A DNA stretch of 59,536 nt from positions 56,348 to 115,883 of the forward strand of contig JAUNSK010000010.1 of assembly GCA_030539275.1 (NCBI GenBank), written 5' to 3'. The stretch is from Oscillospiraceae bacterium (GTDB lineage: Bacteria; Bacillota; Clostridia; Oscillospirales; Ruminococcaceae). The position numbers and the translations under genes are program-made. The notes below the pieces were generated by a model. That model ran no database searches. It had not been told where the DNA came from and worked only from the letters and a program-made list of their open reading frames with translations. Positions 1 to 59,536 of the stretch are shown piece after piece. The first letter of the stretch is position 1. Every line of letters starts with the position of its first letter.

Positions 1-1
1 C

Positions 2-331
2 AGTGAGATGGGAATAGATATCTCTGATATGATGGCATGCGGAGGCGGAGGAACATCGCCGCTCTGGCGTCAGATGCTTGCTGATCTTTACAAGTGTCCT
101 GTTAAAACAGTTGCATGCAACGAAGGTCCGGCACTGGGCGTTGCTATTCTTGCTATGGTCGGTGCAGGTATATATTCTACAGTTCAGGAAGCGTGCTCAA
201 AATTAATCGCAACAGATAAGACACAGCTGCCATCAGATGATGAAGCTTACGAGTATGATAAATATTATACACTGTACAGAAAGCTTTATCCGGCACTAAA
301 AGACAGCTACAGAGAACTTGCAAAACTTTAA
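2..331 (+). CDS. xylB: Xylulokinase, C-terminal fragment (5' end outside window)
   Basis: This is the last 109 codons of a FGGY-family carbohydrate kinase; the reading frame is open to the window edge, so the true start lies upstream. The fragment has the glycine-rich [13 protein letters not shown] segment and the [13 protein letters not shown] stretch typical of the C-terminal ATP-binding half of xylulokinase, which phosphorylates D-xylulose to xylulose 5-phosphate in the cytoplasm. The next gene, a transaldolase-type enzyme, starts 16 bases after the stop, so the two probably form a pentose-use operon, fitting a plant-fibre degrader. Another FGGY sugar kinase is possible because the substrate-binding half is missing. 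Confidence 0.85.
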
Positions 332-347
332 TCAGGAGGATCTGAAG

Positions 348-995
348 ATGAAATTATTTATAGATACAGCGAATGTAAATGATATAAGAGAGGCTAATGA
401 CCTTGGCGTAATATGCGGTGTTACTACAAATCCGTCACTTATTGCAAAAGAGGGAAGAGTATTTGAAGAGGTAGTAAAGGAGATCACTGAAATAGTAAAC
501 GGCCCTATATCTGCTGAGGTAATATCTCTTGAAGCCGACAAAATGGTCGAAGAGGCCAAGAAACTTGCTGAGATCAGTGATAATATTGTTATTAAGCTTC
601 CGATGTGTGCAGAAGGTCTGAAAGCCTGCAAGAGACTAACTGAAATGTCTGTAAAAACAAATGTAACACTTATCTTCTCAGCAGCTCAGGCTATTCTTGC
701 TGCAAATGCCGGAGCATCATATGTATCTCCGTTTATGGGCCGAATAGATGATATTGGCGGCGAGGGAATAGAGCTTGTGGCACAGATAGCTGATATCTTT
801 GCAGTCCAGAACATTAAAACTGAGATCATAGCGGCTTCTGTAAGAAATCCTGTTCATGTGATACAGGCTGCTCAGGCAGGCTGCGATATAGCTACAGTTC
901 CTATGAATGTTATTAAACAGATGATGAAGCATCCTCTTACAGATGCCGGAATCGAACGTTTTCTCAGGGACTGGGAGACAGTACCGAAGAATTAA
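348..995 (+). CDS. fsa: Transaldolase / fructose-6-phosphate aldolase family protein
   Basis: This is a 215-residue TIM-barrel class I aldolase of the small transaldolase (TalC/FSA) family. The N-terminus [10 protein letters not shown] and the segment GVTTNPSL are family signatures, and Lys83 in the NIVIKLP strand is the expected Schiff-base lysine. The family includes fructose-6-phosphate aldolases and true transaldolases, and sequence alone does not separate them; next to xylB, a transaldolase role in the pentose phosphate pathway is more likely. The start at 348 is chosen over an in-frame upstream start at 318 because AGGAGGA at 334-340 sits 7 bases before it. A strong terminator follows. 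Confidence 0.88.
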
Positions 996-1003
996 TGCAA
1001 ACG

Positions 1004-1038
1004 AAAAAACCTCTGCATCATAAGTGCAGAGGTTTTTT
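1004..1038 (+). terminator. Rho-independent terminator after the xylB-fsa operon
   Basis: An 8-bp stem (CCTCTGCA at 1010-1017 with TGCAGAGG at 1025-1032) is flanked by A6 and followed by T6. The flanking A/T runs extend the stem, so it could also stop transcription from the minus strand. Confidence 0.9.
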
Positions 1039-1084
1039 ATTGAGTCAATATCTGATTTTTACCTGTATCTGTTTATAATTTAAA

Positions 1085-3433
1085 TCATTCAAAGCTTTCA
1101 AGTATGAGACTCTTGAGTATAACAACATCTATAATATTTACTTTCCCGTCTTCATTGAAATCAAACTGTTTCTCAACTTCTTCTGAGGTAAAAGGTTTAT
1201 TGAAAACAAGTGCCTTAAGAAGTCTAACAAGCTGTGTTATCTTATAAACCTTTTTCGGCTGTGTGCCGTCAGGTTCAGTACCGCCTACAAGAACTCCGTC
1301 AGCATATACGCAGAAGTTAGGACATTTTTCAGCGTACTCAACACCGCCTACGATAGTATCGTACTTTTCTCCGATATCTTCGATTCCTTCATGACTCCAG
1401 TCATTTGTCGGATCCCAGTGATCACCGTAGTACATACCGAGGATAAACTGGTATTTTTTATTTGAGTTAGCTATTGCATAGCCGGGCCAGGATATTTCGA
1501 CGTAGTATGTATTGTCCTTGTAAAGTGTAGGACCTTCGAGTTTTGCTTCGCATCCATCAACTTCAGTCTGAACCTGGTCATATGTTTTCTGCAGTACAAA
1601 TGAGCTTGGTATAGATTTATTTTCAAACTCAGATATATCAAAGTAATAACGTACAGAAATGTCAGTATGAGGGGTCAGTGAATCAGTGTTTACAAACAAA
1701 GTAAGTTTTGTAGCACCGGCACCGTCACTTTCTTCCTGATCACTGCAGTAACCGGATACCCAGAAGTTATCACCGGAGAATATATCTGTATCAACCAGCT
1801 GTTCTTCAGGAGGAAAATCCTCATCAGGTTTCATTGTTTCATCACCGTATCTGAGATAAAATCCTGCAGCAGCACCGACGATTGCAGCGTTATAGTCTAT
1901 AGTTACTTCGTTGTATACCCAGTCCTTTGTAATATCATTATGAAGATCGGATGTATCCGGGCCTCCTACAAGTGCTCCGTAAAGTACATGTTTATGAGGA
2001 GCCGGATCCTCGCACATTGTCAGTCCGGAAGCAGCACGATGATGAGGGAATTTTGCTGCATTTTCAGTGAAGCCTACAACATAGCAGCGGTCCATCGGGT
2101 TATCGCCGATAAGGTATTCCATCTGACCGAGTGCCCAGTCAGAAAAAGTATAGTCAGGATTTTCTTCATTATATTTGTCTACACCATTATTGTACTTATC
2201 ATATACAAGAGCGGTGAACTGAGCGGCTGTATTGTATCTTGCTGAACCCCAGGTATTGAGCCAGTAATATCCGGCAGGTGTCAGTTCTCCTCCTGCTCCC
2301 TGCATATAACCGTTGAGAGCTTTGGCTTCCATATACCAGAAATCAATAAGTTCATATGGATTTCGTCCGGCTGCTTCACGCAGTTCTTCTGTAACATCAG
2401 GATAAATATCCTGAATACGTCCGAGCAGTATGCCTACACCGTTCCACATATCGTTCCAACAAAGGACATATCCCGGAGGTGCATAATAATCAACATACTT
2501 AAGACTGTCAGAAAGATATTTGTGATCCTCTGTTATAAGGTAAAGCCAGCATGCAGCAAAGCAGTAGTCATCTTCCCATTTGCTTGATGTATAAAAGCTT
2601 TCCGGTCCGTCTTTACCAGCGCCCTTAACCTTATCATTTTCAGTTGCAAAATCATAAAGAGCTTTTGAATAATCAAGACATTTCTCTGCATATTCAGGAT
2701 CTGTATCCTTGAAATTCAGGTAGTTGATAGCCAGACAGGCAGCACTTTCTGATACATCATCAGTAGTAGGAAGTTCCGATGTAGCAAACCAGCCGGGTCT
2801 TGACATTGCATCTATTTCAGGTGACTGCCAGTACGCATGGTCTATATTGCCGTCACCGACCTGATAACAGAATGCTATTACCTTACCGTTCTCATCACGG
2901 AATGTGCAGCGCATAAAATAATCGCTGAAATATCTGCATATTGTCTCGGCATGCTCTGCCTGACCTGTTTTTTCATATGCTTCCCTGAATTCATAATATC
3001 CCCAGGATACTTCAGAACCGGCATAGGCTTCAGGAAGACCAAACTTCACGTGGTCCCCGGCGTCATGGAAGCCGCCTGATACATCAACACATCCGTCGCC
3101 GTCCGGATCAAGTACATCGCGGTACTTTTCTATGAAAGATTCACTGAGATTTGTATTGTCTGTGTCAAGCTTGAGCTGAGAATCATATGTATGGCAGTTT
3201 CCACGCCAGGACAGTAGATTATTGTCATTGACATCTGTTCCGCACATATTTGCATCATAAAAATACATTGTGTACTGCAGCAGCTTTGCCCAGTTATTTT
3301 CGACCTCATAGTAATCAGCTACACCGGGAGTGGTTTCAGCACTGACCGTATTTATACAGCCCGGCGCGATCACACCTGATGTCATTGCTGCGCATAATAC
3401 CAGGGAACTTATTCGCATTGAAAGCTTCTTCAT
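1085..3433 (-). CDS. Secreted cellulosomal endoglucanase: GH9 with CBM3c-like module and dockerin
   Basis: This 782-residue exported cellulase has a signal peptide at 1-32 (cleavage near VSA/ETT) and a GH9 catalytic domain from about 40 to 535. The catalytic motif DAGD is at 124-127, the FPHH histidines at 464-465, and Glu509 in the NEVTIDYN motif is the likely proton donor. Residues about 555-712 look like the CBM3c module often fused to processive GH9 enzymes. The C-terminus (about 720-780) is a dockerin for docking to a scaffoldin cohesin. Only the second calcium loop (Asp758 to Asp769) is intact; the first repeat keeps its helix but has lost the loop aspartates. The gene stands alone between its own promoter and convergent neighbours. 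GH9 assignment is very secure, CBM3c moderately so. Confidence 0.93.
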   Translation of the reverse strand: MKKLSMRISSLVLCAAMTSGVIAPGCINTVSAETTPGVADYYEVENNWAKLLQYTMYFYDANMCGTDVNDNNLLSWRGNCHTYDSQLKLDTDNTNLSESFIEKYRDVLDPDGDGCVDVSGGFHDAGDHVKFGLPEAYAGSEVSWGYYEFREAYEKTGQAEHAETICRYFSDYFMRCTFRDENGKVIAFCYQVGDGNIDHAYWQSPEIDAMSRPGWFATSELPTTDDVSESAACLAINYLNFKDTDPEYAEKCLDYSKALYDFATENDKVKGAGKDGPESFYTSSKWEDDYCFAACWLYLITEDHKYLSDSLKYVDYYAPPGYVLCWNDMWNGVGILLGRIQDIYPDVTEELREAAGRNPYELIDFWYMEAKALNGYMQGAGGELTPAGYYWLNTWGSARYNTAAQFTALVYDKYNNGVDKYNEENPDYTFSDWALGQMEYLIGDNPMDRCYVVGFTENAAKFPHHRAASGLTMCEDPAPHKHVLYGALVGGPDTSDLHNDITKDWVYNEVTIDYNAAIVGAAAGFYLRYGDETMKPDEDFPPEEQLVDTDIFSGDNFWVSGYCSDQEESDGAGATKLTLFVNTDSLTPHTDISVRYYFDISEFENKSIPSSFVLQKTYDQVQTEVDGCEAKLEGPTLYKDNTYYVEISWPGYAIANSNKKYQFILGMYYGDHWDPTNDWSHEGIEDIGEKYDTIVGGVEYAEKCPNFCVYADGVLVGGTEPDGTQPKKVYKITQLVRLLKALVFNKPFTSEEVEKQFDFNEDGKVNIIDVVILKSLILESFE

Positions 3434-3496
3434 TATATCAGACCTTTCGTTAAAATTTTCAAAAATATTCGTATAAATATTTCAACGCTTTTATTA

Positions 3497-3525
3497 ATCA
3501 TATCAGAAATATTTTCAAAAATCAA
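3497..3525 (-). promoter_or_regulatory. Predicted sigma-A promoter for the GH9 cellulase
   Basis: Read on the minus strand, TTGATT (3520-3525) and TATGAT (3497-3502) are spaced by 17 bases, with TG one base before the -10 box. It lies about 64 bases upstream of the cellulase start. The rest of 3434-3623 is AT-rich with nothing else I recognise. Confidence 0.55.
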
Positions 3526-3623
3526 TTATATATTTGCTAATAAATGTTCAATTAAAAAGCTTTGTCGTTTTTTACAAAACAACTGCTGCAGGTATGTGCA
3601 GGTTGAGTTATATGTACACAGGC

Positions 3624-3675
3624 AAAAAAATCTCCGGATATGTTCCTGTAATATACAGGATATCCGGAGGTTTTA
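3624..3675 (-). terminator. Terminator of the symporter gene (possibly bidirectional)
   Basis: A long stem pairs CTCCGGATAT (3632-3641) with ATATCCGGAG (3660-3669), with further pairing inside. On the minus strand it is followed by T7 (complement of 3624-3630). It lies directly after the stop of the symporter gene. Confidence 0.85.
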
Positions 3676-3691
3676 TATTTATCAGAATGGT

Positions 3692-5233
3692 TTAATCAGT
3701 CCATACATCTTCAGCTGTTTTGATTAACTTTTTATTCTTTTTTACAATTGCGTTGATGATATAGCCGCTTGCAAAAACAAGGACTGTTATAAGCCAGCCG
3801 CCTATTATATTTGAAGCAAGTGAATAACCTGATTCAGCACCATAGATTCCGCCGCTTTTTATCAGTGCGACAAAATTCCATGTAAAGAATCCGGCAAGAA
3901 GAAGAGGGGCTATGTACCTGATAGCTGTGTTGAACCACCATGCAGGCATTCTGAATTTGTTTGTATTTCTGTTTATTTCTTTAAGAACGCTGTCTGTTTT
4001 GAAGAACCAGCCTACAGCTATTGCTTCAAGAACACCTACAAGGATAAGATTGAAGCTGTTGCACCAGTTATCTACGATATCGAGCCATGCAAGTCCTGCG
4101 CCTGTTACAAAGAAAAGGGAAATAACAGCAGATACTATACAGACGTATAATGTTGATTTTCTTTTTGCTATATTGAATTTATCAGCTATTGCAGTTGCTA
4201 CGCCTTCTACGATAGAAAAGGCAGAGTCGATAGCAAGCGTACACAGGCAGAAGTAGAAGATAAATGCAAATACTGCATTTGCAGTTCCGTTTCCTGTCAG
4301 ATTAACTATAGCTGAAGGATATATCATAAATGCAGTGCCTATTCCTGAAGTAGACATATCGTTTGTTGTCATTCCTGTACCGTACATTGTTGAGAAAAGT
4401 ACTATTCCGGAAAGAACACTTATTGCAAGATCTGAAAATGCAATAATAACAGTATCTGCGGCAACATTTGAATCTTCCTGAAGGAATGATCCGTATGCAT
4501 ACATTATAGCCATCATAATACTCATTGAATAAAATACCTGACCTATAGCGTCGATCCATAAAGAGGCATTTGACAGAGCAGAGAAGTCAGGAATGAAAAG
4601 TGCTTTCATGCCTTCAGCAGCACCTTCCATAGTAAGGCCTTTTGCTGCCATAAGCACAAGACAGATAACAGGAAGAAAAACTGTATACTTAACTACTTTT
4701 CCTACGCTGTGTGCGCTGTTTCTTATACATAGCCAGATCATAGCCCATGCACCGATGAGGCAGAGCAGTACAGGTACTGAAATTGTTGCGTATCCGCTTG
4801 TAGTTCCTGTGGTTTTAATAAGAGTTGTCCATACTCCGCTTGCAGCTTCGGAATCACCTGTAAGACCTGCAAACTTAAAGCTGAAGATTGCCATCATTAT
4901 TACCCATGCAAATACAACAGAGTAATATATTTCAATGATAAATGCATTTGCAGTAGCTGCCCATCCGATTGGTTCAAACTTTTTGTTAAGACCTCTTAGT
5001 GATCCCGGAGCCCCGCGTTTCATTCTGCGTCCGATAGAGATCTCCATGGCAAGCAGTGGAATACCAATGACGACCATTGCAATCAGGTAAACCATTAAAA
5101 ATGCACCGCCGCCGTGCTTTGCCGCAAGTCCTGGGAAGCGCCATGCGTTTCCGAGACCTACTGCCGAACCGACTGCAGCAAGGATAAATGTTGAACGTGA
5201 CGTCCACGTTCCGCGTGTTGCGTCGTTTGACAT
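3692..5233 (-). CDS. Sodium-dependent amino acid symporter, neurotransmitter:sodium symporter (NSS/SNF) family
   Basis: This 513-residue integral membrane protein has the LeuT-fold signature near its N-terminus (AAVGSAVGLGNAWRFPGL), which forms the sodium and substrate sites in transmembrane helix 1. About 11-12 hydrophobic helices follow. Bacterial members import hydrophobic or aromatic amino acids with sodium; the exact substrate cannot be read here. The start at 5233 is preferred over an in-frame start at 5266 because AAGGA lies 9 bases before it. It has its own promoter (5285-5314) and terminator, and sits downstream of a predicted noncoding RNA. Confidence 0.9.
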   Translation of the reverse strand: MSNDATRGTWTSRSTFILAAVGSAVGLGNAWRFPGLAAKHGGGAFLMVYLIAMVVIGIPLLAMEISIGRRMKRGAPGSLRGLNKKFEPIGWAATANAFIIEIYYSVVFAWVIMMAIFSFKFAGLTGDSEAASGVWTTLIKTTGTTSGYATISVPVLLCLIGAWAMIWLCIRNSAHSVGKVVKYTVFLPVICLVLMAAKGLTMEGAAEGMKALFIPDFSALSNASLWIDAIGQVFYSMSIMMAIMYAYGSFLQEDSNVAADTVIIAFSDLAISVLSGIVLFSTMYGTGMTTNDMSTSGIGTAFMIYPSAIVNLTGNGTANAVFAFIFYFCLCTLAIDSAFSIVEGVATAIADKFNIAKRKSTLYVCIVSAVISLFFVTGAGLAWLDIVDNWCNSFNLILVGVLEAIAVGWFFKTDSVLKEINRNTNKFRMPAWWFNTAIRYIAPLLLAGFFTWNFVALIKSGGIYGAESGYSLASNIIGGWLITVLVFASGYIINAIVKKNKKLIKTAEDVWTD

Positions 5234-5284
5234 AGAAATCATTCCTTCGGTTATAAATTTAGACATTTTAGTATGTCTTATGGA

Positions 5285-5314
5285 ATTATAACATATAATA
5301 TTATATTAAGACAA
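5285..5314 (-). promoter_or_regulatory. Predicted promoter for the symporter gene
   Basis: On the minus strand TTGTCT (5309-5314) and TATAAT (5285-5290) are spaced by 18 bases, with TG one base before the -10 box. It lies downstream of the terminator at 5390-5437, so the symporter need not depend on the upstream transcript. Confidence 0.6.
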
Positions 5315-5389
5315 TACCAATAAATATGGATGTAATAATACATAAAAATGATAATAAACCTGTAAATTTATATAGTTTAAAAAATGAAA

Positions 5390-5437
5390 AAAAGGACAAA
5401 TACGCTGGTACAACAATCTGTATCAGCGTATTTGTCC
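5390..5437 (-). terminator. Terminator ending the predicted noncoding RNA
   Basis: A perfect 14-bp stem pairs 5394-5407 with 5424-5437 (arms beginning GGACAAATAC and ending GTATTTGTCC). On the minus strand it is followed by a long T-rich tract. Confidence 0.85.
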
Positions 5438-5602
5438 TTGCTGCAGTGTAAGGGGGACAGTTCACAGTGAAGAGTCTGTGTACATACTTGCACTGCATGA
5501 GGAAATATAGGATATTTTTTATGAAGCAGTCTTTAATATATAACACATGACACCGGTCATGTATATGACATTTCAAGTTCACAACAAAGTATTTATTTAC
5601 TA
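5390..5602 (-). ncRNA. Predicted ~210-nt noncoding RNA, family unknown
   Basis: The 542-base gap between the symporter and the HtrA gene holds a complete noncoding transcription unit on the minus strand: a consensus promoter (5609-5637), about 165 bases with several hairpins, and a 14-bp terminator stem followed by a T-rich tract. Hairpins include ACATGAC/GTCATGT closed by a CGGT loop, and a GCAGTG arm that can pair either with an upstream ACTGC or a downstream CACTGC. No good open reading frame fits. I do not recognise it as 6S RNA, a T-box or a known riboswitch. Because a second promoter lies after its terminator, an independent small RNA is more likely than a symporter leader. Confidence 0.5.
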
Positions 5603-5608
5603 TAATCT

Positions 5609-5637
5609 ATTGTACATCATATAAATGAATTTGTCAA
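5609..5637 (-). promoter_or_regulatory. Consensus sigma-A promoter of the noncoding RNA
   Basis: On the minus strand TTGACA (5632-5637) and TACAAT (5609-5614) are spaced by exactly 17 bases. No coding sequence follows before the terminator at 5390-5437. Confidence 0.7.
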
Positions 5638-5775
5638 TAGTAAACATGATTGATTATAAAAATATTATTATTATATAATAAAATTACAAAAATGAAACAA
5701 AATACAACTAATATAATACTACTGCTTTTCAAATAACATTTACGAGTGATCAGGTGAAACCTGACGGGATAACTG

Positions 5776-7101
5776 CTAATCTGATGTAACTTCTTCAAGT
5801 GTCACATTAAAATCAAGATACTGATTGCTTCTGAGAACGGTAAGCTTAATGGTATCACCGGCATGCTTTTCATTTTTCAGACTGTTGAGTTGTGTAATTG
5901 TGCTGATCTGCTGGTCATCAACGCCAACTATAATATCTCCGACCTGCAGTCCGGATTTCTGTGCAGCGCTGTCAGCTGTTACATCTACTATAAGAACTCC
6001 TGATGCGGCTTGAGTGTTCTCCTGAGCATAGAACTGTGCTGTGGATGCTGTCACGTCTCTGCAGGAGATACCAAGCTGTGGTCTGCCTTTGACATAACCA
6101 TACTGCATAAGATCCGTAACTATTTCTTTTGCTTCATTTATTGGTATTGCAAAGCCGAGTCCTTCTATTGAGGCTTCGTTTGATGAATATGAGGAAGACA
6201 TCTTCATTGAGTTTATGCCGATGATCTGTCCGCAGTCATTGACAAGCGGTCCGCCGGAGTTTCCTGAGTTGATCGCTGCGTCTGTCTGAATAAGATGCAT
6301 AATGGAATCGTCCGTGGATATTGTTCTGTTAAGACCTGAGATATATCCTGCTGTCATTGTTCCGAACAGATCAAAGCCAAGAGGATTTCCTATTGCAATA
6401 GCTGTGTCTCCGACTTCAAGTGTACTGCTGTCACCAAGTTCGGCTGCGGTAAGGTCATTTGCGTTTACCTTAAGAACTGCTATATCAGTCTGAGTATCAT
6501 ATCCTACAACTTCGGCAGTATATTCAGTTTCAGTATCAGACAGAAGAACAGTTACATCTTTGGCTGCACCATAGGATGAATCATAGATCACGTGAGCATT
6601 TGTGATAATATACCCGTCCTGTGACATTACGATGCCGGTTCCGGTGCCTTTGACAGTCTGTCCGTTAAGCTGTCCTTCACCGGATCCGAAGTATCTGTTG
6701 TACTGTGAAGAAGCGGACTGTACTTCAAAGGATGATGTAATTCCTACTACGGACGGCAATACTTTCTTGTAGATATCCTGTATTGATAATGCATTTTCGC
6801 TTTTTGACAGCTGTGAGAGTGACTGGGTACTGTATGATTCCGTCAGGACTGAAGAGCTTTTATCAGTCAGCACATTTTGTGTATCATCTGAACTCTCAAC
6901 AGAGGCTGTGCTGTTTTGCGTACTGTTTTTGCCGGCATCAGCAATGTATCTGTAGGATGCTATTGAACCGCAGGAAACTGCTGCTATCAGGCATAAACAT
7001 GATAACGCCTTTACAGCCTTTTTGTATTTTGGTGTGTTCTGTGATTTTTCTGTTTCTATTTCAGAAGCTGTTTTTTCATTTTTTAATTCAGGTGTAAACA
7101 T
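5776..7101 (-). CDS. htrA: HtrA/DegP-type serine protease with one PDZ domain
   Basis: This 441-residue membrane-anchored protease has a cytoplasmic N-terminus of about 28 residues and a membrane helix at about 29-50. A Ser/Gln-rich linker leads to a trypsin-like domain from about 110 to 330. The catalytic triad is visible as His170 (ITNAHV), Asp206 (TDIAVL) and Ser282 (NSGNSGGP), and a single PDZ domain occupies about 345-435. The family degrades misfolded exported proteins outside the membrane. The start is supported by AAGGAAG just upstream. The preceding thioredoxin gene has its own terminator at 7259-7289, so this gene is probably expressed separately. Confidence 0.92.
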   Translation of the reverse strand: MFTPELKNEKTASEIETEKSQNTPKYKKAVKALSCLCLIAAVSCGSIASYRYIADAGKNSTQNSTASVESSDDTQNVLTDKSSSVLTESYSTQSLSQLSKSENALSIQDIYKKVLPSVVGITSSFEVQSASSQYNRYFGSGEGQLNGQTVKGTGTGIVMSQDGYIITNAHVIYDSSYGAAKDVTVLLSDTETEYTAEVVGYDTQTDIAVLKVNANDLTAAELGDSSTLEVGDTAIAIGNPLGFDLFGTMTAGYISGLNRTISTDDSIMHLIQTDAAINSGNSGGPLVNDCGQIIGINSMKMSSSYSSNEASIEGLGFAIPINEAKEIVTDLMQYGYVKGRPQLGISCRDVTASTAQFYAQENTQAASGVLIVDVTADSAAQKSGLQVGDIIVGVDDQQISTITQLNSLKNEKHAGDTIKLTVLRSNQYLDFNVTLEEVTSD

Positions 7102-7258
7102 AATAATTCTTCCTTTCAGATGTTGTATATTTTTATGTATCGCAGCTTATCGCGTCTGTGTTTTCTATGTTTATTATTTTACTCCGGAATGTGAAAAACT
7201 GATGTGTATATGAGGAAAAACAGGTATGATAAATCTGAAAGAGGTGAGAATGAATATG

Positions 7259-7289
7259 AAAAAAGACGACACATTTGTCTGTGCCGTCA
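7259..7289 (-). terminator. Terminator after the thioredoxin gene
   Basis: GACGACACA (7266-7274) pairs imperfectly with TGTGCCGTC (7281-7289), and on the minus strand the stem is followed by T6. It lies just after the thioredoxin stop. Confidence 0.75.
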
Positions 7290-7298
7290 GTTTCATTG

Positions 7299-7610
7299 TT
7301 AGATATTCAGTAACTGCATTATCTGTTTTTTTGATATTGCACCTGTCTGTGTGGATACGACACTTGAGTTATTGACGATCACCACAGTAGGAACATGGGT
7401 TACATTGAACTGTCTTGCAAGTTCAGGACATTCGTCTATATTGATCTTGCATATTTTAGCGTTATTAATCTCATCCGCTGCTTCATCAACAACAGGTGCG
7501 AACATCTTGCACGGACCGCACCAGTCTGCATAGAAATCGATCATAACCGGTTTATCTGATTCCATAACCTCGGTCTGAAAGTTATCAGATGAAATGTGTA
7601 AAGCTGGCAT
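7299..7610 (-). CDS. trxA: Thioredoxin
   Basis: This 103-residue single-domain thioredoxin has the redox motif WCGPC (cysteines at 31 and 34) after the FYADWCG strand, and the conserved cis-proline segment HVPTV. It reduces disulfides in cytoplasmic proteins, with thioredoxin reductase recycling it; no reductase gene is in the window. The second ATG at 7610 is chosen because AAAGGAG is 9 bases upstream of it but only 3 from the ATG at 7616. It begins 17 bases after the CPBP protease gene and is probably co-transcribed with it. Confidence 0.95.
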   Translation of the reverse strand: MPALHISSDNFQTEVMESDKPVMIDFYADWCGPCKMFAPVVDEAADEINNAKICKINIDECPELARQFNVTHVPTVVIVNNSSVVSTQTGAISKKQIMQLLNI

Positions 7611-7627
7611 AAGCATATACTCCTTTG

Positions 7628-8473
7628 TTAAGCATTAGCTGGCTGGATTTCTGATTTTAAATTTTTTTTCATTACTATTATAAACAGAGCAGCTGAAATT
7701 ATGCCGAGGAGAATTGTGAAAATAATCTGTACAGGAAAGCTGACGTCAAAAGTGGTAGGAACACACGAACCGATAATATTGAACGCAAAATGCATTGAAA
7801 TACTTGCGATCAATGAGTTGAATCTGATAAATAAAACATTGAGTACTATTCCGAAAACAGCTGCATATGTGGACCAGATCAGATTTCCGTGAAGCAGACC
7901 AAATATAACTGAGGTGAGAATTACAGATAATACTGCAGGATATGCTTTGTTAAGTGTCGTGAATATGCAGCATCTCAGCAGAAGTTCCTCAGTAATAGGT
8001 GCTGATACAACACTCAGAAGCAGACTGACTATAAAAGGGGATTCAGATATCAGAGCAGCCTTTTGCTCATAAGTTTCCATTGAACGGCTGAAAGCCGGCC
8101 ATGACAATTCAAGTATATGCATAAAATTGCTGACAAAGAAGTTCAGTGCTATTCCCAGAAGCAATATTAATATAATTTTTTTGCCCGGGACGGCGTTTAT
8201 GTAGAATTCTTTTTTAAAACTGCACTTTCGGATAGCGGCGAAAAGAATGATTGCTGCAACAAACAGTGTGTTGCCGACAAAAGTCATGAAAGCCGCCTGT
8301 TTCATCAGCTGTGATGTAACTTCTTCCTGACCCGCATAGATATCGATACTGTGAGTAACAAATATCATAATGACTGTGCATGCGACAACGCTTATGACAT
8401 TCGCTGCAAGATATACTCCCAGGTAGCCAAGTACCTTGCATATCGGCAATAAGTAATCTCCTGCCTTTTTCAT
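7628..8473 (-). CDS. CPBP family intramembrane glutamic endopeptidase (CAAX protease-like)
   Basis: This 281-residue polytopic membrane protein has the Abi/CPBP motifs in the expected order: EE at 162-163 with Arg167 (EELLLR), then His195 (FGLLHGN) and His228 (HFAFN). These residues form the intramembrane active site of the family, which includes CAAX prenyl protease 2 and proteins linked to bacteriocin immunity; the substrate is unknown here. AAGGGA precedes the start. It is the first gene of a two-gene unit with trxA. Confidence 0.85.
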   Translation of the reverse strand: MKKAGDYLLPICKVLGYLGVYLAANVISVVACTVIMIFVTHSIDIYAGQEEVTSQLMKQAAFMTFVGNTLFVAAIILFAAIRKCSFKKEFYINAVPGKKIILILLLGIALNFFVSNFMHILELSWPAFSRSMETYEQKAALISESPFIVSLLLSVVSAPITEELLLRCCIFTTLNKAYPAVLSVILTSVIFGLLHGNLIWSTYAAVFGIVLNVLFIRFNSLIASISMHFAFNIIGSCVPTTFDVSFPVQIIFTILLGIISAALFIIVMKKNLKSEIQPANA

Positions 8474-8543
8474 ACGTAATATCCCTTTCTTTCATTTAAA
8501 TTTTGTATGGTTTTATTATATATAAAATATTATCATCAGTCAA

Positions 8544-8572
8544 TTGAAATTATCAATAATATATGTTAAAAT
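8544..8572 (+). promoter_or_regulatory. Predicted promoter for the YhaN-like ATPase gene
   Basis: TTGAAA (8544-8549) and TAAAAT (8567-8572) are spaced by 17 bases, with TG one base before the -10 box, in the divergent gap between the CPBP protease and the ATPase. Confidence 0.5.
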
Positions 8573-8647
8573 TATATAGTTGTCAAAACTAATAAGAATA
8601 AAGACAATCATCCATTACAGGTAAACAGATGTTTTCGGGGTGAAAAA

Positions 8648-11140
8648 ATGAAAATAAGCACCATATACATAAAAAATTTCGGAAAGCTTAAAAACTTCAG
8701 GTTTGATCTTAAGCCCGGACTTAATATGATTTACGGTGAAAATGAGGCCGGTAAAACAACGATCATGAATTTCATTAAAATGATGTTTTACGGTTCCTCA
8801 TCAAAATCATCAGATATTTATAAAAACATACGTAAAAGATACCAGCCATGGGACGGTGGTCCGATGGGCGGGTTTATTGAATTTAACTTTCTGAACACCA
8901 ATTACCGTATTGAAAGGGAATTTGGTTCTTCAAATGTATCTGATACAGTGAAGTTATGGAATCTGGACACAGGCTGTGAGGAACAGATAAGCTGCAAATA
9001 TGATGTCGGAGAGCAGTTTTTCGGACTCGGCTGCGGAGCATTTGAAAGAAGCGTTTTTATCGGCTCAGATTCATCTGTGATCAAAGATACAGGTAAAGAA
9101 GATGAGATCACAAAAAGGCTTATGAATTTTGCAACCTCGTGTGATGAAACAGTATCATATGAAATAGTCCGCAAACGTCTGAAAAAAGCTCATGAGGAGT
9201 TAAAATCAAAAGGCGGAAAGAACGGCTCTATAGACAAGCTTTCCGTACTGTTGTCAGATAAGACACAGCAGCTTGCTGAGACTGATGACCTTGAAGAAAA
9301 GAAATCAAAGGATGAACTTAAATATCGTGAACTGGTGAATCAGTATGAAAAAAAACTTGAGTACTGCAATAAAATAAAACTCCATATCAGGGAGCAGCAG
9401 ATCATCAGACAGCTGCATACACTTGAAACACAGAATAAGAAAAACAATGCAAAAAAAGATCTTCGTAATAAACTCGATCTGATGTACAGTAAAATTTCAA
9501 ACGGAAGATTCAGAGTTACTGACGAATTTCTTGATGAATGCAACGAAATGATCTCCCGTATTTCAATGCTCAAAAATCTTTATTCAGAAAAAAAGGCCGA
9601 ATATAACACTCTTACCGGTGAGATCTCAAATCTGCGGCTTGCTGAACGAATACAGGAAAATTACATAGAGCTTGACAATATGTCAGAAGAGAAAACCCAG
9701 ATAAGAAAAAACATTGAATCATTAGGTGAAGATATCGATAAAGCAGCTGCGGGTCTGTCGGAGCTTTCTGAGAGACTCAAGGAAACACAGATCAAGGAAG
9801 AGGTCTATAATGAGCGGGTTGCCGACATGGAATCAAATGACAACAGTATAATGATAAACTATGTTCTTCCTGTATCAGTTCTGTTTATCATCGTTTTAGC
9901 TCTGCTCCTGAGAAACCCATATGTTCTTATATCAGCAGTTCCGATAGCTGCGGTTATATTTATAACAGGCAGGATCATTACAGGAAAACGAAGAAAAGCC
10001 GAAAAAAATGATCCTTCGAAACGCAGACAGCCTCCGGACTATCAGGCTATTTATCAGGAGATCAAAAATCTTCAGGAGAAGTATACCAGGGAGATTGAGG
10101 ACAAAAAATTAAGGATCCGTGATCTTGACGACAAGTACAATGAGACTGATCAGAAAAAGCATGAACTGGAAATATCAAATAATCTTCTTCTCTCACAAAA
10201 TGAACTTAAGGTCAGGGAACAGTCAAAGCTGAATACAAAGCTTTCAGACGCCGGCAGTGAGATCACAACACTTAATATAAATCTCATGACTATGTTCTCT
10301 GAATTCAGACCGGTTTCCAGTATACATGAAATTGAAGACCATATCTCTCAGGCACAGAATGTGCTGTCTGATATCGAAAAGACACAGGCTGTTCTTGATT
10401 CGATGTGTGAGGATGATATATTAACTGACAGTGATGATGAAATACTCAGAAAAATATCAGCCCTGAGACAGAAACTCAGTGAACTCACAGGTTCATCAGG
10501 TATTAAGCTTCTTATGGATGAACAGCTTGATGCACTTCAGACCGGACTTGAAAACACTGAAAAAGAGCTGGCTGTACTTAATGACAGTATTTCAGAAATG
10601 CGAACAAGGATTACTGCTGCGTATAATATTTCTGAGCCTCCGGACAATATTAGGCATGAAATAAGTGAGATCAGGCAGAAAATAACAAATATGCATGACT
10701 ATCTTGCAGGCGTCAGAACAGCCGAATCGGTGCTTGAGGAATCATGCAATGAGATACGTCAGACGTTTGGCCCCAGACTTAACAGCAAGACCAGAAAAAT
10801 CTTTTCACACCTTACCGGCGGAAAGTACTCAGAAATTCTTGTTTCAAAAAGTCTTGATGTGAATGTATCTGAAGATGTCAGCGGAAACATTCATGAGTGG
10901 CAGTATCTGAGCAGCGGAACAGTTGAACAGGCATATTTTTCTGTACGTCTTGCTATAGCAGATATGATCACAAAAAATCAGATACCTCTGTTTCTTGATG
11001 ATGTTTTCATACAATATGATTCAAAAAGAGAAGAGAAGGGGTTTCAGTTCATTTCAGAATACAGCCGTCTTAACCAGGTTCTGTTTTTTACCTGTCACAG
11101 ATATGAGAAGTATTCTGACAGATATATAAATATGCCTTAA
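8648..11140 (+). CDS. YhaN/SbcC-like coiled-coil ATPase with a central membrane hairpin
   Basis: This is an 830-residue ABC-type ATPase of the SMC/RecN/SbcC superfamily. The Walker A motif GENEAGKTT is at 30-38. Two long coiled-coil arms (about 195-390 and 460-720) flank two adjacent hydrophobic helices at about 395-440. The C-terminal half-site has the YLSSGTVEQAYF signature and the Walker B-like PLFLDDVF. The central hydrophobic pair replaces the zinc hook of SbcC and matches the YhaN-type layout of Firmicutes. Its usual SbcD-like nuclease partner is not adjacent, although a metallophosphatase lies three genes downstream. A DNA-end or chromosome role is inferred from the family only. Confidence 0.75.
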   Translation: MKISTIYIKNFGKLKNFRFDLKPGLNMIYGENEAGKTTIMNFIKMMFYGSSSKSSDIYKNIRKRYQPWDGGPMGGFIEFNFLNTNYRIEREFGSSNVSDTVKLWNLDTGCEEQISCKYDVGEQFFGLGCGAFERSVFIGSDSSVIKDTGKEDEITKRLMNFATSCDETVSYEIVRKRLKKAHEELKSKGGKNGSIDKLSVLLSDKTQQLAETDDLEEKKSKDELKYRELVNQYEKKLEYCNKIKLHIREQQIIRQLHTLETQNKKNNAKKDLRNKLDLMYSKISNGRFRVTDEFLDECNEMISRISMLKNLYSEKKAEYNTLTGEISNLRLAERIQENYIELDNMSEEKTQIRKNIESLGEDIDKAAAGLSELSERLKETQIKEEVYNERVADMESNDNSIMINYVLPVSVLFIIVLALLLRNPYVLISAVPIAAVIFITGRIITGKRRKAEKNDPSKRRQPPDYQAIYQEIKNLQEKYTREIEDKKLRIRDLDDKYNETDQKKHELEISNNLLLSQNELKVREQSKLNTKLSDAGSEITTLNINLMTMFSEFRPVSSIHEIEDHISQAQNVLSDIEKTQAVLDSMCEDDILTDSDDEILRKISALRQKLSELTGSSGIKLLMDEQLDALQTGLENTEKELAVLNDSISEMRTRITAAYNISEPPDNIRHEISEIRQKITNMHDYLAGVRTAESVLEESCNEIRQTFGPRLNSKTRKIFSHLTGGKYSEILVSKSLDVNVSEDVSGNIHEWQYLSSGTVEQAYFSVRLAIADMITKNQIPLFLDDVFIQYDSKREEKGFQFISEYSRLNQVLFFTCHRYEKYSDRYINMP

Positions 11141-11161
11141 TTATCAAACAGATAAAAAATA

Positions 11162-11190
11162 TTGTATTTTAGTAAAATACGTGTTATAAT
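11162..11190 (+). promoter_or_regulatory. Predicted promoter for the 11233 lipoprotein gene
   Basis: TTGTAT (11162-11167) and TATAAT (11185-11190) are spaced by 17 bases with an upstream TG. The spacer contains a short GTATTTT/AAAATAC inverted repeat that could be an operator. Confidence 0.5.
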
Positions 11191-11232
11191 AAAAAAGTGT
11201 ATTTGTCATAATTTTCGGGAGGATATTCAATT

Positions 11233-11829
11233 ATGAAAAAAATAAAGTTTTTGTGCTGCGCAGTTGTTCTTTTAATGCTGTCCGCCTCAGGATGTTCCGG
11301 AAAATCAACTACAACAGTTTCAGAAAATCCGAATTCTGGCTCTTCAGAGACGGTTCAGAAAGGACAGGAAGGAATAGGTTCATCTTATACAGCTGCACCT
11401 GACTGGTCAGTCTGCGAACAAAATACATATAATATGTTTAAAAACGGGGATTATCCTGAACTTGATGTGTCAATTACATCACCTAAGAGTTCAACAGATC
11501 TTTTTAACATTATTATAGTAGCAAAGGACAGACCTGAGGATCAGAATAATTACATAAAATGGGCTGAGGACTGCCTTAAATCAATAAATGAAGAAGCAAG
11601 GAAACAGAATCCTGATTTTGCTCCTTCAGCTGACGGATATTACGGCGGAGTATTCGATGTTTATGATGTTATGATGACATGTACCTGCAATGATGATGTA
11701 CTTTCTATATGGCCTGTCAATCAGAAAATAGCAGCCGGTTCAAACACTCCTATTTCACTGACAGATGAAAAACTTGATCTCAGCGGTCTTGATAAAGGAT
11801 TATCGATAGACACAACAACTGCAGACTAA
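11233..11829 (+). CDS. Predicted lipoprotein of unknown function
   Basis: This 198-residue protein has a type II signal peptide with the lipobox SASG/C at Cys21, so it should be lipid-anchored on the outer face of the membrane. A Ser/Thr/Gly-rich linker (about 22-55) leads to a globular region with no motif I recognise. TCGGGAGGAT provides the ribosome binding site. It is the first gene after its own promoter; the NYN-domain gene follows within 62 bases across a hairpin. Function cannot be assigned. Confidence 0.75.
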   Translation: MKKIKFLCCAVVLLMLSASGCSGKSTTTVSENPNSGSSETVQKGQEGIGSSYTAAPDWSVCEQNTYNMFKNGDYPELDVSITSPKSSTDLFNIIIVAKDRPEDQNNYIKWAEDCLKSINEEARKQNPDFAPSADGYYGGVFDVYDVMMTCTCNDDVLSIWPVNQKIAAGSNTPISLTDEKLDLSGLDKGLSIDTTTAD

Positions 11830-11834
11830 AATAA

Positions 11835-11867
11835 TTGCTGTTCGCCGCTTACTGCAGTGAACAGCAA
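11835..11867 (+). promoter_or_regulatory. Intergenic hairpin between the lipoprotein and NYN genes
   Basis: A 9-bp inverted repeat (TTGCTGTTC at 11835-11843, GAACAGCAA at 11859-11867) lies between the two genes. No T-run follows, so it may be an mRNA-stability or processing element rather than a terminator. Confidence 0.4.
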
Positions 11868-11891
11868 AATAATAATATAGGAGGTGAAAAA

Positions 11892-12461
11892 TTGGCGACA
11901 TATCTTGTAGATTTTGAAAATGTCGGATCTGACGGCCTTGCAGGGATCGAACTGCTTGATGAAAATGACAGCGTGATCATTTTTTACAGTGCAAATTCCA
12001 ACAAGATATCTATGAAAATTCATAAGGATATCTGTGCAAGCAAGGCAAATTACGAATATTTTGAAATATCTTCAGGCGGTAAAAATGCACTTGATTTTCA
12101 GCTGTCTACTTATCTTGGATATCTTATTTCACTCAGCAGTGACAGTACAAATGAATACTGTATAGTGAGCCGCGACACAGGATATCAGTATGTCATAAAA
12201 TTCTGGGATGATAAGATAAAAGAAATACCGCTTAATGCAGTACTGTCATGCAGGAGTACTGTAGGCAAACCGCAGACACCGGATTATGGTGAGATATATT
12301 CTCTTCTTGATGAAACATACAGTGATCAGATCAAAGATGATATAGCTCAGATATTTCTCAACTGTGACAATAAACAGGACTTTTACAGAAAGCTGGTTGC
12401 AGCTGTCGGACAGAAGGAAGGTTCAGCAATATATAATACACTTAAGAAACTGTTAAAATGA
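11892..12461 (+). CDS. NYN/PIN-like domain protein (putative RNase-fold protein)
   Basis: This 189-residue cytoplasmic protein begins ATYLVDFENVG, the N-terminal strand of NYN-type PIN domains, with Asp7 as the expected first metal ligand. A later VSRDTGYQ segment matches the second acidic cluster (SxDxG). The C-terminal 60 residues are helical and basic. PIN/NYN proteins are often metal-dependent RNases, but activity here is not proven. The start is a TTG at 11892, set by the strong AGGAGGTG at 11879-11886; the in-frame start at 11835 has no ribosome site. The stop lies 11 bases before the next start. Confidence 0.7.
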   Translation: MATYLVDFENVGSDGLAGIELLDENDSVIIFYSANSNKISMKIHKDICASKANYEYFEISSGGKNALDFQLSTYLGYLISLSSDSTNEYCIVSRDTGYQYVIKFWDDKIKEIPLNAVLSCRSTVGKPQTPDYGEIYSLLDETYSDQIKDDIAQIFLNCDNKQDFYRKLVAAVGQKEGSAIYNTLKKLLK

Positions 12462-12472
12462 GAGGTGCGTTT

Positions 12473-13015
12473 ATGAAACTGATGATTGCTTCTGATATAC
12501 ATGGGAGCGCATATTACTGTGAACAGCTTATGAATTGTGTACAGAAAGAAAAACCGGACAAAATACTGCTGCTCGGGGATCTGCTTTATCATGGACCGAG
12601 AAATGATCTTCCGCGAGGTTACGATCCGAAGAAAGTAATCAGTATGCTTAACTCAGCAAAGTCTGATATTCTTTGCGTCAGGGGGAACTGTGATACAGAG
12701 GTAGATCAGATGGTACTTGAGTTTCCGGTTCTGGCGGACTACGCTCTTTTGTGTATAGACGGCTGTACGCTGTATGCTACACACGGACATGTTTATAATG
12801 AAAGCAATATTCTTCCTGCAGCAGAAAATTCAATACTGCTTGGCGGACATACGCATGTGCCAGGATATAAGAAAACAGGCAGTATACTGTATGTGAATCC
12901 CGGCAGTGTATCAATTCCGAAAAACGGCTCACAGAATCAATATCTTATATTTGAAAACAGACAATTTATTTTTAAAAATCTCTCGTCAGATATTCTTGAC
13001 TGCCTGGCAGTATGA
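12473..13015 (+). CDS. yfcE: YfcE/MJ0936-family metallophosphoesterase
   Basis: This 180-residue calcineurin-like phosphoesterase shows the metal-binding blocks in order: SDIHG near the N-terminus, LLGDLLYHGPRN, VRGNCD, THGH, and GGHTHVPG, followed by NPGS. The family hydrolyses phosphodiesters in vitro; the physiological substrate is uncertain. The ATG at 12473 is preferred because AGAGGTG is 5 bases upstream; an in-frame ATG at 12458 overlaps the previous gene. It is in a run of same-strand genes with the NYN protein and queH. Confidence 0.85.
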   Translation: MKLMIASDIHGSAYYCEQLMNCVQKEKPDKILLLGDLLYHGPRNDLPRGYDPKKVISMLNSAKSDILCVRGNCDTEVDQMVLEFPVLADYALLCIDGCTLYATHGHVYNESNILPAAENSILLGGHTHVPGYKKTGSILYVNPGSVSIPKNGSQNQYLIFENRQFIFKNLSSDILDCLAV

Positions 13016-13056
13016 TCATATCTGACAATCAAGTTTTTATATGAAGGTGGATACAA

Positions 13057-13623
13057 TTGGACCCCAAAAAATTATTGCTTCACATATGCTGTGCACCCTG
13101 CTCGGTATACTGTATAGCGTCACTCAGAAATGAAGGTATTGAACCGGTAGGCTTCTGGTACAATCCTAACATTCATCCTGTGACAGAATATAAAAAACGT
13201 AAAAACACACTTGTTGACTATGCAAAAGCTATTGACCTGAAGCTTGTTATCCAGAATGAGTACGGACTGAGAGAATTCATTAAAGGTGTATATCCGGACT
13301 TTGATAACAGATGCGGATACTGTTATCGTGTACGAATGGATGCAGCTGCAAAATATGCTGCAGAGAACGGATTTGAATGTTTTACGACAACACTTCTTGT
13401 AAGTCCCTATCAGAATCACGAACTTATCAGGAAAACAGGCGAGATGTGCGCACTCAAGTACGGTATAAAATTTGTATATTACGATTTCAGTACAGGCTTC
13501 AGAGAAGGACAGGATAAGGCTCGTGAACTGGGTATGTATATGCAGAAATACTGCGGGTGTATATTCAGTGAAGAAGACAGATACACAAAAAAAAAGAAAA
13601 AACAAAAGGCGTCTGAAGAGTGA
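13057..13623 (+). CDS. queH: Epoxyqueuosine reductase QueH
   Basis: This 188-residue protein of the former DUF208 family carries the cysteine pattern of QueH: adjacent cysteines at 11-12 in HICCAPC, then CGYCYR, and a C-terminal CGC. These bind an Fe-S cluster and a second metal. QueH performs the last step of queuosine tRNA modification, replacing QueG in many anaerobes. The start is a TTG at 13057 with GAAGGTGG upstream. The basic Lys-rich C-terminus is encoded within the terminator stem. No other queuosine gene is in the window. Confidence 0.9.
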   Translation: MDPKKLLLHICCAPCSVYCIASLRNEGIEPVGFWYNPNIHPVTEYKKRKNTLVDYAKAIDLKLVIQNEYGLREFIKGVYPDFDNRCGYCYRVRMDAAAKYAAENGFECFTTTLLVSPYQNHELIRKTGEMCALKYGIKFVYYDFSTGFREGQDKARELGMYMQKYCGCIFSEEDRYTKKKKKQKASEE

Positions 13624-13650
13624 ATTCTTCAGATGCCTTTTGTTTTTACT
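13598..13650. terminator. Bidirectional terminator between convergent queH and panE-like genes
   Basis: A long, nearly perfect stem (arms containing GGCGTCTGAAG and CTTCAGATGCC) with A-rich and T-rich flanks overlaps the 3' ends of both convergent genes. Confidence 0.85.
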
Positions 13651-14551
13651 GAAATTTATGTGAGATCATTTTATATACCGGAACCTGTACATTATACTTT
13701 TCAGACAGACGAACGACTTCAAAGATCAGTCCGTCGATCTCAGAACGCTTTCCCTTTGCAATGTCACGCTGCATAGACGTCGATGCAGTCGGACTCAGCC
13801 TGTCCAGAACTGCCAGATTGTTTTCTGCCAGATCAAAATCATAAAATATGCCCATTGCCTCGGCAAGCTGATTTATTTCTCTGCACAGTGCAATAAAAGT
13901 ATCTCTTATCTGGCCCTGTTGCTGCATAGGTCCGGCTTCACTGTCGTAATACAAGCCGCATGCAGCCATAGCAGAAACATAAGAAAACTTAAGAAGTGCA
14001 TCTTTTTTTATGTTTTGTGAAATAATACAATCAATATTGCTGTTTCTGAGATCATCAGATATTTCTTTAAGTACTGTTTCTTTATCATGAGTAAATGTAG
14101 TTCCGAACACGATCCTGAATATTTCACCATGCATAAAAATTACACCTGGTGAATTTATATTGGCAGAAATGTATATGCATCCGTCTGTTACAAAGAATCC
14201 CGGCAATTCACTGCGCATATTTTCGCCGGTTGTGTAAATATTGAGTATAGGTATAATAATTGTGTTTTTGTGTGCAGTCCTGCGGATAAATTCTATTGCC
14301 TGCGGCAGACAATAGCCTTTGACACAGACAAAAATCACATCAGGACAGTCATGATAGTGTTCCATGTCAACACATTTGATCTTATATGATGTTCTGGTAC
14401 CGGACCAGACGTTTTTTATTGTCAGGCCGTTTTTCTGTATAGCCCGAAGATGTTTACCACGTGCTATGACAGTAACATCTTTGCCGGCAGCAGAGAGATA
14501 TGCACTGATGCATCCTCCTGTTCCTCCGGCCCCAATAATCAGATATTTCAT
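13646..14551 (-). CDS. Ketopantoate reductase (ApbA/PanE) family protein
   Basis: This 301-residue NADP-dependent dehydrogenase begins with the Rossmann motif GAGGTGG (IIGAGGTGGCISAYL) and continues with VTVIARG, typical of ApbA/PanE enzymes. The C-terminal helical domain includes the region that normally holds the catalytic lysine and substrate residues. True PanE reduces 2-dehydropantoate in pantothenate synthesis, but the family has many paralogues and no pan gene is adjacent, so the substrate is left open. GGAG lies upstream of the ATG. The gene is monocistronic and convergent with queH. Confidence 0.8.
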   Translation of the reverse strand: MKYLIIGAGGTGGCISAYLSAAGKDVTVIARGKHLRAIQKNGLTIKNVWSGTRTSYKIKCVDMEHYHDCPDVIFVCVKGYCLPQAIEFIRRTAHKNTIIIPILNIYTTGENMRSELPGFFVTDGCIYISANINSPGVIFMHGEIFRIVFGTTFTHDKETVLKEISDDLRNSNIDCIISQNIKKDALLKFSYVSAMAACGLYYDSEAGPMQQQGQIRDTFIALCREINQLAEAMGIFYDFDLAENNLAVLDRLSPTASTSMQRDIAKGKRSEIDGLIFEVVRLSEKYNVQVPVYKMISHKFQ

Positions 14552-14764
14552 AAACTATTTCTCCTCAGTGATCTGTACGTGTCACAAAAAGCTAATTATA
14601 AATAAATATAAACCAATACTAATTCAGCCTTATTATTTTATCACAATGAAAAACAAAAATCAACAAAAAATTTATAACAGGGACATCATATTTAAAGTAT
14701 TTTATAAAAAAATATAATATTTATATAAAAGTATGCAAAACGTTCAAAATATGCATATTATTCC

Positions 14765-14793
14765 TGTACATTGTAATAAATTTATGATATAAT
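14765..14793 (+). promoter_or_regulatory. Predicted promoter for the SdpI-like / YitT-like pair
   Basis: TGTACA (14765-14770) and TATAAT (14788-14793) are spaced by 17 bases, with TG one base before the -10 box. The rest of the AT-rich gap 14552-14764 shows nothing else I can name. Confidence 0.5.
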
Positions 14794-14843
14794 CAAAGTA
14801 TAATAACCATATAATATATCCTTAGAAAAGGAGTGGTAAAAAT

Positions 14844-15497
14844 ATGTTGTCTTTCTGGATTTACTTTTTTGTTTCTCTATTTATTTTTGTTTTTTCTTTC
14901 TGCATAGGTAATTACCTGGTCAAAACACCTCCTAAGGATATGTATCAGTTATTCGGTTACAGGACTGAGCTGTCTGTAAGAAATCAGGATACATGGGATT
15001 TTGCTCAGGTAAATTCCGGCAGAGTGTGCAGGATTGTAAGTGTTACAGCTTTTATTCTCGCATTGGTACTTATAATTAAATTCAAAACTGCTAACGGCAG
15101 GCTTGTATTTAATCTATGTTCAATTCTCGTTCTGGCAGCTCAGCTGTTAAGTCTTTCTGTTACATTCCCCGTCACTGAATATCTTATTTTCAGAAATTTT
15201 CATGAGGACGGAACAAGAAAAACTGTCAGTAGGAAAAATAATTTAATGCGGCAGCCCCGGACAGGCGATGGTTCAGATAAACCGGCAATTTTTGAAAAAA
15301 TATCTGCAATGTCAGCAGAAATCGTGCAAAAAGCACACACTGCTGTAAAATCACTGCCTGCATCTGACAAGCCTGCGGACAATAGCGTTCATGGGGAACA
15401 GGAAGCCGGAAAGGATGAAAATGAAAAACAAAGGGAAGAAGAAACTGGCTCTGGCTCAGAATCAGACAAAGATACACAGCAGGACTCACAGCCATAA
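14844..15497 (+). CDS. SdpI-family-like membrane protein with acidic C-terminal tail
   Basis: This 217-residue protein has three predicted membrane helices (about 3-25, 70-90 and 95-115). The motif GYRTELSVRNQDTWDFAQ between the first two is characteristic of the SdpI/YhfL membrane family, which includes the immunity protein for the SdpC toxin. The C-terminal ~95 residues are hydrophilic and end in a highly acidic Glu/Asp/Ser/Gln tail. The last 77 bases overlap the start of the next gene in another frame. A sporulation-killing immunity role is not implied; no SdpC-like toxin is present. Confidence 0.65.
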   Translation: MLSFWIYFFVSLFIFVFSFCIGNYLVKTPPKDMYQLFGYRTELSVRNQDTWDFAQVNSGRVCRIVSVTAFILALVLIIKFKTANGRLVFNLCSILVLAAQLLSLSVTFPVTEYLIFRNFHEDGTRKTVSRKNNLMRQPRTGDGSDKPAIFEKISAMSAEIVQKAHTAVKSLPASDKPADNSVHGEQEAGKDENEKQREEETGSGSESDKDTQQDSQP

Positions 15498-16347
15498 AAG
15501 TCGTATCAGAAGTGCAGCAGAAGAATATCTTCTGCTTACCTTTGCTACACTGCTGATGGGTGCAGGAATTTATTATTTCTGTTTTCCCAATCATTTTACA
15601 TTCGGCGGAGTGACAGGCCTGTCAATTATACTTGGCGCTGTAACCGACCTGAGCGCCGGAACATTTACTCTGATCATAAATATGCTGCTTCTTATTCTGG
15701 GATTTATTTTCCTTGGAAAGGGTACAGGCATTAAAACTGTATATACAAGCGTTCTGCTTTCGTGTACTATCAGCTCGCTTGAAAAATTTGTTGATCTGCG
15801 TGAGCCGCTGACTGATGAACCGGTACTCGAACTGATCTTTGCAATTGTAGTGCCGGCCGCAGCGTCGGCTGTAATATTCAATATCGGTGCCTCAAGCGGA
15901 GGAACCGATATTATAGCAATGATACTCAGAAAATATTATAAGGTGAATATAGGTACGGCTCTCCTTTTTGTAGATGCATTGATAACTGCTGCTGCATGTG
16001 TTGTATTTGATATAAAGACAGGACTTTATTCATTCTGCGGACTGATAGCAAAGTCACTTGTCATTGACAGTGTCATTGAAAATGTAAACATGTGCAAGTA
16101 CTTTACGATAGTCAGTAAAAATCCGGGGCCTATCTGCAGCTATATTCATAACCAGCTGCGTCACAGTGCCACTACATTTCACGCACAGGGATCGTACACG
16201 CAGACTGATGAAACAGTTATTCTGACTGTTGTACGCAGAGGTCAGGCTGTTGCGCTGCGAAATTTCATCAAGGAAAATGACGAGGATGCCTTTATAATGA
16301 TAACAAACAGCAGTGAAATAATCGGTAAGGGGTTCAGAGGCGTCTGA
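15421..16347 (+). CDS. YitT-family membrane protein with C-terminal DUF2179
   Basis: This 308-residue protein has a very basic N-terminus of about 30 residues, five or six membrane helices, and a C-terminal cytoplasmic DUF2179 domain (from about 220, ending near ITNSSEIIGKGFRG). The segments GGVTGLS and GASSGGTDIIA are YitT family signatures. Function is unknown. The start is uncertain: in-frame ATGs lie at 15391, 15415 and 15421, and AAAGG (15410-15414) best serves 15421. All three starts fall inside the upstream gene, giving an unusually long overlap. Confidence 0.85.
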   Translation: MKNKGKKKLALAQNQTKIHSRTHSHKSRIRSAAEEYLLLTFATLLMGAGIYYFCFPNHFTFGGVTGLSIILGAVTDLSAGTFTLIINMLLLILGFIFLGKGTGIKTVYTSVLLSCTISSLEKFVDLREPLTDEPVLELIFAIVVPAAASAVIFNIGASSGGTDIIAMILRKYYKVNIGTALLFVDALITAAACVVFDIKTGLYSFCGLIAKSLVIDSVIENVNMCKYFTIVSKNPGPICSYIHNQLRHSATTFHAQGSYTQTDETVILTVVRRGQAVALRNFIKENDEDAFIMITNSSEIIGKGFRGV

Positions 16348-16365
16348 AAATAAAAATTAATTATT

Positions 16366-16415
16366 TCCGGGATTCTCAGCATGCGTTTTGCATGCCGAGG
16401 ATCCCGGATTTTTTA
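16366..16415 (+). terminator. Terminator after the YitT-like gene
   Basis: A long GC-rich stem (CCGGGAT near 16367 with ATCCCGG at 16401-16407, with GCATGC arms inside) is followed by a T-rich tract. Confidence 0.9.
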
Positions 16416-16567
16416 TGCATGCGATGATGAGGCTATCAAGAAAATATGATTTCTTCACAATAATAGTCATAATGCTTATAATACAGGAATAGAATATCAC
16501 AGATGAAGTTTGAAATTGTTTTTTCAGACTGTTATTGAATATACTGTTAAAAAACATGGAGGTAAAT

Positions 16568-18127
16568 ATGGATCTTAAAATCAATCATGAGCTTATACCT
16601 CTTAAAGAGGTAATTTATGACGGAATACAGGAGCAGAGTGTAGAACTTGACTATATTCTACCGGACTACTTTCCGGATATATTCAAGCTTATAAAATGTG
16701 AAACTGTTCCTAACGTAACGTCATATAGCGTATCAGATGACAAGGTCGTTTATGAGTTATGCGTTGATGTAAATATCCTCTACTGTACGCAGAACAGTTC
16801 TCAGCTCAATACCATCAGACAGAAACTGACATATTCAAAAACGCTTGAATTCGGCAGGACCGGCAGCGGTGTATATGCAGTGCTCAAGGCAAAAACTGAC
16901 TATGTAAACTGCAGAGTTGTAAACCAGCGAAGAATTGATATCAGAGGCGCTGTTACTGTCAAGATCAATGCCACAGCTGAAAAAAATCAGGAAATGATAT
17001 GTGACCTGTTCGGAATGAATGTTCAGATGAAGAAGAAGCCGGTTGAGTATGCACCGGGAAGGCTGACATGCGGAAAGCTTATTACTGTTTCTGAGGAGCT
17101 TGAAATGAATTCAGTAAGCCATCCGGTCAGAAATGTAATACGTTCTCAGGCTGAAACAGGGAAGACTGATATCAAGGTAATCGCCAATAAACTGATAGCC
17201 AAGGGAAATGCCGATGTATCAGTGTTGTATACCTGTGATGACAGTGATAATGCAGTGGTCGATTCACTGAAATTCGGAATTCCGTTCAGTCAGATACTTG
17301 ATATTGACGGCATTGACGAAACGTACAAGTGCTCTATTTCGACAAATGTAGTAAGCTGTGATATTTCTCCTGTGGCGGACAAAGATGGCAATATGATAAA
17401 GCTCCAGTGTGAACTCGGAATATGGATATCATGCTCTGCAATGCGTACAGCACATGCTGAACTAGTAACAGATGTGTATTCCACAAAATTCCCCTGTACA
17501 TTCACAAAGAGCAAGTTTAAAATAAGCCAGGTGCCTGAGGATGTAAACGCCCAGCTTTATGCAAAGAACAGCATTGAGTGCAACGAGGGTACGATCGACA
17601 AGGTTTTCGATATGTGGTGTACACCTGGAAATGCCGCAGTGAGAATAGATGAAAACGAAAAAGCAGTGTTTGTAAACGGCATAGTTCATTACTGTGTTCT
17701 TATAAGAAATGAGACCGGCATGCCGGCTATTATAGAAAAAGACGGTGCATTTGAACAGAGGATCGATCTGCCGGACATTCATTCAGGCAGTACGTTTGAA
17801 GCACAGGTTGAGATCCACGGATGTTCGTATAATCTGTCATCGTCAAATACCGTTCAGATCTCAGCAGATATAGATATTTGCGGAAAGCTTTACAGATCCT
17901 CAGAAATTGAAGCAGTAACGGCAGTCGAGATAAATGATGAAGAGATGAAGCCTCTTGATCCGTGCTGCGACTGCGCAATCAAGCTTTATTTCGGTACTGA
18001 AGGGGAAAGTGTATGGGATATTGCAAAAAAATACAGTACCTCAGTTAAATCCGTTATGGAAGAAAATGATTTGTATGAAGAGAAACTGACAGAGGATAAG
18101 ATGCTTCTCATACCAATAGTAATATAA
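16568..18127 (+). CDS. sipL: SPOCS (DUF3794) and LysM protein, SipL-like spore coat morphogen
   Basis: This 519-residue protein has repeated DUF3794/SPOCS modules (about 1-150, 180-300 and 330-450) and a C-terminal LysM domain (about 470-519, EGESVWDIAKKYSTSVKSV). This is the layout of SipL of Clostridioides difficile, which binds SpoIVA at the forespore surface and is needed for coat assembly. Its position 15 bases upstream of spoIVA strongly supports the assignment. The start at 16568 is chosen because GGAGG (16559-16563) lies 4 bases upstream; an in-frame ATG at 16535 lacks this. Confidence 0.9.
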   Translation: MDLKINHELIPLKEVIYDGIQEQSVELDYILPDYFPDIFKLIKCETVPNVTSYSVSDDKVVYELCVDVNILYCTQNSSQLNTIRQKLTYSKTLEFGRTGSGVYAVLKAKTDYVNCRVVNQRRIDIRGAVTVKINATAEKNQEMICDLFGMNVQMKKKPVEYAPGRLTCGKLITVSEELEMNSVSHPVRNVIRSQAETGKTDIKVIANKLIAKGNADVSVLYTCDDSDNAVVDSLKFGIPFSQILDIDGIDETYKCSISTNVVSCDISPVADKDGNMIKLQCELGIWISCSAMRTAHAELVTDVYSTKFPCTFTKSKFKISQVPEDVNAQLYAKNSIECNEGTIDKVFDMWCTPGNAAVRIDENEKAVFVNGIVHYCVLIRNETGMPAIIEKDGAFEQRIDLPDIHSGSTFEAQVEIHGCSYNLSSSNTVQISADIDICGKLYRSSEIEAVTAVEINDEEMKPLDPCCDCAIKLYFGTEGESVWDIAKKYSTSVKSVMEENDLYEEKLTEDKMLLIPIVI

Positions 18128-18142
18128 TGGAGGTACATAGTA

Positions 18143-19615
18143 ATGAGGGATATTTATAATGATATTGCCTGCAGGACTGACGGTGATATTTATATCGGAG
18201 TTGTTGGTCCGGTAAGAACCGGTAAGTCAACATTTATCAAGAGATTTATGGAAACGCTGGTTATACCTAATATAGAAAGTGATTTCAAGAAGGAAAGGGC
18301 AGTAGATGAGCTTCCGCAGTCATCAGGCGGCAAGACTATAATGACTACTGAACCTAAGTTTATTCCTGAGGATGCAGTAGAAATTGCGGTCGGACATAAC
18401 GCAAGACTTAATGTAAGAATGATCGACTGTGTAGGATACATCGTTCCGAGCTCTCTCGGTTACATCGAGAACGAAATGCCGCGTATGGTTATGACACCAT
18501 GGTTTGAAGAAGAAGTACCGTTCAATATGGCAGCGGAAGTCGGAACCCAGAAGGTAATTGAAGAGCACTCAACAATAGGCCTGGTTGTAACAACAGACGG
18601 AAGTATATCTGATATACCGAGGGAAGAGTATCAGGAAGCAGAGGAACGTGTTGTAAATGAACTTCATGATATAAACAAACCTTTTGTAATGATCATGAAC
18701 TGTGTCGATCCTGATAAGCCGTCCATTCATCAGATGTGCGAAGAACTCAGTGTAAAATATGATACAGCAGTAATGCCGCTCAATTGTCTGGAACTTGACG
18801 AGGCAGGCATCAGAAAGATCATCAAGGAGATACTGTATTCATTCCCTGTAAAGGAAATCAATATAAAAATGCCTAAGTGGATAACCAGATTTGAAAAAGG
18901 CCACTGGCTCAAAGAAAAAGTATTTACATCCATAAAGGATGCAGCAGCAGGAATAAGTCATCTGCGTGACAGCAGTATGGTAGTTGATAAGATCAAGAGA
19001 TGCAGTGAAATAGTAAGTGCTGATATCACAGACATGGACCTTGGAAAGGGAAGCCTTACAATAACGGCAATGCTTGATGAAACGCTGTTCTATAAGATCC
19101 TGTGTGAAACAACAGGCATCAATATAGAAAGCGAAAGTGATCTTCTGCCTATACTGATAGATCTGAACAACATAAAACGCAAATATGACAAGATCGCTGC
19201 TGCACTTGATGAGGTAGAGGCAACAGGCTACGGAATCGTAATGCCGGATATTGAGGAACTGTCACTTGAAGAGCCCAAGATCATAAAACAGGGAGGCAAG
19301 TACGGAGTAAAACTCAAGGCATCAGCTCCGTCAATTCATCTGATGAAGGCAAACATCACAACGACCGTAAGTCCTATAGTAGGCTCAGAGAAGCAGAGCG
19401 AAGAGCTTATCATGTATCTTATGCAGGGCTTTGAAGAGAGTCCGACAAAGATATGGGATTCAAACATTTTTGGCAAATCACTGCACGACCTTGTAAATGA
19501 GGGACTGCATAACAAGCTGCATAAAATGCCTATGGAGGCAAGACTGAAACTTCAGGAGACTCTGGAGAGAGTTATTAATGAAGGATGCAGCGGACTGATC
19601 TGTTTTATCTTATAG
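18143..19615 (+). CDS. spoIVA: Stage IV sporulation protein A (spore coat ATPase)
   Basis: This 490-residue protein has an N-terminal TRAFAC-type ATPase domain with Walker A GPVRTGKST at 22-30, followed by the middle and C-terminal domains of SpoIVA and the conserved hydrophobic end CSGLICFIL. SpoIVA polymerises with ATP hydrolysis into the basement layer of the spore coat around the forespore. It follows sipL with a 15-base gap and a GGAGGT ribosome site, so the two partners are almost certainly co-expressed. Length and both ends match the family, so the gene looks intact. Confidence 0.97.
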   Translation: MRDIYNDIACRTDGDIYIGVVGPVRTGKSTFIKRFMETLVIPNIESDFKKERAVDELPQSSGGKTIMTTEPKFIPEDAVEIAVGHNARLNVRMIDCVGYIVPSSLGYIENEMPRMVMTPWFEEEVPFNMAAEVGTQKVIEEHSTIGLVVTTDGSISDIPREEYQEAEERVVNELHDINKPFVMIMNCVDPDKPSIHQMCEELSVKYDTAVMPLNCLELDEAGIRKIIKEILYSFPVKEINIKMPKWITRFEKGHWLKEKVFTSIKDAAAGISHLRDSSMVVDKIKRCSEIVSADITDMDLGKGSLTITAMLDETLFYKILCETTGINIESESDLLPILIDLNNIKRKYDKIAAALDEVEATGYGIVMPDIEELSLEEPKIIKQGGKYGVKLKASAPSIHLMKANITTTVSPIVGSEKQSEELIMYLMQGFEESPTKIWDSNIFGKSLHDLVNEGLHNKLHKMPMEARLKLQETLERVINEGCSGLICFIL

Positions 19616-19620
19616 TAAAA

Positions 19621-19664
19621 AGGCATCCGGACGTGAACTACAAGCTCATTCCGGATGCTTTTTA
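19621..19664 (+). terminator. Terminator after sipL-spoIVA
   Basis: A 9-bp stem, GCATCCGGA (19623-19631) with TCCGGATGC (19650-19658), is followed by T5. Confidence 0.85.
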
Positions 19665-19693
19665 TTGATTATCTGCATAACGGGGATGATATT

Positions 19694-20008
19694 ATGATCT
19701 GCAGTTTCAGCGAACTAAGAAAAAAAGAGGTTATAGACATAAACACAGGAGATAAACTGGGATATGTGGATGATATAGAACTTGATACAGATTCATCAAA
19801 GGTGCTGGCACTTATTATTTACGGACGCTCAGGTCTGTTCTGGCTGTGGTCCAAGGAACCTGATATCGTGATACAGTGCAGTGAAATAAAGGTCATAGGA
19901 CGTGACACCATACTTGTATCTCCTGCCAATATTTCCGAAAAAGTCAAAAAACTTTACTATAATGCTTCTTCAACAAAAAACAAGAAAGCGTCTTTTGTAA
20001 ATTTGTAA
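19694..20008 (+). CDS. ymxH: YlmC/YmxH family PRC-barrel sporulation protein
   Basis: This 104-residue protein is built on a PRC-barrel fold: SELRKKEVIDINTGDKLGYVDDIELD is the defining N-terminal block (given here as a description of residues 5-30), followed by a hydrophobic GLFWLW segment and DIVIQCSEIKVIG. The YlmC/YmxH family is widespread in spore formers, with no firm biochemical role. The ATG at 19694 is chosen over 19655 because GGGGAT lies just upstream and family members start near MICSFSELR. The terminator at 19621-19664 separates it from spoIVA. Confidence 0.85.
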   Translation: MICSFSELRKKEVIDINTGDKLGYVDDIELDTDSSKVLALIIYGRSGLFWLWSKEPDIVIQCSEIKVIGRDTILVSPANISEKVKKLYYNASSTKNKKASFVNL

Positions 20009-20028
20009 ATAAAATCTGTATAAATTTA

Positions 20029-20057
20029 TTGATTTTTAAAATGATATGTGATATAAT
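20029..20057 (+). promoter_or_regulatory. Predicted promoter for rpsB-tsf
   Basis: TTGATT (20029-20034) and TATAAT (20052-20057) are spaced by 17 bases, with TG immediately before the base preceding the -10 box. It leaves a leader of about 115 bases before rpsB. Confidence 0.65.
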
Positions 20058-20063
20058 GTATAG

Positions 20064-20179
20064 GAAATTCGCACGCCGGTGCTTTTATCAGCCGGTGCCT
20101 TTCGTGAGAAAGGTTGCTGATAATTTACCATCAGCGGAGGGAATATTTTAAAAAACCAAATTACAGGAGGAACTACACA
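20064..20179 (+). promoter_or_regulatory. Structured 5' leader of rpsB, candidate S2 autoregulatory element
   Basis: The leader can form a long hairpin in which TTATCAGC (20085-20092) pairs with GCTGATAA (20116-20123), enclosing CCTTT/AAAGG (20098-20102 with 20109-20113). The GCTGAT arm could alternatively pair with ATCAGC (20130-20135). Two mutually exclusive foldings before a ribosomal protein gene suggest autogenous control, as known for S2 leaders in other bacteria; membership of a described S2 motif is not established here. Confidence 0.45.
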
Positions 20180-20923
20180 ATGGCAGTAGTATCAATGAAA
20201 CAACTTCTTGAAGCTGGCGTACACTTCGGACATCAGACAAGAAGATGGAACCCAAAAATGGCACCTTATATCTTTACAGAAAGAAACGGTATCTACATTA
20301 TCGATCTTCAGAAAACTGTAAAGAAGCTTGAAGAAGCTTACATGTTCATCCGTGACATCTCAGCTCAGGGCGAATCAGTTCTTTTCGTAGGAACAAAGAA
20401 GCAGGCTGGCGATTCCGTTAAGGAAGAAGCAGTACGTGCAGGAGCTTACTATGTTAATGCTCGCTGGCTCGGCGGTATGATGACAAACTTCGAGACAATC
20501 AAGAACAGAATCAAGCGTCTTGAACAGCTCAGAGTTATGGAAAATGACGGAACATTTGCTCTTCTTCCTAAGAAAGAAGTAAGCAAGCTTACACTTGAAA
20601 TTGAAAAACTTGAAAAATTCCTTGGCGGTATTAAGGATATGAAGAAGCTTCCTGGCGCACTTTTCATCGTTGACCCAAGAAAAGAAAAGATTGCTGTTGC
20701 TGAAGCTAAGAAGCTTAATATCCCTATCGTTGCTATAGTAGATACAAACTGTGATCCTGATGAAGTTGATTACGTTATCCCTGGTAACGATGATGCTATC
20801 AGAGCTGTAAAGCTTATTGCCGGCGCTATGGCTAATGCAATAATCGAAGGCAGACAGGGCGAACAGGAAGCTGCAGCTGCTGAAAACACAGCAGAAGAAG
20901 CTCAGGCAGAGACTCAGGAATAA
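20180..20923 (+). CDS. rpsB: 30S ribosomal protein S2
   Basis: This is the 247-residue S2 protein, with the signature [19 protein letters not shown] at the N-terminus and the conserved [18 protein letters not shown] block. It binds 16S rRNA at the head-body junction of the small subunit. The Ala/Glu/Gln-rich C-terminal tail (about 225-247) is an extension common in clostridial S2. The ATG at 20180 is set by AGGAGG (20165-20170); the in-frame upstream start at 20114 lies in the leader. It is followed by tsf, the classical pairing. Confidence 0.98.
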
Positions 20924-20961
20924 TTAATTATTATTATCAACCGGAAAGGAAGATTTATATA

Positions 20962-21888
20962 ATGGCAAATATTACAGCTAAGGACGTTGCCGCTCTTCGT
21001 GAGAGAACAGGCGTCGGAATGATGGATTGTAAAAAGGCTCTCGTTGAAACAGACGGAGATATGGAAAAGGCAATAGTAGTACTTCGTGAGAAGGGTCTTG
21101 CTACACAGGCTAAAAAAGCAGGCAGAGTTGCTGCTGAAGGTATGGTTACTGCAGTAGTTGACACAGCTAAAAATGTCGGCGTTGTACTTGAAGTAAACTC
21201 TGAAACAGACTTCGTTGCTAAGAACGAAGAATTCAAGGCTTTTGTTGCCAGTGCAGCTCAGACTATTATAGATACAAATCCTGCAGACGTTGAAGCACTT
21301 AATGCTACAAAGATGTCAGGATCAGACGTTACAGTTGCTGAAGCTCTTCAGGAACTGTTCCTCAAGGTTCGTGAAAACATGCACATCCGTCGTTTTGTAA
21401 GACTTGAGGGAACTCTTGTTTCTTATATCCATGGTGACGGACAGTTCGGTGTTATGGTTAAGCTTGATACTGATCTCGACAGCACAAATCCTGGCGTTAT
21501 CAGCTGTGGTAAGGACATCTGTCTCCAGATCACTTCAATGAACCCTGGATACCTCAACAGAGAAGCTGTTCCTGCTGAAGTTCTTGAAAACGAAAAGACA
21601 ATCATGCTCGCTCAGATGTCTGAGGATCCTAAGATGGCTAACAAGCCTGAACAGGTTAAGATGAAGATCGTTGAAGGCAAGGTTGGCAAATACTACAGTG
21701 AAAACTGCCTGCTTGAACAGGAATTCGTTAAGGACGGAGATCTTACAGTAGGTAAGTATGTAGAAAAGGTTGCTAAGGAACTCGGCGGAAAGATTTCTGT
21801 AGCTCAGTTCGTTCGTTTCGAAAGAGGCGAAGGAATCCAGAAGAAGTCAGAAAACTTTGCTGACGAAGTTGCAAGCATGATCAAGTAA
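20962..21888 (+). CDS. tsf: Elongation factor Ts
   Basis: This 308-residue protein starts with the UBA-like N-terminal domain (LRERTGVGMMDCKKAL) that contacts EF-Tu, followed by VNSETDFVAKN and the core subdomains. It is the guanine nucleotide exchange factor for EF-Tu. GGAAAGGAAG lies upstream of the ATG. It is co-transcribed with rpsB after a 38-base gap. Full length and all signature blocks are present. Confidence 0.98.
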   Translation: MANITAKDVAALRERTGVGMMDCKKALVETDGDMEKAIVVLREKGLATQAKKAGRVAAEGMVTAVVDTAKNVGVVLEVNSETDFVAKNEEFKAFVASAAQTIIDTNPADVEALNATKMSGSDVTVAEALQELFLKVRENMHIRRFVRLEGTLVSYIHGDGQFGVMVKLDTDLDSTNPGVISCGKDICLQITSMNPGYLNREAVPAEVLENEKTIMLAQMSEDPKMANKPEQVKMKIVEGKVGKYYSENCLLEQEFVKDGDLTVGKYVEKVAKELGGKISVAQFVRFERGEGIQKKSENFADEVASMIK

Positions 21889-21907
21889 TTTATAAGTTAA
21901 TTAAAAT

Positions 21908-21947
21908 ACCGCTTACAGAGATTTATCTGTAAGCGGTTATTTTTTAT
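21908..21947. terminator. Terminator between convergent tsf and sigG
   Basis: The stem ACCGCTTACAGA / TCTGTAAGCGGT (21908-21937) is followed by a T-rich tract on the plus strand and can also act on the minus strand, where it overlaps the region just after the sigG stop. Confidence 0.85.
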
Positions 21948-22717
21948 ATCTCGCCTTTTATTCTCGACAAGGCGCCCTTCTCAAGACGTGATACCTGGGC
22001 CTGGGAAATACCTATTTCATCTGCAACCTCAACCTGAGTTTTACCCTGGAAAAATCGCATATACAGTATGTTCTTTTCCCTGGAATTCAATGTTTTGATC
22101 GCTTCACGCAGAGATATTTCATCAAGCCAGTTTTCTACACTGTTTTTGTCACCTATCTGATCAAGCACATATAGTGTATCTCCTGAATCTGAATAAACCG
22201 GTTCATATAACGAAACAGGTTCGCTTATGCTTTCCAGAGCAAGTACGACCTCACTTCTGTCTGCACCAAGATATTTTGCGATTTCTTCTACCGTTGGTTC
22301 TTTCTGATTTTTAGTCAGAAGGAATTCCTTGGCCTGCATTGACTTATATGCAAGATCCTTCAGTGACCGGCTTACTTTGATAGGATTATAGTCACGCAGA
22401 AATCTGCGGAGTTCACCGGAAATCATAGGTACACAATAAGTAGAGAATCTAACCTCCTTTGTGAGGTCAAAGTTATTAATTGCTTTTATCAGACCGACAA
22501 CACCTATCTGAAAAAGATCATCAATATCTTCACCTCTGTTTGAGAAACGTTGTATAACACTTAAAACAAGTCTCAGATTGCCATTTATAAGCTTGTCTCT
22601 TGCTTCCTTGCTGCCGGTAGCCTGGATCTCTTTAAGAAGTGCTATTTTTTCACTCTCTTTCAGGACTGTAAGCTTTGAAGTGTTTACACCGGATATTACA
22701 ACTTTATTATAAGCCAT
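21944..22717 (-). CDS. sigG: Forespore sigma factor SigG
   Basis: This 257-residue sigma-70 family factor has region 2 (NLRLVLSVIQRF...FQIGVVGLIKA), region 3 and the region 4 helix-turn-helix at the C-terminus (VADEIGISQAQVSRLEKGAL). The N-terminal MAYNKVVISGVNTSKL is the SigG-specific extension. SigG directs late forespore transcription. It is not next to spoIIGA-sigE as in Bacillus; here it converges on tsf. Upstream, a GTATT box and a CAATAATA box 16 bases apart resemble a SigF/SigG promoter, which would fit autoregulation but is tentative. Confidence 0.95.
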   Translation of the reverse strand: MAYNKVVISGVNTSKLTVLKESEKIALLKEIQATGSKEARDKLINGNLRLVLSVIQRFSNRGEDIDDLFQIGVVGLIKAINNFDLTKEVRFSTYCVPMISGELRRFLRDYNPIKVSRSLKDLAYKSMQAKEFLLTKNQKEPTVEEIAKYLGADRSEVVLALESISEPVSLYEPVYSDSGDTLYVLDQIGDKNSVENWLDEISLREAIKTLNSREKNILYMRFFQGKTQVEVADEIGISQAQVSRLEKGALSRIKGEI

Positions 22718-22796
22718 GACAGATCTCCTTTGAGGTTATTTTCAAAGTTATTATTGGCATCTATCCGGCTATAATACAGATTTTGAAAAAAGAAAC

Positions 22797-22831
22797 AATT
22801 GCCATAGAAGAATATCTTCTATGGCAATTGT
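22797..22831 (-). terminator. Terminator after the esterase gene
   Basis: A perfect 15-bp inverted repeat (arms CAATTGCCATAGAAG and CTTCTATGGCAATTG, apart from the central loop) is followed on the minus strand by a T-rich tract, between the esterase stop and the sigG start region. Confidence 0.8.
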
Positions 22832-22851
22832 AATAATAAATAATGATTTTA

Positions 22852-23682
22852 TTATTTATCGGGATGCTTTAACCACTCCACTGCGTCGTTAAACCACCCT
22901 GAACATTTTTTATTATACTGTGATGGTATGCATGAAGTTGTTTCATCACAAAGTGCAAGTCCATGACCGCCGAACGGGTAGACCGTGCACTGAAAGCTTA
23001 TATTGCTGCGGCTGAGAGCACTGATAAACAGTATTGTGTTTTCTACGGGAACCACATCGTCATCTGCACAGTGCCATATAAACGTACGCGGTGTATCTGC
23101 ATCAACGTGTTTTTCAAGAGAAACCAGATCTGTCAGCTGGCTTGCAGGATTAAGACCGGTAATGTTTCTGACCGAGCCTTTATGTGCATATTCGCCGGCT
23201 GTAATGACCGGATAACACAAGATAAGAGAATTCGGTTTGTGTTCATCAGTAAATTCGAGGGTATCCTTTACGAATCCTTTGTTCCAGTGGACCCCGAGGC
23301 TTGCGGCCAGATGACCTCCGGCAGAAAAACCGCATACGCAGATATTGTCAGGGTCTATGTCCCAGCTGACTGCATTTGCACGTACAAATGCAGTAGTCTG
23401 AGCAAGTTCAAGAAGTGCCATAGGAAATGGCTTCTGATTTACACTGTACTCAAGAACAAAAGCCTGAACGCCCATAGCTGCAAAACGTAATGCTACAGGT
23501 TCTGATTCTCTGTCAGAGAGATTTGCATATCCTCCTCCGGGACAGATAATAACAGCAGGTTTGTTTTTTCTGCCTATCTGACTTGATATTTCGGTTATGT
23601 ACGTAGTAAGTCTGACACTCAGAGCATTTTTTATTCCGATACGCTCATAAGGGATCTGAATGTCATATTTTTTTATTTTCAT
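22852..23682 (-). CDS. Alpha/beta-hydrolase, acetyl-esterase-like
   Basis: This 276-residue hydrolase has the HGG-like oxyanion segment CPGGGYANLSDRE, the nucleophile elbow GFSAGGH, and a C-terminal ADDDVVP aspartate and GGHGLALC histidine. Together these give a complete Ser-Asp-His triad. No signal peptide is present, so it should be cytoplasmic. The closest family appearance is the BD-FAE/acetylxylan-esterase type that deacetylates imported sugars or oligosaccharides, which would suit a plant-fibre degrader, but the substrate is inferred. Its start overlaps the end of the CmpB-like gene by 20 bases, indicating translational coupling. Confidence 0.82.
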   Translation of the reverse strand: MKIKKYDIQIPYERIGIKNALSVRLTTYITEISSQIGRKNKPAVIICPGGGYANLSDRESEPVALRFAAMGVQAFVLEYSVNQKPFPMALLELAQTTAFVRANAVSWDIDPDNICVCGFSAGGHLAASLGVHWNKGFVKDTLEFTDEHKPNSLILCYPVITAGEYAHKGSVRNITGLNPASQLTDLVSLEKHVDADTPRTFIWHCADDDVVPVENTILFISALSRSNISFQCTVYPFGGHGLALCDETTSCIPSQYNKKCSGWFNDAVEWLKHPDK

Positions 23683-24508
23683 TATCAGAAGTCTCCTTAG
23701 TTATTAACAGCTTATTAGTATTGTTGTATTCTGAAAAATCAGGAGTATCATTGTTTTTGTTTATACGGTTCTTTATTGCCTTAAATGTATTTGCATACAT
23801 ATTAGGCCGCATAGTAGGGAAGGCTCTTACCAGTCTTGAGGACTTGATCTGTTCTGACAGTTTTTCATACTTTGTATTGAGTGTCAGAACTTCATCTGAA
23901 ATGTTTTCTCCAAGAGCAATAGATTTGTCATGCAGCAGGGTGGCAATGTAATCGACCTGTTTGAGCCGCATGTTGAAGTTTCGAATGTCACCGAGTGTTG
24001 CAAAGAGATCAGTTGTGATCGTAGCAAGGGTAAGTATTGCGAGTATGTTTCCGAACGTATACGGAAGGTAATTGACCAGCTTTTCTATAAGCGGCTGTAC
24101 AACCCGTATTACCATTACAGAGCCTACACCCCAGAGAAGAGAGATCTTAAGACAGATAAAACCTTTATAGTTGAACTTTTTGTCTGAATAGTCCCACCAT
24201 TTTGCATGGAACAGACGTTCAAGCAGAAGACCTACAGACAGCTCCACAGTTGAACAGATTATGACTGAAAGAATATAGAGCAGTACCAGGTTGTTTTGTA
24301 AAGGACGAAGAAGAAATTCCAGCAGCAGAACGCCGAAACCATATATCGGACAGAAAGGACCGTTCAGAAACCCCCTGTTTTCAAACCCCCCGGTTTCGAG
24401 TGTCCTGTCTATAACTTCCATAAACCAGCCGAATACAGACCAGAACGAAAAGAAGAAAAAGACCTGGAACAGTGTGTGATCGAGAAATCCTATGTATACA
24501 TGCTGCAT
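23663..24508 (-). CDS. CmpB-like (PF06541) putative ABC-transporter type IV membrane protein
   Basis: This 281-residue protein has about five membrane helices in the first 185 residues and a cytoplasmic helical C-terminus. The segment FWSVFGWFMEV followed by ENRGFLNGPFCPIYGFG is the characteristic motif of the family annotated as putative ABC-transporter type IV (CmpB). No transport function or ATPase partner is established and none is adjacent, so the family name should be read cautiously. It overlaps the esterase gene by 20 bases and shares its transcript. Confidence 0.78.
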   Translation of the reverse strand: MQHVYIGFLDHTLFQVFFFFSFWSVFGWFMEVIDRTLETGGFENRGFLNGPFCPIYGFGVLLLEFLLRPLQNNLVLLYILSVIICSTVELSVGLLLERLFHAKWWDYSDKKFNYKGFICLKISLLWGVGSVMVIRVVQPLIEKLVNYLPYTFGNILAILTLATITTDLFATLGDIRNFNMRLKQVDYIATLLHDKSIALGENISDEVLTLNTKYEKLSEQIKSSRLVRAFPTMRPNMYANTFKAIKNRINKNNDTPDFSEYNNTNKLLITKETSDNENKKI

Positions 24509-24718
24509 AATTTGTAAGTACCCCTTTTATCATATTTGTTGCACGGTAAAATGCTGAATTATATGTACAGTAATATTATACTTTAGAAAAAAAAAAGAGT
24601 CAAGTGAAGCAAATTACAGTTTTAAATAAATTATTTATTTTTTAAAGAAAATGTGATATAATTTATAAGCGTTGTTTATCAGTGGCGATTTTTATTTTTT
24701 ACGAAAGGCATGATATTT

Positions 24719-25387
24719 TTGAGAATAAGAAAAAAACCATGGGCAAGACCAGAACTGCAGGAATGTGAGTATTGTATCAAAGAACCCGATAAGCTTTCAG
24801 GTCACTGGAGGGAAGCTTTCAGTAAAGATCAGATGCTGTGTCTTGAACTCGGATGCGGAAAAGGCGGATTTATATCACAGCTGTCATCTCAGAGACAGGA
24901 TATAAATTTTATTGCTATTGACATAAAAAGTGAAATGGCAGCTTATGCAAGACGAAAGATAGCTGCGGCTTTTGAACAAAAGAACATTTCACCTGTAGAG
25001 AATGTAAAGCTTGTTGTGTACAACATAGAACAGATAGAATCTCTGTTTGAAAAGGACGACCGTATTGACAGGATCTATATCAACTTCTGCAATCCGTGGC
25101 CAAGATGCAAGCATAAGAAAAGAAGACTTACATATCCCCGAAAACTTGAAAAGTACAAAAGCTTTCTTGATGACAACGGTGAGATATGGTTCAAGACAGA
25201 TGATGATGAGCTCTTTGCAGAATCAGTTGAATATTTTAAAGAGACAGGTTTCAGTATAAGATATATAACAGAGGATCTTCATGCAAGCGGATTTGAGGAA
25301 AATACAGTAACAGAGCATGAAAAAATGTTCAGTGACATGGGGATAAAGATTAAATTTCTTATAGCACGAAAGGCTGACAGGCACTGA
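24719..25387 (+). CDS. trmB: tRNA (guanine-N7-)-methyltransferase
   Basis: This 222-residue SAM-dependent methyltransferase has the motif LELGCGKGGFI for SAM binding and INFCNPWPRCKHKKRRL, a variant of the TrmB signature in which DPWPK is replaced by NPWPR. TrmB methylates G46 in the tRNA variable loop. The TTG at 24719 (giving MRIRKKPWARPEL, the usual TrmB start) is preferred to the ATG at 24710, because GAAAGG (24703-24708) is only one base from that ATG. The Asp to Asn change within the signature is notable but seen directly only in this one sequence. Confidence 0.9.
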   Translation: MRIRKKPWARPELQECEYCIKEPDKLSGHWREAFSKDQMLCLELGCGKGGFISQLSSQRQDINFIAIDIKSEMAAYARRKIAAAFEQKNISPVENVKLVVYNIEQIESLFEKDDRIDRIYINFCNPWPRCKHKKRRLTYPRKLEKYKSFLDDNGEIWFKTDDDELFAESVEYFKETGFSIRYITEDLHASGFEENTVTEHEKMFSDMGIKIKFLIARKADRH

Positions 25388-25411
25388 TACTTCAAAAACT
25401 TGTGATAAACG

Positions 25412-25448
25412 AAATACAGCGGTATAGATGATCTATACCGCTGTATTT
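25412..25448. terminator. Palindromic hairpin between convergent trmB and rpmB
   Basis: A near-perfect stem (AAATACAGCGGTATAGAT with its complement) lies between the two convergent stops. T-runs are short on both sides, so it is probably a bidirectional terminator of moderate strength. Confidence 0.7.
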
Positions 25449-25500
25449 GATAATCACTAAGAATTATTTGCAAAAGCCTTGACCGTAATGCTTAAGTACA

Positions 25501-25689
25501 TTAAACGGCACGGGTCACCTTGTTAGAACGCAGGCATCTTGAACATACGTATATATGACGAGGAGCACCGTCTACTATAGCCTTGACACGCTTAACGTTT
25601 GGCTTCCAAGTTCTGTTTGTGCGTCTGTGTGAGTGTGAAACCTTGATTCCAAAAGTAACACCCTTACCGCAAATTTCGCATTTTGCCAT
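25501..25689 (-). CDS. rpmB: 50S ribosomal protein L28 (zinc-binding form)
   Basis: This 62-residue L28 begins MAKCEICGKGVTFG and has a second CxxC in VCSRCLRSNK, so it is the C+ form that binds zinc through four cysteines. It is a structural protein of the large subunit. GGAGG lies 9 bases upstream of the ATG. The gene is monocistronic, with a promoter at 25808-25836 and a structured leader of about 112 bases. Confidence 0.97.
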   Translation of the reverse strand: MAKCEICGKGVTFGIKVSHSHRRTNRTWKPNVKRVKAIVDGAPRHIYVCSRCLRSNKVTRAV

Positions 25690-25801
25690 TATGCTGCACC
25701 TCCTTCTCGTAATAATTGCTGCATATTATTGCATCAGCGTTACTGAAAACCCGATACATGCTCAGTATTGAAAACTCACGTATAGAGTTTTCAGGAACGC
25801 T
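25690..25801 (-). promoter_or_regulatory. Structured 5' leader of rpmB with two competing hairpins
   Basis: On the minus strand the predicted RNA begins with a 15-base arm (25787-25801) that pairs, with one mismatch, to 25736-25750 (AGCGTT...CTGAAAAC type stem). Part of the same arm can instead form GAAAACTC/GAGTTTTC with a 7-base loop. A further AATAAT/ATTATT hairpin lies near the ribosome site. The mutually exclusive foldings suggest autogenous regulation by L28; I cannot say whether the motif has been described. Confidence 0.45.
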
Positions 25802-25807
25802 TTAAAT

Positions 25808-25836
25808 ATTCTATCATACATTAAGACAAAAATCAA
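25808..25836 (-). promoter_or_regulatory. Predicted promoter for rpmB
   Basis: On the minus strand TTGATT (25831-25836) and TAGAAT (25808-25813) are spaced by 17 bases with TG before the -10 box. The expected transcript start coincides with the beginning of the leader stem. The rest of the gap to 26053 is AT-rich and shows nothing further. Confidence 0.6.
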
Positions 25837-26053
25837 GTCTTTTCTAAAAAAAAATGACTTTACAAGATAAGGTTTTTTTATTTTTTAACAAATGTAAGCA
25901 GGCATCAGATGTCTGAGAATAAAGAAAAACTATTAATATATATAAAAATTACTTAAAGAGATACAATTAGTGATAAAAATAGCTTGCATTTTAAACAAAA
26001 TTACAGTAAAATAATAAGTGATATGCAATAAAAAAAGAATGGAGAAATAAAAA

Positions 26054-26686
26054 ATGACAAATGTTCTTCTGCAAACTATATATATAACATTAATAAGGGC
26101 GCTTGTACTATTCACAGGGCTTCCTGTGCATGAATTTGCACATGCTTTTATGGCAGACAAGTTAGGAGACGATACGCCGAGAAGACAGGGAAGACTGTCA
26201 CTTAATCCTTTTGCTCATCTTGATCTGTTCGGCAGCTTATGCATGCTTGTAACAGGTTTCGGATGGGCAAAGCCAGTCCAGATCAATCCAAGAAATTTTA
26301 AAAAATCCAGGTCATCAAATATTCTCGTTGCTCTGGCAGGACCTGTATCAAACATAATTATGGCACTGATTGTGCTTATTATCTACAAGCTTATATTTAA
26401 AGTCGGAATTACTAATACCTACTTAAGTTTTGTACTGTTTCAGATCATATCAATAAACATTGGTCTTGCTGTATTTAACCTGATCCCTGTTCCTCCTCTT
26501 GACGGTTCGCAGGTGCTTATGCCGTTTCTGCCGACAAAATTTGTACTGAAGATTCTTGAAAATCAGATCTACGTATTTCTGGGACTTATCCTTGTTCTGA
26601 GAATTCCTGTAGTATCCTATGCAATAAACGCTGTTGCCAACCTCATAATCAGATTTCTTGATCTGATCACAGGATTTCTGGGGTAG
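26054..26686 (+). CDS. Site-2-protease-family (M50) intramembrane metalloprotease
   Basis: This 210-residue polytopic protein has the zinc-binding HEFAH at 26-30 and the second metal-site motif NLIPVPPLDG near residue 140, the hallmarks of the compact M50 group (YwhC/FtsH-independent S2P-like proteins). It should cleave membrane-embedded substrates, unknown here. It lies 8 bases upstream of scpA, so it is probably co-transcribed with the condensin genes, a frequent arrangement in clostridia. There is no PDZ domain, unlike RseP. Confidence 0.88.
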   Translation: MTNVLLQTIYITLIRALVLFTGLPVHEFAHAFMADKLGDDTPRRQGRLSLNPFAHLDLFGSLCMLVTGFGWAKPVQINPRNFKKSRSSNILVALAGPVSNIIMALIVLIIYKLIFKVGITNTYLSFVLFQIISINIGLAVFNLIPVPPLDGSQVLMPFLPTKFVLKILENQIYVFLGLILVLRIPVVSYAINAVANLIIRFLDLITGFLG

Positions 26687-26694
26687 AGGTCAAA

Positions 26695-27414
26695 ATGGAA
26701 AAGCTATCTTTCAAGCTTGAAGTATTTGAAGGTCCGCTTGATCTGCTCCTTCATCTTATTTCAAAGCATAAGCTTAATATAAATGACATAGAAATATCAA
26801 AGCTGCTTGAGCAGTATCTTAAGTATCTTGAGGACTGTATGGAACATGACCTGGAACTTGCAGGTGAATTCCTTGAGATGGCTGCGAGACTTATCTATAT
26901 AAAAACAGTTTCCCTGCTTCCTGTTCCTGAGGAGGCAGAGGCTGAAAAGAAAGAGCTTCAGGGAACACTTATAGAATATTCACAGTGCAAAAAAGCAGCA
27001 GGTCTGCTTAGAAAATTATTTTGTGCAGATGATATATTTGTGAGAAAACAGGCAAAAATAAAAGCAGATCTTACTTATGCAAAAATACATGAAAGTACTG
27101 TTCTCTCAGATGCTCTCAAAGCTTCAAGCATGAAAAAGCTTGCAGCTATGCAGCCGCAGCAGGATGATCGTTTTAAGGTCATTGTCAAGCACAAAATGTA
27201 TTCTGTTACTACAAAGGTAATTTACATACTACGTATGCTTTATAATTCCGGCAGAGCCGATATGGATAAGCTGTATGAAAATGTATTTGACAGGTCCGAA
27301 AGGGTTGCTACATTTCTTGCAGTTCTTGAACTGACTAAATCCGGACGTATATACATTAATGATGACAATACAGAAATAACTTTTATAGGAAAGCAGGGTA
27401 GGACAAGAGTATGA
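26695..27414 (+). CDS. scpA: Segregation and condensation protein A
   Basis: This 239-residue kleisin starts with FKLEVFEGPLDLLLHLISKHKLNI, the SMC-neck-binding N-terminal domain (described here as residues 5-28), and ends with the winged-helix domain that contacts the SMC head. With ScpB and SMC it forms the condensin that compacts and segregates the chromosome. Its stop overlaps the scpB start by four bases (ATGA), a typical translationally coupled pair. No smc gene is in the window. Confidence 0.96.
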   Translation: MEKLSFKLEVFEGPLDLLLHLISKHKLNINDIEISKLLEQYLKYLEDCMEHDLELAGEFLEMAARLIYIKTVSLLPVPEEAEAEKKELQGTLIEYSQCKKAAGLLRKLFCADDIFVRKQAKIKADLTYAKIHESTVLSDALKASSMKKLAAMQPQQDDRFKVIVKHKMYSVTTKVIYILRMLYNSGRADMDKLYENVFDRSERVATFLAVLELTKSGRIYINDDNTEITFIGKQGRTRV

Positions 27415-27971
27415 TCAATGATGAAAATCTGTCAGCAGCTGAGGCTGTATTGTTTGCATATGGCGAACCCATTAAAGGTGAGCTTCTTGCCAGTGTCTGC
27501 AGTATCGATAAGCAGAGCGTACCCCAACTGATTCATAAGCTCAACGAACGGTACGAGAAATATGATTCTGCTCTTGAAGTACTGAAGCTTGATGACTCAT
27601 ATCAGCTTGCAACGAGAAAAAAGTATGCGGAAAGTATACGAAGTGCACTGGAAACAGGCAGGACAGCGGCATTGTCTGCTGCAGCAATGGAATGCCTTGC
27701 TATAATAGCATATAATCAGCCTGTTACAAGGAGTTTTGTCGAAAATGTCAGGGGAATAGACAGTTCTTCAGTGATGAATAAGCTCGTCGAAAGAGGACTT
27801 ATTGAAGAAGCAGAAAGACTCGATGTTCCCGGACGTCCTATTTCTTATAGAACAACAAATAACTTCCTGCGCTGTTTCAGCCTTTCTTCTCTTGATGATC
27901 TTCCTGATATTGCCGGACAAGGCGATACTGATTTGTTCAGTTCAGTCCGGACAGATACACAGGAGAAATAA
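27411..27971 (+). CDS. scpB: Segregation and condensation protein B
   Basis: This 186-residue protein has two winged-helix domains, with the conserved AAEAVLFAYGEPI at the start and LAIIAYNQPVTRSFVENVRG in the second domain. ScpB dimers bind the ScpA linker in the SMC complex. The start overlaps scpA by four bases. The next gene begins 29 bases downstream behind a good ribosome site, extending the operon. Confidence 0.96.
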   Translation: MINDENLSAAEAVLFAYGEPIKGELLASVCSIDKQSVPQLIHKLNERYEKYDSALEVLKLDDSYQLATRKKYAESIRSALETGRTAALSAAAMECLAIIAYNQPVTRSFVENVRGIDSSSVMNKLVERGLIEEAERLDVPGRPISYRTTNNFLRCFSLSSLDDLPDIAGQGDTDLFSSVRTDTQEK

Positions 27972-28000
27972 AACTTTGAAACAGCAAGGGGTGATGCTTT

Positions 28001-29164
28001 TTGTGGGTGTATATTCTTCTAGCCATATTGCTTCTCTTTATACTTCTTCTAAATATAAATGCTGTAATTGAGATAAGCTATATAGAGCAGAATTTTGAAT
28101 ACCATATAAAATATGGCTTTATAGATTTTATAAACAATACCGGAAAAAGCTTTAATATATTCAGGAGAAAACATAAAAGCCGCAGGAAAAATAAAAATGC
28201 AGAAAAAAAATCTGAGAGTTCTTCAGCAGTAAAAGACAAATCAGATAATAAAAATGCAGATAAAAAAGAGAATGATAAAAAAGCGTCCCGTAAAGAAAAG
28301 GATAGTAATTTCAATGATCTGCTTGATAAGATCGCAACTGCATATGATCTTTATACAAGCTCCAGGAAACATCTTGGAAGGCTCATAAAAGGCATAAGTC
28401 TTCATGAGCTGTATGTAAACTTCTGTGTCGCTGATGAGAATGCATATGACTGTGCACTCAAATACGGAAGACTCAGTGCTGCAGTGTATAACATAACCGG
28501 ATTTCTCTGCTGCGCTTTTAATGTAAAAAAAAAGAGTATCACGGTTTCAAATATATATAAAAACACTGACAGCATATATGATTTCAGCTGCAGAGTAAGA
28601 CTGAGGCTTGGAAGGGCTGTCACTGCAGCAGTTGGAATTCTGATAGCATACATGAAAAATGATACGAATAACACGCAAAACCAAAGGGATACTAATAAAA
28701 AGAATGAAAATACACAGGAAAATGAAAAAAAACTAAAGGAGTGTTTATTTATGAATGATCATCCGGTTCAGGGTCTAATGGGTACAACTATTGAAAAGCT
28801 AAGAGATATGATAGACGTCAATACAATTATTGGTGAACCAATATCCACATCAGACGGTACAACTATCATACCGGTATCAAAAGTAACTTTCGGTTTTGCT
28901 TCAGGAGGATCAGATCTGCCGACAAAACAGCAGAAGGAACTTTTCGGAGGTGGATCCGGTGCAGGAATGTCCATACAGCCACTTGCATTCATATGCGTAT
29001 CATCTTCAGGCGAGGTCAAGCTCCTTCAGATGTCTGTAAATGCTTCGAAGGAAAATGCAATTATAAATACTGTTCCTGATCTGATCGACAAGATCTCAGA
29101 CATGGTTTCATCCAAATCAAAATTAAAAAATAAAGATGACAGCAAACAGAAAAAAGCAGACTAA
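28001..29164 (+). CDS. DUF2953 membrane protein fused in frame to YtfJ
   Basis: One uninterrupted 387-codon frame combines two proteins that are usually separate. Residues 1-20 are a membrane helix, 50-100 a Lys/Glu-rich linker, and 100-220 the DUF2953 domain; from residue 251 on it is a complete YtfJ/GerW-type protein. The start is a TTG at 28001 with AAGGGGTG upstream. The junction contains an A8 tract (28725-28732) directly followed by CTAA; one base fewer in the tract would end DUF2953 at TAA 28734-28736, just before the YtfJ ribosome site. The fusion may therefore be a sequencing error, a real mutation, or a slippage site. Confidence 0.7.
   Translation: MWVYILLAILLLFILLLNINAVIEISYIEQNFEYHIKYGFIDFINNTGKSFNIFRRKHKSRRKNKNAEKKSESSSAVKDKSDNKNADKKENDKKASRKEKDSNFNDLLDKIATAYDLYTSSRKHLGRLIKGISLHELYVNFCVADENAYDCALKYGRLSAAVYNITGFLCCAFNVKKKSITVSNIYKNTDSIYDFSCRVRLRLGRAVTAAVGILIAYMKNDTNNTQNQRDTNKKNENTQENEKKLKECLFMNDHPVQGLMGTTIEKLRDMIDVNTIIGEPISTSDGTTIIPVSKVTFGFASGGSDLPTKQQKELFGGGSGAGMSIQPLAFICVSSSGEVKLLQMSVNASKENAIINTVPDLIDKISDMVSSKSKLKNKDDSKQKKAD
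28751..29164 (+). CDS. ytfJ: YtfJ/GerW-family sporulation protein (internal start within the fusion)
   Basis: From the ATG at 28751 the frame encodes 137 residues that make a whole YtfJ protein, with EPISTSDGTTIIPVSKVTFGF and a Gly-rich loop followed by PLAFICVSSSGEVKLL. AAAGGAG at 28735-28741 stands 9 bases before this ATG, an ideal ribosome site, so a free YtfJ is very probably made whether or not the fusion is translated. YtfJ-family proteins are forespore-expressed and needed for normal germination in Bacillus. Confidence 0.8.
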   Translation: MNDHPVQGLMGTTIEKLRDMIDVNTIIGEPISTSDGTTIIPVSKVTFGFASGGSDLPTKQQKELFGGGSGAGMSIQPLAFICVSSSGEVKLLQMSVNASKENAIINTVPDLIDKISDMVSSKSKLKNKDDSKQKKAD

Positions 29165-29237
29165 CCGTTCGTAATTATTTTAATAATACCTTCATAAAAT
29201 AGTACAGATACAATACATTTTATGGAGGTTGTTGTTT

Positions 29238-30386
29238 ATGATAAAAAGAATTATTTCTTTTATTATACCTGTTGCGATGATTGTTCCGGTTATTATGCCT
29301 GGTCATGTAAGTGCAGCACAGACTGATCCTGCGGTATCTGCCAGGGGAGCAGTTCTTATTGAAGCAAAGACAGGCAACATAATAATGGAAAAGAATGCTG
29401 ATACAAAGCTCCCTATGGCAAGTACAACAAAGATCATGACGACTCTTCTATGTCTTGAAAGCGGTGACCTTGATGAGGAATTTGTTGTTGATCCTGAAGC
29501 AATAAAAGTTGAAGGATCTTCAATGGGACTCGTGGAAGGAGATCTGGTAAGCAAACGTGATCTCTGCATAGGAATGCTTCTTCCTTCAGGAAATGATGCG
29601 GCGAACGCAACTGCAGTAAAGCTCGCCGGATCAATACCTGAATTCGCCAAGCTTATGAACAGGAGGGCCGAAGAGATCGGCATGACCAGGACCTGTTTTG
29701 TCACACCGTCAGGGCTTGAAGGCGAGGGCCACGGAGCCTCGGCCTATGACATGGCTCTTCTTGCAAGAGAAGCACTGAGAAACGAAGATTTTGCAGCTAT
29801 CTGTTCACAGTCTACCGCAAGACTTACATTCGGTAATCCTCCGTATGACAGATGGCTCAAGAACACAAATAAGCTTCTCAGAATGTACAGCGGTGTAACA
29901 GGTGTAAAGACAGGTTTTACGGATGAAGCAGGCAGATGTCTGGTTTCTTCATGTGAGAGAGACGGAGTATCACTGATATGTGTTACACTCAATGACCGCA
30001 ATGACTGGGATGATCATATGAAAATGTATGACTACGGTTTTTCTGTCCTTCATGCTACAGAGCTTCGTCCTGAATCAGTAGCAGTGAATGTAGTCGGGGG
30101 AATGGCACACAGTATTCCGGTAATGTCAGACGGTTGTATTTCTATAGGAACAAAGGATTCTGATCTGTCCATGATTGAGTCACGTGTTTTTCTGGAGCCA
30201 TTTCTGTATGCGCCGGTTGCGAGTCATACATATGCGGGATATATCGAATATTATAATAACGACAGACTCATTGACAGCCTTGATCTGTATACCAGTGCAA
30301 GTACAGGGATCGAAACAGGAGTAGTAAAAAAAGAAGCAACAATCGGCAGGAAAATAATTGATTTTTTCAGAGGAATTATTAAATGA
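29238..30386 (+). CDS. dacF: Serine-type D-Ala-D-Ala carboxypeptidase (DacF/PBP5-like)
   Basis: This 382-residue low-molecular-weight penicillin-binding protein has a signal peptide at 1-26 (VSA/AQ). The active-site motifs are STTK at 62-65 (ASTTKIM), SGN near 118, and KTG in GVKTGFTDEAGR near 225. The C-terminal PBP5-type beta domain ends in an amphipathic helix that holds it on the membrane. It trims D-alanine from peptidoglycan stem peptides; among sporulation genes a DacF-like role in spore cortex is plausible but unproven. GGAGG at 29224-29228 places the start at 29238. Confidence 0.88.
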   Translation: MIKRIISFIIPVAMIVPVIMPGHVSAAQTDPAVSARGAVLIEAKTGNIIMEKNADTKLPMASTTKIMTTLLCLESGDLDEEFVVDPEAIKVEGSSMGLVEGDLVSKRDLCIGMLLPSGNDAANATAVKLAGSIPEFAKLMNRRAEEIGMTRTCFVTPSGLEGEGHGASAYDMALLAREALRNEDFAAICSQSTARLTFGNPPYDRWLKNTNKLLRMYSGVTGVKTGFTDEAGRCLVSSCERDGVSLICVTLNDRNDWDDHMKMYDYGFSVLHATELRPESVAVNVVGGMAHSIPVMSDGCISIGTKDSDLSMIESRVFLEPFLYAPVASHTYAGYIEYYNNDRLIDSLDLYTSASTGIETGVVKKEATIGRKIIDFFRGIIK

Positions 30387-30396
30387 GGTGAGAAAT

Positions 30397-31938
30397 ATGC
30401 GTGTTGTTACAACACAACAGATGAGAAAGCTGGAAGCACTTGCAGATAAATCAGGTGTTTCATACAAGAAGTTAATGGACAATGCAGGCATGTGCCTTGC
30501 GCAGAAAATAGAATTCTGTGCACAGAAAACCATAGCAAATCCGGATATCGTCTTTTTGTGCGGATCAGGCAATAATGCGGGAGATTGTTTCACAGCAGCA
30601 TCACTGCTGCGTGAGAGCAGCTACAATATATATGTCTGCCTTCTTTGCGGTGAACCTAAGACACAGATCTCCCTTGAAGCATATAAAAGTCTCAGAAATG
30701 TCAGGATAATTGACAACTATGAAGGGGCTCTGAGGATAATAGATAAAGCAGAGATCATAGTTGACGGGCTGTTCGGAACAGGATTTCACGGTGAACTGAG
30801 TCCTGAGCTGCGCACGATACTGAATAAAAATAAGGAAGCAATAAAGATTGCAGTTGACATTCCGAGCGGAGGCAACGGCGATACAGGTGCTGCATGCTAC
30901 GGATGTTTCTGTGCTGATTATACAATAACATTCGGATATAAGAAATTCGGCATGACACAGTATCCTCTGAAAAACTACTGCGGAAAAATTGAAGTATGTG
31001 ATATCGGTATTCCTGATTTCTGTCTTCAGATGCTCGATGAAGACCTTCAGGAGATAGATGACAGCATAATAACGGGTATTATCAAGCCACGCAACCCGGA
31101 CTCTCATAAGGGTACATACGGAACTGTTCTGTGTCTTACAGGAAGTGCCTCTATGCCGGGTGCGGGAGTCCTGTCATCAAGGGCAGCACTGAGGTGCGGT
31201 GCCGGACTCGTTAAGGTTTGCGCTGTCAAGGAGGATATTCCTTCGCTTGCCTCAGTAATGCCGGAGGCAGTGTATATTTCGATGAAATCCGATAAGGACG
31301 GATTCTATACAGCGGATAATATTAAAAAGATCGAATCACACCTAAGCAGTGCACAGGCTGTACTTATAGGATGTGGACTTGGTGTGACCGATGAAACAAA
31401 AAAACTTGTGCGTGAAATAATTTTAACTGCAGATTGTCCTGTAGTTCTTGATGCTGATGGTATAAACTGTATAGCTGACTGCATAGATATTATTAGCAAA
31501 GCAAAATCAAAAATAATTCTCACTCCGCATCCTAAGGAAATGGCAGGACTGTTAAAATGCAGCGCTGCACAGGTACAGAGTGACAGGCTTGACAAGTGCC
31601 GGAGTTTTATCAGTGAGAACAAAAATGCTGTTCTGGTGCTGAAGGGTGCCGGTACAATAATAATGGATTCAAAAAAAGCATACATCAATAACACAGGAAA
31701 TCCGGGAATGAGCTGCGGCGGCAGCGGTGATGTACTGAGCGGAATGATAGCTTCCTTTGCAGCACTGAAGACTGATCCGTTCCTATGTGCCGTTCTTGGA
31801 GTAAATCTGCACGGACGTGCAGGCGATGCAGCAGCCCAGAGGTATTCAATGAGCTATATGCAGCCGTCTGATATTATCAGTTGTCTTCCGGACATCTTCC
31901 TAAAGCTTGAAAAGGCCGTAAATGTAAAAAGAAAGTAA
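30397..31938 (+). CDS. nnr: Bifunctional NAD(P)H-hydrate epimerase / ADP-dependent dehydratase
   Basis: This 513-residue fusion repairs hydrated NAD(P)H. The N-terminal epimerase domain (about 1-215) has FLCGSGNNAGDCFTAA and DGLFGTGF. The C-terminal ribokinase-like dehydratase (about 225-513) has GSASMPGAGVLSSRAALRCGAG, LTPHPKEMAGLL and NPGMSCGGSGDVLSGMI, all family signatures. GAGGTGAG just upstream sets the start at 30397, 10 bases after dacF, so the two genes are likely co-transcribed. Both active domains look intact. Confidence 0.95.
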   Translation: MRVVTTQQMRKLEALADKSGVSYKKLMDNAGMCLAQKIEFCAQKTIANPDIVFLCGSGNNAGDCFTAASLLRESSYNIYVCLLCGEPKTQISLEAYKSLRNVRIIDNYEGALRIIDKAEIIVDGLFGTGFHGELSPELRTILNKNKEAIKIAVDIPSGGNGDTGAACYGCFCADYTITFGYKKFGMTQYPLKNYCGKIEVCDIGIPDFCLQMLDEDLQEIDDSIITGIIKPRNPDSHKGTYGTVLCLTGSASMPGAGVLSSRAALRCGAGLVKVCAVKEDIPSLASVMPEAVYISMKSDKDGFYTADNIKKIESHLSSAQAVLIGCGLGVTDETKKLVREIILTADCPVVLDADGINCIADCIDIISKAKSKIILTPHPKEMAGLLKCSAAQVQSDRLDKCRSFISENKNAVLVLKGAGTIIMDSKKAYINNTGNPGMSCGGSGDVLSGMIASFAALKTDPFLCAVLGVNLHGRAGDAAAQRYSMSYMQPSDIISCLPDIFLKLEKAVNVKRK

Positions 31939-32002
31939 ATAGAATCAGATGTACAAATAAACAGATGTTAAAATAAAAATTTTTAATATAAGAGGAGTTA
32001 TT

Positions 32003-32650
32003 ATGAAACGTTTATTTGTACCGTTATTAATGATCGGAATTTTATTTATGCTGTCAGGATGCCTCGGAGGCACGACAAAGCAGAACGCAAAAACAACGCT
32101 TAATTCATCATTTACATGTGATATGAAGATGCTGCAGGATGATTCTGAATATTGCGCTGTTATATCCAGAATAGGTCCCGGTGCATGGGAAGCCGAGTTT
32201 ACCTCTCCGGAAACATTATCCGGCGTAAAGCTTTCATTTATGGATTCTGAGGTTACTGCTTCATACAAGGGCCTTGCATTCTCAATACCCAAGTCCGCTA
32301 TGCCTGTCAAGTCAATACTGACTTACTTCGTAAAAGCTGCCGATGATCTGGCACTTGCTGACGGATATGAGGGAACAGTCAAGGATGGAGTTATGACTGT
32401 AAAGGGCAACCTTGATGAGGGTGAATATGAAATGAAATTTGATGAGAAGACAGGAAACCTTCTGGCTTTCATAATGGATAATCTCAAAGTTACGATGGAC
32501 TTTACAAACATGAATATAACAAATCAGAACAATATGAACGATCAGACTGATATTTCATCCGGTGACTCAGCTCAGACACAGCCTCAGGAGGAAGTTACTT
32601 CAGCTCTGGAAACGTCAGGTGAAGATGGAGAAGTAACCATTGTAAGCTGA
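32003..32650 (+). CDS. Predicted lipoprotein of unknown function
   Basis: This 215-residue protein has a lipobox LSG/C at Cys20 in an N-terminal signal (MKRLFVPLL...FMLSGCLGG). The mature part looks like a beta-rich fold without enzymatic motifs, followed by a Gln/Ser/Thr-rich C-terminal tail. AGGAG precedes the ATG. It follows nnr by 64 bases and ends at a strong terminator, so it closes the 26054-32650 gene run. Function is unknown. Confidence 0.75.
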   Translation: MKRLFVPLLMIGILFMLSGCLGGTTKQNAKTTLNSSFTCDMKMLQDDSEYCAVISRIGPGAWEAEFTSPETLSGVKLSFMDSEVTASYKGLAFSIPKSAMPVKSILTYFVKAADDLALADGYEGTVKDGVMTVKGNLDEGEYEMKFDEKTGNLLAFIMDNLKVTMDFTNMNITNQNNMNDQTDISSGDSAQTQPQEEVTSALETSGEDGEVTIVS

Positions 32651-32667
32651 TTATTCATTCAGATATG

Positions 32668-32700
32668 GCAGATACCAGATATGTGGTATCTGCTTTTTTC
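32668..32700 (+). terminator. Terminator before the pilus locus
   Basis: A 10-bp perfect stem (GCAGATACCA, TGGTATCTGC) is followed by T6. It insulates the pilin promoter from the upstream genes. Confidence 0.9.
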
Positions 32701-32784
32701 TTTGTTGATTAGGAATAATTTTACTACTAAGTTGACATATTGCAAAATAAAATGCAAATAAATGAATTTTTTTTGTAAAAAGTA

Positions 32785-32813
32785 TTGACAAATGACAACA
32801 TCACTGTTATACT
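32785..32813 (+). promoter_or_regulatory. Strong consensus promoter of the type IV pilin
   Basis: TTGACA (32785-32790) and TATACT (32808-32813) are spaced by 17 bases, the closest match to consensus on the plus strand in the window. The transcript would begin near 32820 with a TGAGG/CCTCA hairpin (32826-32841) that could protect its 5' end. Confidence 0.75.
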
Positions 32814-32882
32814 ATGTACATGAGATGAGGAAAACACCTCAGACATTAAATTAATTTCATTACAGAAAGGTAGATGTTTTTT

Positions 32883-33359
32883 ATGAGAAAATTAACAAAC
32901 ACAACAGTTCAAATCATTTCAAGAAGTCACGAGACTAAAAGTACAAACAAGCAGAAAAAATTAAAAGGCTTTACCTTGGTAGAGATAATAGTTGTACTAG
33001 TAATTCTGGCTATCCTCGCAGCAGCAATGATCCCGGCACTCACAGGCTACATCGATAAGGCAAATCAGAGAACAGCTCTTTCTGAGGCACGAAATGTTCT
33101 GATGGCAGCACAGACAGTATCAAGTGAAAAATACGCTAAGTCAGGTAATGTTCAGACAAGTATAGCACTTGATGACACGATCGAAGCAGAGATCCTCAAG
33201 CTGGCAGATCTTGACGGTTCAGCAGGAGATATTACAGCAATGACAACAACAAAGGGCAAAGTTACAGCACTTACATATATAACAACAAAGAGCTATAAGG
33301 TAGAATATACCAGCGCAGGCGGCTTCTCAGAACCAGCACCTTATACACCAGCTACATGA
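32883..33359 (+). CDS. pilA: Major type IV pilin-like protein
   Basis: This is a 158-residue prepilin. A long charged leader of 29 residues ends in Gly29, and cleavage before Phe30 would give FTLVEIIVVLVILAILAAAM, the hydrophobic N-terminal helix with Glu5 at residue 34. The globular part is small, Ala/Thr-rich and ends in a Pro-rich stretch. It is first in the locus, has its own strong promoter and a hairpin behind it, so it is probably the most abundant subunit. The start may be 32874 instead of 32883: AAAGG is 3 bases from the first and 12 from the second, neither ideal. Confidence 0.9.
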   Translation: MRKLTNTTVQIISRSHETKSTNKQKKLKGFTLVEIIVVLVILAILAAAMIPALTGYIDKANQRTALSEARNVLMAAQTVSSEKYAKSGNVQTSIALDDTIEAEILKLADLDGSAGDITAMTTTKGKVTALTYITTKSYKVEYTSAGGFSEPAPYTPAT

Positions 33360-33407
33360 TAATATATATTATCAGCTGAGCTCAACAAATTAAAATAGTT
33401 TCAATAA

Positions 33408-33446
33408 AAAGCATTCAGCACTTGACATATGAGTGCTGGATGCTTT
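33408..33446 (+). terminator. Partial terminator between pilin and pilus machinery genes
   Basis: A 15-bp stem with one mismatch (AAAGCATTCAGCACT, AGTGCTGGATGCTTT) is followed by only TTT before other bases. A leaky stop would give high pilin and lower machinery expression from one promoter. Confidence 0.65.
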
Positions 33447-33485
33447 AAAGTGTTTATATGGATTTTTTAAAAGGAGTTGGTATGT

Positions 33486-34736
33486 GTGGCAGTATATCAG
33501 TACACAGCCTCAAATATCGGAGGTAAAATTAAAAAGGGACAAATGACAACAAATAATCCTGACCAGCTCCGTGAGGCACTTAAACTACAGAATCTTTATC
33601 TTATAGAGTTTGAAGAAAAGATCAACAAAACAGTAGGCAAAAAACTCAACGGAAGAGAACTTGCTGAGTTCTGTAGAGAGCTGAGTGCACTTCTCGGATC
33701 AGGAGTTTCAGTAGTAAGATCATTCAGCATCATTTGCAAGCGTCAGGCTGCCCCGAAGCTGAAAGCAGTTTATACCAGTATTTCGACTCAGATAAAGAGA
33801 GGCGTTACTCTTTCAGATGCAATGGCTATGCAGGGAAACACTTTTCCGGAGATGCTTATCAACATGATAAAAGCAGGAGAAGCCAGCGGAAAGATAGATC
33901 AGACATTTGAAAAAATGTCGGTACACTATGAAAAGGAATACAGACTTAATAATAATATCAAAAGTGCGCTTGCATATCCTAAGATGCTTGGTATTCTGAT
34001 AGTTCTGGTGGTGATGGTCCTGTTCACGTTCATTATGCCGACATTTTTTGAACTGTTCGAAGGAATGGAACTTCCCGTCCTTACACAGATAGTTATGAAG
34101 ATAAGTGACATTTTCAAACAGCATTTTATCATGATCGTACTTATCGGAGTTATAGTCTGTATGGGAGTTTACTACTTGTTTCATATATACATAGTACGGA
34201 AAACATTTGACCGGATCAAGATAAAAATACCCAAGGTCGGAGCACTTATGAAAATCATTTATACATCCCAGTTTGCAAGAACACTTGCATCTCTGTATGC
34301 AAGCGGAATGAACATTATTGATTCACTTCAGATATCAAAAAACACGATTCCTAACCTGTACATAAGAGAACAGTTTGATCCTGCGATCAGAAAAGTCAGA
34401 TCAGGCAATACACTGAGTGAAACGCTTGAAACTATTGACGGATTTGATATCAAGCTTTCACAGACTGTTGAGGTAGGAGAAGAAACAGGCCGGCTTGACA
34501 CCATGCTTATTTCGACAGCTGATTCATATGAATATGAATCGCAGAAGGCAGTGAGCAAATTGATATCGATCATTCAGCCGGTTATGATCGTATTTATGGC
34601 AGGGATCGTTCTTCTTATAGTGGGTGCCGTAATGCTTCCGATTTTTTCAATGTACGGGAATATTGAAAAATCAAGCGACCAGTCAGGACAGATGGCATAT
34701 GTCGACTATATTGATTATGAGGAGGATGTAATATGA
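33486..34736 (+). CDS. pilC: Type IV pilus inner-membrane platform protein PilC (GspF family)
   Basis: This 416-residue protein has two GspF domains (about 65-190 and 265-395), each preceding a membrane helix, with the repeated pattern of LSALLGSGVSVVRSF and LASLYASGMNIIDSL. PilC couples the assembly ATPase to pilin insertion in the membrane. The start is a GTG at 33486 (MAVYQYTASN) because AAGGAG ends 9 bases upstream; a TTG at 33477 is in frame but immediately abuts that site. Its stop overlaps the pilM-like start by four bases. Confidence 0.93.
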   Translation: MAVYQYTASNIGGKIKKGQMTTNNPDQLREALKLQNLYLIEFEEKINKTVGKKLNGRELAEFCRELSALLGSGVSVVRSFSIICKRQAAPKLKAVYTSISTQIKRGVTLSDAMAMQGNTFPEMLINMIKAGEASGKIDQTFEKMSVHYEKEYRLNNNIKSALAYPKMLGILIVLVVMVLFTFIMPTFFELFEGMELPVLTQIVMKISDIFKQHFIMIVLIGVIVCMGVYYLFHIYIVRKTFDRIKIKIPKVGALMKIIYTSQFARTLASLYASGMNIIDSLQISKNTIPNLYIREQFDPAIRKVRSGNTLSETLETIDGFDIKLSQTVEVGEETGRLDTMLISTADSYEYESQKAVSKLISIIQPVMIVFMAGIVLLIVGAVMLPIFSMYGNIEKSSDQSGQMAYVDYIDYEEDVI

Positions 34737-35614
34737 CAACTTCACTGTTTATATCAAATGAATCTGTAAAGATAGCAGCAGGAGAACATAGCGGAAAGAA
34801 AATTAAAGTAAAGACTATAATTAATGAACAGCTTGACGAAGGTATTATGATTAACGGTGTTATTATGGATGCACCACGGCTGAAAACGGTTCTTGAATCG
34901 GTCTGGAAGAAAAATAAATCACTTTCAAAAAAAGTGAATTTAACAATTGACAGTTCATCTCTCATAACAAAGATACTTGAGGTGCCGCTTCTGAATGAAT
35001 CGAAGCTCATGACATATATAAGCCAGAACTTTCAGGATATTGAGAATTATGAAAATATGCTGCTTGACTACATGGTACTTGAACCTCATACTGAATCAGG
35101 CGGTGCAAGTGTTCTTGCAGTTCTTGCAGAAAAGGATTTTATCAGTGAGTATACGGAGCTTCTGTCATCACTGGGGATAAAGATCAATAAAATAGACATC
35201 TCTCTGAGCTGCCTTATCAGGATCATTTCGTTTACGAAAGGAAAGCTTGGCAACACATATATTGCAGCAGTATTTGATAAAAATATTGTCGTTCTGGTTC
35301 TTTTTGTTAATGGAAAGTTCCGGTTTTCCAGAAGAATTCGTATCGTATCAGAAATAAATTCTGAAGAAATGTTTGACGAACTTGTAAAAATACTATCAAA
35401 TATGATACAATTTAATAAGTCAGAAAAAACTAATTCAGATATAACGGACATTTATATGTGCGGTTTTTTATCGCAGGAGAACCAGATATATAAACAGTTG
35501 TCGGATTCTCTGGATGTAAAGGTAAGTGCTTTCCCCAGAATCGGGAATGTTCTTATGCCGGAAGGCTTCCATGAAGGAGATTTCATGTATCCTGCTGGAA
35601 ATCTTATAAAATAA
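34733..35614 (+). CDS. pilM: PilM-like actin-fold pilus assembly protein
   Basis: This 293-residue cytoplasmic protein has no membrane helix and shows the alternating strand and helix pattern of the PilM/FtsA-like fold, with the divergent EVPLLNESKLMTYI segment in place of the usual PilM motif and KDFISEYTELLSSLGIKINKID in the middle. Sequence similarity is weak; the assignment relies on size, the four-base overlap with pilC and the downstream pilN and pilO-like genes. PilM normally binds the N-terminus of PilN on the cytoplasmic face. Confidence 0.72.
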   Translation: MTTSLFISNESVKIAAGEHSGKKIKVKTIINEQLDEGIMINGVIMDAPRLKTVLESVWKKNKSLSKKVNLTIDSSSLITKILEVPLLNESKLMTYISQNFQDIENYENMLLDYMVLEPHTESGGASVLAVLAEKDFISEYTELLSSLGIKINKIDISLSCLIRIISFTKGKLGNTYIAAVFDKNIVVLVLFVNGKFRFSRRIRIVSEINSEEMFDELVKILSNMIQFNKSEKTNSDITDIYMCGFLSQENQIYKQLSDSLDVKVSAFPRIGNVLMPEGFHEGDFMYPAGNLIK

Positions 35615-35674
35615 ACCGGATACTATAAAGGCATAAAATCAAATTTATGCATTCTGACGGCAGGGGGTGGAGCA

Positions 35675-36250
35675 ATGAGAAAACTCAGACGTAAAAATAT
35701 AGACCTGTATGATAAGCTGATACATATTTCCGATAAATCAAAAGGTAAAAAGAAAAGTGCTAAATTTAAATATTTAACAGCAGGTGCAGCATGTGTAGTC
35801 GTTGCGGCAGCTGCCTTTACAGTATCACAGCTTTATCTCAGCAAAGCTCAGGAACGGTATGATGAAATAAGCGTAAAGGCAAATGATCCGGAGCTTCAGT
35901 CGGTAATAGCAGAAGATGAGATGCTTGTCGCAAATAATGAAGCACTCACTATTGTTGTTGACAAATACAGCGAAAACCGGCTTGCCATTTCAGAGTCAGA
36001 AAAGCTGAGCGAAAACATGAAGGATGATATGATAAAAATTATTCTGTCATGTCAGACCCAGAATACCAGAGTAACCGAAATAAGTTTCGACGGAACATAC
36101 TTTACAATAACAGGCATAGCACAATATGTTGATATGGTATCTGATTATGTTTCTGTGCTTGATTCCAAAGATCTGTTTTCAGCCATCAGCTATACAGGTT
36201 TTACGGGTGCAGGCGATACCTATAACTTTACAATTTCAGCTTCATTCTGA
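35675..36250 (+). CDS. pilN: PilN-like pilus alignment protein
   Basis: This 191-residue bitopic protein has a basic cytoplasmic N-terminus beginning MRKLRRKNIDLYD, one membrane helix at about 34-54 and an extracytoplasmic domain with a coiled-coil segment. A short N-terminal segment before the helix containing N-(I/L)-(D/L)-L resembles the PilM-binding motif of PilN. The assignment is by position and topology as much as sequence. It begins 60 bases after pilM with GGGGGTGGAG upstream. Confidence 0.7.
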   Translation: MRKLRRKNIDLYDKLIHISDKSKGKKKSAKFKYLTAGAACVVVAAAAFTVSQLYLSKAQERYDEISVKANDPELQSVIAEDEMLVANNEALTIVVDKYSENRLAISESEKLSENMKDDMIKIILSCQTQNTRVTEISFDGTYFTITGIAQYVDMVSDYVSVLDSKDLFSAISYTGFTGAGDTYNFTISASF

Positions 36251-36264
36251 CTGGGGGAAATAAC

Positions 36265-37020
36265 ATGACCAATATTACTTCTAAACAAATAGTCACACTG
36301 GTAGTTCTTGTAATGGTTCTTTTTATGGTAATAGTCGGACAGTATATGGTGAGGCCTGTTCTTACTGATGCAGGTGAACTGAATAAAAAATCTGAAAAAC
36401 TGGAAATAAAATATGAAGACATGCAGTCACAGGCTTTGCTTTATGAAGTAGATAATCAGGACAACATTAATTTTAATGAACAGATAGCAAAAGAAAAGGA
36501 AAATCTTCTTCCTGTCATGAAAAACAGTGAACTCGATAAAATTGTTACAAAAATGGTAGTAGCAAGCGGACTTTCAGTTTTATCTCTGGATATCGGACAG
36601 ACGCAGCCTTTCACTATCCGGATCCCATACAAGCCTGTGAAAAGCGAAACTGACAAGGACAATGAGAAAAAAGACCCGGATGACGTATCAGTGTCAGAAA
36701 CTGATGATGATGTTCAGACAAACGAAGACGGTATAGTACTTCCGGATCCTGAAAAATATCCGGGTGCTGAGTTTATCAGTGATGACTTCGGAAATTACTT
36801 TCTTGAGTATAAAACAGGTGAGTATTCATGCGAGCTTTGTTATAATCTGACCGGCAGATATGAAGACATTCAGAAACTTTTAAAAAAAGTTTCTGAGAAC
36901 AAAGCAATGAGCATAGGCGGGATCAGTTTTGAAAACTGCGAGCAGCTTTCAGAGACCTGCCAGTACAAAGCGGTTATTTCAGTTATTGTGTATATGTATG
37001 ATGAACTTCCTGATTTATGA
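36265..37020 (+). CDS. pilO: PilO-like pilus alignment protein
   Basis: This 251-residue bitopic protein has an N-terminal membrane helix (about 8-28), a coiled coil, and an extracytoplasmic domain. An acidic insert rich in Asp, Glu and Ser (about 125-160) splits the domain. The end portion (YEDIQKLLKKVSENKAMSIGGISF) matches the ferredoxin-like fold typical of PilO proteins. GGGGGAAA lies upstream. Together with PilM and PilN it would form the assembly platform linking ATPase and pilus. Confidence 0.75.
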   Translation: MTNITSKQIVTLVVLVMVLFMVIVGQYMVRPVLTDAGELNKKSEKLEIKYEDMQSQALLYEVDNQDNINFNEQIAKEKENLLPVMKNSELDKIVTKMVVASGLSVLSLDIGQTQPFTIRIPYKPVKSETDKDNEKKDPDDVSVSETDDDVQTNEDGIVLPDPEKYPGAEFISDDFGNYFLEYKTGEYSCELCYNLTGRYEDIQKLLKKVSENKAMSIGGISFENCEQLSETCQYKAVISVIVYMYDELPDL

Positions 37021-37035
37021 TGCCGGGGTGATAAA

Positions 37036-37434
37036 ATGACAGGTAATAAAAGACTTCATGGATCTGCGATATTATGGGCTGTCTGTACTCTGATGATTTT
37101 TATGGTTATCCTGACAGGTATTTTATCTCTTAATAAAAGGTATATGAATGAGGAGATATACAGATATTCGGATAAGCAGGCAGAATTCAGTGCACGTTCA
37201 GGAATAGATATTGTTTCAGCTGCTATTATCGATTCAAGTATACCTGTAACCTCAAATCAGGTTGATCTGAAATTTGATGACTCATCGGGCTGTACAGTTA
37301 CAATAGAGCAGAATCTCGGAAGTATTGAACTCAGATCTGTTGCTCAGTGCGGTACTTCTGAATATACTTTAGTCGGACTTATGAAGAAAAACAAAGCCGG
37401 AACATGGGAACTTACCGGATATGTTACATATTGA
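37036..37434 (+). CDS. PilX/GspK-like minor pilus protein
   Basis: This 132-residue protein has a single N-terminal membrane helix (about 9-30: AILWAVCTLMIFMVILTGIL) and a short exported domain with two cysteines that could form a disulfide. It lacks a clear G/FTxxE cleavage site. Size, position before two pseudopilins, and the GSAILWAVCTLMI opening suggest a PilX-like minor component; alternatives are possible. GGGGTG is upstream of the ATG. Confidence 0.55.
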   Translation: MTGNKRLHGSAILWAVCTLMIFMVILTGILSLNKRYMNEEIYRYSDKQAEFSARSGIDIVSAAIIDSSIPVTSNQVDLKFDDSSGCTVTIEQNLGSIELRSVAQCGTSEYTLVGLMKKNKAGTWELTGYVTY

Positions 37435-37443
37435 GGTGAGATT

Positions 37444-37776
37444 ATGAAGAGAAAACTATCAGGAATGACGCTTGCTGAAATAATGGCAGCACTGACGATT
37501 CTTGTTCTTGTTTCTGCATTTGCATACGCCGGCATAAGCACAGCTGCAAATTTTATGCGCAGGGGTTCTGATATAAGTCAGGAGCGGTGTACGGCGCAGA
37601 ATAAGCTCGAAGACAAGATCTTCAGTGCTCATAATGATGATACTTTCAGTGATTATGAAGGTACAAGTGTTGAATGTGTAATAGATGCAAAAACCAGCAT
37701 CAGGCTGAATGCAAAAAAGATAGTATCAGATAACAGCTCTGATTACAGCTATACATACTATGCCGGCACTCACTGA
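37444..37776 (+). CDS. Type IV pseudopilin (minor pilin)
   Basis: This 110-residue prepilin has a 7-residue leader ending KLSG, with cleavage expected before Met8, followed by MTLAEIMAALTILVLVSAFAY; Glu12 is the conserved Glu5 of the mature protein. The globular domain is short. GAGGTGAG lies upstream. It is one of a pair of minor pilins between the PilX-like gene and pilB, the position where tip-complex subunits are commonly encoded. Confidence 0.88.
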   Translation: MKRKLSGMTLAEIMAALTILVLVSAFAYAGISTAANFMRRGSDISQERCTAQNKLEDKIFSAHNDDTFSDYEGTSVECVIDAKTSIRLNAKKIVSDNSSDYSYTYYAGTH

Positions 37777-37795
37777 TTTGAAGGGGCTGGTGCCA

Positions 37796-38383
37796 ATGAA
37801 AAAAAAGCATGTTTTAAAGGGAATGACTCTTGTTGAGGTTATGGTATCGCTCGTTATACTGAGTGTTCTGGTTGCCATGTCATCGGCAATGATAATCATA
37901 AGCATGAATCTCCTGCTTAAAAACGCCAGGATGAGGGATGCTCAGAATAACGGGAATTCGATATATGAATTTATCGAACGCAAGCTTGAATATGCAGTCA
38001 GCCTTAAAATAACAAATACTGACGAAAAAAATGAGATAACAGGTGTATATACAGAAAAGATATACATAAAAGACGGAGTGATAGCACTTGGGTGTGATCC
38101 GTCTGATGTGTCGGTACCCAAGGATGTACTGGACAAGAGAACGATATGCAGTACTCAGATGCTCCGCGGAGCAGACTATGATATCAGTTTTTCTCAGGGT
38201 GAAGAGCCTGAGAAAATATATCTGACGGTTTCGATAAAACGAGAAAATGAAGTTGTATATGAGCGGTCAGGAATGATCCGCTTTCTTAATTATGAATACT
38301 GTTCAGATGAAACAGTAAGCAATCTTGAAGCAGACACTCAGATGAGCGGAGATATGATAATAAGCTACAGTTATTTTGAATAG
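37796..38383 (+). CDS. Type IV pseudopilin (PilW-like minor pilin)
   Basis: This 195-residue prepilin has the leader MKKKHVLKG and a mature N-terminus MTLVEVMVSLVILSVLVAM, with Glu14 as the conserved Glu5. The larger globular domain is beta-rich. The ATG at 37796 is used because a start at 37760 would lie inside the previous gene and add an unlikely leader. Together with the preceding pseudopilin it probably forms a tip complex for the large adhesin encoded two genes further on; this is an inference from family biology. Confidence 0.88.
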   Translation: MKKKHVLKGMTLVEVMVSLVILSVLVAMSSAMIIISMNLLLKNARMRDAQNNGNSIYEFIERKLEYAVSLKITNTDEKNEITGVYTEKIYIKDGVIALGCDPSDVSVPKDVLDKRTICSTQMLRGADYDISFSQGEEPEKIYLTVSIKRENEVVYERSGMIRFLNYEYCSDETVSNLEADTQMSGDMIISYSYFE

Positions 38384-38411
38384 CCGCAGCAGTACCAAGG
38401 AGGAAAACACT

Positions 38412-40088
38412 TTGAAAAATATACCTATAGGAGAGGTATTGAAGGAATACGGTTATATAACTGAGGATCAGATACAGGAAGCACTTAAGTATCAGAAAAC
38501 AGATGCCGGACATGGCAAGAGACTTGGTGCTCTTCTTCAGGAGCTTGGCTTTGTATCTGAACTGCAGGTTCTTGAATGCCTCGGAAAAAAGCTGGATCTT
38601 CAGCTTATCAGAATAGAAGATTATGACATTGACCTTACCGCTGCCGAGAAAATACCTAAGCCTCTTGCAGTAAAATATAACGTTTATCCGCTGTCACAGT
38701 TCAACAACAGGCTTCAGCTTGCTATGAGTGATCCCCTTGATTTTTATGCGCAGGAGGACATAAGACAGATCGTAGACATGCCTCTGGAGATAATGCTTGC
38801 CGACAAGGCATCAATAAGCAGGATCATCGATCATAACTATGCTGAGATCGGCGCAAAGCTAGCAGCTAAAAAAGCAAATATTTCTGTAAAGGATGAAGTA
38901 GTTCCTGAAATAGAAATAGAAGACGGTGACGATGATGTTCCGGTAATCAAGCTTGTAAACTCATTGCTGGCACGTGGATACAGTACAAATGCCAGTGATA
39001 TACATATTGAACCGTTTGAAGACCATACACAGGTCCGCATGAGAATTGACGGTATGATAGTTGATTATGTCACACTTGCAAAATCACTGCATATGTCTCT
39101 TGTTGCACGTATAAAGATCATGGGTAATATGGATATTGCTGAGAAGAGAATACCTCAGGACGGCAATTTTCGTACAATTGTAGATGGTTTTGATATCAGC
39201 ATACGTGTTTCTGTTATTCCGACAATATATGGTGAAAAGGTCGTTATGAGATATCTGACATCAGATACGACTATTGACAAGGCAGGACACTTCGGAATGG
39301 ATGAATTTGCGTATAAACGGCTCTGCAGAATGCTTGAGGCACCTAATGGGATCATATATATAACCGGCCCTACCGGCTCAGGCAAAACAACTACACTGTA
39401 TATGGTCCTTGAACACCTTGCGAAACGGCAGGTCAATATTTCTACTATTGAAGATCCGGTGGAAAGAGGGCTGCCAAGGATCAACCAGATGTCTGTTAAT
39501 GTTGCTGCGGGCCTTACATTCGGTGTAGGACTCAGGGCACTCTTAAGACAGGACCCTGATATTATAATGCTTGGCGAAACACGTGATGCTGAAACGGCAG
39601 AGATCTCCGTCAGAGCAGCTATTACAGGCCATCTCGTTGTTTCAACACTTCATACAAATGATGCTATTTCATCGATAGTCAGACTTGAAGATATGGGACT
39701 TGCCCCTTATCTTGTTGCAAATTCCCTTGTCGGGATCGTTGCACAGAGACTTGTAAGAAAGGTCTGCGAAAACTGTGCTTATGAAACTGAGCCTACTCCG
39801 GAGGAGACAGCGATACTCGGAGAAAGAATACCTAAGATCCGGAAGGGACATGGATGCCATATCTGCAACAATACCGGCTACAAAGGACGTATGTCAATAC
39901 ATGAAATGGTTATAATTGATAAAACACTTAAGAGAATGATTACGAGCGGTGCCGACAGTCAGACAATGTTTGACTATGCGGTAAAGGCACAGGATATGAA
40001 AACACTGCGTGAAAGTGCTATAGAACTTGTAAAGCGCGGAATTACAACACCTGGTGAGGTTATGAAGGTATCATATTATTCCGACTAG
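38412..40088 (+). CDS. pilB: Type IV pilus assembly ATPase PilB (GspE family)
   Basis: This 558-residue hexameric ATPase has an N-terminal MshEN-type domain (about 1-130, ITEDQIQEALKYQ), the Walker A ITGPTGSGKTTTLY near residue 317, the Walker B-like DIIMLGETRDAETAEISVRAAITGH near 382 (described over two motifs), and a zinc tetracysteine (CENC, then CHIC) near 460-495. It powers pilus extension. The TTG at 38412 is set by AAGGAGG (38397-38403) 8 bases upstream. The tetracysteine separates it from PilT retraction ATPases. Confidence 0.95.
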   Translation: MKNIPIGEVLKEYGYITEDQIQEALKYQKTDAGHGKRLGALLQELGFVSELQVLECLGKKLDLQLIRIEDYDIDLTAAEKIPKPLAVKYNVYPLSQFNNRLQLAMSDPLDFYAQEDIRQIVDMPLEIMLADKASISRIIDHNYAEIGAKLAAKKANISVKDEVVPEIEIEDGDDDVPVIKLVNSLLARGYSTNASDIHIEPFEDHTQVRMRIDGMIVDYVTLAKSLHMSLVARIKIMGNMDIAEKRIPQDGNFRTIVDGFDISIRVSVIPTIYGEKVVMRYLTSDTTIDKAGHFGMDEFAYKRLCRMLEAPNGIIYITGPTGSGKTTTLYMVLEHLAKRQVNISTIEDPVERGLPRINQMSVNVAAGLTFGVGLRALLRQDPDIIMLGETRDAETAEISVRAAITGHLVVSTLHTNDAISSIVRLEDMGLAPYLVANSLVGIVAQRLVRKVCENCAYETEPTPEETAILGERIPKIRKGHGCHICNNTGYKGRMSIHEMVIIDKTLKRMITSGADSQTMFDYAVKAQDMKTLRESAIELVKRGITTPGEVMKVSYYSD

Positions 40089-40121
40089 GATCGGTGTGTT
40101 CATAAAAAGGAAGTGTCAGAT

Positions 40122-43100
40122 ATGAGAAAACAAAAGGCATTTACATTAATTGAAATAATATGTGTGCTGGCAATTGCTGCTATAATTGCTGCTGCTGCTG
40201 TTCCGGGAGTAAGCAGATATATAGATCATACAAAAAGAATGTCGTGCAAAGCAAACATGAACAGCATAACAGATGATATAAGATATGAAACAGTTTCCAG
40301 AAGATTTCAGGATTCTCAGGATCTGAACACTGAAATTGAGAACATAATAAAAAAATATTCTGATTCTGAGCCTGTATTCAGTGAGATAACGGATGAAAAA
40401 ACACCTGAATATATAAAGATATCATGTACAGACAGGCATATTTGTCCGAATAACGGAGACTTAAGTATAAACTGGACAATCAAAAATACAACAGACAGCC
40501 AGAAAATTCAGCTGGATCTGGAATGTGCATGTTCATGTCTCGATAAGGATGACAAATGCTCAGTATCAGCTGAAGCGATGCTTAAGGGCGAAAGAAAGAT
40601 GGATTATTATGAATATCTGTGCAATACAGCACAGAAGCTTTATGATTTCTCATCAGAATATTCAAAGTCACAGATAAACTCAGGACAAACGAAATACGAT
40701 ATTGCAGCTTCACTTACAGGCAAGCTTGAAAAGAACAAGAAAGTATATCTATACAGAGACAGCAGCAGTTCAGTATACGGAACACAGATAACACATAATT
40801 CCACCATTGCTTCTTTTGTGAGCAGCAATGGTGAGGATATAGGCAGCTGGCTTAATAATACCGCAGACAATACGCTATGGGGTGTTACAGTAAATGACAA
40901 GGGTGATATTGAATGGCTCAGTTATTATACAAGGTACATAGATGAATCCGGAACCTCATACAGTCATTTTATTGTTGTAGAAAACGGAACAGTAACAACA
41001 ACAAAGGATGATTATTATAACCTTACGTCTGCCAAGTCAAAATCCTGGAATCCCCCTGCCGAGGGTACTCTTGGTTCAGCATCTGACAAGTGTGAATGGT
41101 CAGTATCAGGAGGAAAAGGAGTGCAGACAGTCGGTGTACAGATGAAATTCCAGTCATCTCCGACACACTGGACGCAGAGAGATTCGGACTGGTACGTTCA
41201 GGGATGGGGAATATATCTTAACCCTAATTTCGGAAACAGCAATATTTATTCACAAAGAACTCTCAGTGATCTGAATGCATCTTACAATGCAAATTCCGGA
41301 GCATTTTCAATCGATGACAGTCTTATCATAAGTGCCTGCTATAACAATGGCGATCATGTTGTATTGTCACAGATAAATACCAGTGATATAGATACAATAG
41401 ACTACGGCTCAGGCAGTACAAGATGGTATCTGACAAATGGCTATATCGCAGTAGACAGTGTAAATCAGCAAACTGAGTGGATCGGTAATCTCAGTACTTT
41501 GAAAACACTTATCAACAAACAGGATAAGCTTATAAAGAATTTCGTAAACGGAGTAACTGATGAGCTTATCATTGCATATCAGGAATACAATAAGTACACA
41601 GACAACGGCGTTTATAAGCATGAACCTGTAACAAAATACTGTGTTCTTCACCGCGTATTTACAGGTAAAACCAAAATTAATTATGAGACAGGAAAAATAG
41701 AAGGACAGTTCAGTATAGAAAGAGGATATTACAGCAGCAGCGGAAAATATTTCAGTGCCGAAACAATTGCAACGAATTATGAATCTGTTTCACCGTTTAC
41801 AGAAGATTCAGGAACAGGTTATTATTTCACTGAAACAGTAAACTCAAAGACAAGAGAATTCTATGAGGATGAACTTCTCAAGAGACTTGATAGTGAAGCA
41901 GTAAGCGCAGATATTTATTACAGATACACATACATTAAAGATTCTGTTGCTACAGTTAAATCTGTAAAGGCAGGCCATATTGAAAATACCCTGACAGGAG
42001 TGAATGTAACACTAAACGATTCTAAGGCAGCAGGCTTTTACGTTGATGTGCTAAATGTTAAGGCAGTCTACACTCTGACTGTAACTGACTCCATTCAGAA
42101 TCAGGAAAAAATATATGAAAACAGGCTTAAAACTATAGTACATCACAGTATGGCTGAAGACGGCTTCTACCTGACTTTTGATTCAAACAGCAAAAAGTAT
42201 GAGGCACTGATAAGCGATACAGGCGATGATGAAATACTTAAAACACTTGTTTCAGAGGATAATGTCAATAAAAAATTATATGTTGTATATAAAGACGTGA
42301 ATATATGCGCAGGAATGGTAGTTATCAATACAAGGAGTGTTACAAATGACTTCGTGTATTACAGAGATTCATCTGTTTATGATCTGCTCAAGATCTTTGA
42401 TATCTTTTATTTAAGAGAACTGTATGGTGACGAAGTCTATATAGATGAATATCTCGGAAATGATACGGATGTTGTAGTTCCGTATACAGTGCTTGGGTTC
42501 TATTCAACCACTCCGGTTCTTGATTTTCGCATTAAATGTACAAAGATACGAAACGGGCTGTACTACATAGATGACGGACAGTTATATCATGTTTCGAGAT
42601 TTGGCAAGACACCGTCTAATGATACAACGGATGGTTACTCCTGGGAAGACAATGGACCCAAATGCAAGGTTAAAAACCTGTATAACGTCAGAACTATTTC
42701 ATTCAGCGAAGGAATAAATGATATCGGTGCATTTGCTTTCTACGGTTACGGCAATATCGTATGTGATATAAATATTCCGGCAAGTGTCGAAGTAATAGGA
42801 AGAATGGCATTCAGGGGTACAGGCATTACCGGAGTAAATTTTGAAGAAAACGGAAATATTAATACGATCTACAGTGCTGCCTTCGGACAGTGTGCAAATC
42901 TTCAGGGATATATCAATATTCCGGATAATATTTCATCTCTGAAAAAGTTTACTTTTGAAAAATGTGTTAATATCACTGGTTTCAGCCTTGGAAAGAGTCT
43001 TGAATTTATCGGTACCAGTGCTTTTTCAGGATGTACCGGAGTAACAGAAAATTTAATTATTCCTGATACCGTTAATACGATAGAGGACAGTGCATTTATT

Positions 43101-45842
43101 AATTTCGGATCAGGCCTGGAAGATATATATATTCTGGGCGGTTCATCAAATAACGGAACGAAGATTGACAGTAACAGATTCAGCAATCTTAAAGTTAAAA
43201 ATCTGTATGTTGGAGGAAAAGTTGCGACAATAGGTAATTCTGTATTCAGCGGCTTTAAAGGAATAACAGGAACGCTTTCATTTGGTGACAGCGTGACTAA
43301 TATTCTCAACAACGCCTTTGCATCATGCACAAATATTTCAGGTGATCTTGTTTTGCCTGAGACAATAAAGCAGATAGGTTCCGGTGCTTTTTCAAATTTT
43401 GGGACAGGAAGCGGCAGTCTTAAGATTTACGGCGGCTCAGCTGACGCAGGCAAAACAATAAGCTCAGGAATATTCACTCAATCCAGATTCAGAAACATTG
43501 AAATAGGCGGAAATGTTGAGTCAATAGGAGGCAGTGCGTTTGCATACATCACAACACTTAAAGGAAATCTGACTATAGATGATACCGTTACAAAGATAGG
43601 TTCTTCTGCATTCAGTGGCTGTGCAGGACTTGACGGTCAGTTATATTTAAGTACTTCTTTAACCAGTATCAATGATTCAGCATTTGATGGATGCGCAGCA
43701 CTGAAGGGAAGTCTGAATATAAGTCACAATGTTAGAAATATAGGATCTAATGCATTCAGAAACTGCTGGGGTTTTGACGGAGATCTTATATTTGAGACTG
43801 ATATTACTGATGATACACTTGAAATGACGGGTGTCAGCAGCATAGGAAGCGGCGCGTTCACCGGATGCAGCGGTTTTACAGGTGACCTTGTTATACCACA
43901 GACTGTAAAATCTATTGGAAACGGGGCATTCAGTTCATTCGGCTCTGGAACCGGGCAGCTTGGTATATACGGAGGTTCTGCAGAAAACGGTGCAATGATA
44001 GGTTCAGGTATATTTACCAACAGCGTATTTAACGGTATTTCAATAGGAGGAAAAGTAACACATATCGGGGCTAATGCATTTGATAATTCCGGCGGTGCTT
44101 ATAAAAAGCTTACAGGCCTTCTCTCACTTGACACAAGTGTTGAAAAGATCGATGCATATGCATTCAGAAAATGTTCGGGTCTTACAGGCAATCCGGTCAT
44201 ACCACAGAAGATGACATCTGTCAGCGACAGTACATTTGAGGATTGTTCAGGCCTTACCGGCAATCTGATAATTTCAGATAACATAACGTCTATCGGAACT
44301 AATGCTTTCAGGGGTTGCAGAGGATTCAGTGGTGACCTGATTATCCCGGTTAGTGTTACTGTTATGAAATCCGGAGCTTTTTCAAACTTCGGAGATGGAA
44401 CCGGCAGACTCCTGTTATACGGAGGTTCGGCTGATTCCGGAAAAACAATAGGAAACGATATATTTACCGGTTCAAAGTTCAGAGATCTGTATATAGGCGG
44501 AAATATTTCAAAGATAGGTGCTAATGTATTTAATCAGAATACCAATATTACCGGAAAGCTTACAATAGATAAGTCAGTTACTGATATCGGTGCATCTGCA
44601 TTCAGCGGATGCAGCGGATTTACAGGAGACCTTCTGATACCTGAAAGCGTAAAAAGTATGGGCAGCAACGCATTTGCAAACTTTGGCAAAGGAACTGGCA
44701 AGCTGACATTACACGGCGGATCATCAGATTCAGGAAAGACGATCGGATCAGGTATATTCACAAATTCTGCATTTATTGATGTTACTATAGGCGGAAACAT
44801 AACAAATATAGCAAGCAGCGCTTTCAACGGGAACACTAAACTAACAGGAACATTAACTATTGAACCGGGAATACAGAGTATCGGAAGCAATGCTTTTTAC
44901 AAGTGCTACGGATTTACCGGCAGTCTTACTATTCCGTCGACTGTCACACTAATGGGCGACAGCTGCTTTTCAAATTTCGGACAGTATGGCGGCGATCGCA
45001 ATATGACCGGAATTGACATTTCGAAACCAAGTATGGACTCGCTTTATTGTTATGCAAAGGTTGATAAAATAACAAACCAGTTCGGATATACTCACTTTGA
45101 TAATATTATCCTGATAGACGGTGCAAAGGACTTTGCAACTGCATCTTTTGTAGGCCAGAGCTGTAAGTATATGATAATTCTGTCACGTCCGGATACGACT
45201 TATTTCAGCAACGCTGACGCACTCGGCAGATGCTACAGCCATCCGAAGATGTTTTTTGGTGACGGATGCATTGCTAAAACCAATCCGTTCAGTCATACAA
45301 GAGCTGATGTCCCGGGCGTATATGATCATTTCTATAATCAGGCGGTATGTATTCCAGATGAAATGACCGGCAGTAAAAATATTACGCTTGAGAGCGGGGA
45401 TAAAAAGTTTACATATCTTAAAGAGATCTATACTCACAGTGAACTCAAAGAACATGATCCGGAGTTTTATGATGTAATATGCAGCGTACTTAATATCAGT
45501 ACACTTGATGAGATATGTACATGTACTCATGAAGTCAGGAATAATGTCGCTCAGGCGGCACCGGACGTTCCGGACAGCCAGGTTTCAACCCGAAATATTA
45601 CACAGGCAGTAACAGATATCGGTGTAATAACAAGGTCAGCAGAGACGGCAGCAGGAATTGACGAATTAACACAGTCTGCTGCTGATACCACTGAACATTT
45701 AAATGAACAAACTGCTGAGCAAACGTTGATGCCGGAAAGCGAAAACGGTGACTCCGGTATCACTCAGCCTCAGACAAACTGTTCACAAACACAGACAGAA
45801 TATGATTATCCTGAATCTGCAGTGTCTCAGAAGCCGGCATAG
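40122..45842 (+). CDS. Giant prepilin-like adhesin with BspA-type leucine-rich repeats
   Basis: This 1,906-residue protein opens with a class III prepilin signal, KQKA/FTLIEIICVLAIAAIIAAAA, with Glu11 as Glu5 of the mature form; the -1 residue is Ala rather than Gly. Residues about 30-160 resemble a pilin globular head. The next 690 residues are beta-rich and unidentified. From about 850 to 1615 come BspA/Treponema-type leucine-rich repeats (pattern IGxxAFxxC), punctuated by five FGxGxG...GGS...GkxI blocks near 1005, 1103, 1284, 1434 and 1531. A C-terminal domain and a Thr/Gln/Glu-rich tail follow. There is no LPXTG or dockerin. The ATG at 40122 is used, with AAGGA upstream. Confidence 0.85.
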   Translation: MRKQKAFTLIEIICVLAIAAIIAAAAVPGVSRYIDHTKRMSCKANMNSITDDIRYETVSRRFQDSQDLNTEIENIIKKYSDSEPVFSEITDEKTPEYIKISCTDRHICPNNGDLSINWTIKNTTDSQKIQLDLECACSCLDKDDKCSVSAEAMLKGERKMDYYEYLCNTAQKLYDFSSEYSKSQINSGQTKYDIAASLTGKLEKNKKVYLYRDSSSSVYGTQITHNSTIASFVSSNGEDIGSWLNNTADNTLWGVTVNDKGDIEWLSYYTRYIDESGTSYSHFIVVENGTVTTTKDDYYNLTSAKSKSWNPPAEGTLGSASDKCEWSVSGGKGVQTVGVQMKFQSSPTHWTQRDSDWYVQGWGIYLNPNFGNSNIYSQRTLSDLNASYNANSGAFSIDDSLIISACYNNGDHVVLSQINTSDIDTIDYGSGSTRWYLTNGYIAVDSVNQQTEWIGNLSTLKTLINKQDKLIKNFVNGVTDELIIAYQEYNKYTDNGVYKHEPVTKYCVLHRVFTGKTKINYETGKIEGQFSIERGYYSSSGKYFSAETIATNYESVSPFTEDSGTGYYFTETVNSKTREFYEDELLKRLDSEAVSADIYYRYTYIKDSVATVKSVKAGHIENTLTGVNVTLNDSKAAGFYVDVLNVKAVYTLTVTDSIQNQEKIYENRLKTIVHHSMAEDGFYLTFDSNSKKYEALISDTGDDEILKTLVSEDNVNKKLYVVYKDVNICAGMVVINTRSVTNDFVYYRDSSVYDLLKIFDIFYLRELYGDEVYIDEYLGNDTDVVVPYTVLGFYSTTPVLDFRIKCTKIRNGLYYIDDGQLYHVSRFGKTPSNDTTDGYSWEDNGPKCKVKNLYNVRTISFSEGINDIGAFAFYGYGNIVCDINIPASVEVIGRMAFRGTGITGVNFEENGNINTIYSAAFGQCANLQGYINIPDNISSLKKFTFEKCVNITGFSLGKSLEFIGTSAFSGCTGVTENLIIPDTVNTIEDSAFINFGSGLEDIYILGGSSNNGTKIDSNRFSNLKVKNLYVGGKVATIGNSVFSGFKGITGTLSFGDSVTNILNNAFASCTNISGDLVLPETIKQIGSGAFSNFGTGSGSLKIYGGSADAGKTISSGIFTQSRFRNIEIGGNVESIGGSAFAYITTLKGNLTIDDTVTKIGSSAFSGCAGLDGQLYLSTSLTSINDSAFDGCAALKGSLNISHNVRNIGSNAFRNCWGFDGDLIFETDITDDTLEMTGVSSIGSGAFTGCSGFTGDLVIPQTVKSIGNGAFSSFGSGTGQLGIYGGSAENGAMIGSGIFTNSVFNGISIGGKVTHIGANAFDNSGGAYKKLTGLLSLDTSVEKIDAYAFRKCSGLTGNPVIPQKMTSVSDSTFEDCSGLTGNLIISDNITSIGTNAFRGCRGFSGDLIIPVSVTVMKSGAFSNFGDGTGRLLLYGGSADSGKTIGNDIFTGSKFRDLYIGGNISKIGANVFNQNTNITGKLTIDKSVTDIGASAFSGCSGFTGDLLIPESVKSMGSNAFANFGKGTGKLTLHGGSSDSGKTIGSGIFTNSAFIDVTIGGNITNIASSAFNGNTKLTGTLTIEPGIQSIGSNAFYKCYGFTGSLTIPSTVTLMGDSCFSNFGQYGGDRNMTGIDISKPSMDSLYCYAKVDKITNQFGYTHFDNIILIDGAKDFATASFVGQSCKYMIILSRPDTTYFSNADALGRCYSHPKMFFGDGCIAKTNPFSHTRADVPGVYDHFYNQAVCIPDEMTGSKNITLESGDKKFTYLKEIYTHSELKEHDPEFYDVICSVLNISTLDEICTCTHEVRNNVAQAAPDVPDSQVSTRNITQAVTDIGVITRSAETAAGIDELTQSAADTTEHLNEQTAEQTLMPESENGDSGITQPQTNCSQTQTEYDYPESAVSQKPA

Positions 45843-45852
45843 ACAAACAATA

Positions 45853-45904
45853 ATAACCACCGATTATACCCATTTATTCTGGTATAATCGGTGGTTATAC
45901 TTTT
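45853..45904 (+). terminator. Terminator ending the pilus locus
   Basis: A perfect 18-bp stem (45853-45870 with 45881-45898) is followed by ACTTTT. It is the longest uninterrupted stem in the window. Confidence 0.85.
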
Positions 45905-45942
45905 CATAAAAACATTTCATATGGGTTATATTTAAAATAATG

Positions 45943-45971
45943 TTGCTAAACAAATGCAATGATGATATAAT
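45943..45971 (+). promoter_or_regulatory. Predicted promoter for the TIM-barrel/acyl-CoA synthetase fusion
   Basis: TTGCTA (45943-45948) and TATAAT (45966-45971) are spaced by 17 bases with TG before the -10 box, 45 bases upstream of the start. Confidence 0.6.
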
Positions 45972-46015
45972 ATACTTGTACCAAATAAATATTTTACTCA
46001 TAACGGAGGCTTATT

Positions 46016-48544
46016 ATGAAAATAGCATTTTCTACTCTCGCTTGTCCTGATTTCAGCTGGACAGACATTTATTCTATGGCAAAGGATCTCTCATTCGATG
46101 GCATAGAGCTAAGAGGCCTTGGTAATGACATTGATGTAATGCGTGCAAAGCCGTTTACAGAAAGTGGACTGCCGAAGACTATAAAGAAGCTGAATTCCCT
46201 GAACATCGAGATTCCATGCCTATCCTCCGGTTGCTGCTTAAAATTCAAGGATAAATACAACGAAAATAAAAATGAGATAACTCAGTATATTGAGCTTGCT
46301 TCAAAGCTCGGAACTTCTTTTATCAGAATTCTTGCAGATCTTGAACCACAGCCGGATGACGATGTTGATGACAGTTATATTGTGACAGTATTAAAGGAAC
46401 TCGGAGAAATTGCTGCCGAAAAAAATGTAATACTGCTTGTTGAATCAAACGGTGTTTATGCTGATTCTGCAAGACTCAGAAAGCTTCTTGACGATGTTTC
46501 AAGCAAGTCAGTTGCTGCTCTGTGGGATTTCCATCATCCATATCGTTATTTTGGTGAGTCAGCTGCACAGACAGTTTCAAATCTCGGACCATACATAAGA
46601 TATGTTCATGTCAAGGATAGTGTGATGGTTGATTCAAAGCCTGAATACAGAATGATGGGAGAGGGCGATCTTCCTCTTGATGATATGTTTGCAGAGCTCG
46701 CCAAGGTCAGCTACGACGGATACATATCTCTTGAGTGGGTCAAGAGATGGGCTTCATACCTTTCAGATGCCGGTATCGTTTTTCCGCAGTTTGCAAACTA
46801 CATGAGCAGGTACAGAAACAGCTCATCTCATATACTTCAGACCAACAAGACAAACACAGGACAGTATATCTGGAAGAAGAACACTCTTATCAAAGAAACA
46901 TTCCCGGATGTACTTGACAGAATATGCGAAGAATTTCCTGATCAGTACGCATTTAAGTATACTGAACTTGACTATACAAGAACATATACACAGTTCAGGG
47001 ATGATGTTGACAGATTTGCAAGATCCCTCATAGCTATGGGAGTCAAAAAAGGCGATCATGTAGCTATCTGGGCAACAAATGTTCCTGCGTGGTATATTAC
47101 TTTCTGGGCAACAACAAAGATCGGTGCCGTACTGGTTACAGTAAATACGGCATATAAGATACATGAAGCAGAGTATCTGCTCAAACAGTCAGATACATTT
47201 ACTCTTGTAATGATCGAAGGCTACAAGGGTACTAACAACTATATTGAAATAATGCAGAAACTCTGTCCTGAGCTTGAAAACTGCAAGCCCGGCGAACTCG
47301 ATTCATCAAAACTCCCGTATCTTAAAAATGTGATCATCGCAGGTGAAACCAAGGTAAACGGCTGCTATACATGGAGCGAGGCTATGGAGCTTGCTGAAAC
47401 TGTTCCGGCAGCTGAGGTTGAAAAGAGAAGAAGAAAAGTTGACAAGGATGATGTCTGCAATATGCAGTACACATCAGGTACAACAGGATTTCCTAAGGGA
47501 GTTATGCTTACACACTTCAACGTTGTAAATAACGGTAAGGCTATCGGTGACTGTATGGATCTTTCTACAGCAGACCGTATGATGATACAGGTTCCGATGT
47601 TCCATTGCTTCGGAATGGTTCTTGCCATGACTGCCAGCGTTACACACGGAACTACTATGTCACCAATTACAGCATTTTCACCAAGAAAGGGTCTTGCATG
47701 CATCAACCAGGAAAAGATCACTGCATTCCACGGTGTTCCTACAATGTTTATTGCAATGCTTGAACACGCAGACTTCCCTGCAACCGACTTTTCGTATATG
47801 AGAACAGGTATTATGGCAGGAAGCCCATGTCCTGTAAAGGTTATGGAGGATGTTGTAAACAAGATGCATATGACTGATATCTGCATCACTTATGGTCAGA
47901 CTGAGGCAAGTCCGGGATGTACGATGAGCAAGACTGATGATTCACTCGAACACAGAGTAAACACAGTAGGACGTGAAATGTTCGGCGTAGAGTGCAAGAT
48001 AGTTGATCCTGAAACAAACGAGGATCTTCCTGATAATGTTGACGGCGAGTTCGTTGCAAGAGGCTATAACATCATGAAGGGTTATTACAAGATGCCTGAG
48101 GCAACAGCTGCAGCTATTGATGAAAACGGCTGGCTCCATACAGGAGACCTTGCCCGCAGAACACCGGACGGCTACTACAAGATCACAGGACGTATCAAGG
48201 ATATGATCATCCGCGGCGGAGAAAACATTTATCCTAAGGAGATAGAAGAATTTATCTATACTCATCCGAAGGTAAAGGATGTTCAGGTAATAGGCGTTCC
48301 TGATGAACAGTACGGAGAGGAAATAATGGCATGTGTCATCCTCAAGGAAAATGAGACATCAAGTGAGGAAGAGATCAAACAGTTTGTTATGGACAACATG
48401 GCAAAGCATAAGGTTCCCAGATATGTTGATTTCGTAACAGAATTCCCGATGAACGCAGCCGGCAAGATACTCAAGTACAAGATGAGAGAAACTGCAGTAG
48501 ATAAGTTTGGCCTTCATAAGGCAAGCAAGATAGTAACAGCGTAA
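46016..48544 (+). CDS. Sugar-phosphate isomerase-like TIM barrel fused to AMP-forming acyl-CoA synthetase
   Basis: This 842-residue protein joins two complete enzymes. Residues 1-270 form an AP-endonuclease-2-like TIM barrel (MKIAFSTLACPDFSW, VESNGVYAD, WDFHHPYRYFG, YVHVKDS), the fold of sugar isomerases/epimerases and inosose dehydratases, with metal-ligand-like Glu, Asp and His residues. Residues 290-842 are an acyl-CoA synthetase with YTSGTTGFPKG near 485, YGQTEASP, the GENIYPKEIE motif and a C-terminal catalytic lysine in NAAGKILK. Substrates are unknown. The frame is continuous with no internal ribosome site seen at the junction. GGAGG lies upstream of the ATG. Confidence 0.85.
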   Translation: MKIAFSTLACPDFSWTDIYSMAKDLSFDGIELRGLGNDIDVMRAKPFTESGLPKTIKKLNSLNIEIPCLSSGCCLKFKDKYNENKNEITQYIELASKLGTSFIRILADLEPQPDDDVDDSYIVTVLKELGEIAAEKNVILLVESNGVYADSARLRKLLDDVSSKSVAALWDFHHPYRYFGESAAQTVSNLGPYIRYVHVKDSVMVDSKPEYRMMGEGDLPLDDMFAELAKVSYDGYISLEWVKRWASYLSDAGIVFPQFANYMSRYRNSSSHILQTNKTNTGQYIWKKNTLIKETFPDVLDRICEEFPDQYAFKYTELDYTRTYTQFRDDVDRFARSLIAMGVKKGDHVAIWATNVPAWYITFWATTKIGAVLVTVNTAYKIHEAEYLLKQSDTFTLVMIEGYKGTNNYIEIMQKLCPELENCKPGELDSSKLPYLKNVIIAGETKVNGCYTWSEAMELAETVPAAEVEKRRRKVDKDDVCNMQYTSGTTGFPKGVMLTHFNVVNNGKAIGDCMDLSTADRMMIQVPMFHCFGMVLAMTASVTHGTTMSPITAFSPRKGLACINQEKITAFHGVPTMFIAMLEHADFPATDFSYMRTGIMAGSPCPVKVMEDVVNKMHMTDICITYGQTEASPGCTMSKTDDSLEHRVNTVGREMFGVECKIVDPETNEDLPDNVDGEFVARGYNIMKGYYKMPEATAAAIDENGWLHTGDLARRTPDGYYKITGRIKDMIIRGGENIYPKEIEEFIYTHPKVKDVQVIGVPDEQYGEEIMACVILKENETSSEEEIKQFVMDNMAKHKVPRYVDFVTEFPMNAAGKILKYKMRETAVDKFGLHKASKIVTA

Positions 48545-48562
48545 TTAGTATTAATAATACAG

Positions 48563-48605
48563 AAAACACCACAGTGTCGTGATAGACTCTGTGGTGTTTT
48601 TATAT
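48563..48605 (+). terminator. Terminator after the fusion gene (convergent region)
   Basis: A 12-bp stem (AAAACACCACAG, CTGTGGTGTTTT) is followed by T residues. It also lies downstream of the convergent amidase-like gene but has a weaker T-tract in that direction. Confidence 0.85.
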
Positions 48606-48658
48606 TAACATGACTTGTAAAATCAAAAGGGAATGAGTGTACTTGTTTACAGAACAGT

Positions 48659-49429
48659 TTATTCTATCCTGTCTTTAACCTTATAAAGCTGACACGTACC
48701 GCCAAATCCGCCTTTTTCCCAGAATACTTCATCAAGCTTATGATCATATAATACAGGATTATGAGATGAGATATACAGCGTACCGTCTTCATCAACATTT
48801 GTAATGATCATAACGTGATGCTTGTCGGTTCCCTGATAAATGACATCACCTGTCTGAATATTGTTGTCAAGAACGATCTTTTTAAGTGATGAATAATCGG
48901 AAACAGTGTAATGATCTCCGAAAAAATAGTTTTCACCGTATTGCGACTGTACACCAGCACATGTCCATGGATAAGTCCAGAGGTAATTCATTTCTGTGTA
49001 TTCACCGTATGTGTCTGCTTTGCCGGTATAGTCGTGCCAGATCATAGCTGCTTTGCCGGTAATTTTATCGAGTATTCTTCTGATCTTCGGTACTTTGTCA
49101 CTGTATTTTTTCATATACCATTCGTCAGTCATCGGATATCCGCCGGCATAAATGCACTGGGAAACAAAATTTGCACAGTCTGTAGCGGTATCACCGTTTG
49201 ATCTGTCAAGATACCGGAATGTTCCGTTATCAGGATCTGTGCATGCAAACCTGGCATATTCGCGTACTTTTTCGCGATTATAAGTTGTCTGATTACTATC
49301 AGTATTATAATACACCGGTACTGTGATATTTTCATATTCAGCCGGAATTGCTTTAATTACAGAAGCTGCTGCAATAACACAGCACAACACTGTAACAGCA
49401 GTTATAAGTATTTTCCGCTTTTTCTTCAT
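48659..49429 (-). CDS. Exported putative amidase-domain (Amidase_6-like) protein
   Basis: This 256-residue protein has an N-terminal membrane anchor or signal (about 6-28) and an amidase-like domain with a cysteine-peptidase layout. Cys85 in the DCANFVSQ motif is followed by a DKHHVMIITNV histidine block near 205 and SSHNPV near 225. The motif order matches the putative amidase domain (PF12671) related to NlpC/P60 and CHAP peptidases. A cell-wall or small-peptide substrate is plausible but not shown. It is convergent with the fusion gene. Confidence 0.75.
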   Translation of the reverse strand: MKKKRKILITAVTVLCCVIAAASVIKAIPAEYENITVPVYYNTDSNQTTYNREKVREYARFACTDPDNGTFRYLDRSNGDTATDCANFVSQCIYAGGYPMTDEWYMKKYSDKVPKIRRILDKITGKAAMIWHDYTGKADTYGEYTEMNYLWTYPWTCAGVQSQYGENYFFGDHYTVSDYSSLKKIVLDNNIQTGDVIYQGTDKHHVMIITNVDEDGTLYISSHNPVLYDHKLDEVFWEKGGFGGTCQLYKVKDRIE

Positions 49430-49680
49430 TTTTGTGTCTCCTTGTCCGTCCTTTATTTTAATTTAATCATTACCCGGTTCCGATACTCAAAAATCAGGAT
49501 GTCAGTTTTATACATCTATAATTTTATAATTATATTCTGTTAAAGTCAATAATATATGTAAATAAATAACTGAATAATTATGATTACACTTCAAAGAAGA
49601 ATGATGAATAAGCAACAAACACAAAGAAACATAACAATCGATAAGTGGTCATTCAGAAATAAACAGCTAAGCTGATAATT

Positions 49681-49729
49681 TAAATAAAAACATCATAAAC
49701 TGTAATAAAATCAAATACAGTTTATGATG
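49681..49729 (-). terminator. Terminator after the C39-like lipoprotein
   Basis: CATCATAAACTGTA (49691-49704) pairs with TACAGTTTATGATG (49716-49729), and on the minus strand the stem is followed by a T-rich tract. The rest of 49430-49680 is AT-rich; I see no other feature in it. Confidence 0.75.
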
Positions 49730-49776
49730 TTTATTGCTAAGCTTCTTCTCCAAAATAAATGAAAAAAATGATGTCG

Positions 49777-50607
49777 TCAGTCTGTCATGACAGCTTTTAA
49801 GTATTCGTTGTTATTATCAGACTCGTGATTTGTGAGAATAACAACTGCCTGTTTTCCAAGAGTGTCATACTTCTCCTTAAAAGCATCAGCATTATAGAGC
49901 ATAAGTCCGCATAACGGGTCTGCCGCTGTTATTGTGTTGTTTTCCTTGTCATAGCCGGTCAGCAGCATACAGTGTTCGTTTACATACCAGTATACATCTG
50001 TTCCGTCAGCTGCGGTATAACAAAAGTCTTCATATGTTTCCATCAGATACATGCTTGTCCAGACCACAACAGGATTGTCGTTTGATATATAGTCATACAG
50101 CAGATCAAATTCAGTACCGGTTATATTCAGAGGTTCATATGTACTCCCTACACTGTCCAGGTAATCCTGTGCTGTTGAGACTATTACAGGTGCGAAGCAT
50201 CCATAACCTGCGTCTGTATATGGACTTCCGATAAAAGCCTGATCAAATGTCTTGGTTCCCTGATAATCCATGGTTAGAAAGTTATCAACAAGTTCTGTTT
50301 TGCTGACATCAAATCCAAGGTAATTGAGCAGCATAGTCAGTGATGTGACTTCACAGCCGGTAGGAAGCTCAGGATTCTGATATATGTAATCAACATCAAT
50401 ATCATATTTGTCAGGCTGAATATAGACATTGTCTGCAGATTTATTTTCATATTCTGAAAAGGTAGATGTTGCTTGGGTCAATACTGTTTGTGTAGTTTCA
50501 GGTCCATAAATATCAGAGGTGATTTCATAACTGGTATTTGTTTCTATATTACAGGAATACAGACTTAAAGAAATAAGCAAACAAAACAATGTCAATATTT
50601 TTTTCAT
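49777..50607 (-). CDS. C39-like peptidase-domain lipoprotein
   Basis: This 276-residue lipoprotein has the lipobox LYS/C at Cys19 and a Thr/Ser-rich linker to about 65. The peptidase-like domain (PF13529, C39_2) has Cys85 in PTGCEVTSLTMLLNYLG, a conserved CMLLTGYD histidine block (NEHC) near 213, and AADPLCG. These positions fit a Cys-His-Asp triad, so it is probably an active, membrane-anchored cysteine peptidase on the outer surface. The substrate is unknown; no ABC peptide exporter is adjacent, so a bacteriocin-leader role is unlikely. Confidence 0.78.
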   Translation of the reverse strand: MKKILTLFCLLISLSLYSCNIETNTSYEITSDIYGPETTQTVLTQATSTFSEYENKSADNVYIQPDKYDIDVDYIYQNPELPTGCEVTSLTMLLNYLGFDVSKTELVDNFLTMDYQGTKTFDQAFIGSPYTDAGYGCFAPVIVSTAQDYLDSVGSTYEPLNITGTEFDLLYDYISNDNPVVVWTSMYLMETYEDFCYTAADGTDVYWYVNEHCMLLTGYDKENNTITAADPLCGLMLYNADAFKEKYDTLGKQAVVILTNHESDNNNEYLKAVMTD

Positions 50608-50642
50608 TTAATATCACCTCTTTATACAAAAATCACTTATTT

Positions 50643-50671
50643 ATTATACTCAAAAATATTTAATTTGGCAA
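50643..50671 (-). promoter_or_regulatory. Predicted promoter for the C39-like lipoprotein gene
   Basis: On the minus strand TTGCCA (50666-50671) and TATAAT (50643-50648) are spaced by 17 bases, upstream of an AGAGGTGA ribosome site. Confidence 0.6.
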
Positions 50672-50799
50672 TAGATTATCATGTTAAATTTGTAGTAAAA
50701 TATAAATAGATATACTGTCACACTCATAAAAAACCGTGTTTTCCATTAAAGTTACAGGTATTAACAATTAGTTACAAAAATTCTAAACGGAGGGATAAC

Positions 50800-51642
50800 A
50801 TGAAGTTTACAAAAATGCAGGGCATTGGCAACGATTATGTTTATGTCAATTGTTTTAAAGAGAAGGTTGAAAATCCGTCTGAGGTTTCTAAAATAATAAG
50901 CGACAGACATTTTGGAATTGGTGCTGACGGACTTATTCTCATTATGCCGTCAGATAAAGCAGATTTTCGTATGAAAATGTACAATGCTGACGGATCAGAG
51001 GGAATGATGTGCGGCAACGGAACCAGGTGTATAGGTAAATATGTCTATGATAACGGACTTACACAAAAAAAAGAGATAACTCTTGAAACGAAGTCCGGCA
51101 TAAGATACCTGTCTCTTGATACTGTCGACGGCAAGGTAGTATCTGCATCTGTAGATATGGGAAAAGCAGTGCTTAAGCCATCAGATATTCCGGTTATTGC
51201 AGATAAGGATGCTGAAAGCTTTATAGCAGTACCGGTGAAGGTTGGTAATAAAGAATACAAGCTTACCTGTATTTCTATGGGAAATCCACATGCAGTTGTA
51301 TATATGGACAATGTTGATGATCTGGACCTTGAAAAGATCGGTCCGGACTTTGAAAATCATAAGATGTTCCCGCACAGAGTCAATACTGAGTTTGTGGAAG
51401 TTATATCTGAAAATAAAATAAAAATGCGTGTCTGGGAACGCGGAAGCGGAGAGACACTGGCGTGCGGAACCGGAGCGTGTGCATCGGCGGCAGCATCGGT
51501 ACTTAACAACTACTGTAAGTATGATGAGGAAATTACCGTTGTCCTCAGAGGCGGAGAACTGAAAATAACATATCAGAAAGATGGTACTGTTTATATGAGG
51601 GGACCTGCAGTTAAGGTTTTTGACGGTGAAATAAATATTTAA
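50800..51642 (+). CDS. dapF: Diaminopimelate epimerase
   Basis: This 280-residue enzyme interconverts LL- and meso-diaminopimelate. Both catalytic cysteines are present, in GMMCGNGTRC near residue 72 and LACGTGACAS near 224, and the opening KFTKMQGIGNDYVY is typical. GGAGGGAT lies upstream of the ATG. dapL follows 12 bases after the stop, so the epimerase and its substrate-forming aminotransferase are expressed together for lysine and peptidoglycan synthesis. Confidence 0.97.
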   Translation: MKFTKMQGIGNDYVYVNCFKEKVENPSEVSKIISDRHFGIGADGLILIMPSDKADFRMKMYNADGSEGMMCGNGTRCIGKYVYDNGLTQKKEITLETKSGIRYLSLDTVDGKVVSASVDMGKAVLKPSDIPVIADKDAESFIAVPVKVGNKEYKLTCISMGNPHAVVYMDNVDDLDLEKIGPDFENHKMFPHRVNTEFVEVISENKIKMRVWERGSGETLACGTGACASAAASVLNNYCKYDEEITVVLRGGELKITYQKDGTVYMRGPAVKVFDGEINI

Positions 51643-51654
51643 GGAGTAATCTCA

Positions 51655-52842
51655 ATGGCAAAGATCAATAAGAATTTTGAAAATCTGGTACCAAGCTACC
51701 TGTTCGCAGAAACTGCTAAGAAAACTAATGACTATATAAAGGCTCATCCTGATAAAAAGGTAATCAAACTCGGAATAGGCGATGTTACACTGCCTCTTGC
51801 ACCTATCGTTGTAGATGCAATGAAAAAGGGCTGTGACGAACTCGGACATAAGGAAACTTTCAAGGGCTATCCTGATTATGAAGGTTATGCTTTTGTACGT
51901 GAAGCAGTTGCAGGCTACTATAAGAGCTTCGGTGTAACAGTTTCACCTGATGAGATAATGATTAATGACGGTGCTAAGAGTGATGCCGGAAATTTTACCG
52001 ATATATTCAGCGAGGAAAATGTTGTTCTCGTTACTGATCCCGTATATCCTGTTTATGTAGATACAAATATCATGGGCGGCAGAAAAATAATATATGCTGA
52101 CTGTACTGAAGAAAACGGCTTCTGTGCCGTTCCTGACAAGAACGTTCATGCAGATCTTATTTATCTGTGTTCACCAAATAACCCGACAGGTTCATGCCTC
52201 AACAGAGATCAGCTCAGGGCATGGGTAGACTATGCACTTGAAAATAAAGCAGTTATTTTCTTTGATGCAGCTTATGAAGCATTTATTACTGAGGACAATA
52301 TCCCAAGAAGTATTTTTGAAATAGAAGGTGCAAGGAAGTGCGCTGTTGAAATGTGCTCTCTTTCAAAGACTGCCGGATTTACAGGTACAAGATGCGGTTA
52401 CACAGTAATACCTCACGAACTTGAGGTTGAGGGTGTAAATGTCTACAAGAGATGGTACAGACGTCAGTCAACAAAATTCAACGGTGTATCATATCCTGTT
52501 CAGTGTGCAGCAGCAGCTGTATTCTCGCAGGAAGGACTTAAGCAGATCAAGGAAAACCTTTCTTACTATCAGGAAAATGCAAAGATCATTGCTGGTACTA
52601 TGAATGAACTCGGCATCAAGTTCACAGGCGGGGTAAATTCACCATACATCTGGTTCAAGTGTCCTGACAACATGGGCAGCTGGGATTTCTTTGACTACAT
52701 GCTTGATAATATTCAGGTCGTAGGAACACCAGGTGAAGGCTTCGGCGAGAACGGCAAGGGCTGGTTCAGACTTACTGCATTCGGAGACAGAAACAACACT
52801 ATTGAAGCTATGGAAAGATTTAAGAAACTTATCAAGGGTTAA
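51655..52842 (+). CDS. dapL: LL-diaminopimelate aminotransferase
   Basis: This 395-residue class I PLP aminotransferase converts tetrahydrodipicolinate directly to LL-diaminopimelate. The PLP lysine lies in SLSKTAGFTGTRCGY, with YLCSPNNPTG and DAAYEAF also present, and the opening INKNFENLVPSYLFAE matches DapL rather than other aminotransferases. It belongs to a dapF-dapL-pdxY-ybaK run with short gaps. The DapL route bypasses the acylated DAP intermediates. Confidence 0.96.
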   Translation: MAKINKNFENLVPSYLFAETAKKTNDYIKAHPDKKVIKLGIGDVTLPLAPIVVDAMKKGCDELGHKETFKGYPDYEGYAFVREAVAGYYKSFGVTVSPDEIMINDGAKSDAGNFTDIFSEENVVLVTDPVYPVYVDTNIMGGRKIIYADCTEENGFCAVPDKNVHADLIYLCSPNNPTGSCLNRDQLRAWVDYALENKAVIFFDAAYEAFITEDNIPRSIFEIEGARKCAVEMCSLSKTAGFTGTRCGYTVIPHELEVEGVNVYKRWYRRQSTKFNGVSYPVQCAAAAVFSQEGLKQIKENLSYYQENAKIIAGTMNELGIKFTGGVNSPYIWFKCPDNMGSWDFFDYMLDNIQVVGTPGEGFGENGKGWFRLTAFGDRNNTIEAMERFKKLIKG

Positions 52843-52862
52843 ACTTTACTCCGGAGGATAAT

Positions 52863-53726
52863 ATGACTGATAGATTAAAGAGAGTTGCAGCGATACATGA
52901 TATTTCCGGTTTCGGTAAGTGTTCTCTCACTGTTGCTTTGCCGATAATTTCCGCAGCAGGTGTTGAGACGAGTGTTATTCCGACAGCTGTGCTCTCTACC
53001 CATACAGGTGGATTTGAAAACTATACCTATCGTGATCTGACAGACGACATTCTGCCATGGGCAGCTCACTGGAAATCCATAGACTTTGATATCGATGCAT
53101 TCTATACAGGATTTCTCGGTTCATATCAGCAGATCGAAATAGTATCAAAGGTCTTTGACATGCTTGCAAACAATGATACGGTCAGAATAGTAGATCCTGT
53201 TATGGGCGATAACGGTAAATTATATTCAGTATTTGATGACAGTTTTCCGGTACAGATGAAAATGCTGTGTTCAAAGGCTGATGTTATAGTACCGAATATT
53301 ACAGAAGCATTTCTGCTGCTGGGTGAACCTTTTAAAGAAGGACCTTACAGCGAAGAGCTTATAGAGAATATGCTTGTGCGTCTGAGTGAGCTCGGACCTG
53401 AAAAAATAGTCCTGACAGGTGCATACTTTGATGAATCATACATTGCATGCATATGCTATGATAAAAAGGCAGGAAGTACAGATTATATCTATACAAAAAG
53501 GATCGAAGGTTTTTTTCATGGTACAGGAGATGTTTTTGCCAGTGTCCTTACTGCATGTATCGTGAAGGGACTCAGGCTTACAGATGCGGTTAAAACAGCA
53601 GCAGATTTCACTGAGCAATGTATAATCCGTACTAAAAATGCAGGAACTGATGTCAGATTCGGCGTTGATTTTGAAACAGGACTATCAGGGCTCAGACAGA
53701 TGATCGAGGATAACAATGAAGGATAA
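52863..53726 (+). CDS. pdxY: Pyridoxamine / pyridoxal kinase (PdxK/PdxY-like)
   Basis: This 287-residue ribokinase-like enzyme begins RVAAIHDISGFGKCSLTVALP, typical of clostridial pyridoxamine kinases, and contains DPVMGDNGKLY and the C-terminal GTGDVFASVL anion-hole motif with the catalytic Asp. It phosphorylates vitamin B6 vitamers to PLP or PMP. It sits 20 bases after dapL, whose cofactor is PLP. The end overlaps ybaK by 11 bases. Which B6 vitamer it prefers cannot be read from sequence. Confidence 0.88.
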   Translation: MTDRLKRVAAIHDISGFGKCSLTVALPIISAAGVETSVIPTAVLSTHTGGFENYTYRDLTDDILPWAAHWKSIDFDIDAFYTGFLGSYQQIEIVSKVFDMLANNDTVRIVDPVMGDNGKLYSVFDDSFPVQMKMLCSKADVIVPNITEAFLLLGEPFKEGPYSEELIENMLVRLSELGPEKIVLTGAYFDESYIACICYDKKAGSTDYIYTKRIEGFFHGTGDVFASVLTACIVKGLRLTDAVKTAADFTEQCIIRTKNAGTDVRFGVDFETGLSGLRQMIEDNNEG

Positions 53727-54204
53727 TAAGACAAATGCAATGCGCACTCTTGAACGTGCAAAAGTTAAGTTCGAGGCGCATTTTTATGAGACAGACGGTC
53801 AGGTGGACGGTGTTCATGTAGCAGATGTTGTGGGTATCCCGTATTCAAAATGCTTCAAGACTCTCGTTACATTCCATAAGGACAGTCGGGCAGGGAAGAC
53901 AGACTACTATGTTTTCTGCATACCTGTGGATCAGGAACTTGACCTTAAAACCGCAGCAAAAGCTGTAAATGTCAAGTCTGTGGAGATGCTTGCAGTAAAG
54001 GATCTTCTTAAGACTACCGGATATATAAGGGGCGGATGCTCACCGGTCGGCATGAAAAAGCTTTTTCAAACAGTAATTGACGCATCGGCACAGGGTCAGC
54101 AGACGATCTATGTGAGCGGCGGCAAGATAGGCACTCAGATAGAGATAAATCCCGAAGAGCTTGCAGAAGTTGTCGGGGCGAAGTTTGAGAAGATTACTGT
54201 CTGA
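53716..54204 (+). CDS. ybaK: Cys-tRNA(Pro)/Cys-tRNA(Cys) deacylase YbaK
   Basis: This 162-residue YbaK/ProX-family protein shows TNAMRTLERAKVKFEAHFYE at the start, the hydrophobic ADVVGIPYSKCFKTLV segment, and the conserved RGGCSPVGMKK loop with the family Gly-Cys-Ser-Pro motif. It hydrolyses cysteinyl-tRNA(Pro) made in error by prolyl-tRNA synthetase. It overlaps pdxY by 11 bases and closes the operon before a strong terminator. Confidence 0.95.
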   Translation: MKDNKTNAMRTLERAKVKFEAHFYETDGQVDGVHVADVVGIPYSKCFKTLVTFHKDSRAGKTDYYVFCIPVDQELDLKTAAKAVNVKSVEMLAVKDLLKTTGYIRGGCSPVGMKKLFQTVIDASAQGQQTIYVSGGKIGTQIEINPEELAEVVGAKFEKITV

Positions 54205-54221
54205 TAATAATAAACAACAAT

Positions 54222-54269
54222 AAACCCCTCTGCTTCGTGACTCCTGGAATCATGAGGCGGAGGGGTTTT
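54222..54269 (+). terminator. Terminator after ybaK; copy A of a repeated palindrome
   Basis: ACCCCTC and GAGGGG arms with further pairing enclose a loop, followed by TTTT. The core 54225-54265 is very similar to 55593-55634 on the other side of the next gene. Confidence 0.85.
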
Positions 54270-54380
54270 GCAAAGCTTAATTCAATTCCTGCCGGATCAT
54301 ACCTGCATTGAACATTGATTTGCAATGCTCTGCCGGGTAAATAATAATGAAATAATTATTCAGGTAGAAAGGGTTTTCAT

Positions 54381-55523
54381 ATGAATAGAATAAAAATAAA
54401 AGAAAAGAAAAAGGGCGGCAAAAGTAAAATCAATATAGTACAGTTATTTTTTTCTTCACTTTCATATTCCGGTAAATTAATATGGCTTTTAATAATATTT
54501 CTGCTGTTGTTTGTTATTGTGTTTCCGGCATTGTATTATGCTCTTTATTATTTTCTCGAAAATGCAGAATCATCTGTATTATGGCGGTATGCTTCATCCA
54601 GTAAGTTTGATAATAATATTTTCATGAATCAGTCTGTTCCTGAATGTAAAGAGATGTTTAATCAGTTAGTACAAGCAATAGAAGAATTCGATCAAATCAA
54701 TGGTCTGCCTGATTATGCAAATACTATGATAAATAATAAAGATGAGGTTCTGGAAATAATAAACCGGAACAGTGCCTATCTTAATTATTTAAAAGATAAC
54801 GGAACTTCTGTTGATGAATTTTTTCAATGGTGTCAGCAAATAGTGGATCTTCAGTCACGTATTATACAGTCATCTGTTTTTATTGTATTTCTGATTTATT
54901 CCTGTATTATTGTCGGATGGTTTAAGTGCAGAAAAACATTTTATGTTTTTGCCGGAATAGTCTATACTTTAACTACGATCTCTTTGTTTTCAGGAGGTAT
55001 TTCTGATAGTTTGCTGCAGACAATATATAAAGATATAACAAGATCAACTGTGGAGCTGAATAATATTGATTATTTAATTATTCAGGCGTTTAAAGAAAGC
55101 ATGCTGGCTTTTATCATATTTGACGCAATTCTTCAGATCCGTGAGAACAATAAAGAACAAAAAAGCAAAGAATTCAGTCAAATGATAAAGGATGCGATTT
55201 ATGCAATAGACAGCAATATATTTTTTCTTCAGAAGTATTCCTATATACAAACTGATTACTGCCTGAACATCAAAATACCGATTGAAACAATTGTCCTGAA
55301 AGCACAGGAATTATTATATTCAACTCAGAACAGGATAAAAAAAATAAAAAATCACAGCAGCATACGGTATATAGATTTAGAGTTACAAAAAACAAATCTT
55401 CAGGAACTTATTGAAGATGCGGAAAAGATATCAGGTAAAGAACAATGTAATAATTCCGAGGAATATATATTAATACTGAGTGATTTAAAAAAGAAATTGT
55501 GCAGTACACAACTTTATAAATAA
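54381..55523 (+). CDS. Hypothetical multi-pass membrane protein
   Basis: I do not recognise this 380-residue protein. It has a very basic N-terminus (Lys-rich, 1-20), a membrane helix at about 34-58, an external or lumenal helical segment, helices at about 165-185 and 190-210, a possible fourth at about 240-255, and a C-terminal helical, Lys/Glu-rich cytoplasmic region of about 120 residues. It is AT-rich and uses many Ile, Asn and Lys codons compared with its neighbours. It is alone between two related palindromes, which may mark an inserted segment. AGAAAGG precedes the ATG. Confidence 0.65.
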   Translation: MNRIKIKEKKKGGKSKINIVQLFFSSLSYSGKLIWLLIIFLLLFVIVFPALYYALYYFLENAESSVLWRYASSSKFDNNIFMNQSVPECKEMFNQLVQAIEEFDQINGLPDYANTMINNKDEVLEIINRNSAYLNYLKDNGTSVDEFFQWCQQIVDLQSRIIQSSVFIVFLIYSCIIVGWFKCRKTFYVFAGIVYTLTTISLFSGGISDSLLQTIYKDITRSTVELNNIDYLIIQAFKESMLAFIIFDAILQIRENNKEQKSKEFSQMIKDAIYAIDSNIFFLQKYSYIQTDYCLNIKIPIETIVLKAQELLYSTQNRIKKIKNHSSIRYIDLELQKTNLQELIEDAEKISGKEQCNNSEEYILILSDLKKKLCSTQLYK

Positions 55524-55590
55524 ACATATATTATCCATACATATAAATGTAAATCACTATTATGAGGACTCATAAAACTAGGCAATAATC

Positions 55591-55636
55591 AGCCCCTCCG
55601 CTTTGTGACCATTTAAAATCATGAGGCTGAGGGGCT
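55591..55636. terminator. Copy B of the repeated palindrome, between orphan gene and glnB
   Basis: AGCCCCTC (55591-55598) pairs with GAGGGGCT (55629-55636), with GTGAC and AATCATGAGGC shared with copy A. It can terminate both the orphan gene and the convergent glnB gene, though its T-tracts are weak. Confidence 0.7.
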
Positions 55637-55648
55637 GTTATTTATTTT

Positions 55649-56029
55649 CTATTCATCAGGCAGCGACTGTACCGCATCGTAGCCGGTCTCACCGGTTCGA
55701 ATCTTTATTGCCTGGCGGATATTATAACTGAATATCTTTCCGTCACCGGGATTACCTGTAAAAGCTGCCTTTTTTATTTCCTGGATGGTTTTCTGTTCCC
55801 ATTCTTCTGAGGATACTACGATCTCAAACTTTACCTTCGGAAGAACCTGAATATCAACTTTCTGGCCTCGTACATATTCTGAAATCCCACGCTGTACTCC
55901 GCAGCCGACAACCTGGTAAACAGTAATTCCGTTTACTCCTATTTTTGCAAGAGCATTCTTTACATCCTGATATGATTCCTCTCTTACTATTGCTTCAACT
56001 TTGATCAGGTTTGTTTCATCATTTTTCAT
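55649..56029 (-). CDS. glnB: P-II family nitrogen regulatory protein
   Basis: This 126-residue PII protein has the family core KVEAIVREESYQDVKNAL, the T-loop region GCGVQRGISEYVRGQ, and the C-terminal signature IRTGETGYDAV. It senses ATP/ADP and 2-oxoglutarate and typically binds Amt to block ammonium transport. The Tyr51 position used for uridylylation in enteric PII is Val58 here, so regulation is probably by ligands only. It follows amt with a 21-base gap (GGGAG upstream of ATG), forming the usual amt-glnB pair. A slightly longer than usual C-terminal tail is present. Confidence 0.95.
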   Translation of the reverse strand: MKNDETNLIKVEAIVREESYQDVKNALAKIGVNGITVYQVVGCGVQRGISEYVRGQKVDIQVLPKVKFEIVVSSEEWEQKTIQEIKKAAFTGNPGDGKIFSYNIRQAIKIRTGETGYDAVQSLPDE

Positions 56030-56050
56030 AACTGACTGCTCCCTTCCTTA

Positions 56051-57289
56051 TTATTCAAGTCCATTGAATGACGGATAAGCTGTTTCGCCATGCTGAGAAA
56101 TGTCAAGACCGATAAGCTCATCTTTTGCTTCTACTCTCAGTTTGCCGACAGCAAGTCTTGTGAGTCCATAGCATAAAAGAGTGCCCGCAACTGCAACAGC
56201 AGCAGTGATGACTATTCCGAGAACCTGTGCACCGAACTGTGACCAGTTACCGAAAACAGCACCATCTTTTCCGCCGATCGAAGCCTGTGCAAAGATACCT
56301 GTCATCAGTCCTCCCCAGATACCGCCGGTACCATGACAGGAAAATGCGTCAAGTGCATCATCAAAGCCAAACTTTTTCTTGCCATAGGATATCATAATAA
56401 AGCAGATAGGACTGGTTGTTAAGCCGATTATAACTGCTGCCCATACTGGTACGAAACCTGCACTTGGGGTAATTCCAACCAGGCCTGCAACAATGCCTGT
56501 GCATGCACCGATAAGAGTAGGCTTGTCGTTTTTAATAATATCGCATACCATCCATGAAAGAAGCGCTGCACCTGCAGAAGCAGCAGTAGTCATAAACGCA
56601 TGAACGGCCTGACCATTAGCAGAAAGTGCTGAACCTGCGTTAAAGCCGAACCAGCCAAACATAAGCAGTGAAGCACCGATCATAACAGTGGGAATATTAT
56701 GCAGTCTGTATGCTGCGTGGTCGTAATCACGACGTTTGCCGAGAAGTTTGCAAAGTACGAGTGCTGAGACACCTGAGCTTATATGTACAACATCCCCACC
56801 TGCAAAGTCGAGTGCACCGATTCCGTCAGGTCCGAGAATTCCGCCCTGTGCCCAAACCATATGTGCAAGCGGATAATAAACAACGATTGACCAGAGAATT
56901 ATAAACAGGAACAGAGACTTGAATTTCATACGTCCTGCAACTGAGCCTGTTATGAGCGCAGGAGTAATAATGGCAAACATCATCTGAAAAATACAGAATA
57001 CCATATTTGGTATAGACGCTCCGTCTGTATAGCCCTCCTCAAGTGACACTCCGTTCAGACCAAGCCAGCTGAAATCTCCGATTATTCCGTTATCTGACGG
57101 TGCAAATGAAAGTGAATAGCCAAAAAGAACCCACATAACAATTCCCGTACCAATAATGAAAATAGACGTCATCATAGTGTTGACTGTGTTTTTCTTTCTG
57201 ACAAGTCCTCCGTAAAAGCACGCAAGTCCGGGTGTCATTATAAACACCAGAGCAGAGCACATAAGCATAAATCCAATATCTGCGTTCAA
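56051..57289 (-). CDS. amt: Ammonium transporter Amt
   Basis: This 412-residue polytopic protein has the Amt signature FYGGLVRKKN early, the twin pore-histidine regions (FAGGDVVHISSG and DALDAFSCHGTGGIWG) and about 11 membrane helices. It conducts ammonium into the cell when nitrogen is scarce. The start codon is TTG at 57289, supported by AGGAGG 7 bases upstream. It is translated from a leader containing a terminator-like hairpin (57324-57405), so its expression may be attenuated. glnB follows in the same unit. Confidence 0.95.
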   Translation of the reverse strand: MNADIGFMLMCSALVFIMTPGLACFYGGLVRKKNTVNTMMTSIFIIGTGIVMWVLFGYSLSFAPSDNGIIGDFSWLGLNGVSLEEGYTDGASIPNMVFCIFQMMFAIITPALITGSVAGRMKFKSLFLFIILWSIVVYYPLAHMVWAQGGILGPDGIGALDFAGGDVVHISSGVSALVLCKLLGKRRDYDHAAYRLHNIPTVMIGASLLMFGWFGFNAGSALSANGQAVHAFMTTAASAGAALLSWMVCDIIKNDKPTLIGACTGIVAGLVGITPSAGFVPVWAAVIIGLTTSPICFIMISYGKKKFGFDDALDAFSCHGTGGIWGGLMTGIFAQASIGGKDGAVFGNWSQFGAQVLGIVITAAVAVAGTLLCYGLTRLAVGKLRVEAKDELIGLDISQHGETAYPSFNGLE

Positions 57290-57323
57290 TTAAATTCCTC
57301 CTGAGTCAAATATCAGATATAAC

Positions 57324-57405
57324 AAAAAAATTCACCTTTATTTCTGATAGAGATTATCTCTTTTTCATACGGCAGATAACCGAATGAATGGTCAGAAAAG
57401 GTGAA
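57324..57405 (-). promoter_or_regulatory. Attenuator-like leader hairpin upstream of amt
   Basis: On the minus strand TTCACCTTTTCTGA (57392-57405) pairs with TCAGAAATAAAGGTGAA (57331-57347), with an inner GTTATCT/AGATAAT stem, and the stem is followed by T7 (57324-57330). It lies between the promoter and the TTG start of amt, so read-through would be needed for expression. A palindrome GAATCCGGATTC lies earlier in the leader. Control by an antiterminator (for example an ANTAR-type protein) is possible but unproven. Confidence 0.6.
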
Positions 57406-57475
57406 CTTCATTGTTCTGATATTCTATTAGTTTTTGTTAAAATTATGAATCCGGATTCTGATTGCAACATGCTAT

Positions 57476-57504
57476 ATCATAAACCACTATAAATTGATTG
57501 TCAA
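57476..57504 (-). promoter_or_regulatory. Predicted sigma-A promoter of amt-glnB
   Basis: On the minus strand TTGACA (57499-57504) and TATGAT (57476-57481) are spaced by 17 bases. The leader to amt is about 180 bases. Beyond it, 57505-57690 is AT-rich with nothing else recognised. Confidence 0.65.
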
Positions 57505-57690
57505 TACAAATAACGAAAATGTTTAGATTATTCATTTTTATTTTTATTTTATAAAGTAAATCAGGTTTATTCTTTATAAAATAATGTACTGGATTATATT
57601 TTACAGTATCACGACAGTCTGTATCTGAATACGCAGTCATTACAGTTTATTGGATAAAGTAATTAATCAATAAAATTTTTTGTATTTATA

Positions 57691-57735
57691 TTAAAAACAC
57701 ATGACTTTCCCGTTCAGGTCAGTCATGTGTTATTT
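57691..57735 (-). terminator. Terminator after the alanine/glycine:cation symporter gene
   Basis: AACACATGACT (57696-57706) pairs with AGTCATGTGTT (57721-57731), and on the minus strand the stem is followed by a T-run. Confidence 0.8.
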
Positions 57736-57743
57736 TACTTTTT

Positions 57744-59132
57744 TTATTTATCAACAACCGGAATAGGAGTATCATCCGTTTTATCCAGATCGTTTATATA
57801 TTTGTCGGTTTCGCTTTTAATAACATTTGAGAGGAGAATTACTGCAGCGAGGTTAGGAATAGCCATAAGTCCGTTAAGAATATTTGCAATGTCCCATACA
57901 AGATCAAGAGAAGCAACACTTGCGATTGCTACTGTAAAGATAAATACGATCTTATACGGTAAGATTCCCTTCTGACCGAACAGATACTCAATACACTGTT
58001 CACCATAATATGACCATCCCAGTGTAGTCGAGTATGCAAAGGCTATGATTCCTATAACCAGTATTACAGGACCGAGGACCGGTATCTGTGAAAAAGCAGC
58101 AGTAGTGAGCTGACCGCCGTTTTCTATTGAAGCCATGTCTATATCGGGATTTTTAAGGATAGTAGAAACAAGCATAAGACCTGTCAGTAAGCATACTACT
58201 ACAGTGTCCCAGAATGTACCCGTTGAAGAAACAAGAGCCTGACGTACAGGATTTTTAGTTTTAGCGGCTGATGCAACAAGAGGTGCAGAACCCATACCGG
58301 ATTCGTTTGAAAAAAGTCCTCTTGCAATACCGTATCTTGCTGCAATCAAAATGCCCTGACCTACAAGACCTCCTCCGACAGCTCCCGGAGTAAATGCAAG
58401 CTTAAGAATGCATGAAACAGCCTGTCCTATGTAGTCATGGTTCATAAAAAGGATGATAAGACAGCCCGCAACATAGAAGATCGCCATGATCGGTACGAGT
58501 TTCTCACATACCTTTGAGATAGATTTTATTCCGCCGATAATTACAACAGCAGTAACTGCTGCAAAGAAAACACCGATAGACCACCGTGGTATTGATACAA
58601 AAGTAATATTGTTTTCTACTACTTCAGTAATAGCATTGATCTGAGTACTGCTTCCGATTCCGAATGATGCAAAGGCTGCACATAATGCAAACATTATTCC
58701 AAGCCATTTCATATTAAGACCTCGTTCAAGCGCGTACATTGCGCCGCCAAGCATGCGGCCTTCTTTTGTTTTTACACGATATTTTACAGCTATGAGGGAT
58801 TCTGCGTACTTTGTGGCTATACCGAAAACACCGGTCAGCCAGCACCAGAATACTGCTCCCGGTCCGCCGATAAATATCGCAGTTCCGACACCTATAATGT
58901 TTCCGGTACCTATTGTTGAGGCGAGGGCGGTAGTGAGAGCCTGAAACTGGCTGACATCTCCCGGAGAGTCTGGATCTTTTGTGACGCTGAGTTTAATTCC
59001 TTTGAAAGTTTTGCGCTGTATAAAGCCTGTTTTGTAAGTCATGAACAGGTGAGTTCCGAATAGAATGACAATCATCGGAAGTCCCCACAGCGCATCGTCG
59101 AGTAGTTTTACGAATTGTGAAATTTTGTCCAT
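57744..59132 (-). CDS. Alanine/glycine:cation symporter (AGCS) family protein
   Basis: This 462-residue protein has the AGCS/AlsT signatures: GTGNIIGVGTAIFIGGPGAVFWCW in the first third (described over residues 75-98) and SNESGMGSAP near the middle. About 10 membrane helices are present. It imports alanine or glycine with sodium or protons; the substrate is not resolved by sequence. A weak GGGG ribosome site precedes the ATG. With the NSS symporter it makes two unrelated sodium-coupled amino-acid importers in the window, suggesting reliance on sodium-driven amino-acid uptake. Confidence 0.92.
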   Translation of the reverse strand: MDKISQFVKLLDDALWGLPMIVILFGTHLFMTYKTGFIQRKTFKGIKLSVTKDPDSPGDVSQFQALTTALASTIGTGNIIGVGTAIFIGGPGAVFWCWLTGVFGIATKYAESLIAVKYRVKTKEGRMLGGAMYALERGLNMKWLGIMFALCAAFASFGIGSSTQINAITEVVENNITFVSIPRWSIGVFFAAVTAVVIIGGIKSISKVCEKLVPIMAIFYVAGCLIILFMNHDYIGQAVSCILKLAFTPGAVGGGLVGQGILIAARYGIARGLFSNESGMGSAPLVASAAKTKNPVRQALVSSTGTFWDTVVVCLLTGLMLVSTILKNPDIDMASIENGGQLTTAAFSQIPVLGPVILVIGIIAFAYSTTLGWSYYGEQCIEYLFGQKGILPYKIVFIFTVAIASVASLDLVWDIANILNGLMAIPNLAAVILLSNVIKSETDKYINDLDKTDDTPIPVVDK

Positions 59133-59250
59133 CTGTTAAGTATAACCCCGTTTCAAGTAAAATATATAAATAATTATAACATAGAAATCCTGAAAAAGAT
59201 AACGGTAATTTAAGGATTTAACTGGTTTGATTTATCACACAGATAATATA

Positions 59251-59300
59251 AAAAGCATTGCGTGACATCCGTAAATGTCATTGCAATGCTTTTTATAAAT
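59251..59300 (-). terminator. Terminator after the Asn/Gln-rich protein gene
   Basis: AAAAAGCATTGC and GCAATGCTTTTT arms with an inner TGACAT/ATGTCA stem form a long hairpin with T-runs on both strands. It sits between the Asn/Gln-rich gene and the AGCS gene. A small TCAGACA/TGTCTGA hairpin lies at 59307-59338. Confidence 0.8.
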
Positions 59301-59371
59301 AGGTTTTCAGACACAAAAAATGAACATAAAATGTCTGATCACGACTATACCTTTATCAATAGAAGTGTGGA

Positions 59372-59536
59372 CTACTGATAATCGGCTTTCACATGCTGTG
59401 GTACTTCAGGCAGATTGGTCTTATATGGTCCGTTCTGCTTGATTTCAGTTTGTCCGTTATTGGACACGCTGTTGAGGAACTGATGATTGTTGCTGCTGTT
59501 CTGGTAGTTATTGTTGTTCTGATAATTGTTGTTATT
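59372..59536 (-). CDS. Asn/Gln/Tyr-rich protein, C-terminal 54 residues (5' end outside window)
   Basis: This frame, too short and incomplete for standard gene calling, is open to the window edge on the minus strand. It encodes 54 residues and a TAG stop. The first 19 residues are nearly all Asn, Gln, Tyr and Ser with a repeated NNNNYQ unit; the last 35 are ordinary sequence ending HVKADYQ. The strong terminator downstream on the same strand supports its being a real gene end. I do not recognise the protein; the low-complexity part could be a linker or the end of an extended prion-like stretch. Confidence 0.5.
   Translation of the reverse strand, partial: NNNNYQNNNNYQNSSNNHQFLNSVSNNGQTEIKQNGPYKTNLPEVPQHVKADYQ

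Follow-up and report, generated by a model that had tools for sequence, protein, structure and literature searches.

Type IV pili of Ruminococcus have been linked to attachment to fibre. Leucine-rich repeats (LRRs) usually bind proteins, and surface proteins with BspA-type LRRs, including PcpA and HupY/LrrG, are held at the cell by other anchors, whereas the giant protein described here has the same LRR_5 repeat type behind a pilin head. Modular pilins, in which an additional module is grafted onto a pilin, are a described class, and IPR026906 (LRR_5, BspA-LRR) was listed in 2021 among their 15 commonest extra modules, without a clear function (PMC8179133). The closest characterized examples are PilB and PilC of Streptococcus sanguinis, modular pilins proposed to sit at the pilus tip (PMC8179133 and PMC9934059). 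In those accounts a leader and pilin module precede a bulky module foreign to pili, encoded in a monoderm type IVa locus, as here; the S. sanguinis module is a vWA or lectin domain, whilst ours is an LRR region behind a stalk. Known Ruminococcus loci are the R. flavefaciens pil3/pil4 cluster, which includes PilD and PilT (PMC3672088), and R. albus pilA1/pilA2, as cited in PMC4300822, PMC4081043 and PMC6916266. Pilus genes of R. albus and R. flavefaciens are expressed in sheep, although the available text of PMC8092306 does not name the locus.

The locus analysed here is probably an operon for a type IVa pilus in a Ruminococcus-like gut bacterium with cellulosomes, and its last gene encodes a giant modular pilin that would be borne on the pilus and bind a ligand through its LRRs. 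The first-pass annotation had suggested that this would be a new kind of surface system, a description that goes too far given that pilins carrying BspA-type LRRs already belong to a described class (PMC8179133). No description of the locus itself was found in the journal main texts consulted, largely open-access, on LRR/BspA pilins, IPR026906 and Ruminococcus pili. What seems undescribed is the size of these proteins, the stalk, which can reach 35 units in tandem, and the dedication of a second pilus to them in this genus.

A probable type IVa pilus operon

Within the window (the whole stretch of 59,536 nucleotides that was analysed), one apparent transcription unit on the plus strand encodes a pilin, PilC, PilM, PilN, a PilO-like protein, three small prepilins, PilB and the giant. 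The major pilin (32874..33359; Pfam N_methyl E 2e-8) has the mature start FTLVE, with Glu5 and Pro22. It is followed by the platform protein PilC (33477..34736; Pfam T2SSF E 6e-55), PilM (34733..35614; PilM_2 E 4e-14, above the Pfam cut-off and below that of NCBIfam) and PilN (35675..36250; Pfam PilN E 7e-5, its 23.2 bits just over the cut-off of 22.8). The PilO-like gene (36265..37020) was assigned from position and size; it lies at the expected place and was found in 7/7 relatives. Position, size and a prepilin-like N-terminus gave the name of the PilX/GspK-like minor prepilin (37036..37434), which has Trp at position 5 and no Glu5. Two further minor prepilins, PilV/GspI-like (37444..37776) and PilW/GspJ-like (37760..38383), matched Pfam N_methyl (E 1.8e-4 and 1.4e-6), their subtypes being assigned by position only. 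Next comes the extension ATPase PilB (38376..40088; Pfam T2SSE E 5e-120), with an MshEN domain of the c-di-GMP-binding type. PilB, PilC, PilM and PilN, all recognized by Pfam, are thus encoded together, as in monoderm type IVa pilus systems. The gene content, strand and order reported in the first-pass annotation were reproduced for the pilin, PilC, PilM, PilN, pseudopilins, PilB and giant; its PilO-like and PilX-like genes are also present, but neither protein drew a Pfam match at E 0.01.

The ends given for the locus in that annotation (32785..45904) agree with a promoter-like site and a terminator-like hairpin, both on the plus strand. The sigma-70-type site (32785..32813; TTGACA-17-TATACT with TG before the -10) carries 11 of 12 consensus bases and ranked first among the 55 such sites detected there; it is a consensus match only, from a total near chance (shuffles, 44.3 +/- 6.9). 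The hairpin after the giant gene (45853..45898; -27.2 kcal/mol, z -8.4) was selected by eye, is followed by no more than a short U run and does not appear in the list of the terminator scan. That scan did include a terminator-like hairpin after the preceding gene (32667..32694, plus strand), again a consensus match, amongst a total of 7 that is near chance (shuffles, 6.8 +/- 2.3). A strong plus-strand hairpin without a U run, also picked by eye, follows the pilin gene (33408..33446; -23.4 kcal/mol, z -6.2), and possibly acts as an attenuator or mRNA stabiliser.

Architecture of the giant prepilin

The giant modular prepilin (40122..45842, plus strand) was delineated by Pfam, alignment, a stalk profile and its ribosome-binding site, the GGAAG upstream of the ATG at 40122 supporting the length of 1,906 residues initially read from the sequence. 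It comprises a class III prepilin leader (MRKQKA), a conserved pilin head (residues 7-155), an unassigned region to about residue 560, a stalk unit (566-663) and a linker to about residue 855. Then come BspA-type LRRs (857-1618) and a C-terminal part with a low-complexity tail. The single recognizable stalk unit was found in the first profile round; stalk-unit E-values derive from a profile rebuilt with its own hits. LRR_5 scored 343.7 bits with eight stretches over the Pfam cut-off, fitting a BspA-type LRR protein, and its matches span about 760 residues, close to the 765 or so first estimated. This module is not specific to pilus biology, as is the case in modular pilins. The LRR part matched the surface LRR protein PcpA (E 1.5e-8), whilst its match to HupY/LrrG was far below the cut-off. 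Neither an LPxTG motif nor a dockerin was found in the protein. A Pfam scan of the whole protein at E 0.01 returned LRR_5, LRR_8 and N_methyl only; the PilY1 beta-propeller was not among these matches, which rules out a PilY1 protein.

That the giant carries an N-terminal prepilin signal, as first proposed, was borne out by matches over the cut-off to N_methyl (E 1.5e-7; 31.1 bits vs 21.2) and TIGR02532 (26.5 bits vs 16.3), and by the Glu5 and Pro22 of pilins. Both residues are present in all nine heads found in the genus, whilst Pro22 occurs in 0/22 of the X, V and W pilins recognized by script in these genomes. Aligning the nine heads left 27 invariant columns; given this conservation, the idea that an ordinary LRR protein merely happens to begin with a hydrophobic stretch was rejected. 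Compared by sequence with the PDB, the head ranked pilins first (from E 3e-4). Its predicted model looks pilin-like; Foldseek gave no significant match, and the first ten rows from VIA-align mixed four pilin entries with a phage neck protein, pantoate-beta-alanine ligases and trimeric autotransporters. AlphaFold gave residues 1-493 a mean pLDDT of 37, too low for a model of the part that follows the head.

Conservation and divergence in the genus

The same operon was found in 8/11 genus genomes examined, a recurrence which argues that its gene order is not due to chance and which answers the earlier suggestion to look for this order in relatives. In a ninth genome (G003), the contig breaks off at the end of PilB; the operon is present as far as that point, and the place of the giant is cut. 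Heads scoring more than 200 bits occurred in 8/11 genomes (nine heads), and the head gene follows PilB directly in all eight, with one inserted ORF in G007. In seven of them this gene closes the operon and encodes a giant (1.7 to 4.7 thousand residues at least); in the eighth, the frame is only 354 residues long and lacks LRRs. By comparison, the S. sanguinis PilB chain in the PDB has 420 residues. LRR_5 was present in 7/9 of the genus proteins, and recognized stalk units number from one to 35 in tandem. Most relatives are draft genomes, in which giants may be missed or truncated at contig ends, and gene names in their loci, as in those of other genera, were mostly given by eye from N-termini.

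Identity across the genus was 80-86 % for PilB, 35-49 % for the head of the giant and 28-36 % for its LRR part. Judged from these sequences, a conserved machine is paired with a fast-changing load, which suggests that the ligand may change between species. Rather more tentatively, the second pilus of most of the genus might be a length-tunable lance, in which engine and head are fixed, the stalk runs to 1-35 recognized units and tandem copies of the gene reshuffle the LRR tip among themselves; species would then retarget this pilus by swapping the distal part of one gene.

Pilus and LRR genes elsewhere in the genome

On the contig of the window (C35), no prepilin peptidase match and no PilT over the cut-off were found; only PilB scored. 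A prepilin peptidase with both peptidase domains is encoded outside the locus on contig C30, and a second, short one on C32 probably belongs to a Tad system. The genome has two PilT proteins over the cut-off, on C30 and C15. The proposal that the giant is encoded with its own machine therefore holds for the assembly genes, but PilD and PilT reside elsewhere in the genome. On C30, PilD and PilT cluster with pilins in a locus resembling R. flavefaciens pil3/pil4, and the PilB proteins of the two loci are 42 % identical. The pil3/pil4 cluster, from a related bacterium, has PilB, PilM and PilC/PulF-like genes in common with the window (PMC3672088). The lack of PilD and PilT on C35 and the divergence of PilB nevertheless rule out a pil3/pil4-type pilus in the window; pil3/pil4 fits the other locus of the genome, not the second pilus considered here.

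Of the 27 LRR_5 frames in the genome, none is longer than the giant and no other has N_methyl. A dockerin is present in at least 17 of the remaining 26 (frames were paired by contig, place and frame length), and dockerin matches in the genome number at least 144, with 150 of 238 candidates scored. Such a cellulosomal genome makes plant fibre, which the first-pass annotation had put forward together with host surfaces, a plausible candidate ligand. The dockerin-bearing LRR_5 frames also lend some weight to a different partner, namely cells of the same or another species or the bacterium's own cellulosome, in place of fibre or host, since LRRs are probably displayed on both cellulosome and pilus and could meet. 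We regard this as unlikely.

Proposed function of the giant prepilin

A pilin-headed LRR protein that is encoded and conserved with pilus assembly genes is most likely carried by the pilus, as the first reading had it. Insertion of the giant would proceed through Sec/SRP; the prepilin peptidase encoded in the other pilus locus would then cleave it at A6|F7, and the PilB and PilC of its own locus would polymerise it together with the PilX-, PilV- and PilW-like pilins. Its place would most likely be at the pilus tip or just below. From there the stalk would keep the LRR domain distant from the cell, and this domain would bind a partner, either protein or glycan, on the surface of fibre, of the host or of microbes nearby.

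Alternatively, the giant may be processed, stay in the membrane with its N-terminal helix as the anchor and span the wall unpolymerised, the pilus genes making an ordinary pilus. Pilins are bitopic in the membrane before assembly (PMC6916266), a pilus subunit of 1,900-4,700 residues would be a large one, and the fold of the head is predicted rather than proven. We consider this arrangement improbable nonetheless: retention of Glu5 and Pro22 in every head is as expected for a helix that packs into a filament, and the position directly after PilB is itself conserved. Another reading is that the filament is a short pseudopilus that secretes proteins or takes up DNA, with the repeats of the giant serving that task rather than adhesion. 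In its favour, PilB and PilC also score on GspE, GspF and Com models, although below the cut-offs. It is highly improbable, as type IVa pili of monoderms are marked by PilM, PilN and PilO (PMC6916266), and the similarity of the LRR part to PcpA points to surface LRR proteins.

If a second pilus does present giant LRR proteins, fibre-degrading gut bacteria possess an attachment organ that is separate and evolves fast, and pilus assembly has to accommodate subunits as long as 4,700 residues. It would then become possible to test directly how large type IV pilins can be and where modular pilins are sited.

Giant prepilins in other genera

In a contig scan of 80 of 87 loci, only L078, apparently on the same contig as the G009 locus, strongly matched the head (E 9e-18), whilst a further four yielded giant prepilins whose modules are different. 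Outside the genus, N_methyl frames of 1.1-5.2 thousand residues were present in G041, G070, G077, G095, G104, G162, G163 and G175 (Proteocatella, Lachnospiraceae); being drawn from the matches listed, the counts of giants for the order are minimum values. LRR_5 was not found in any of the 15 (of 19) giants scanned from other genera, which instead carried GLUG (5), DUF285 (2), SpaA with Flg_new (1), M26_N (1) or no named module (6). At several of these loci, as named by eye, the giant adjoins PilM/PilO-like genes or X/V-like prepilins. Giant prepilins beside pil genes, bearing different modules, thus form a set of natural examples.

Organization of the pilus operon and its giant prepilin

Gene calling and Pfam/NCBIfam profiles resolved a run of 10 pilus genes on the forward strand (32785-45898), in the order major pilin, PilC, PilM, PilN, PilO-like protein, PilX-like prepilin, two pseudopilins, PilB and a giant prepilin. 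A promoter-like site precedes the operon (32785-32813, forward strand; consensus scan) and a terminator-like hairpin closes it (45853-45898, forward strand; hairpin folding), though totals of such signals across the whole region were near chance. The giant gene, with ATG 40122 as its start codon and GGAAG as its ribosome-binding site, encodes 1,906 residues. The gene list and giant product given in the first-pass annotation were recovered intact, on one strand and in order. A strong hairpin lies 3′ of the pilin gene and could raise pilin output above that of the machine. Just 5′ of the operon, a putative lipoprotein (32003-32650) has counterparts beside the operon in genus members G005, G008 and G010 (41-49 % identity); none was found in the stretches covered from the four other relatives. 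Directly 3′ of the giant, one frame (46016-48544) combines a xylose-isomerase-like TIM barrel with an AMP-binding ligase.

By its sequence features, the giant fits a modular pilin. The leader MRKQKA is followed by FTLIE, with Glu5 and Pro22 present, and the N-terminal pilin part, or head (to approximately residue 155), retains CPN...W.I...C.C in all nine aligned rows. This may resemble a cysteine pattern near the end of other pilins. The model of the head, built from two sequences, has two helices, the first of 51 residues, and three strands (pLDDT 73, pTM 0.64). Pilins ranked first when the head was searched against PDB sequences (E 3e-4 and above), whereas a Foldseek comparison of its fold gave no significant hit and the ten top rows from VIA-align combined four pilin entries with a phage neck protein, pantoate-beta-alanine ligases and trimeric autotransporters. 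An unassigned region (residues 155-560) separates the head from a single stalk unit, a repeat of about 100 residues (566-663), followed by BspA-type LRRs, with LRR_5 matches totalling 343.7 bits in eight stretches (857-1618); solved relatives of this part are LRR proteins including PcpA. The C-terminal end is of low complexity, and neither an LPxTG motif nor a dockerin was found in the window giant.

A conserved engine with a diverging load

The head was detected at >200 bits in 8/11 genomes of the genus, as nine copies because G006 carries two in tandem. The giant gene lay 3′ of PilB in all eight; in G007 one 367-residue ORF intervenes (L052 9352-10455). The G003 operon is present through PilB, and there its contig stops, just at the expected start of the giant (L199 25-1659); any giant would lie beyond the contig. 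The last residues of this frame resemble sequencing adaptor, and repeats may thus break assembly at this point. Neither the head nor this operon's PilB type was found in G002 and G004. The system is real and conserved.

Giant lengths in the genus were 1,906 (window), 2,718, 1,950 (a G006 copy whose frame ends at a break, with the sequence resuming in the next ORF), 3,186, 2,794, 2,568 and 4,694 residues; the G008 giant is cut by a contig end at 1,684 residues and the G005 frame stops after 354. LRR_5 was present in seven of the nine proteins, the exceptions being the cut G008 copy and G005. Stalk units numbered 35 in G010, 11 in the cut G008 copy, two each in G001 and G007 and one in the window, and were not found in the other four genus giants. 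In the 4,694-residue G010 prepilin (L059 202-14286), the DNA of the 35 tandem units repeats at 77-89 % identity at several offsets.

With the window proteins as reference against seven relatives, PilB was 80-86 % and PilC 61-81 % identical, whereas the head was 35-49 % identical and the LRR part, which could be aligned in five of them, 28-36 %; none of the seven gave a match to the last 186 residues at E 1e-3. The pilus engine is thus conserved while the load of the giant changes across the genus. The tandem G006 giants (L050 2276-10427 and L060 326-9886; C1:764275-782285) are 94.5 % identical in DNA along a 1.8-kb section of the LRR part, spanning the point where one copy has a broken frame, but 76 % over the first 0.8 kb. 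This pattern suggests that the distal part was exchanged or recently duplicated.

Giant prepilins beyond the genus and relation to known modular pilins

In a family sample of 197 genomes, heads above 200 bits occurred only in the three genus members included, and 17 other genomes gave head matches of at best approximately 60 bits. In the order sample, N_methyl proteins were found in 44/147 genomes, and at least nine, our genome included, had N_methyl in a frame of >1,000 residues. By-eye inspection of the eight others showed other pil genes or X/V-like prepilins adjoining the giant in G041, G070, G077, G095 and G104, a PilO-like gene preceding it in one of three loci of G163, and no evident pil genes at the G162 and G175 loci. 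Among 19 distinct giants outside the genus, a set that takes in named genomes from a contig profile scan, Glu5 was present in 19 and Pro22 in 12. Domain scanning of 15 of these identified GLUG (5), DUF285 (2), SpaA with Flg_new (1), M26_N (1) or no named module (6), and LRR_5 in none. Giant prepilins thus recur across this part of the tree; within our sample, no genus but this one showed the LRR version. Two consecutive giant prepilins occur at L085, L096 and L107, from named genomes of Lachnospiraceae or Eubacterium, those scanned carrying DUF285 or GLUG repeats.

Searches of the literature on pilin/LRR/BspA, IPR026906 and Ruminococcus pili showed no description of this locus in the text covered. 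Modular pilins are established: one survey counts >1,200 proteins in 264 architectures, with IPR026906 among the 15 commonest modules (PMC8179133), and this entry corresponds to LRR_5 (PMC5998147 and PMC8613185). Streptococcus sanguinis PilB and PilC are described as adhesive modular pilins and proposed pilus caps (PMC9934059). As far as sequence tells, the window system would work alike. The giant is most likely a pilus-borne adhesin, and is a variant within a known kind; the 'new kind of surface system' proposed in the first-pass annotation overreaches, as does its choice of plant fibre or host surfaces as ligand.

Cellulosomal context and the second pilus locus

The genome (3.68 Mb, 49 contigs) contained 144 dockerin matches, indicating a cellulosomal bacterium; from this and a genus mate, an Oscillospiraceae bacterium of goat omasum (L078), we infer that it is Ruminococcus-like. 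At least 17 of its 27 LRR_5 frames carry a dockerin, pairing being judged by same contig, place and frame length, and the giant is the longest of the 27 and the only one with N_methyl. LRRs would therefore be displayed outside by two routes, via the cellulosome and, probably, via the pilus. A GH9 enzyme with a weak dockerin match lies at the window start (1085-3433).

Profiles for prepilin peptidases matched nothing on the window contig, and those for PilT nothing over the cut-off. PilD and PilT of this genome are instead on contig C30, inside a second pilus locus that also holds PilC, PilM, PilB, two small prepilins and two pilins, a make-up matching the R. flavefaciens pil3/pil4 cluster as described in PMC3672088; identity of the window locus with a pil3/pil4-type pilus was ruled out on this distribution. 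The window pilus therefore probably takes its peptidase from elsewhere in the genome. Retraction is possible but not assured. All 11 genus genomes have one or more PilT genes over the cut-off; in 10 of them one lies near a PilD-length peptidase (G004 excepted), and in 10 a further one lies elsewhere (G003 excepted). In our genome the latter lies away from the pilus loci (G000:C15:168475-169497; L064, L200), and a second PilT is present even in G004, where the search for a PilD-length peptidase gave none. Control of the window pilus by c-di-GMP is plausible, since PilB carries an MshEN-type domain in a genome with 33 GGDEF matches.

The C30 locus may carry its large module on a K-type subunit instead. 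It encodes a 766-residue PilX-like protein (L047 5096-7396) with a hydrophobic start lacking Glu5 (by eye) and no Pfam match. A papain-family peptidase with a lectin-like domain (L047 12670-14223) separates PilT from the two pilins at the same locus.
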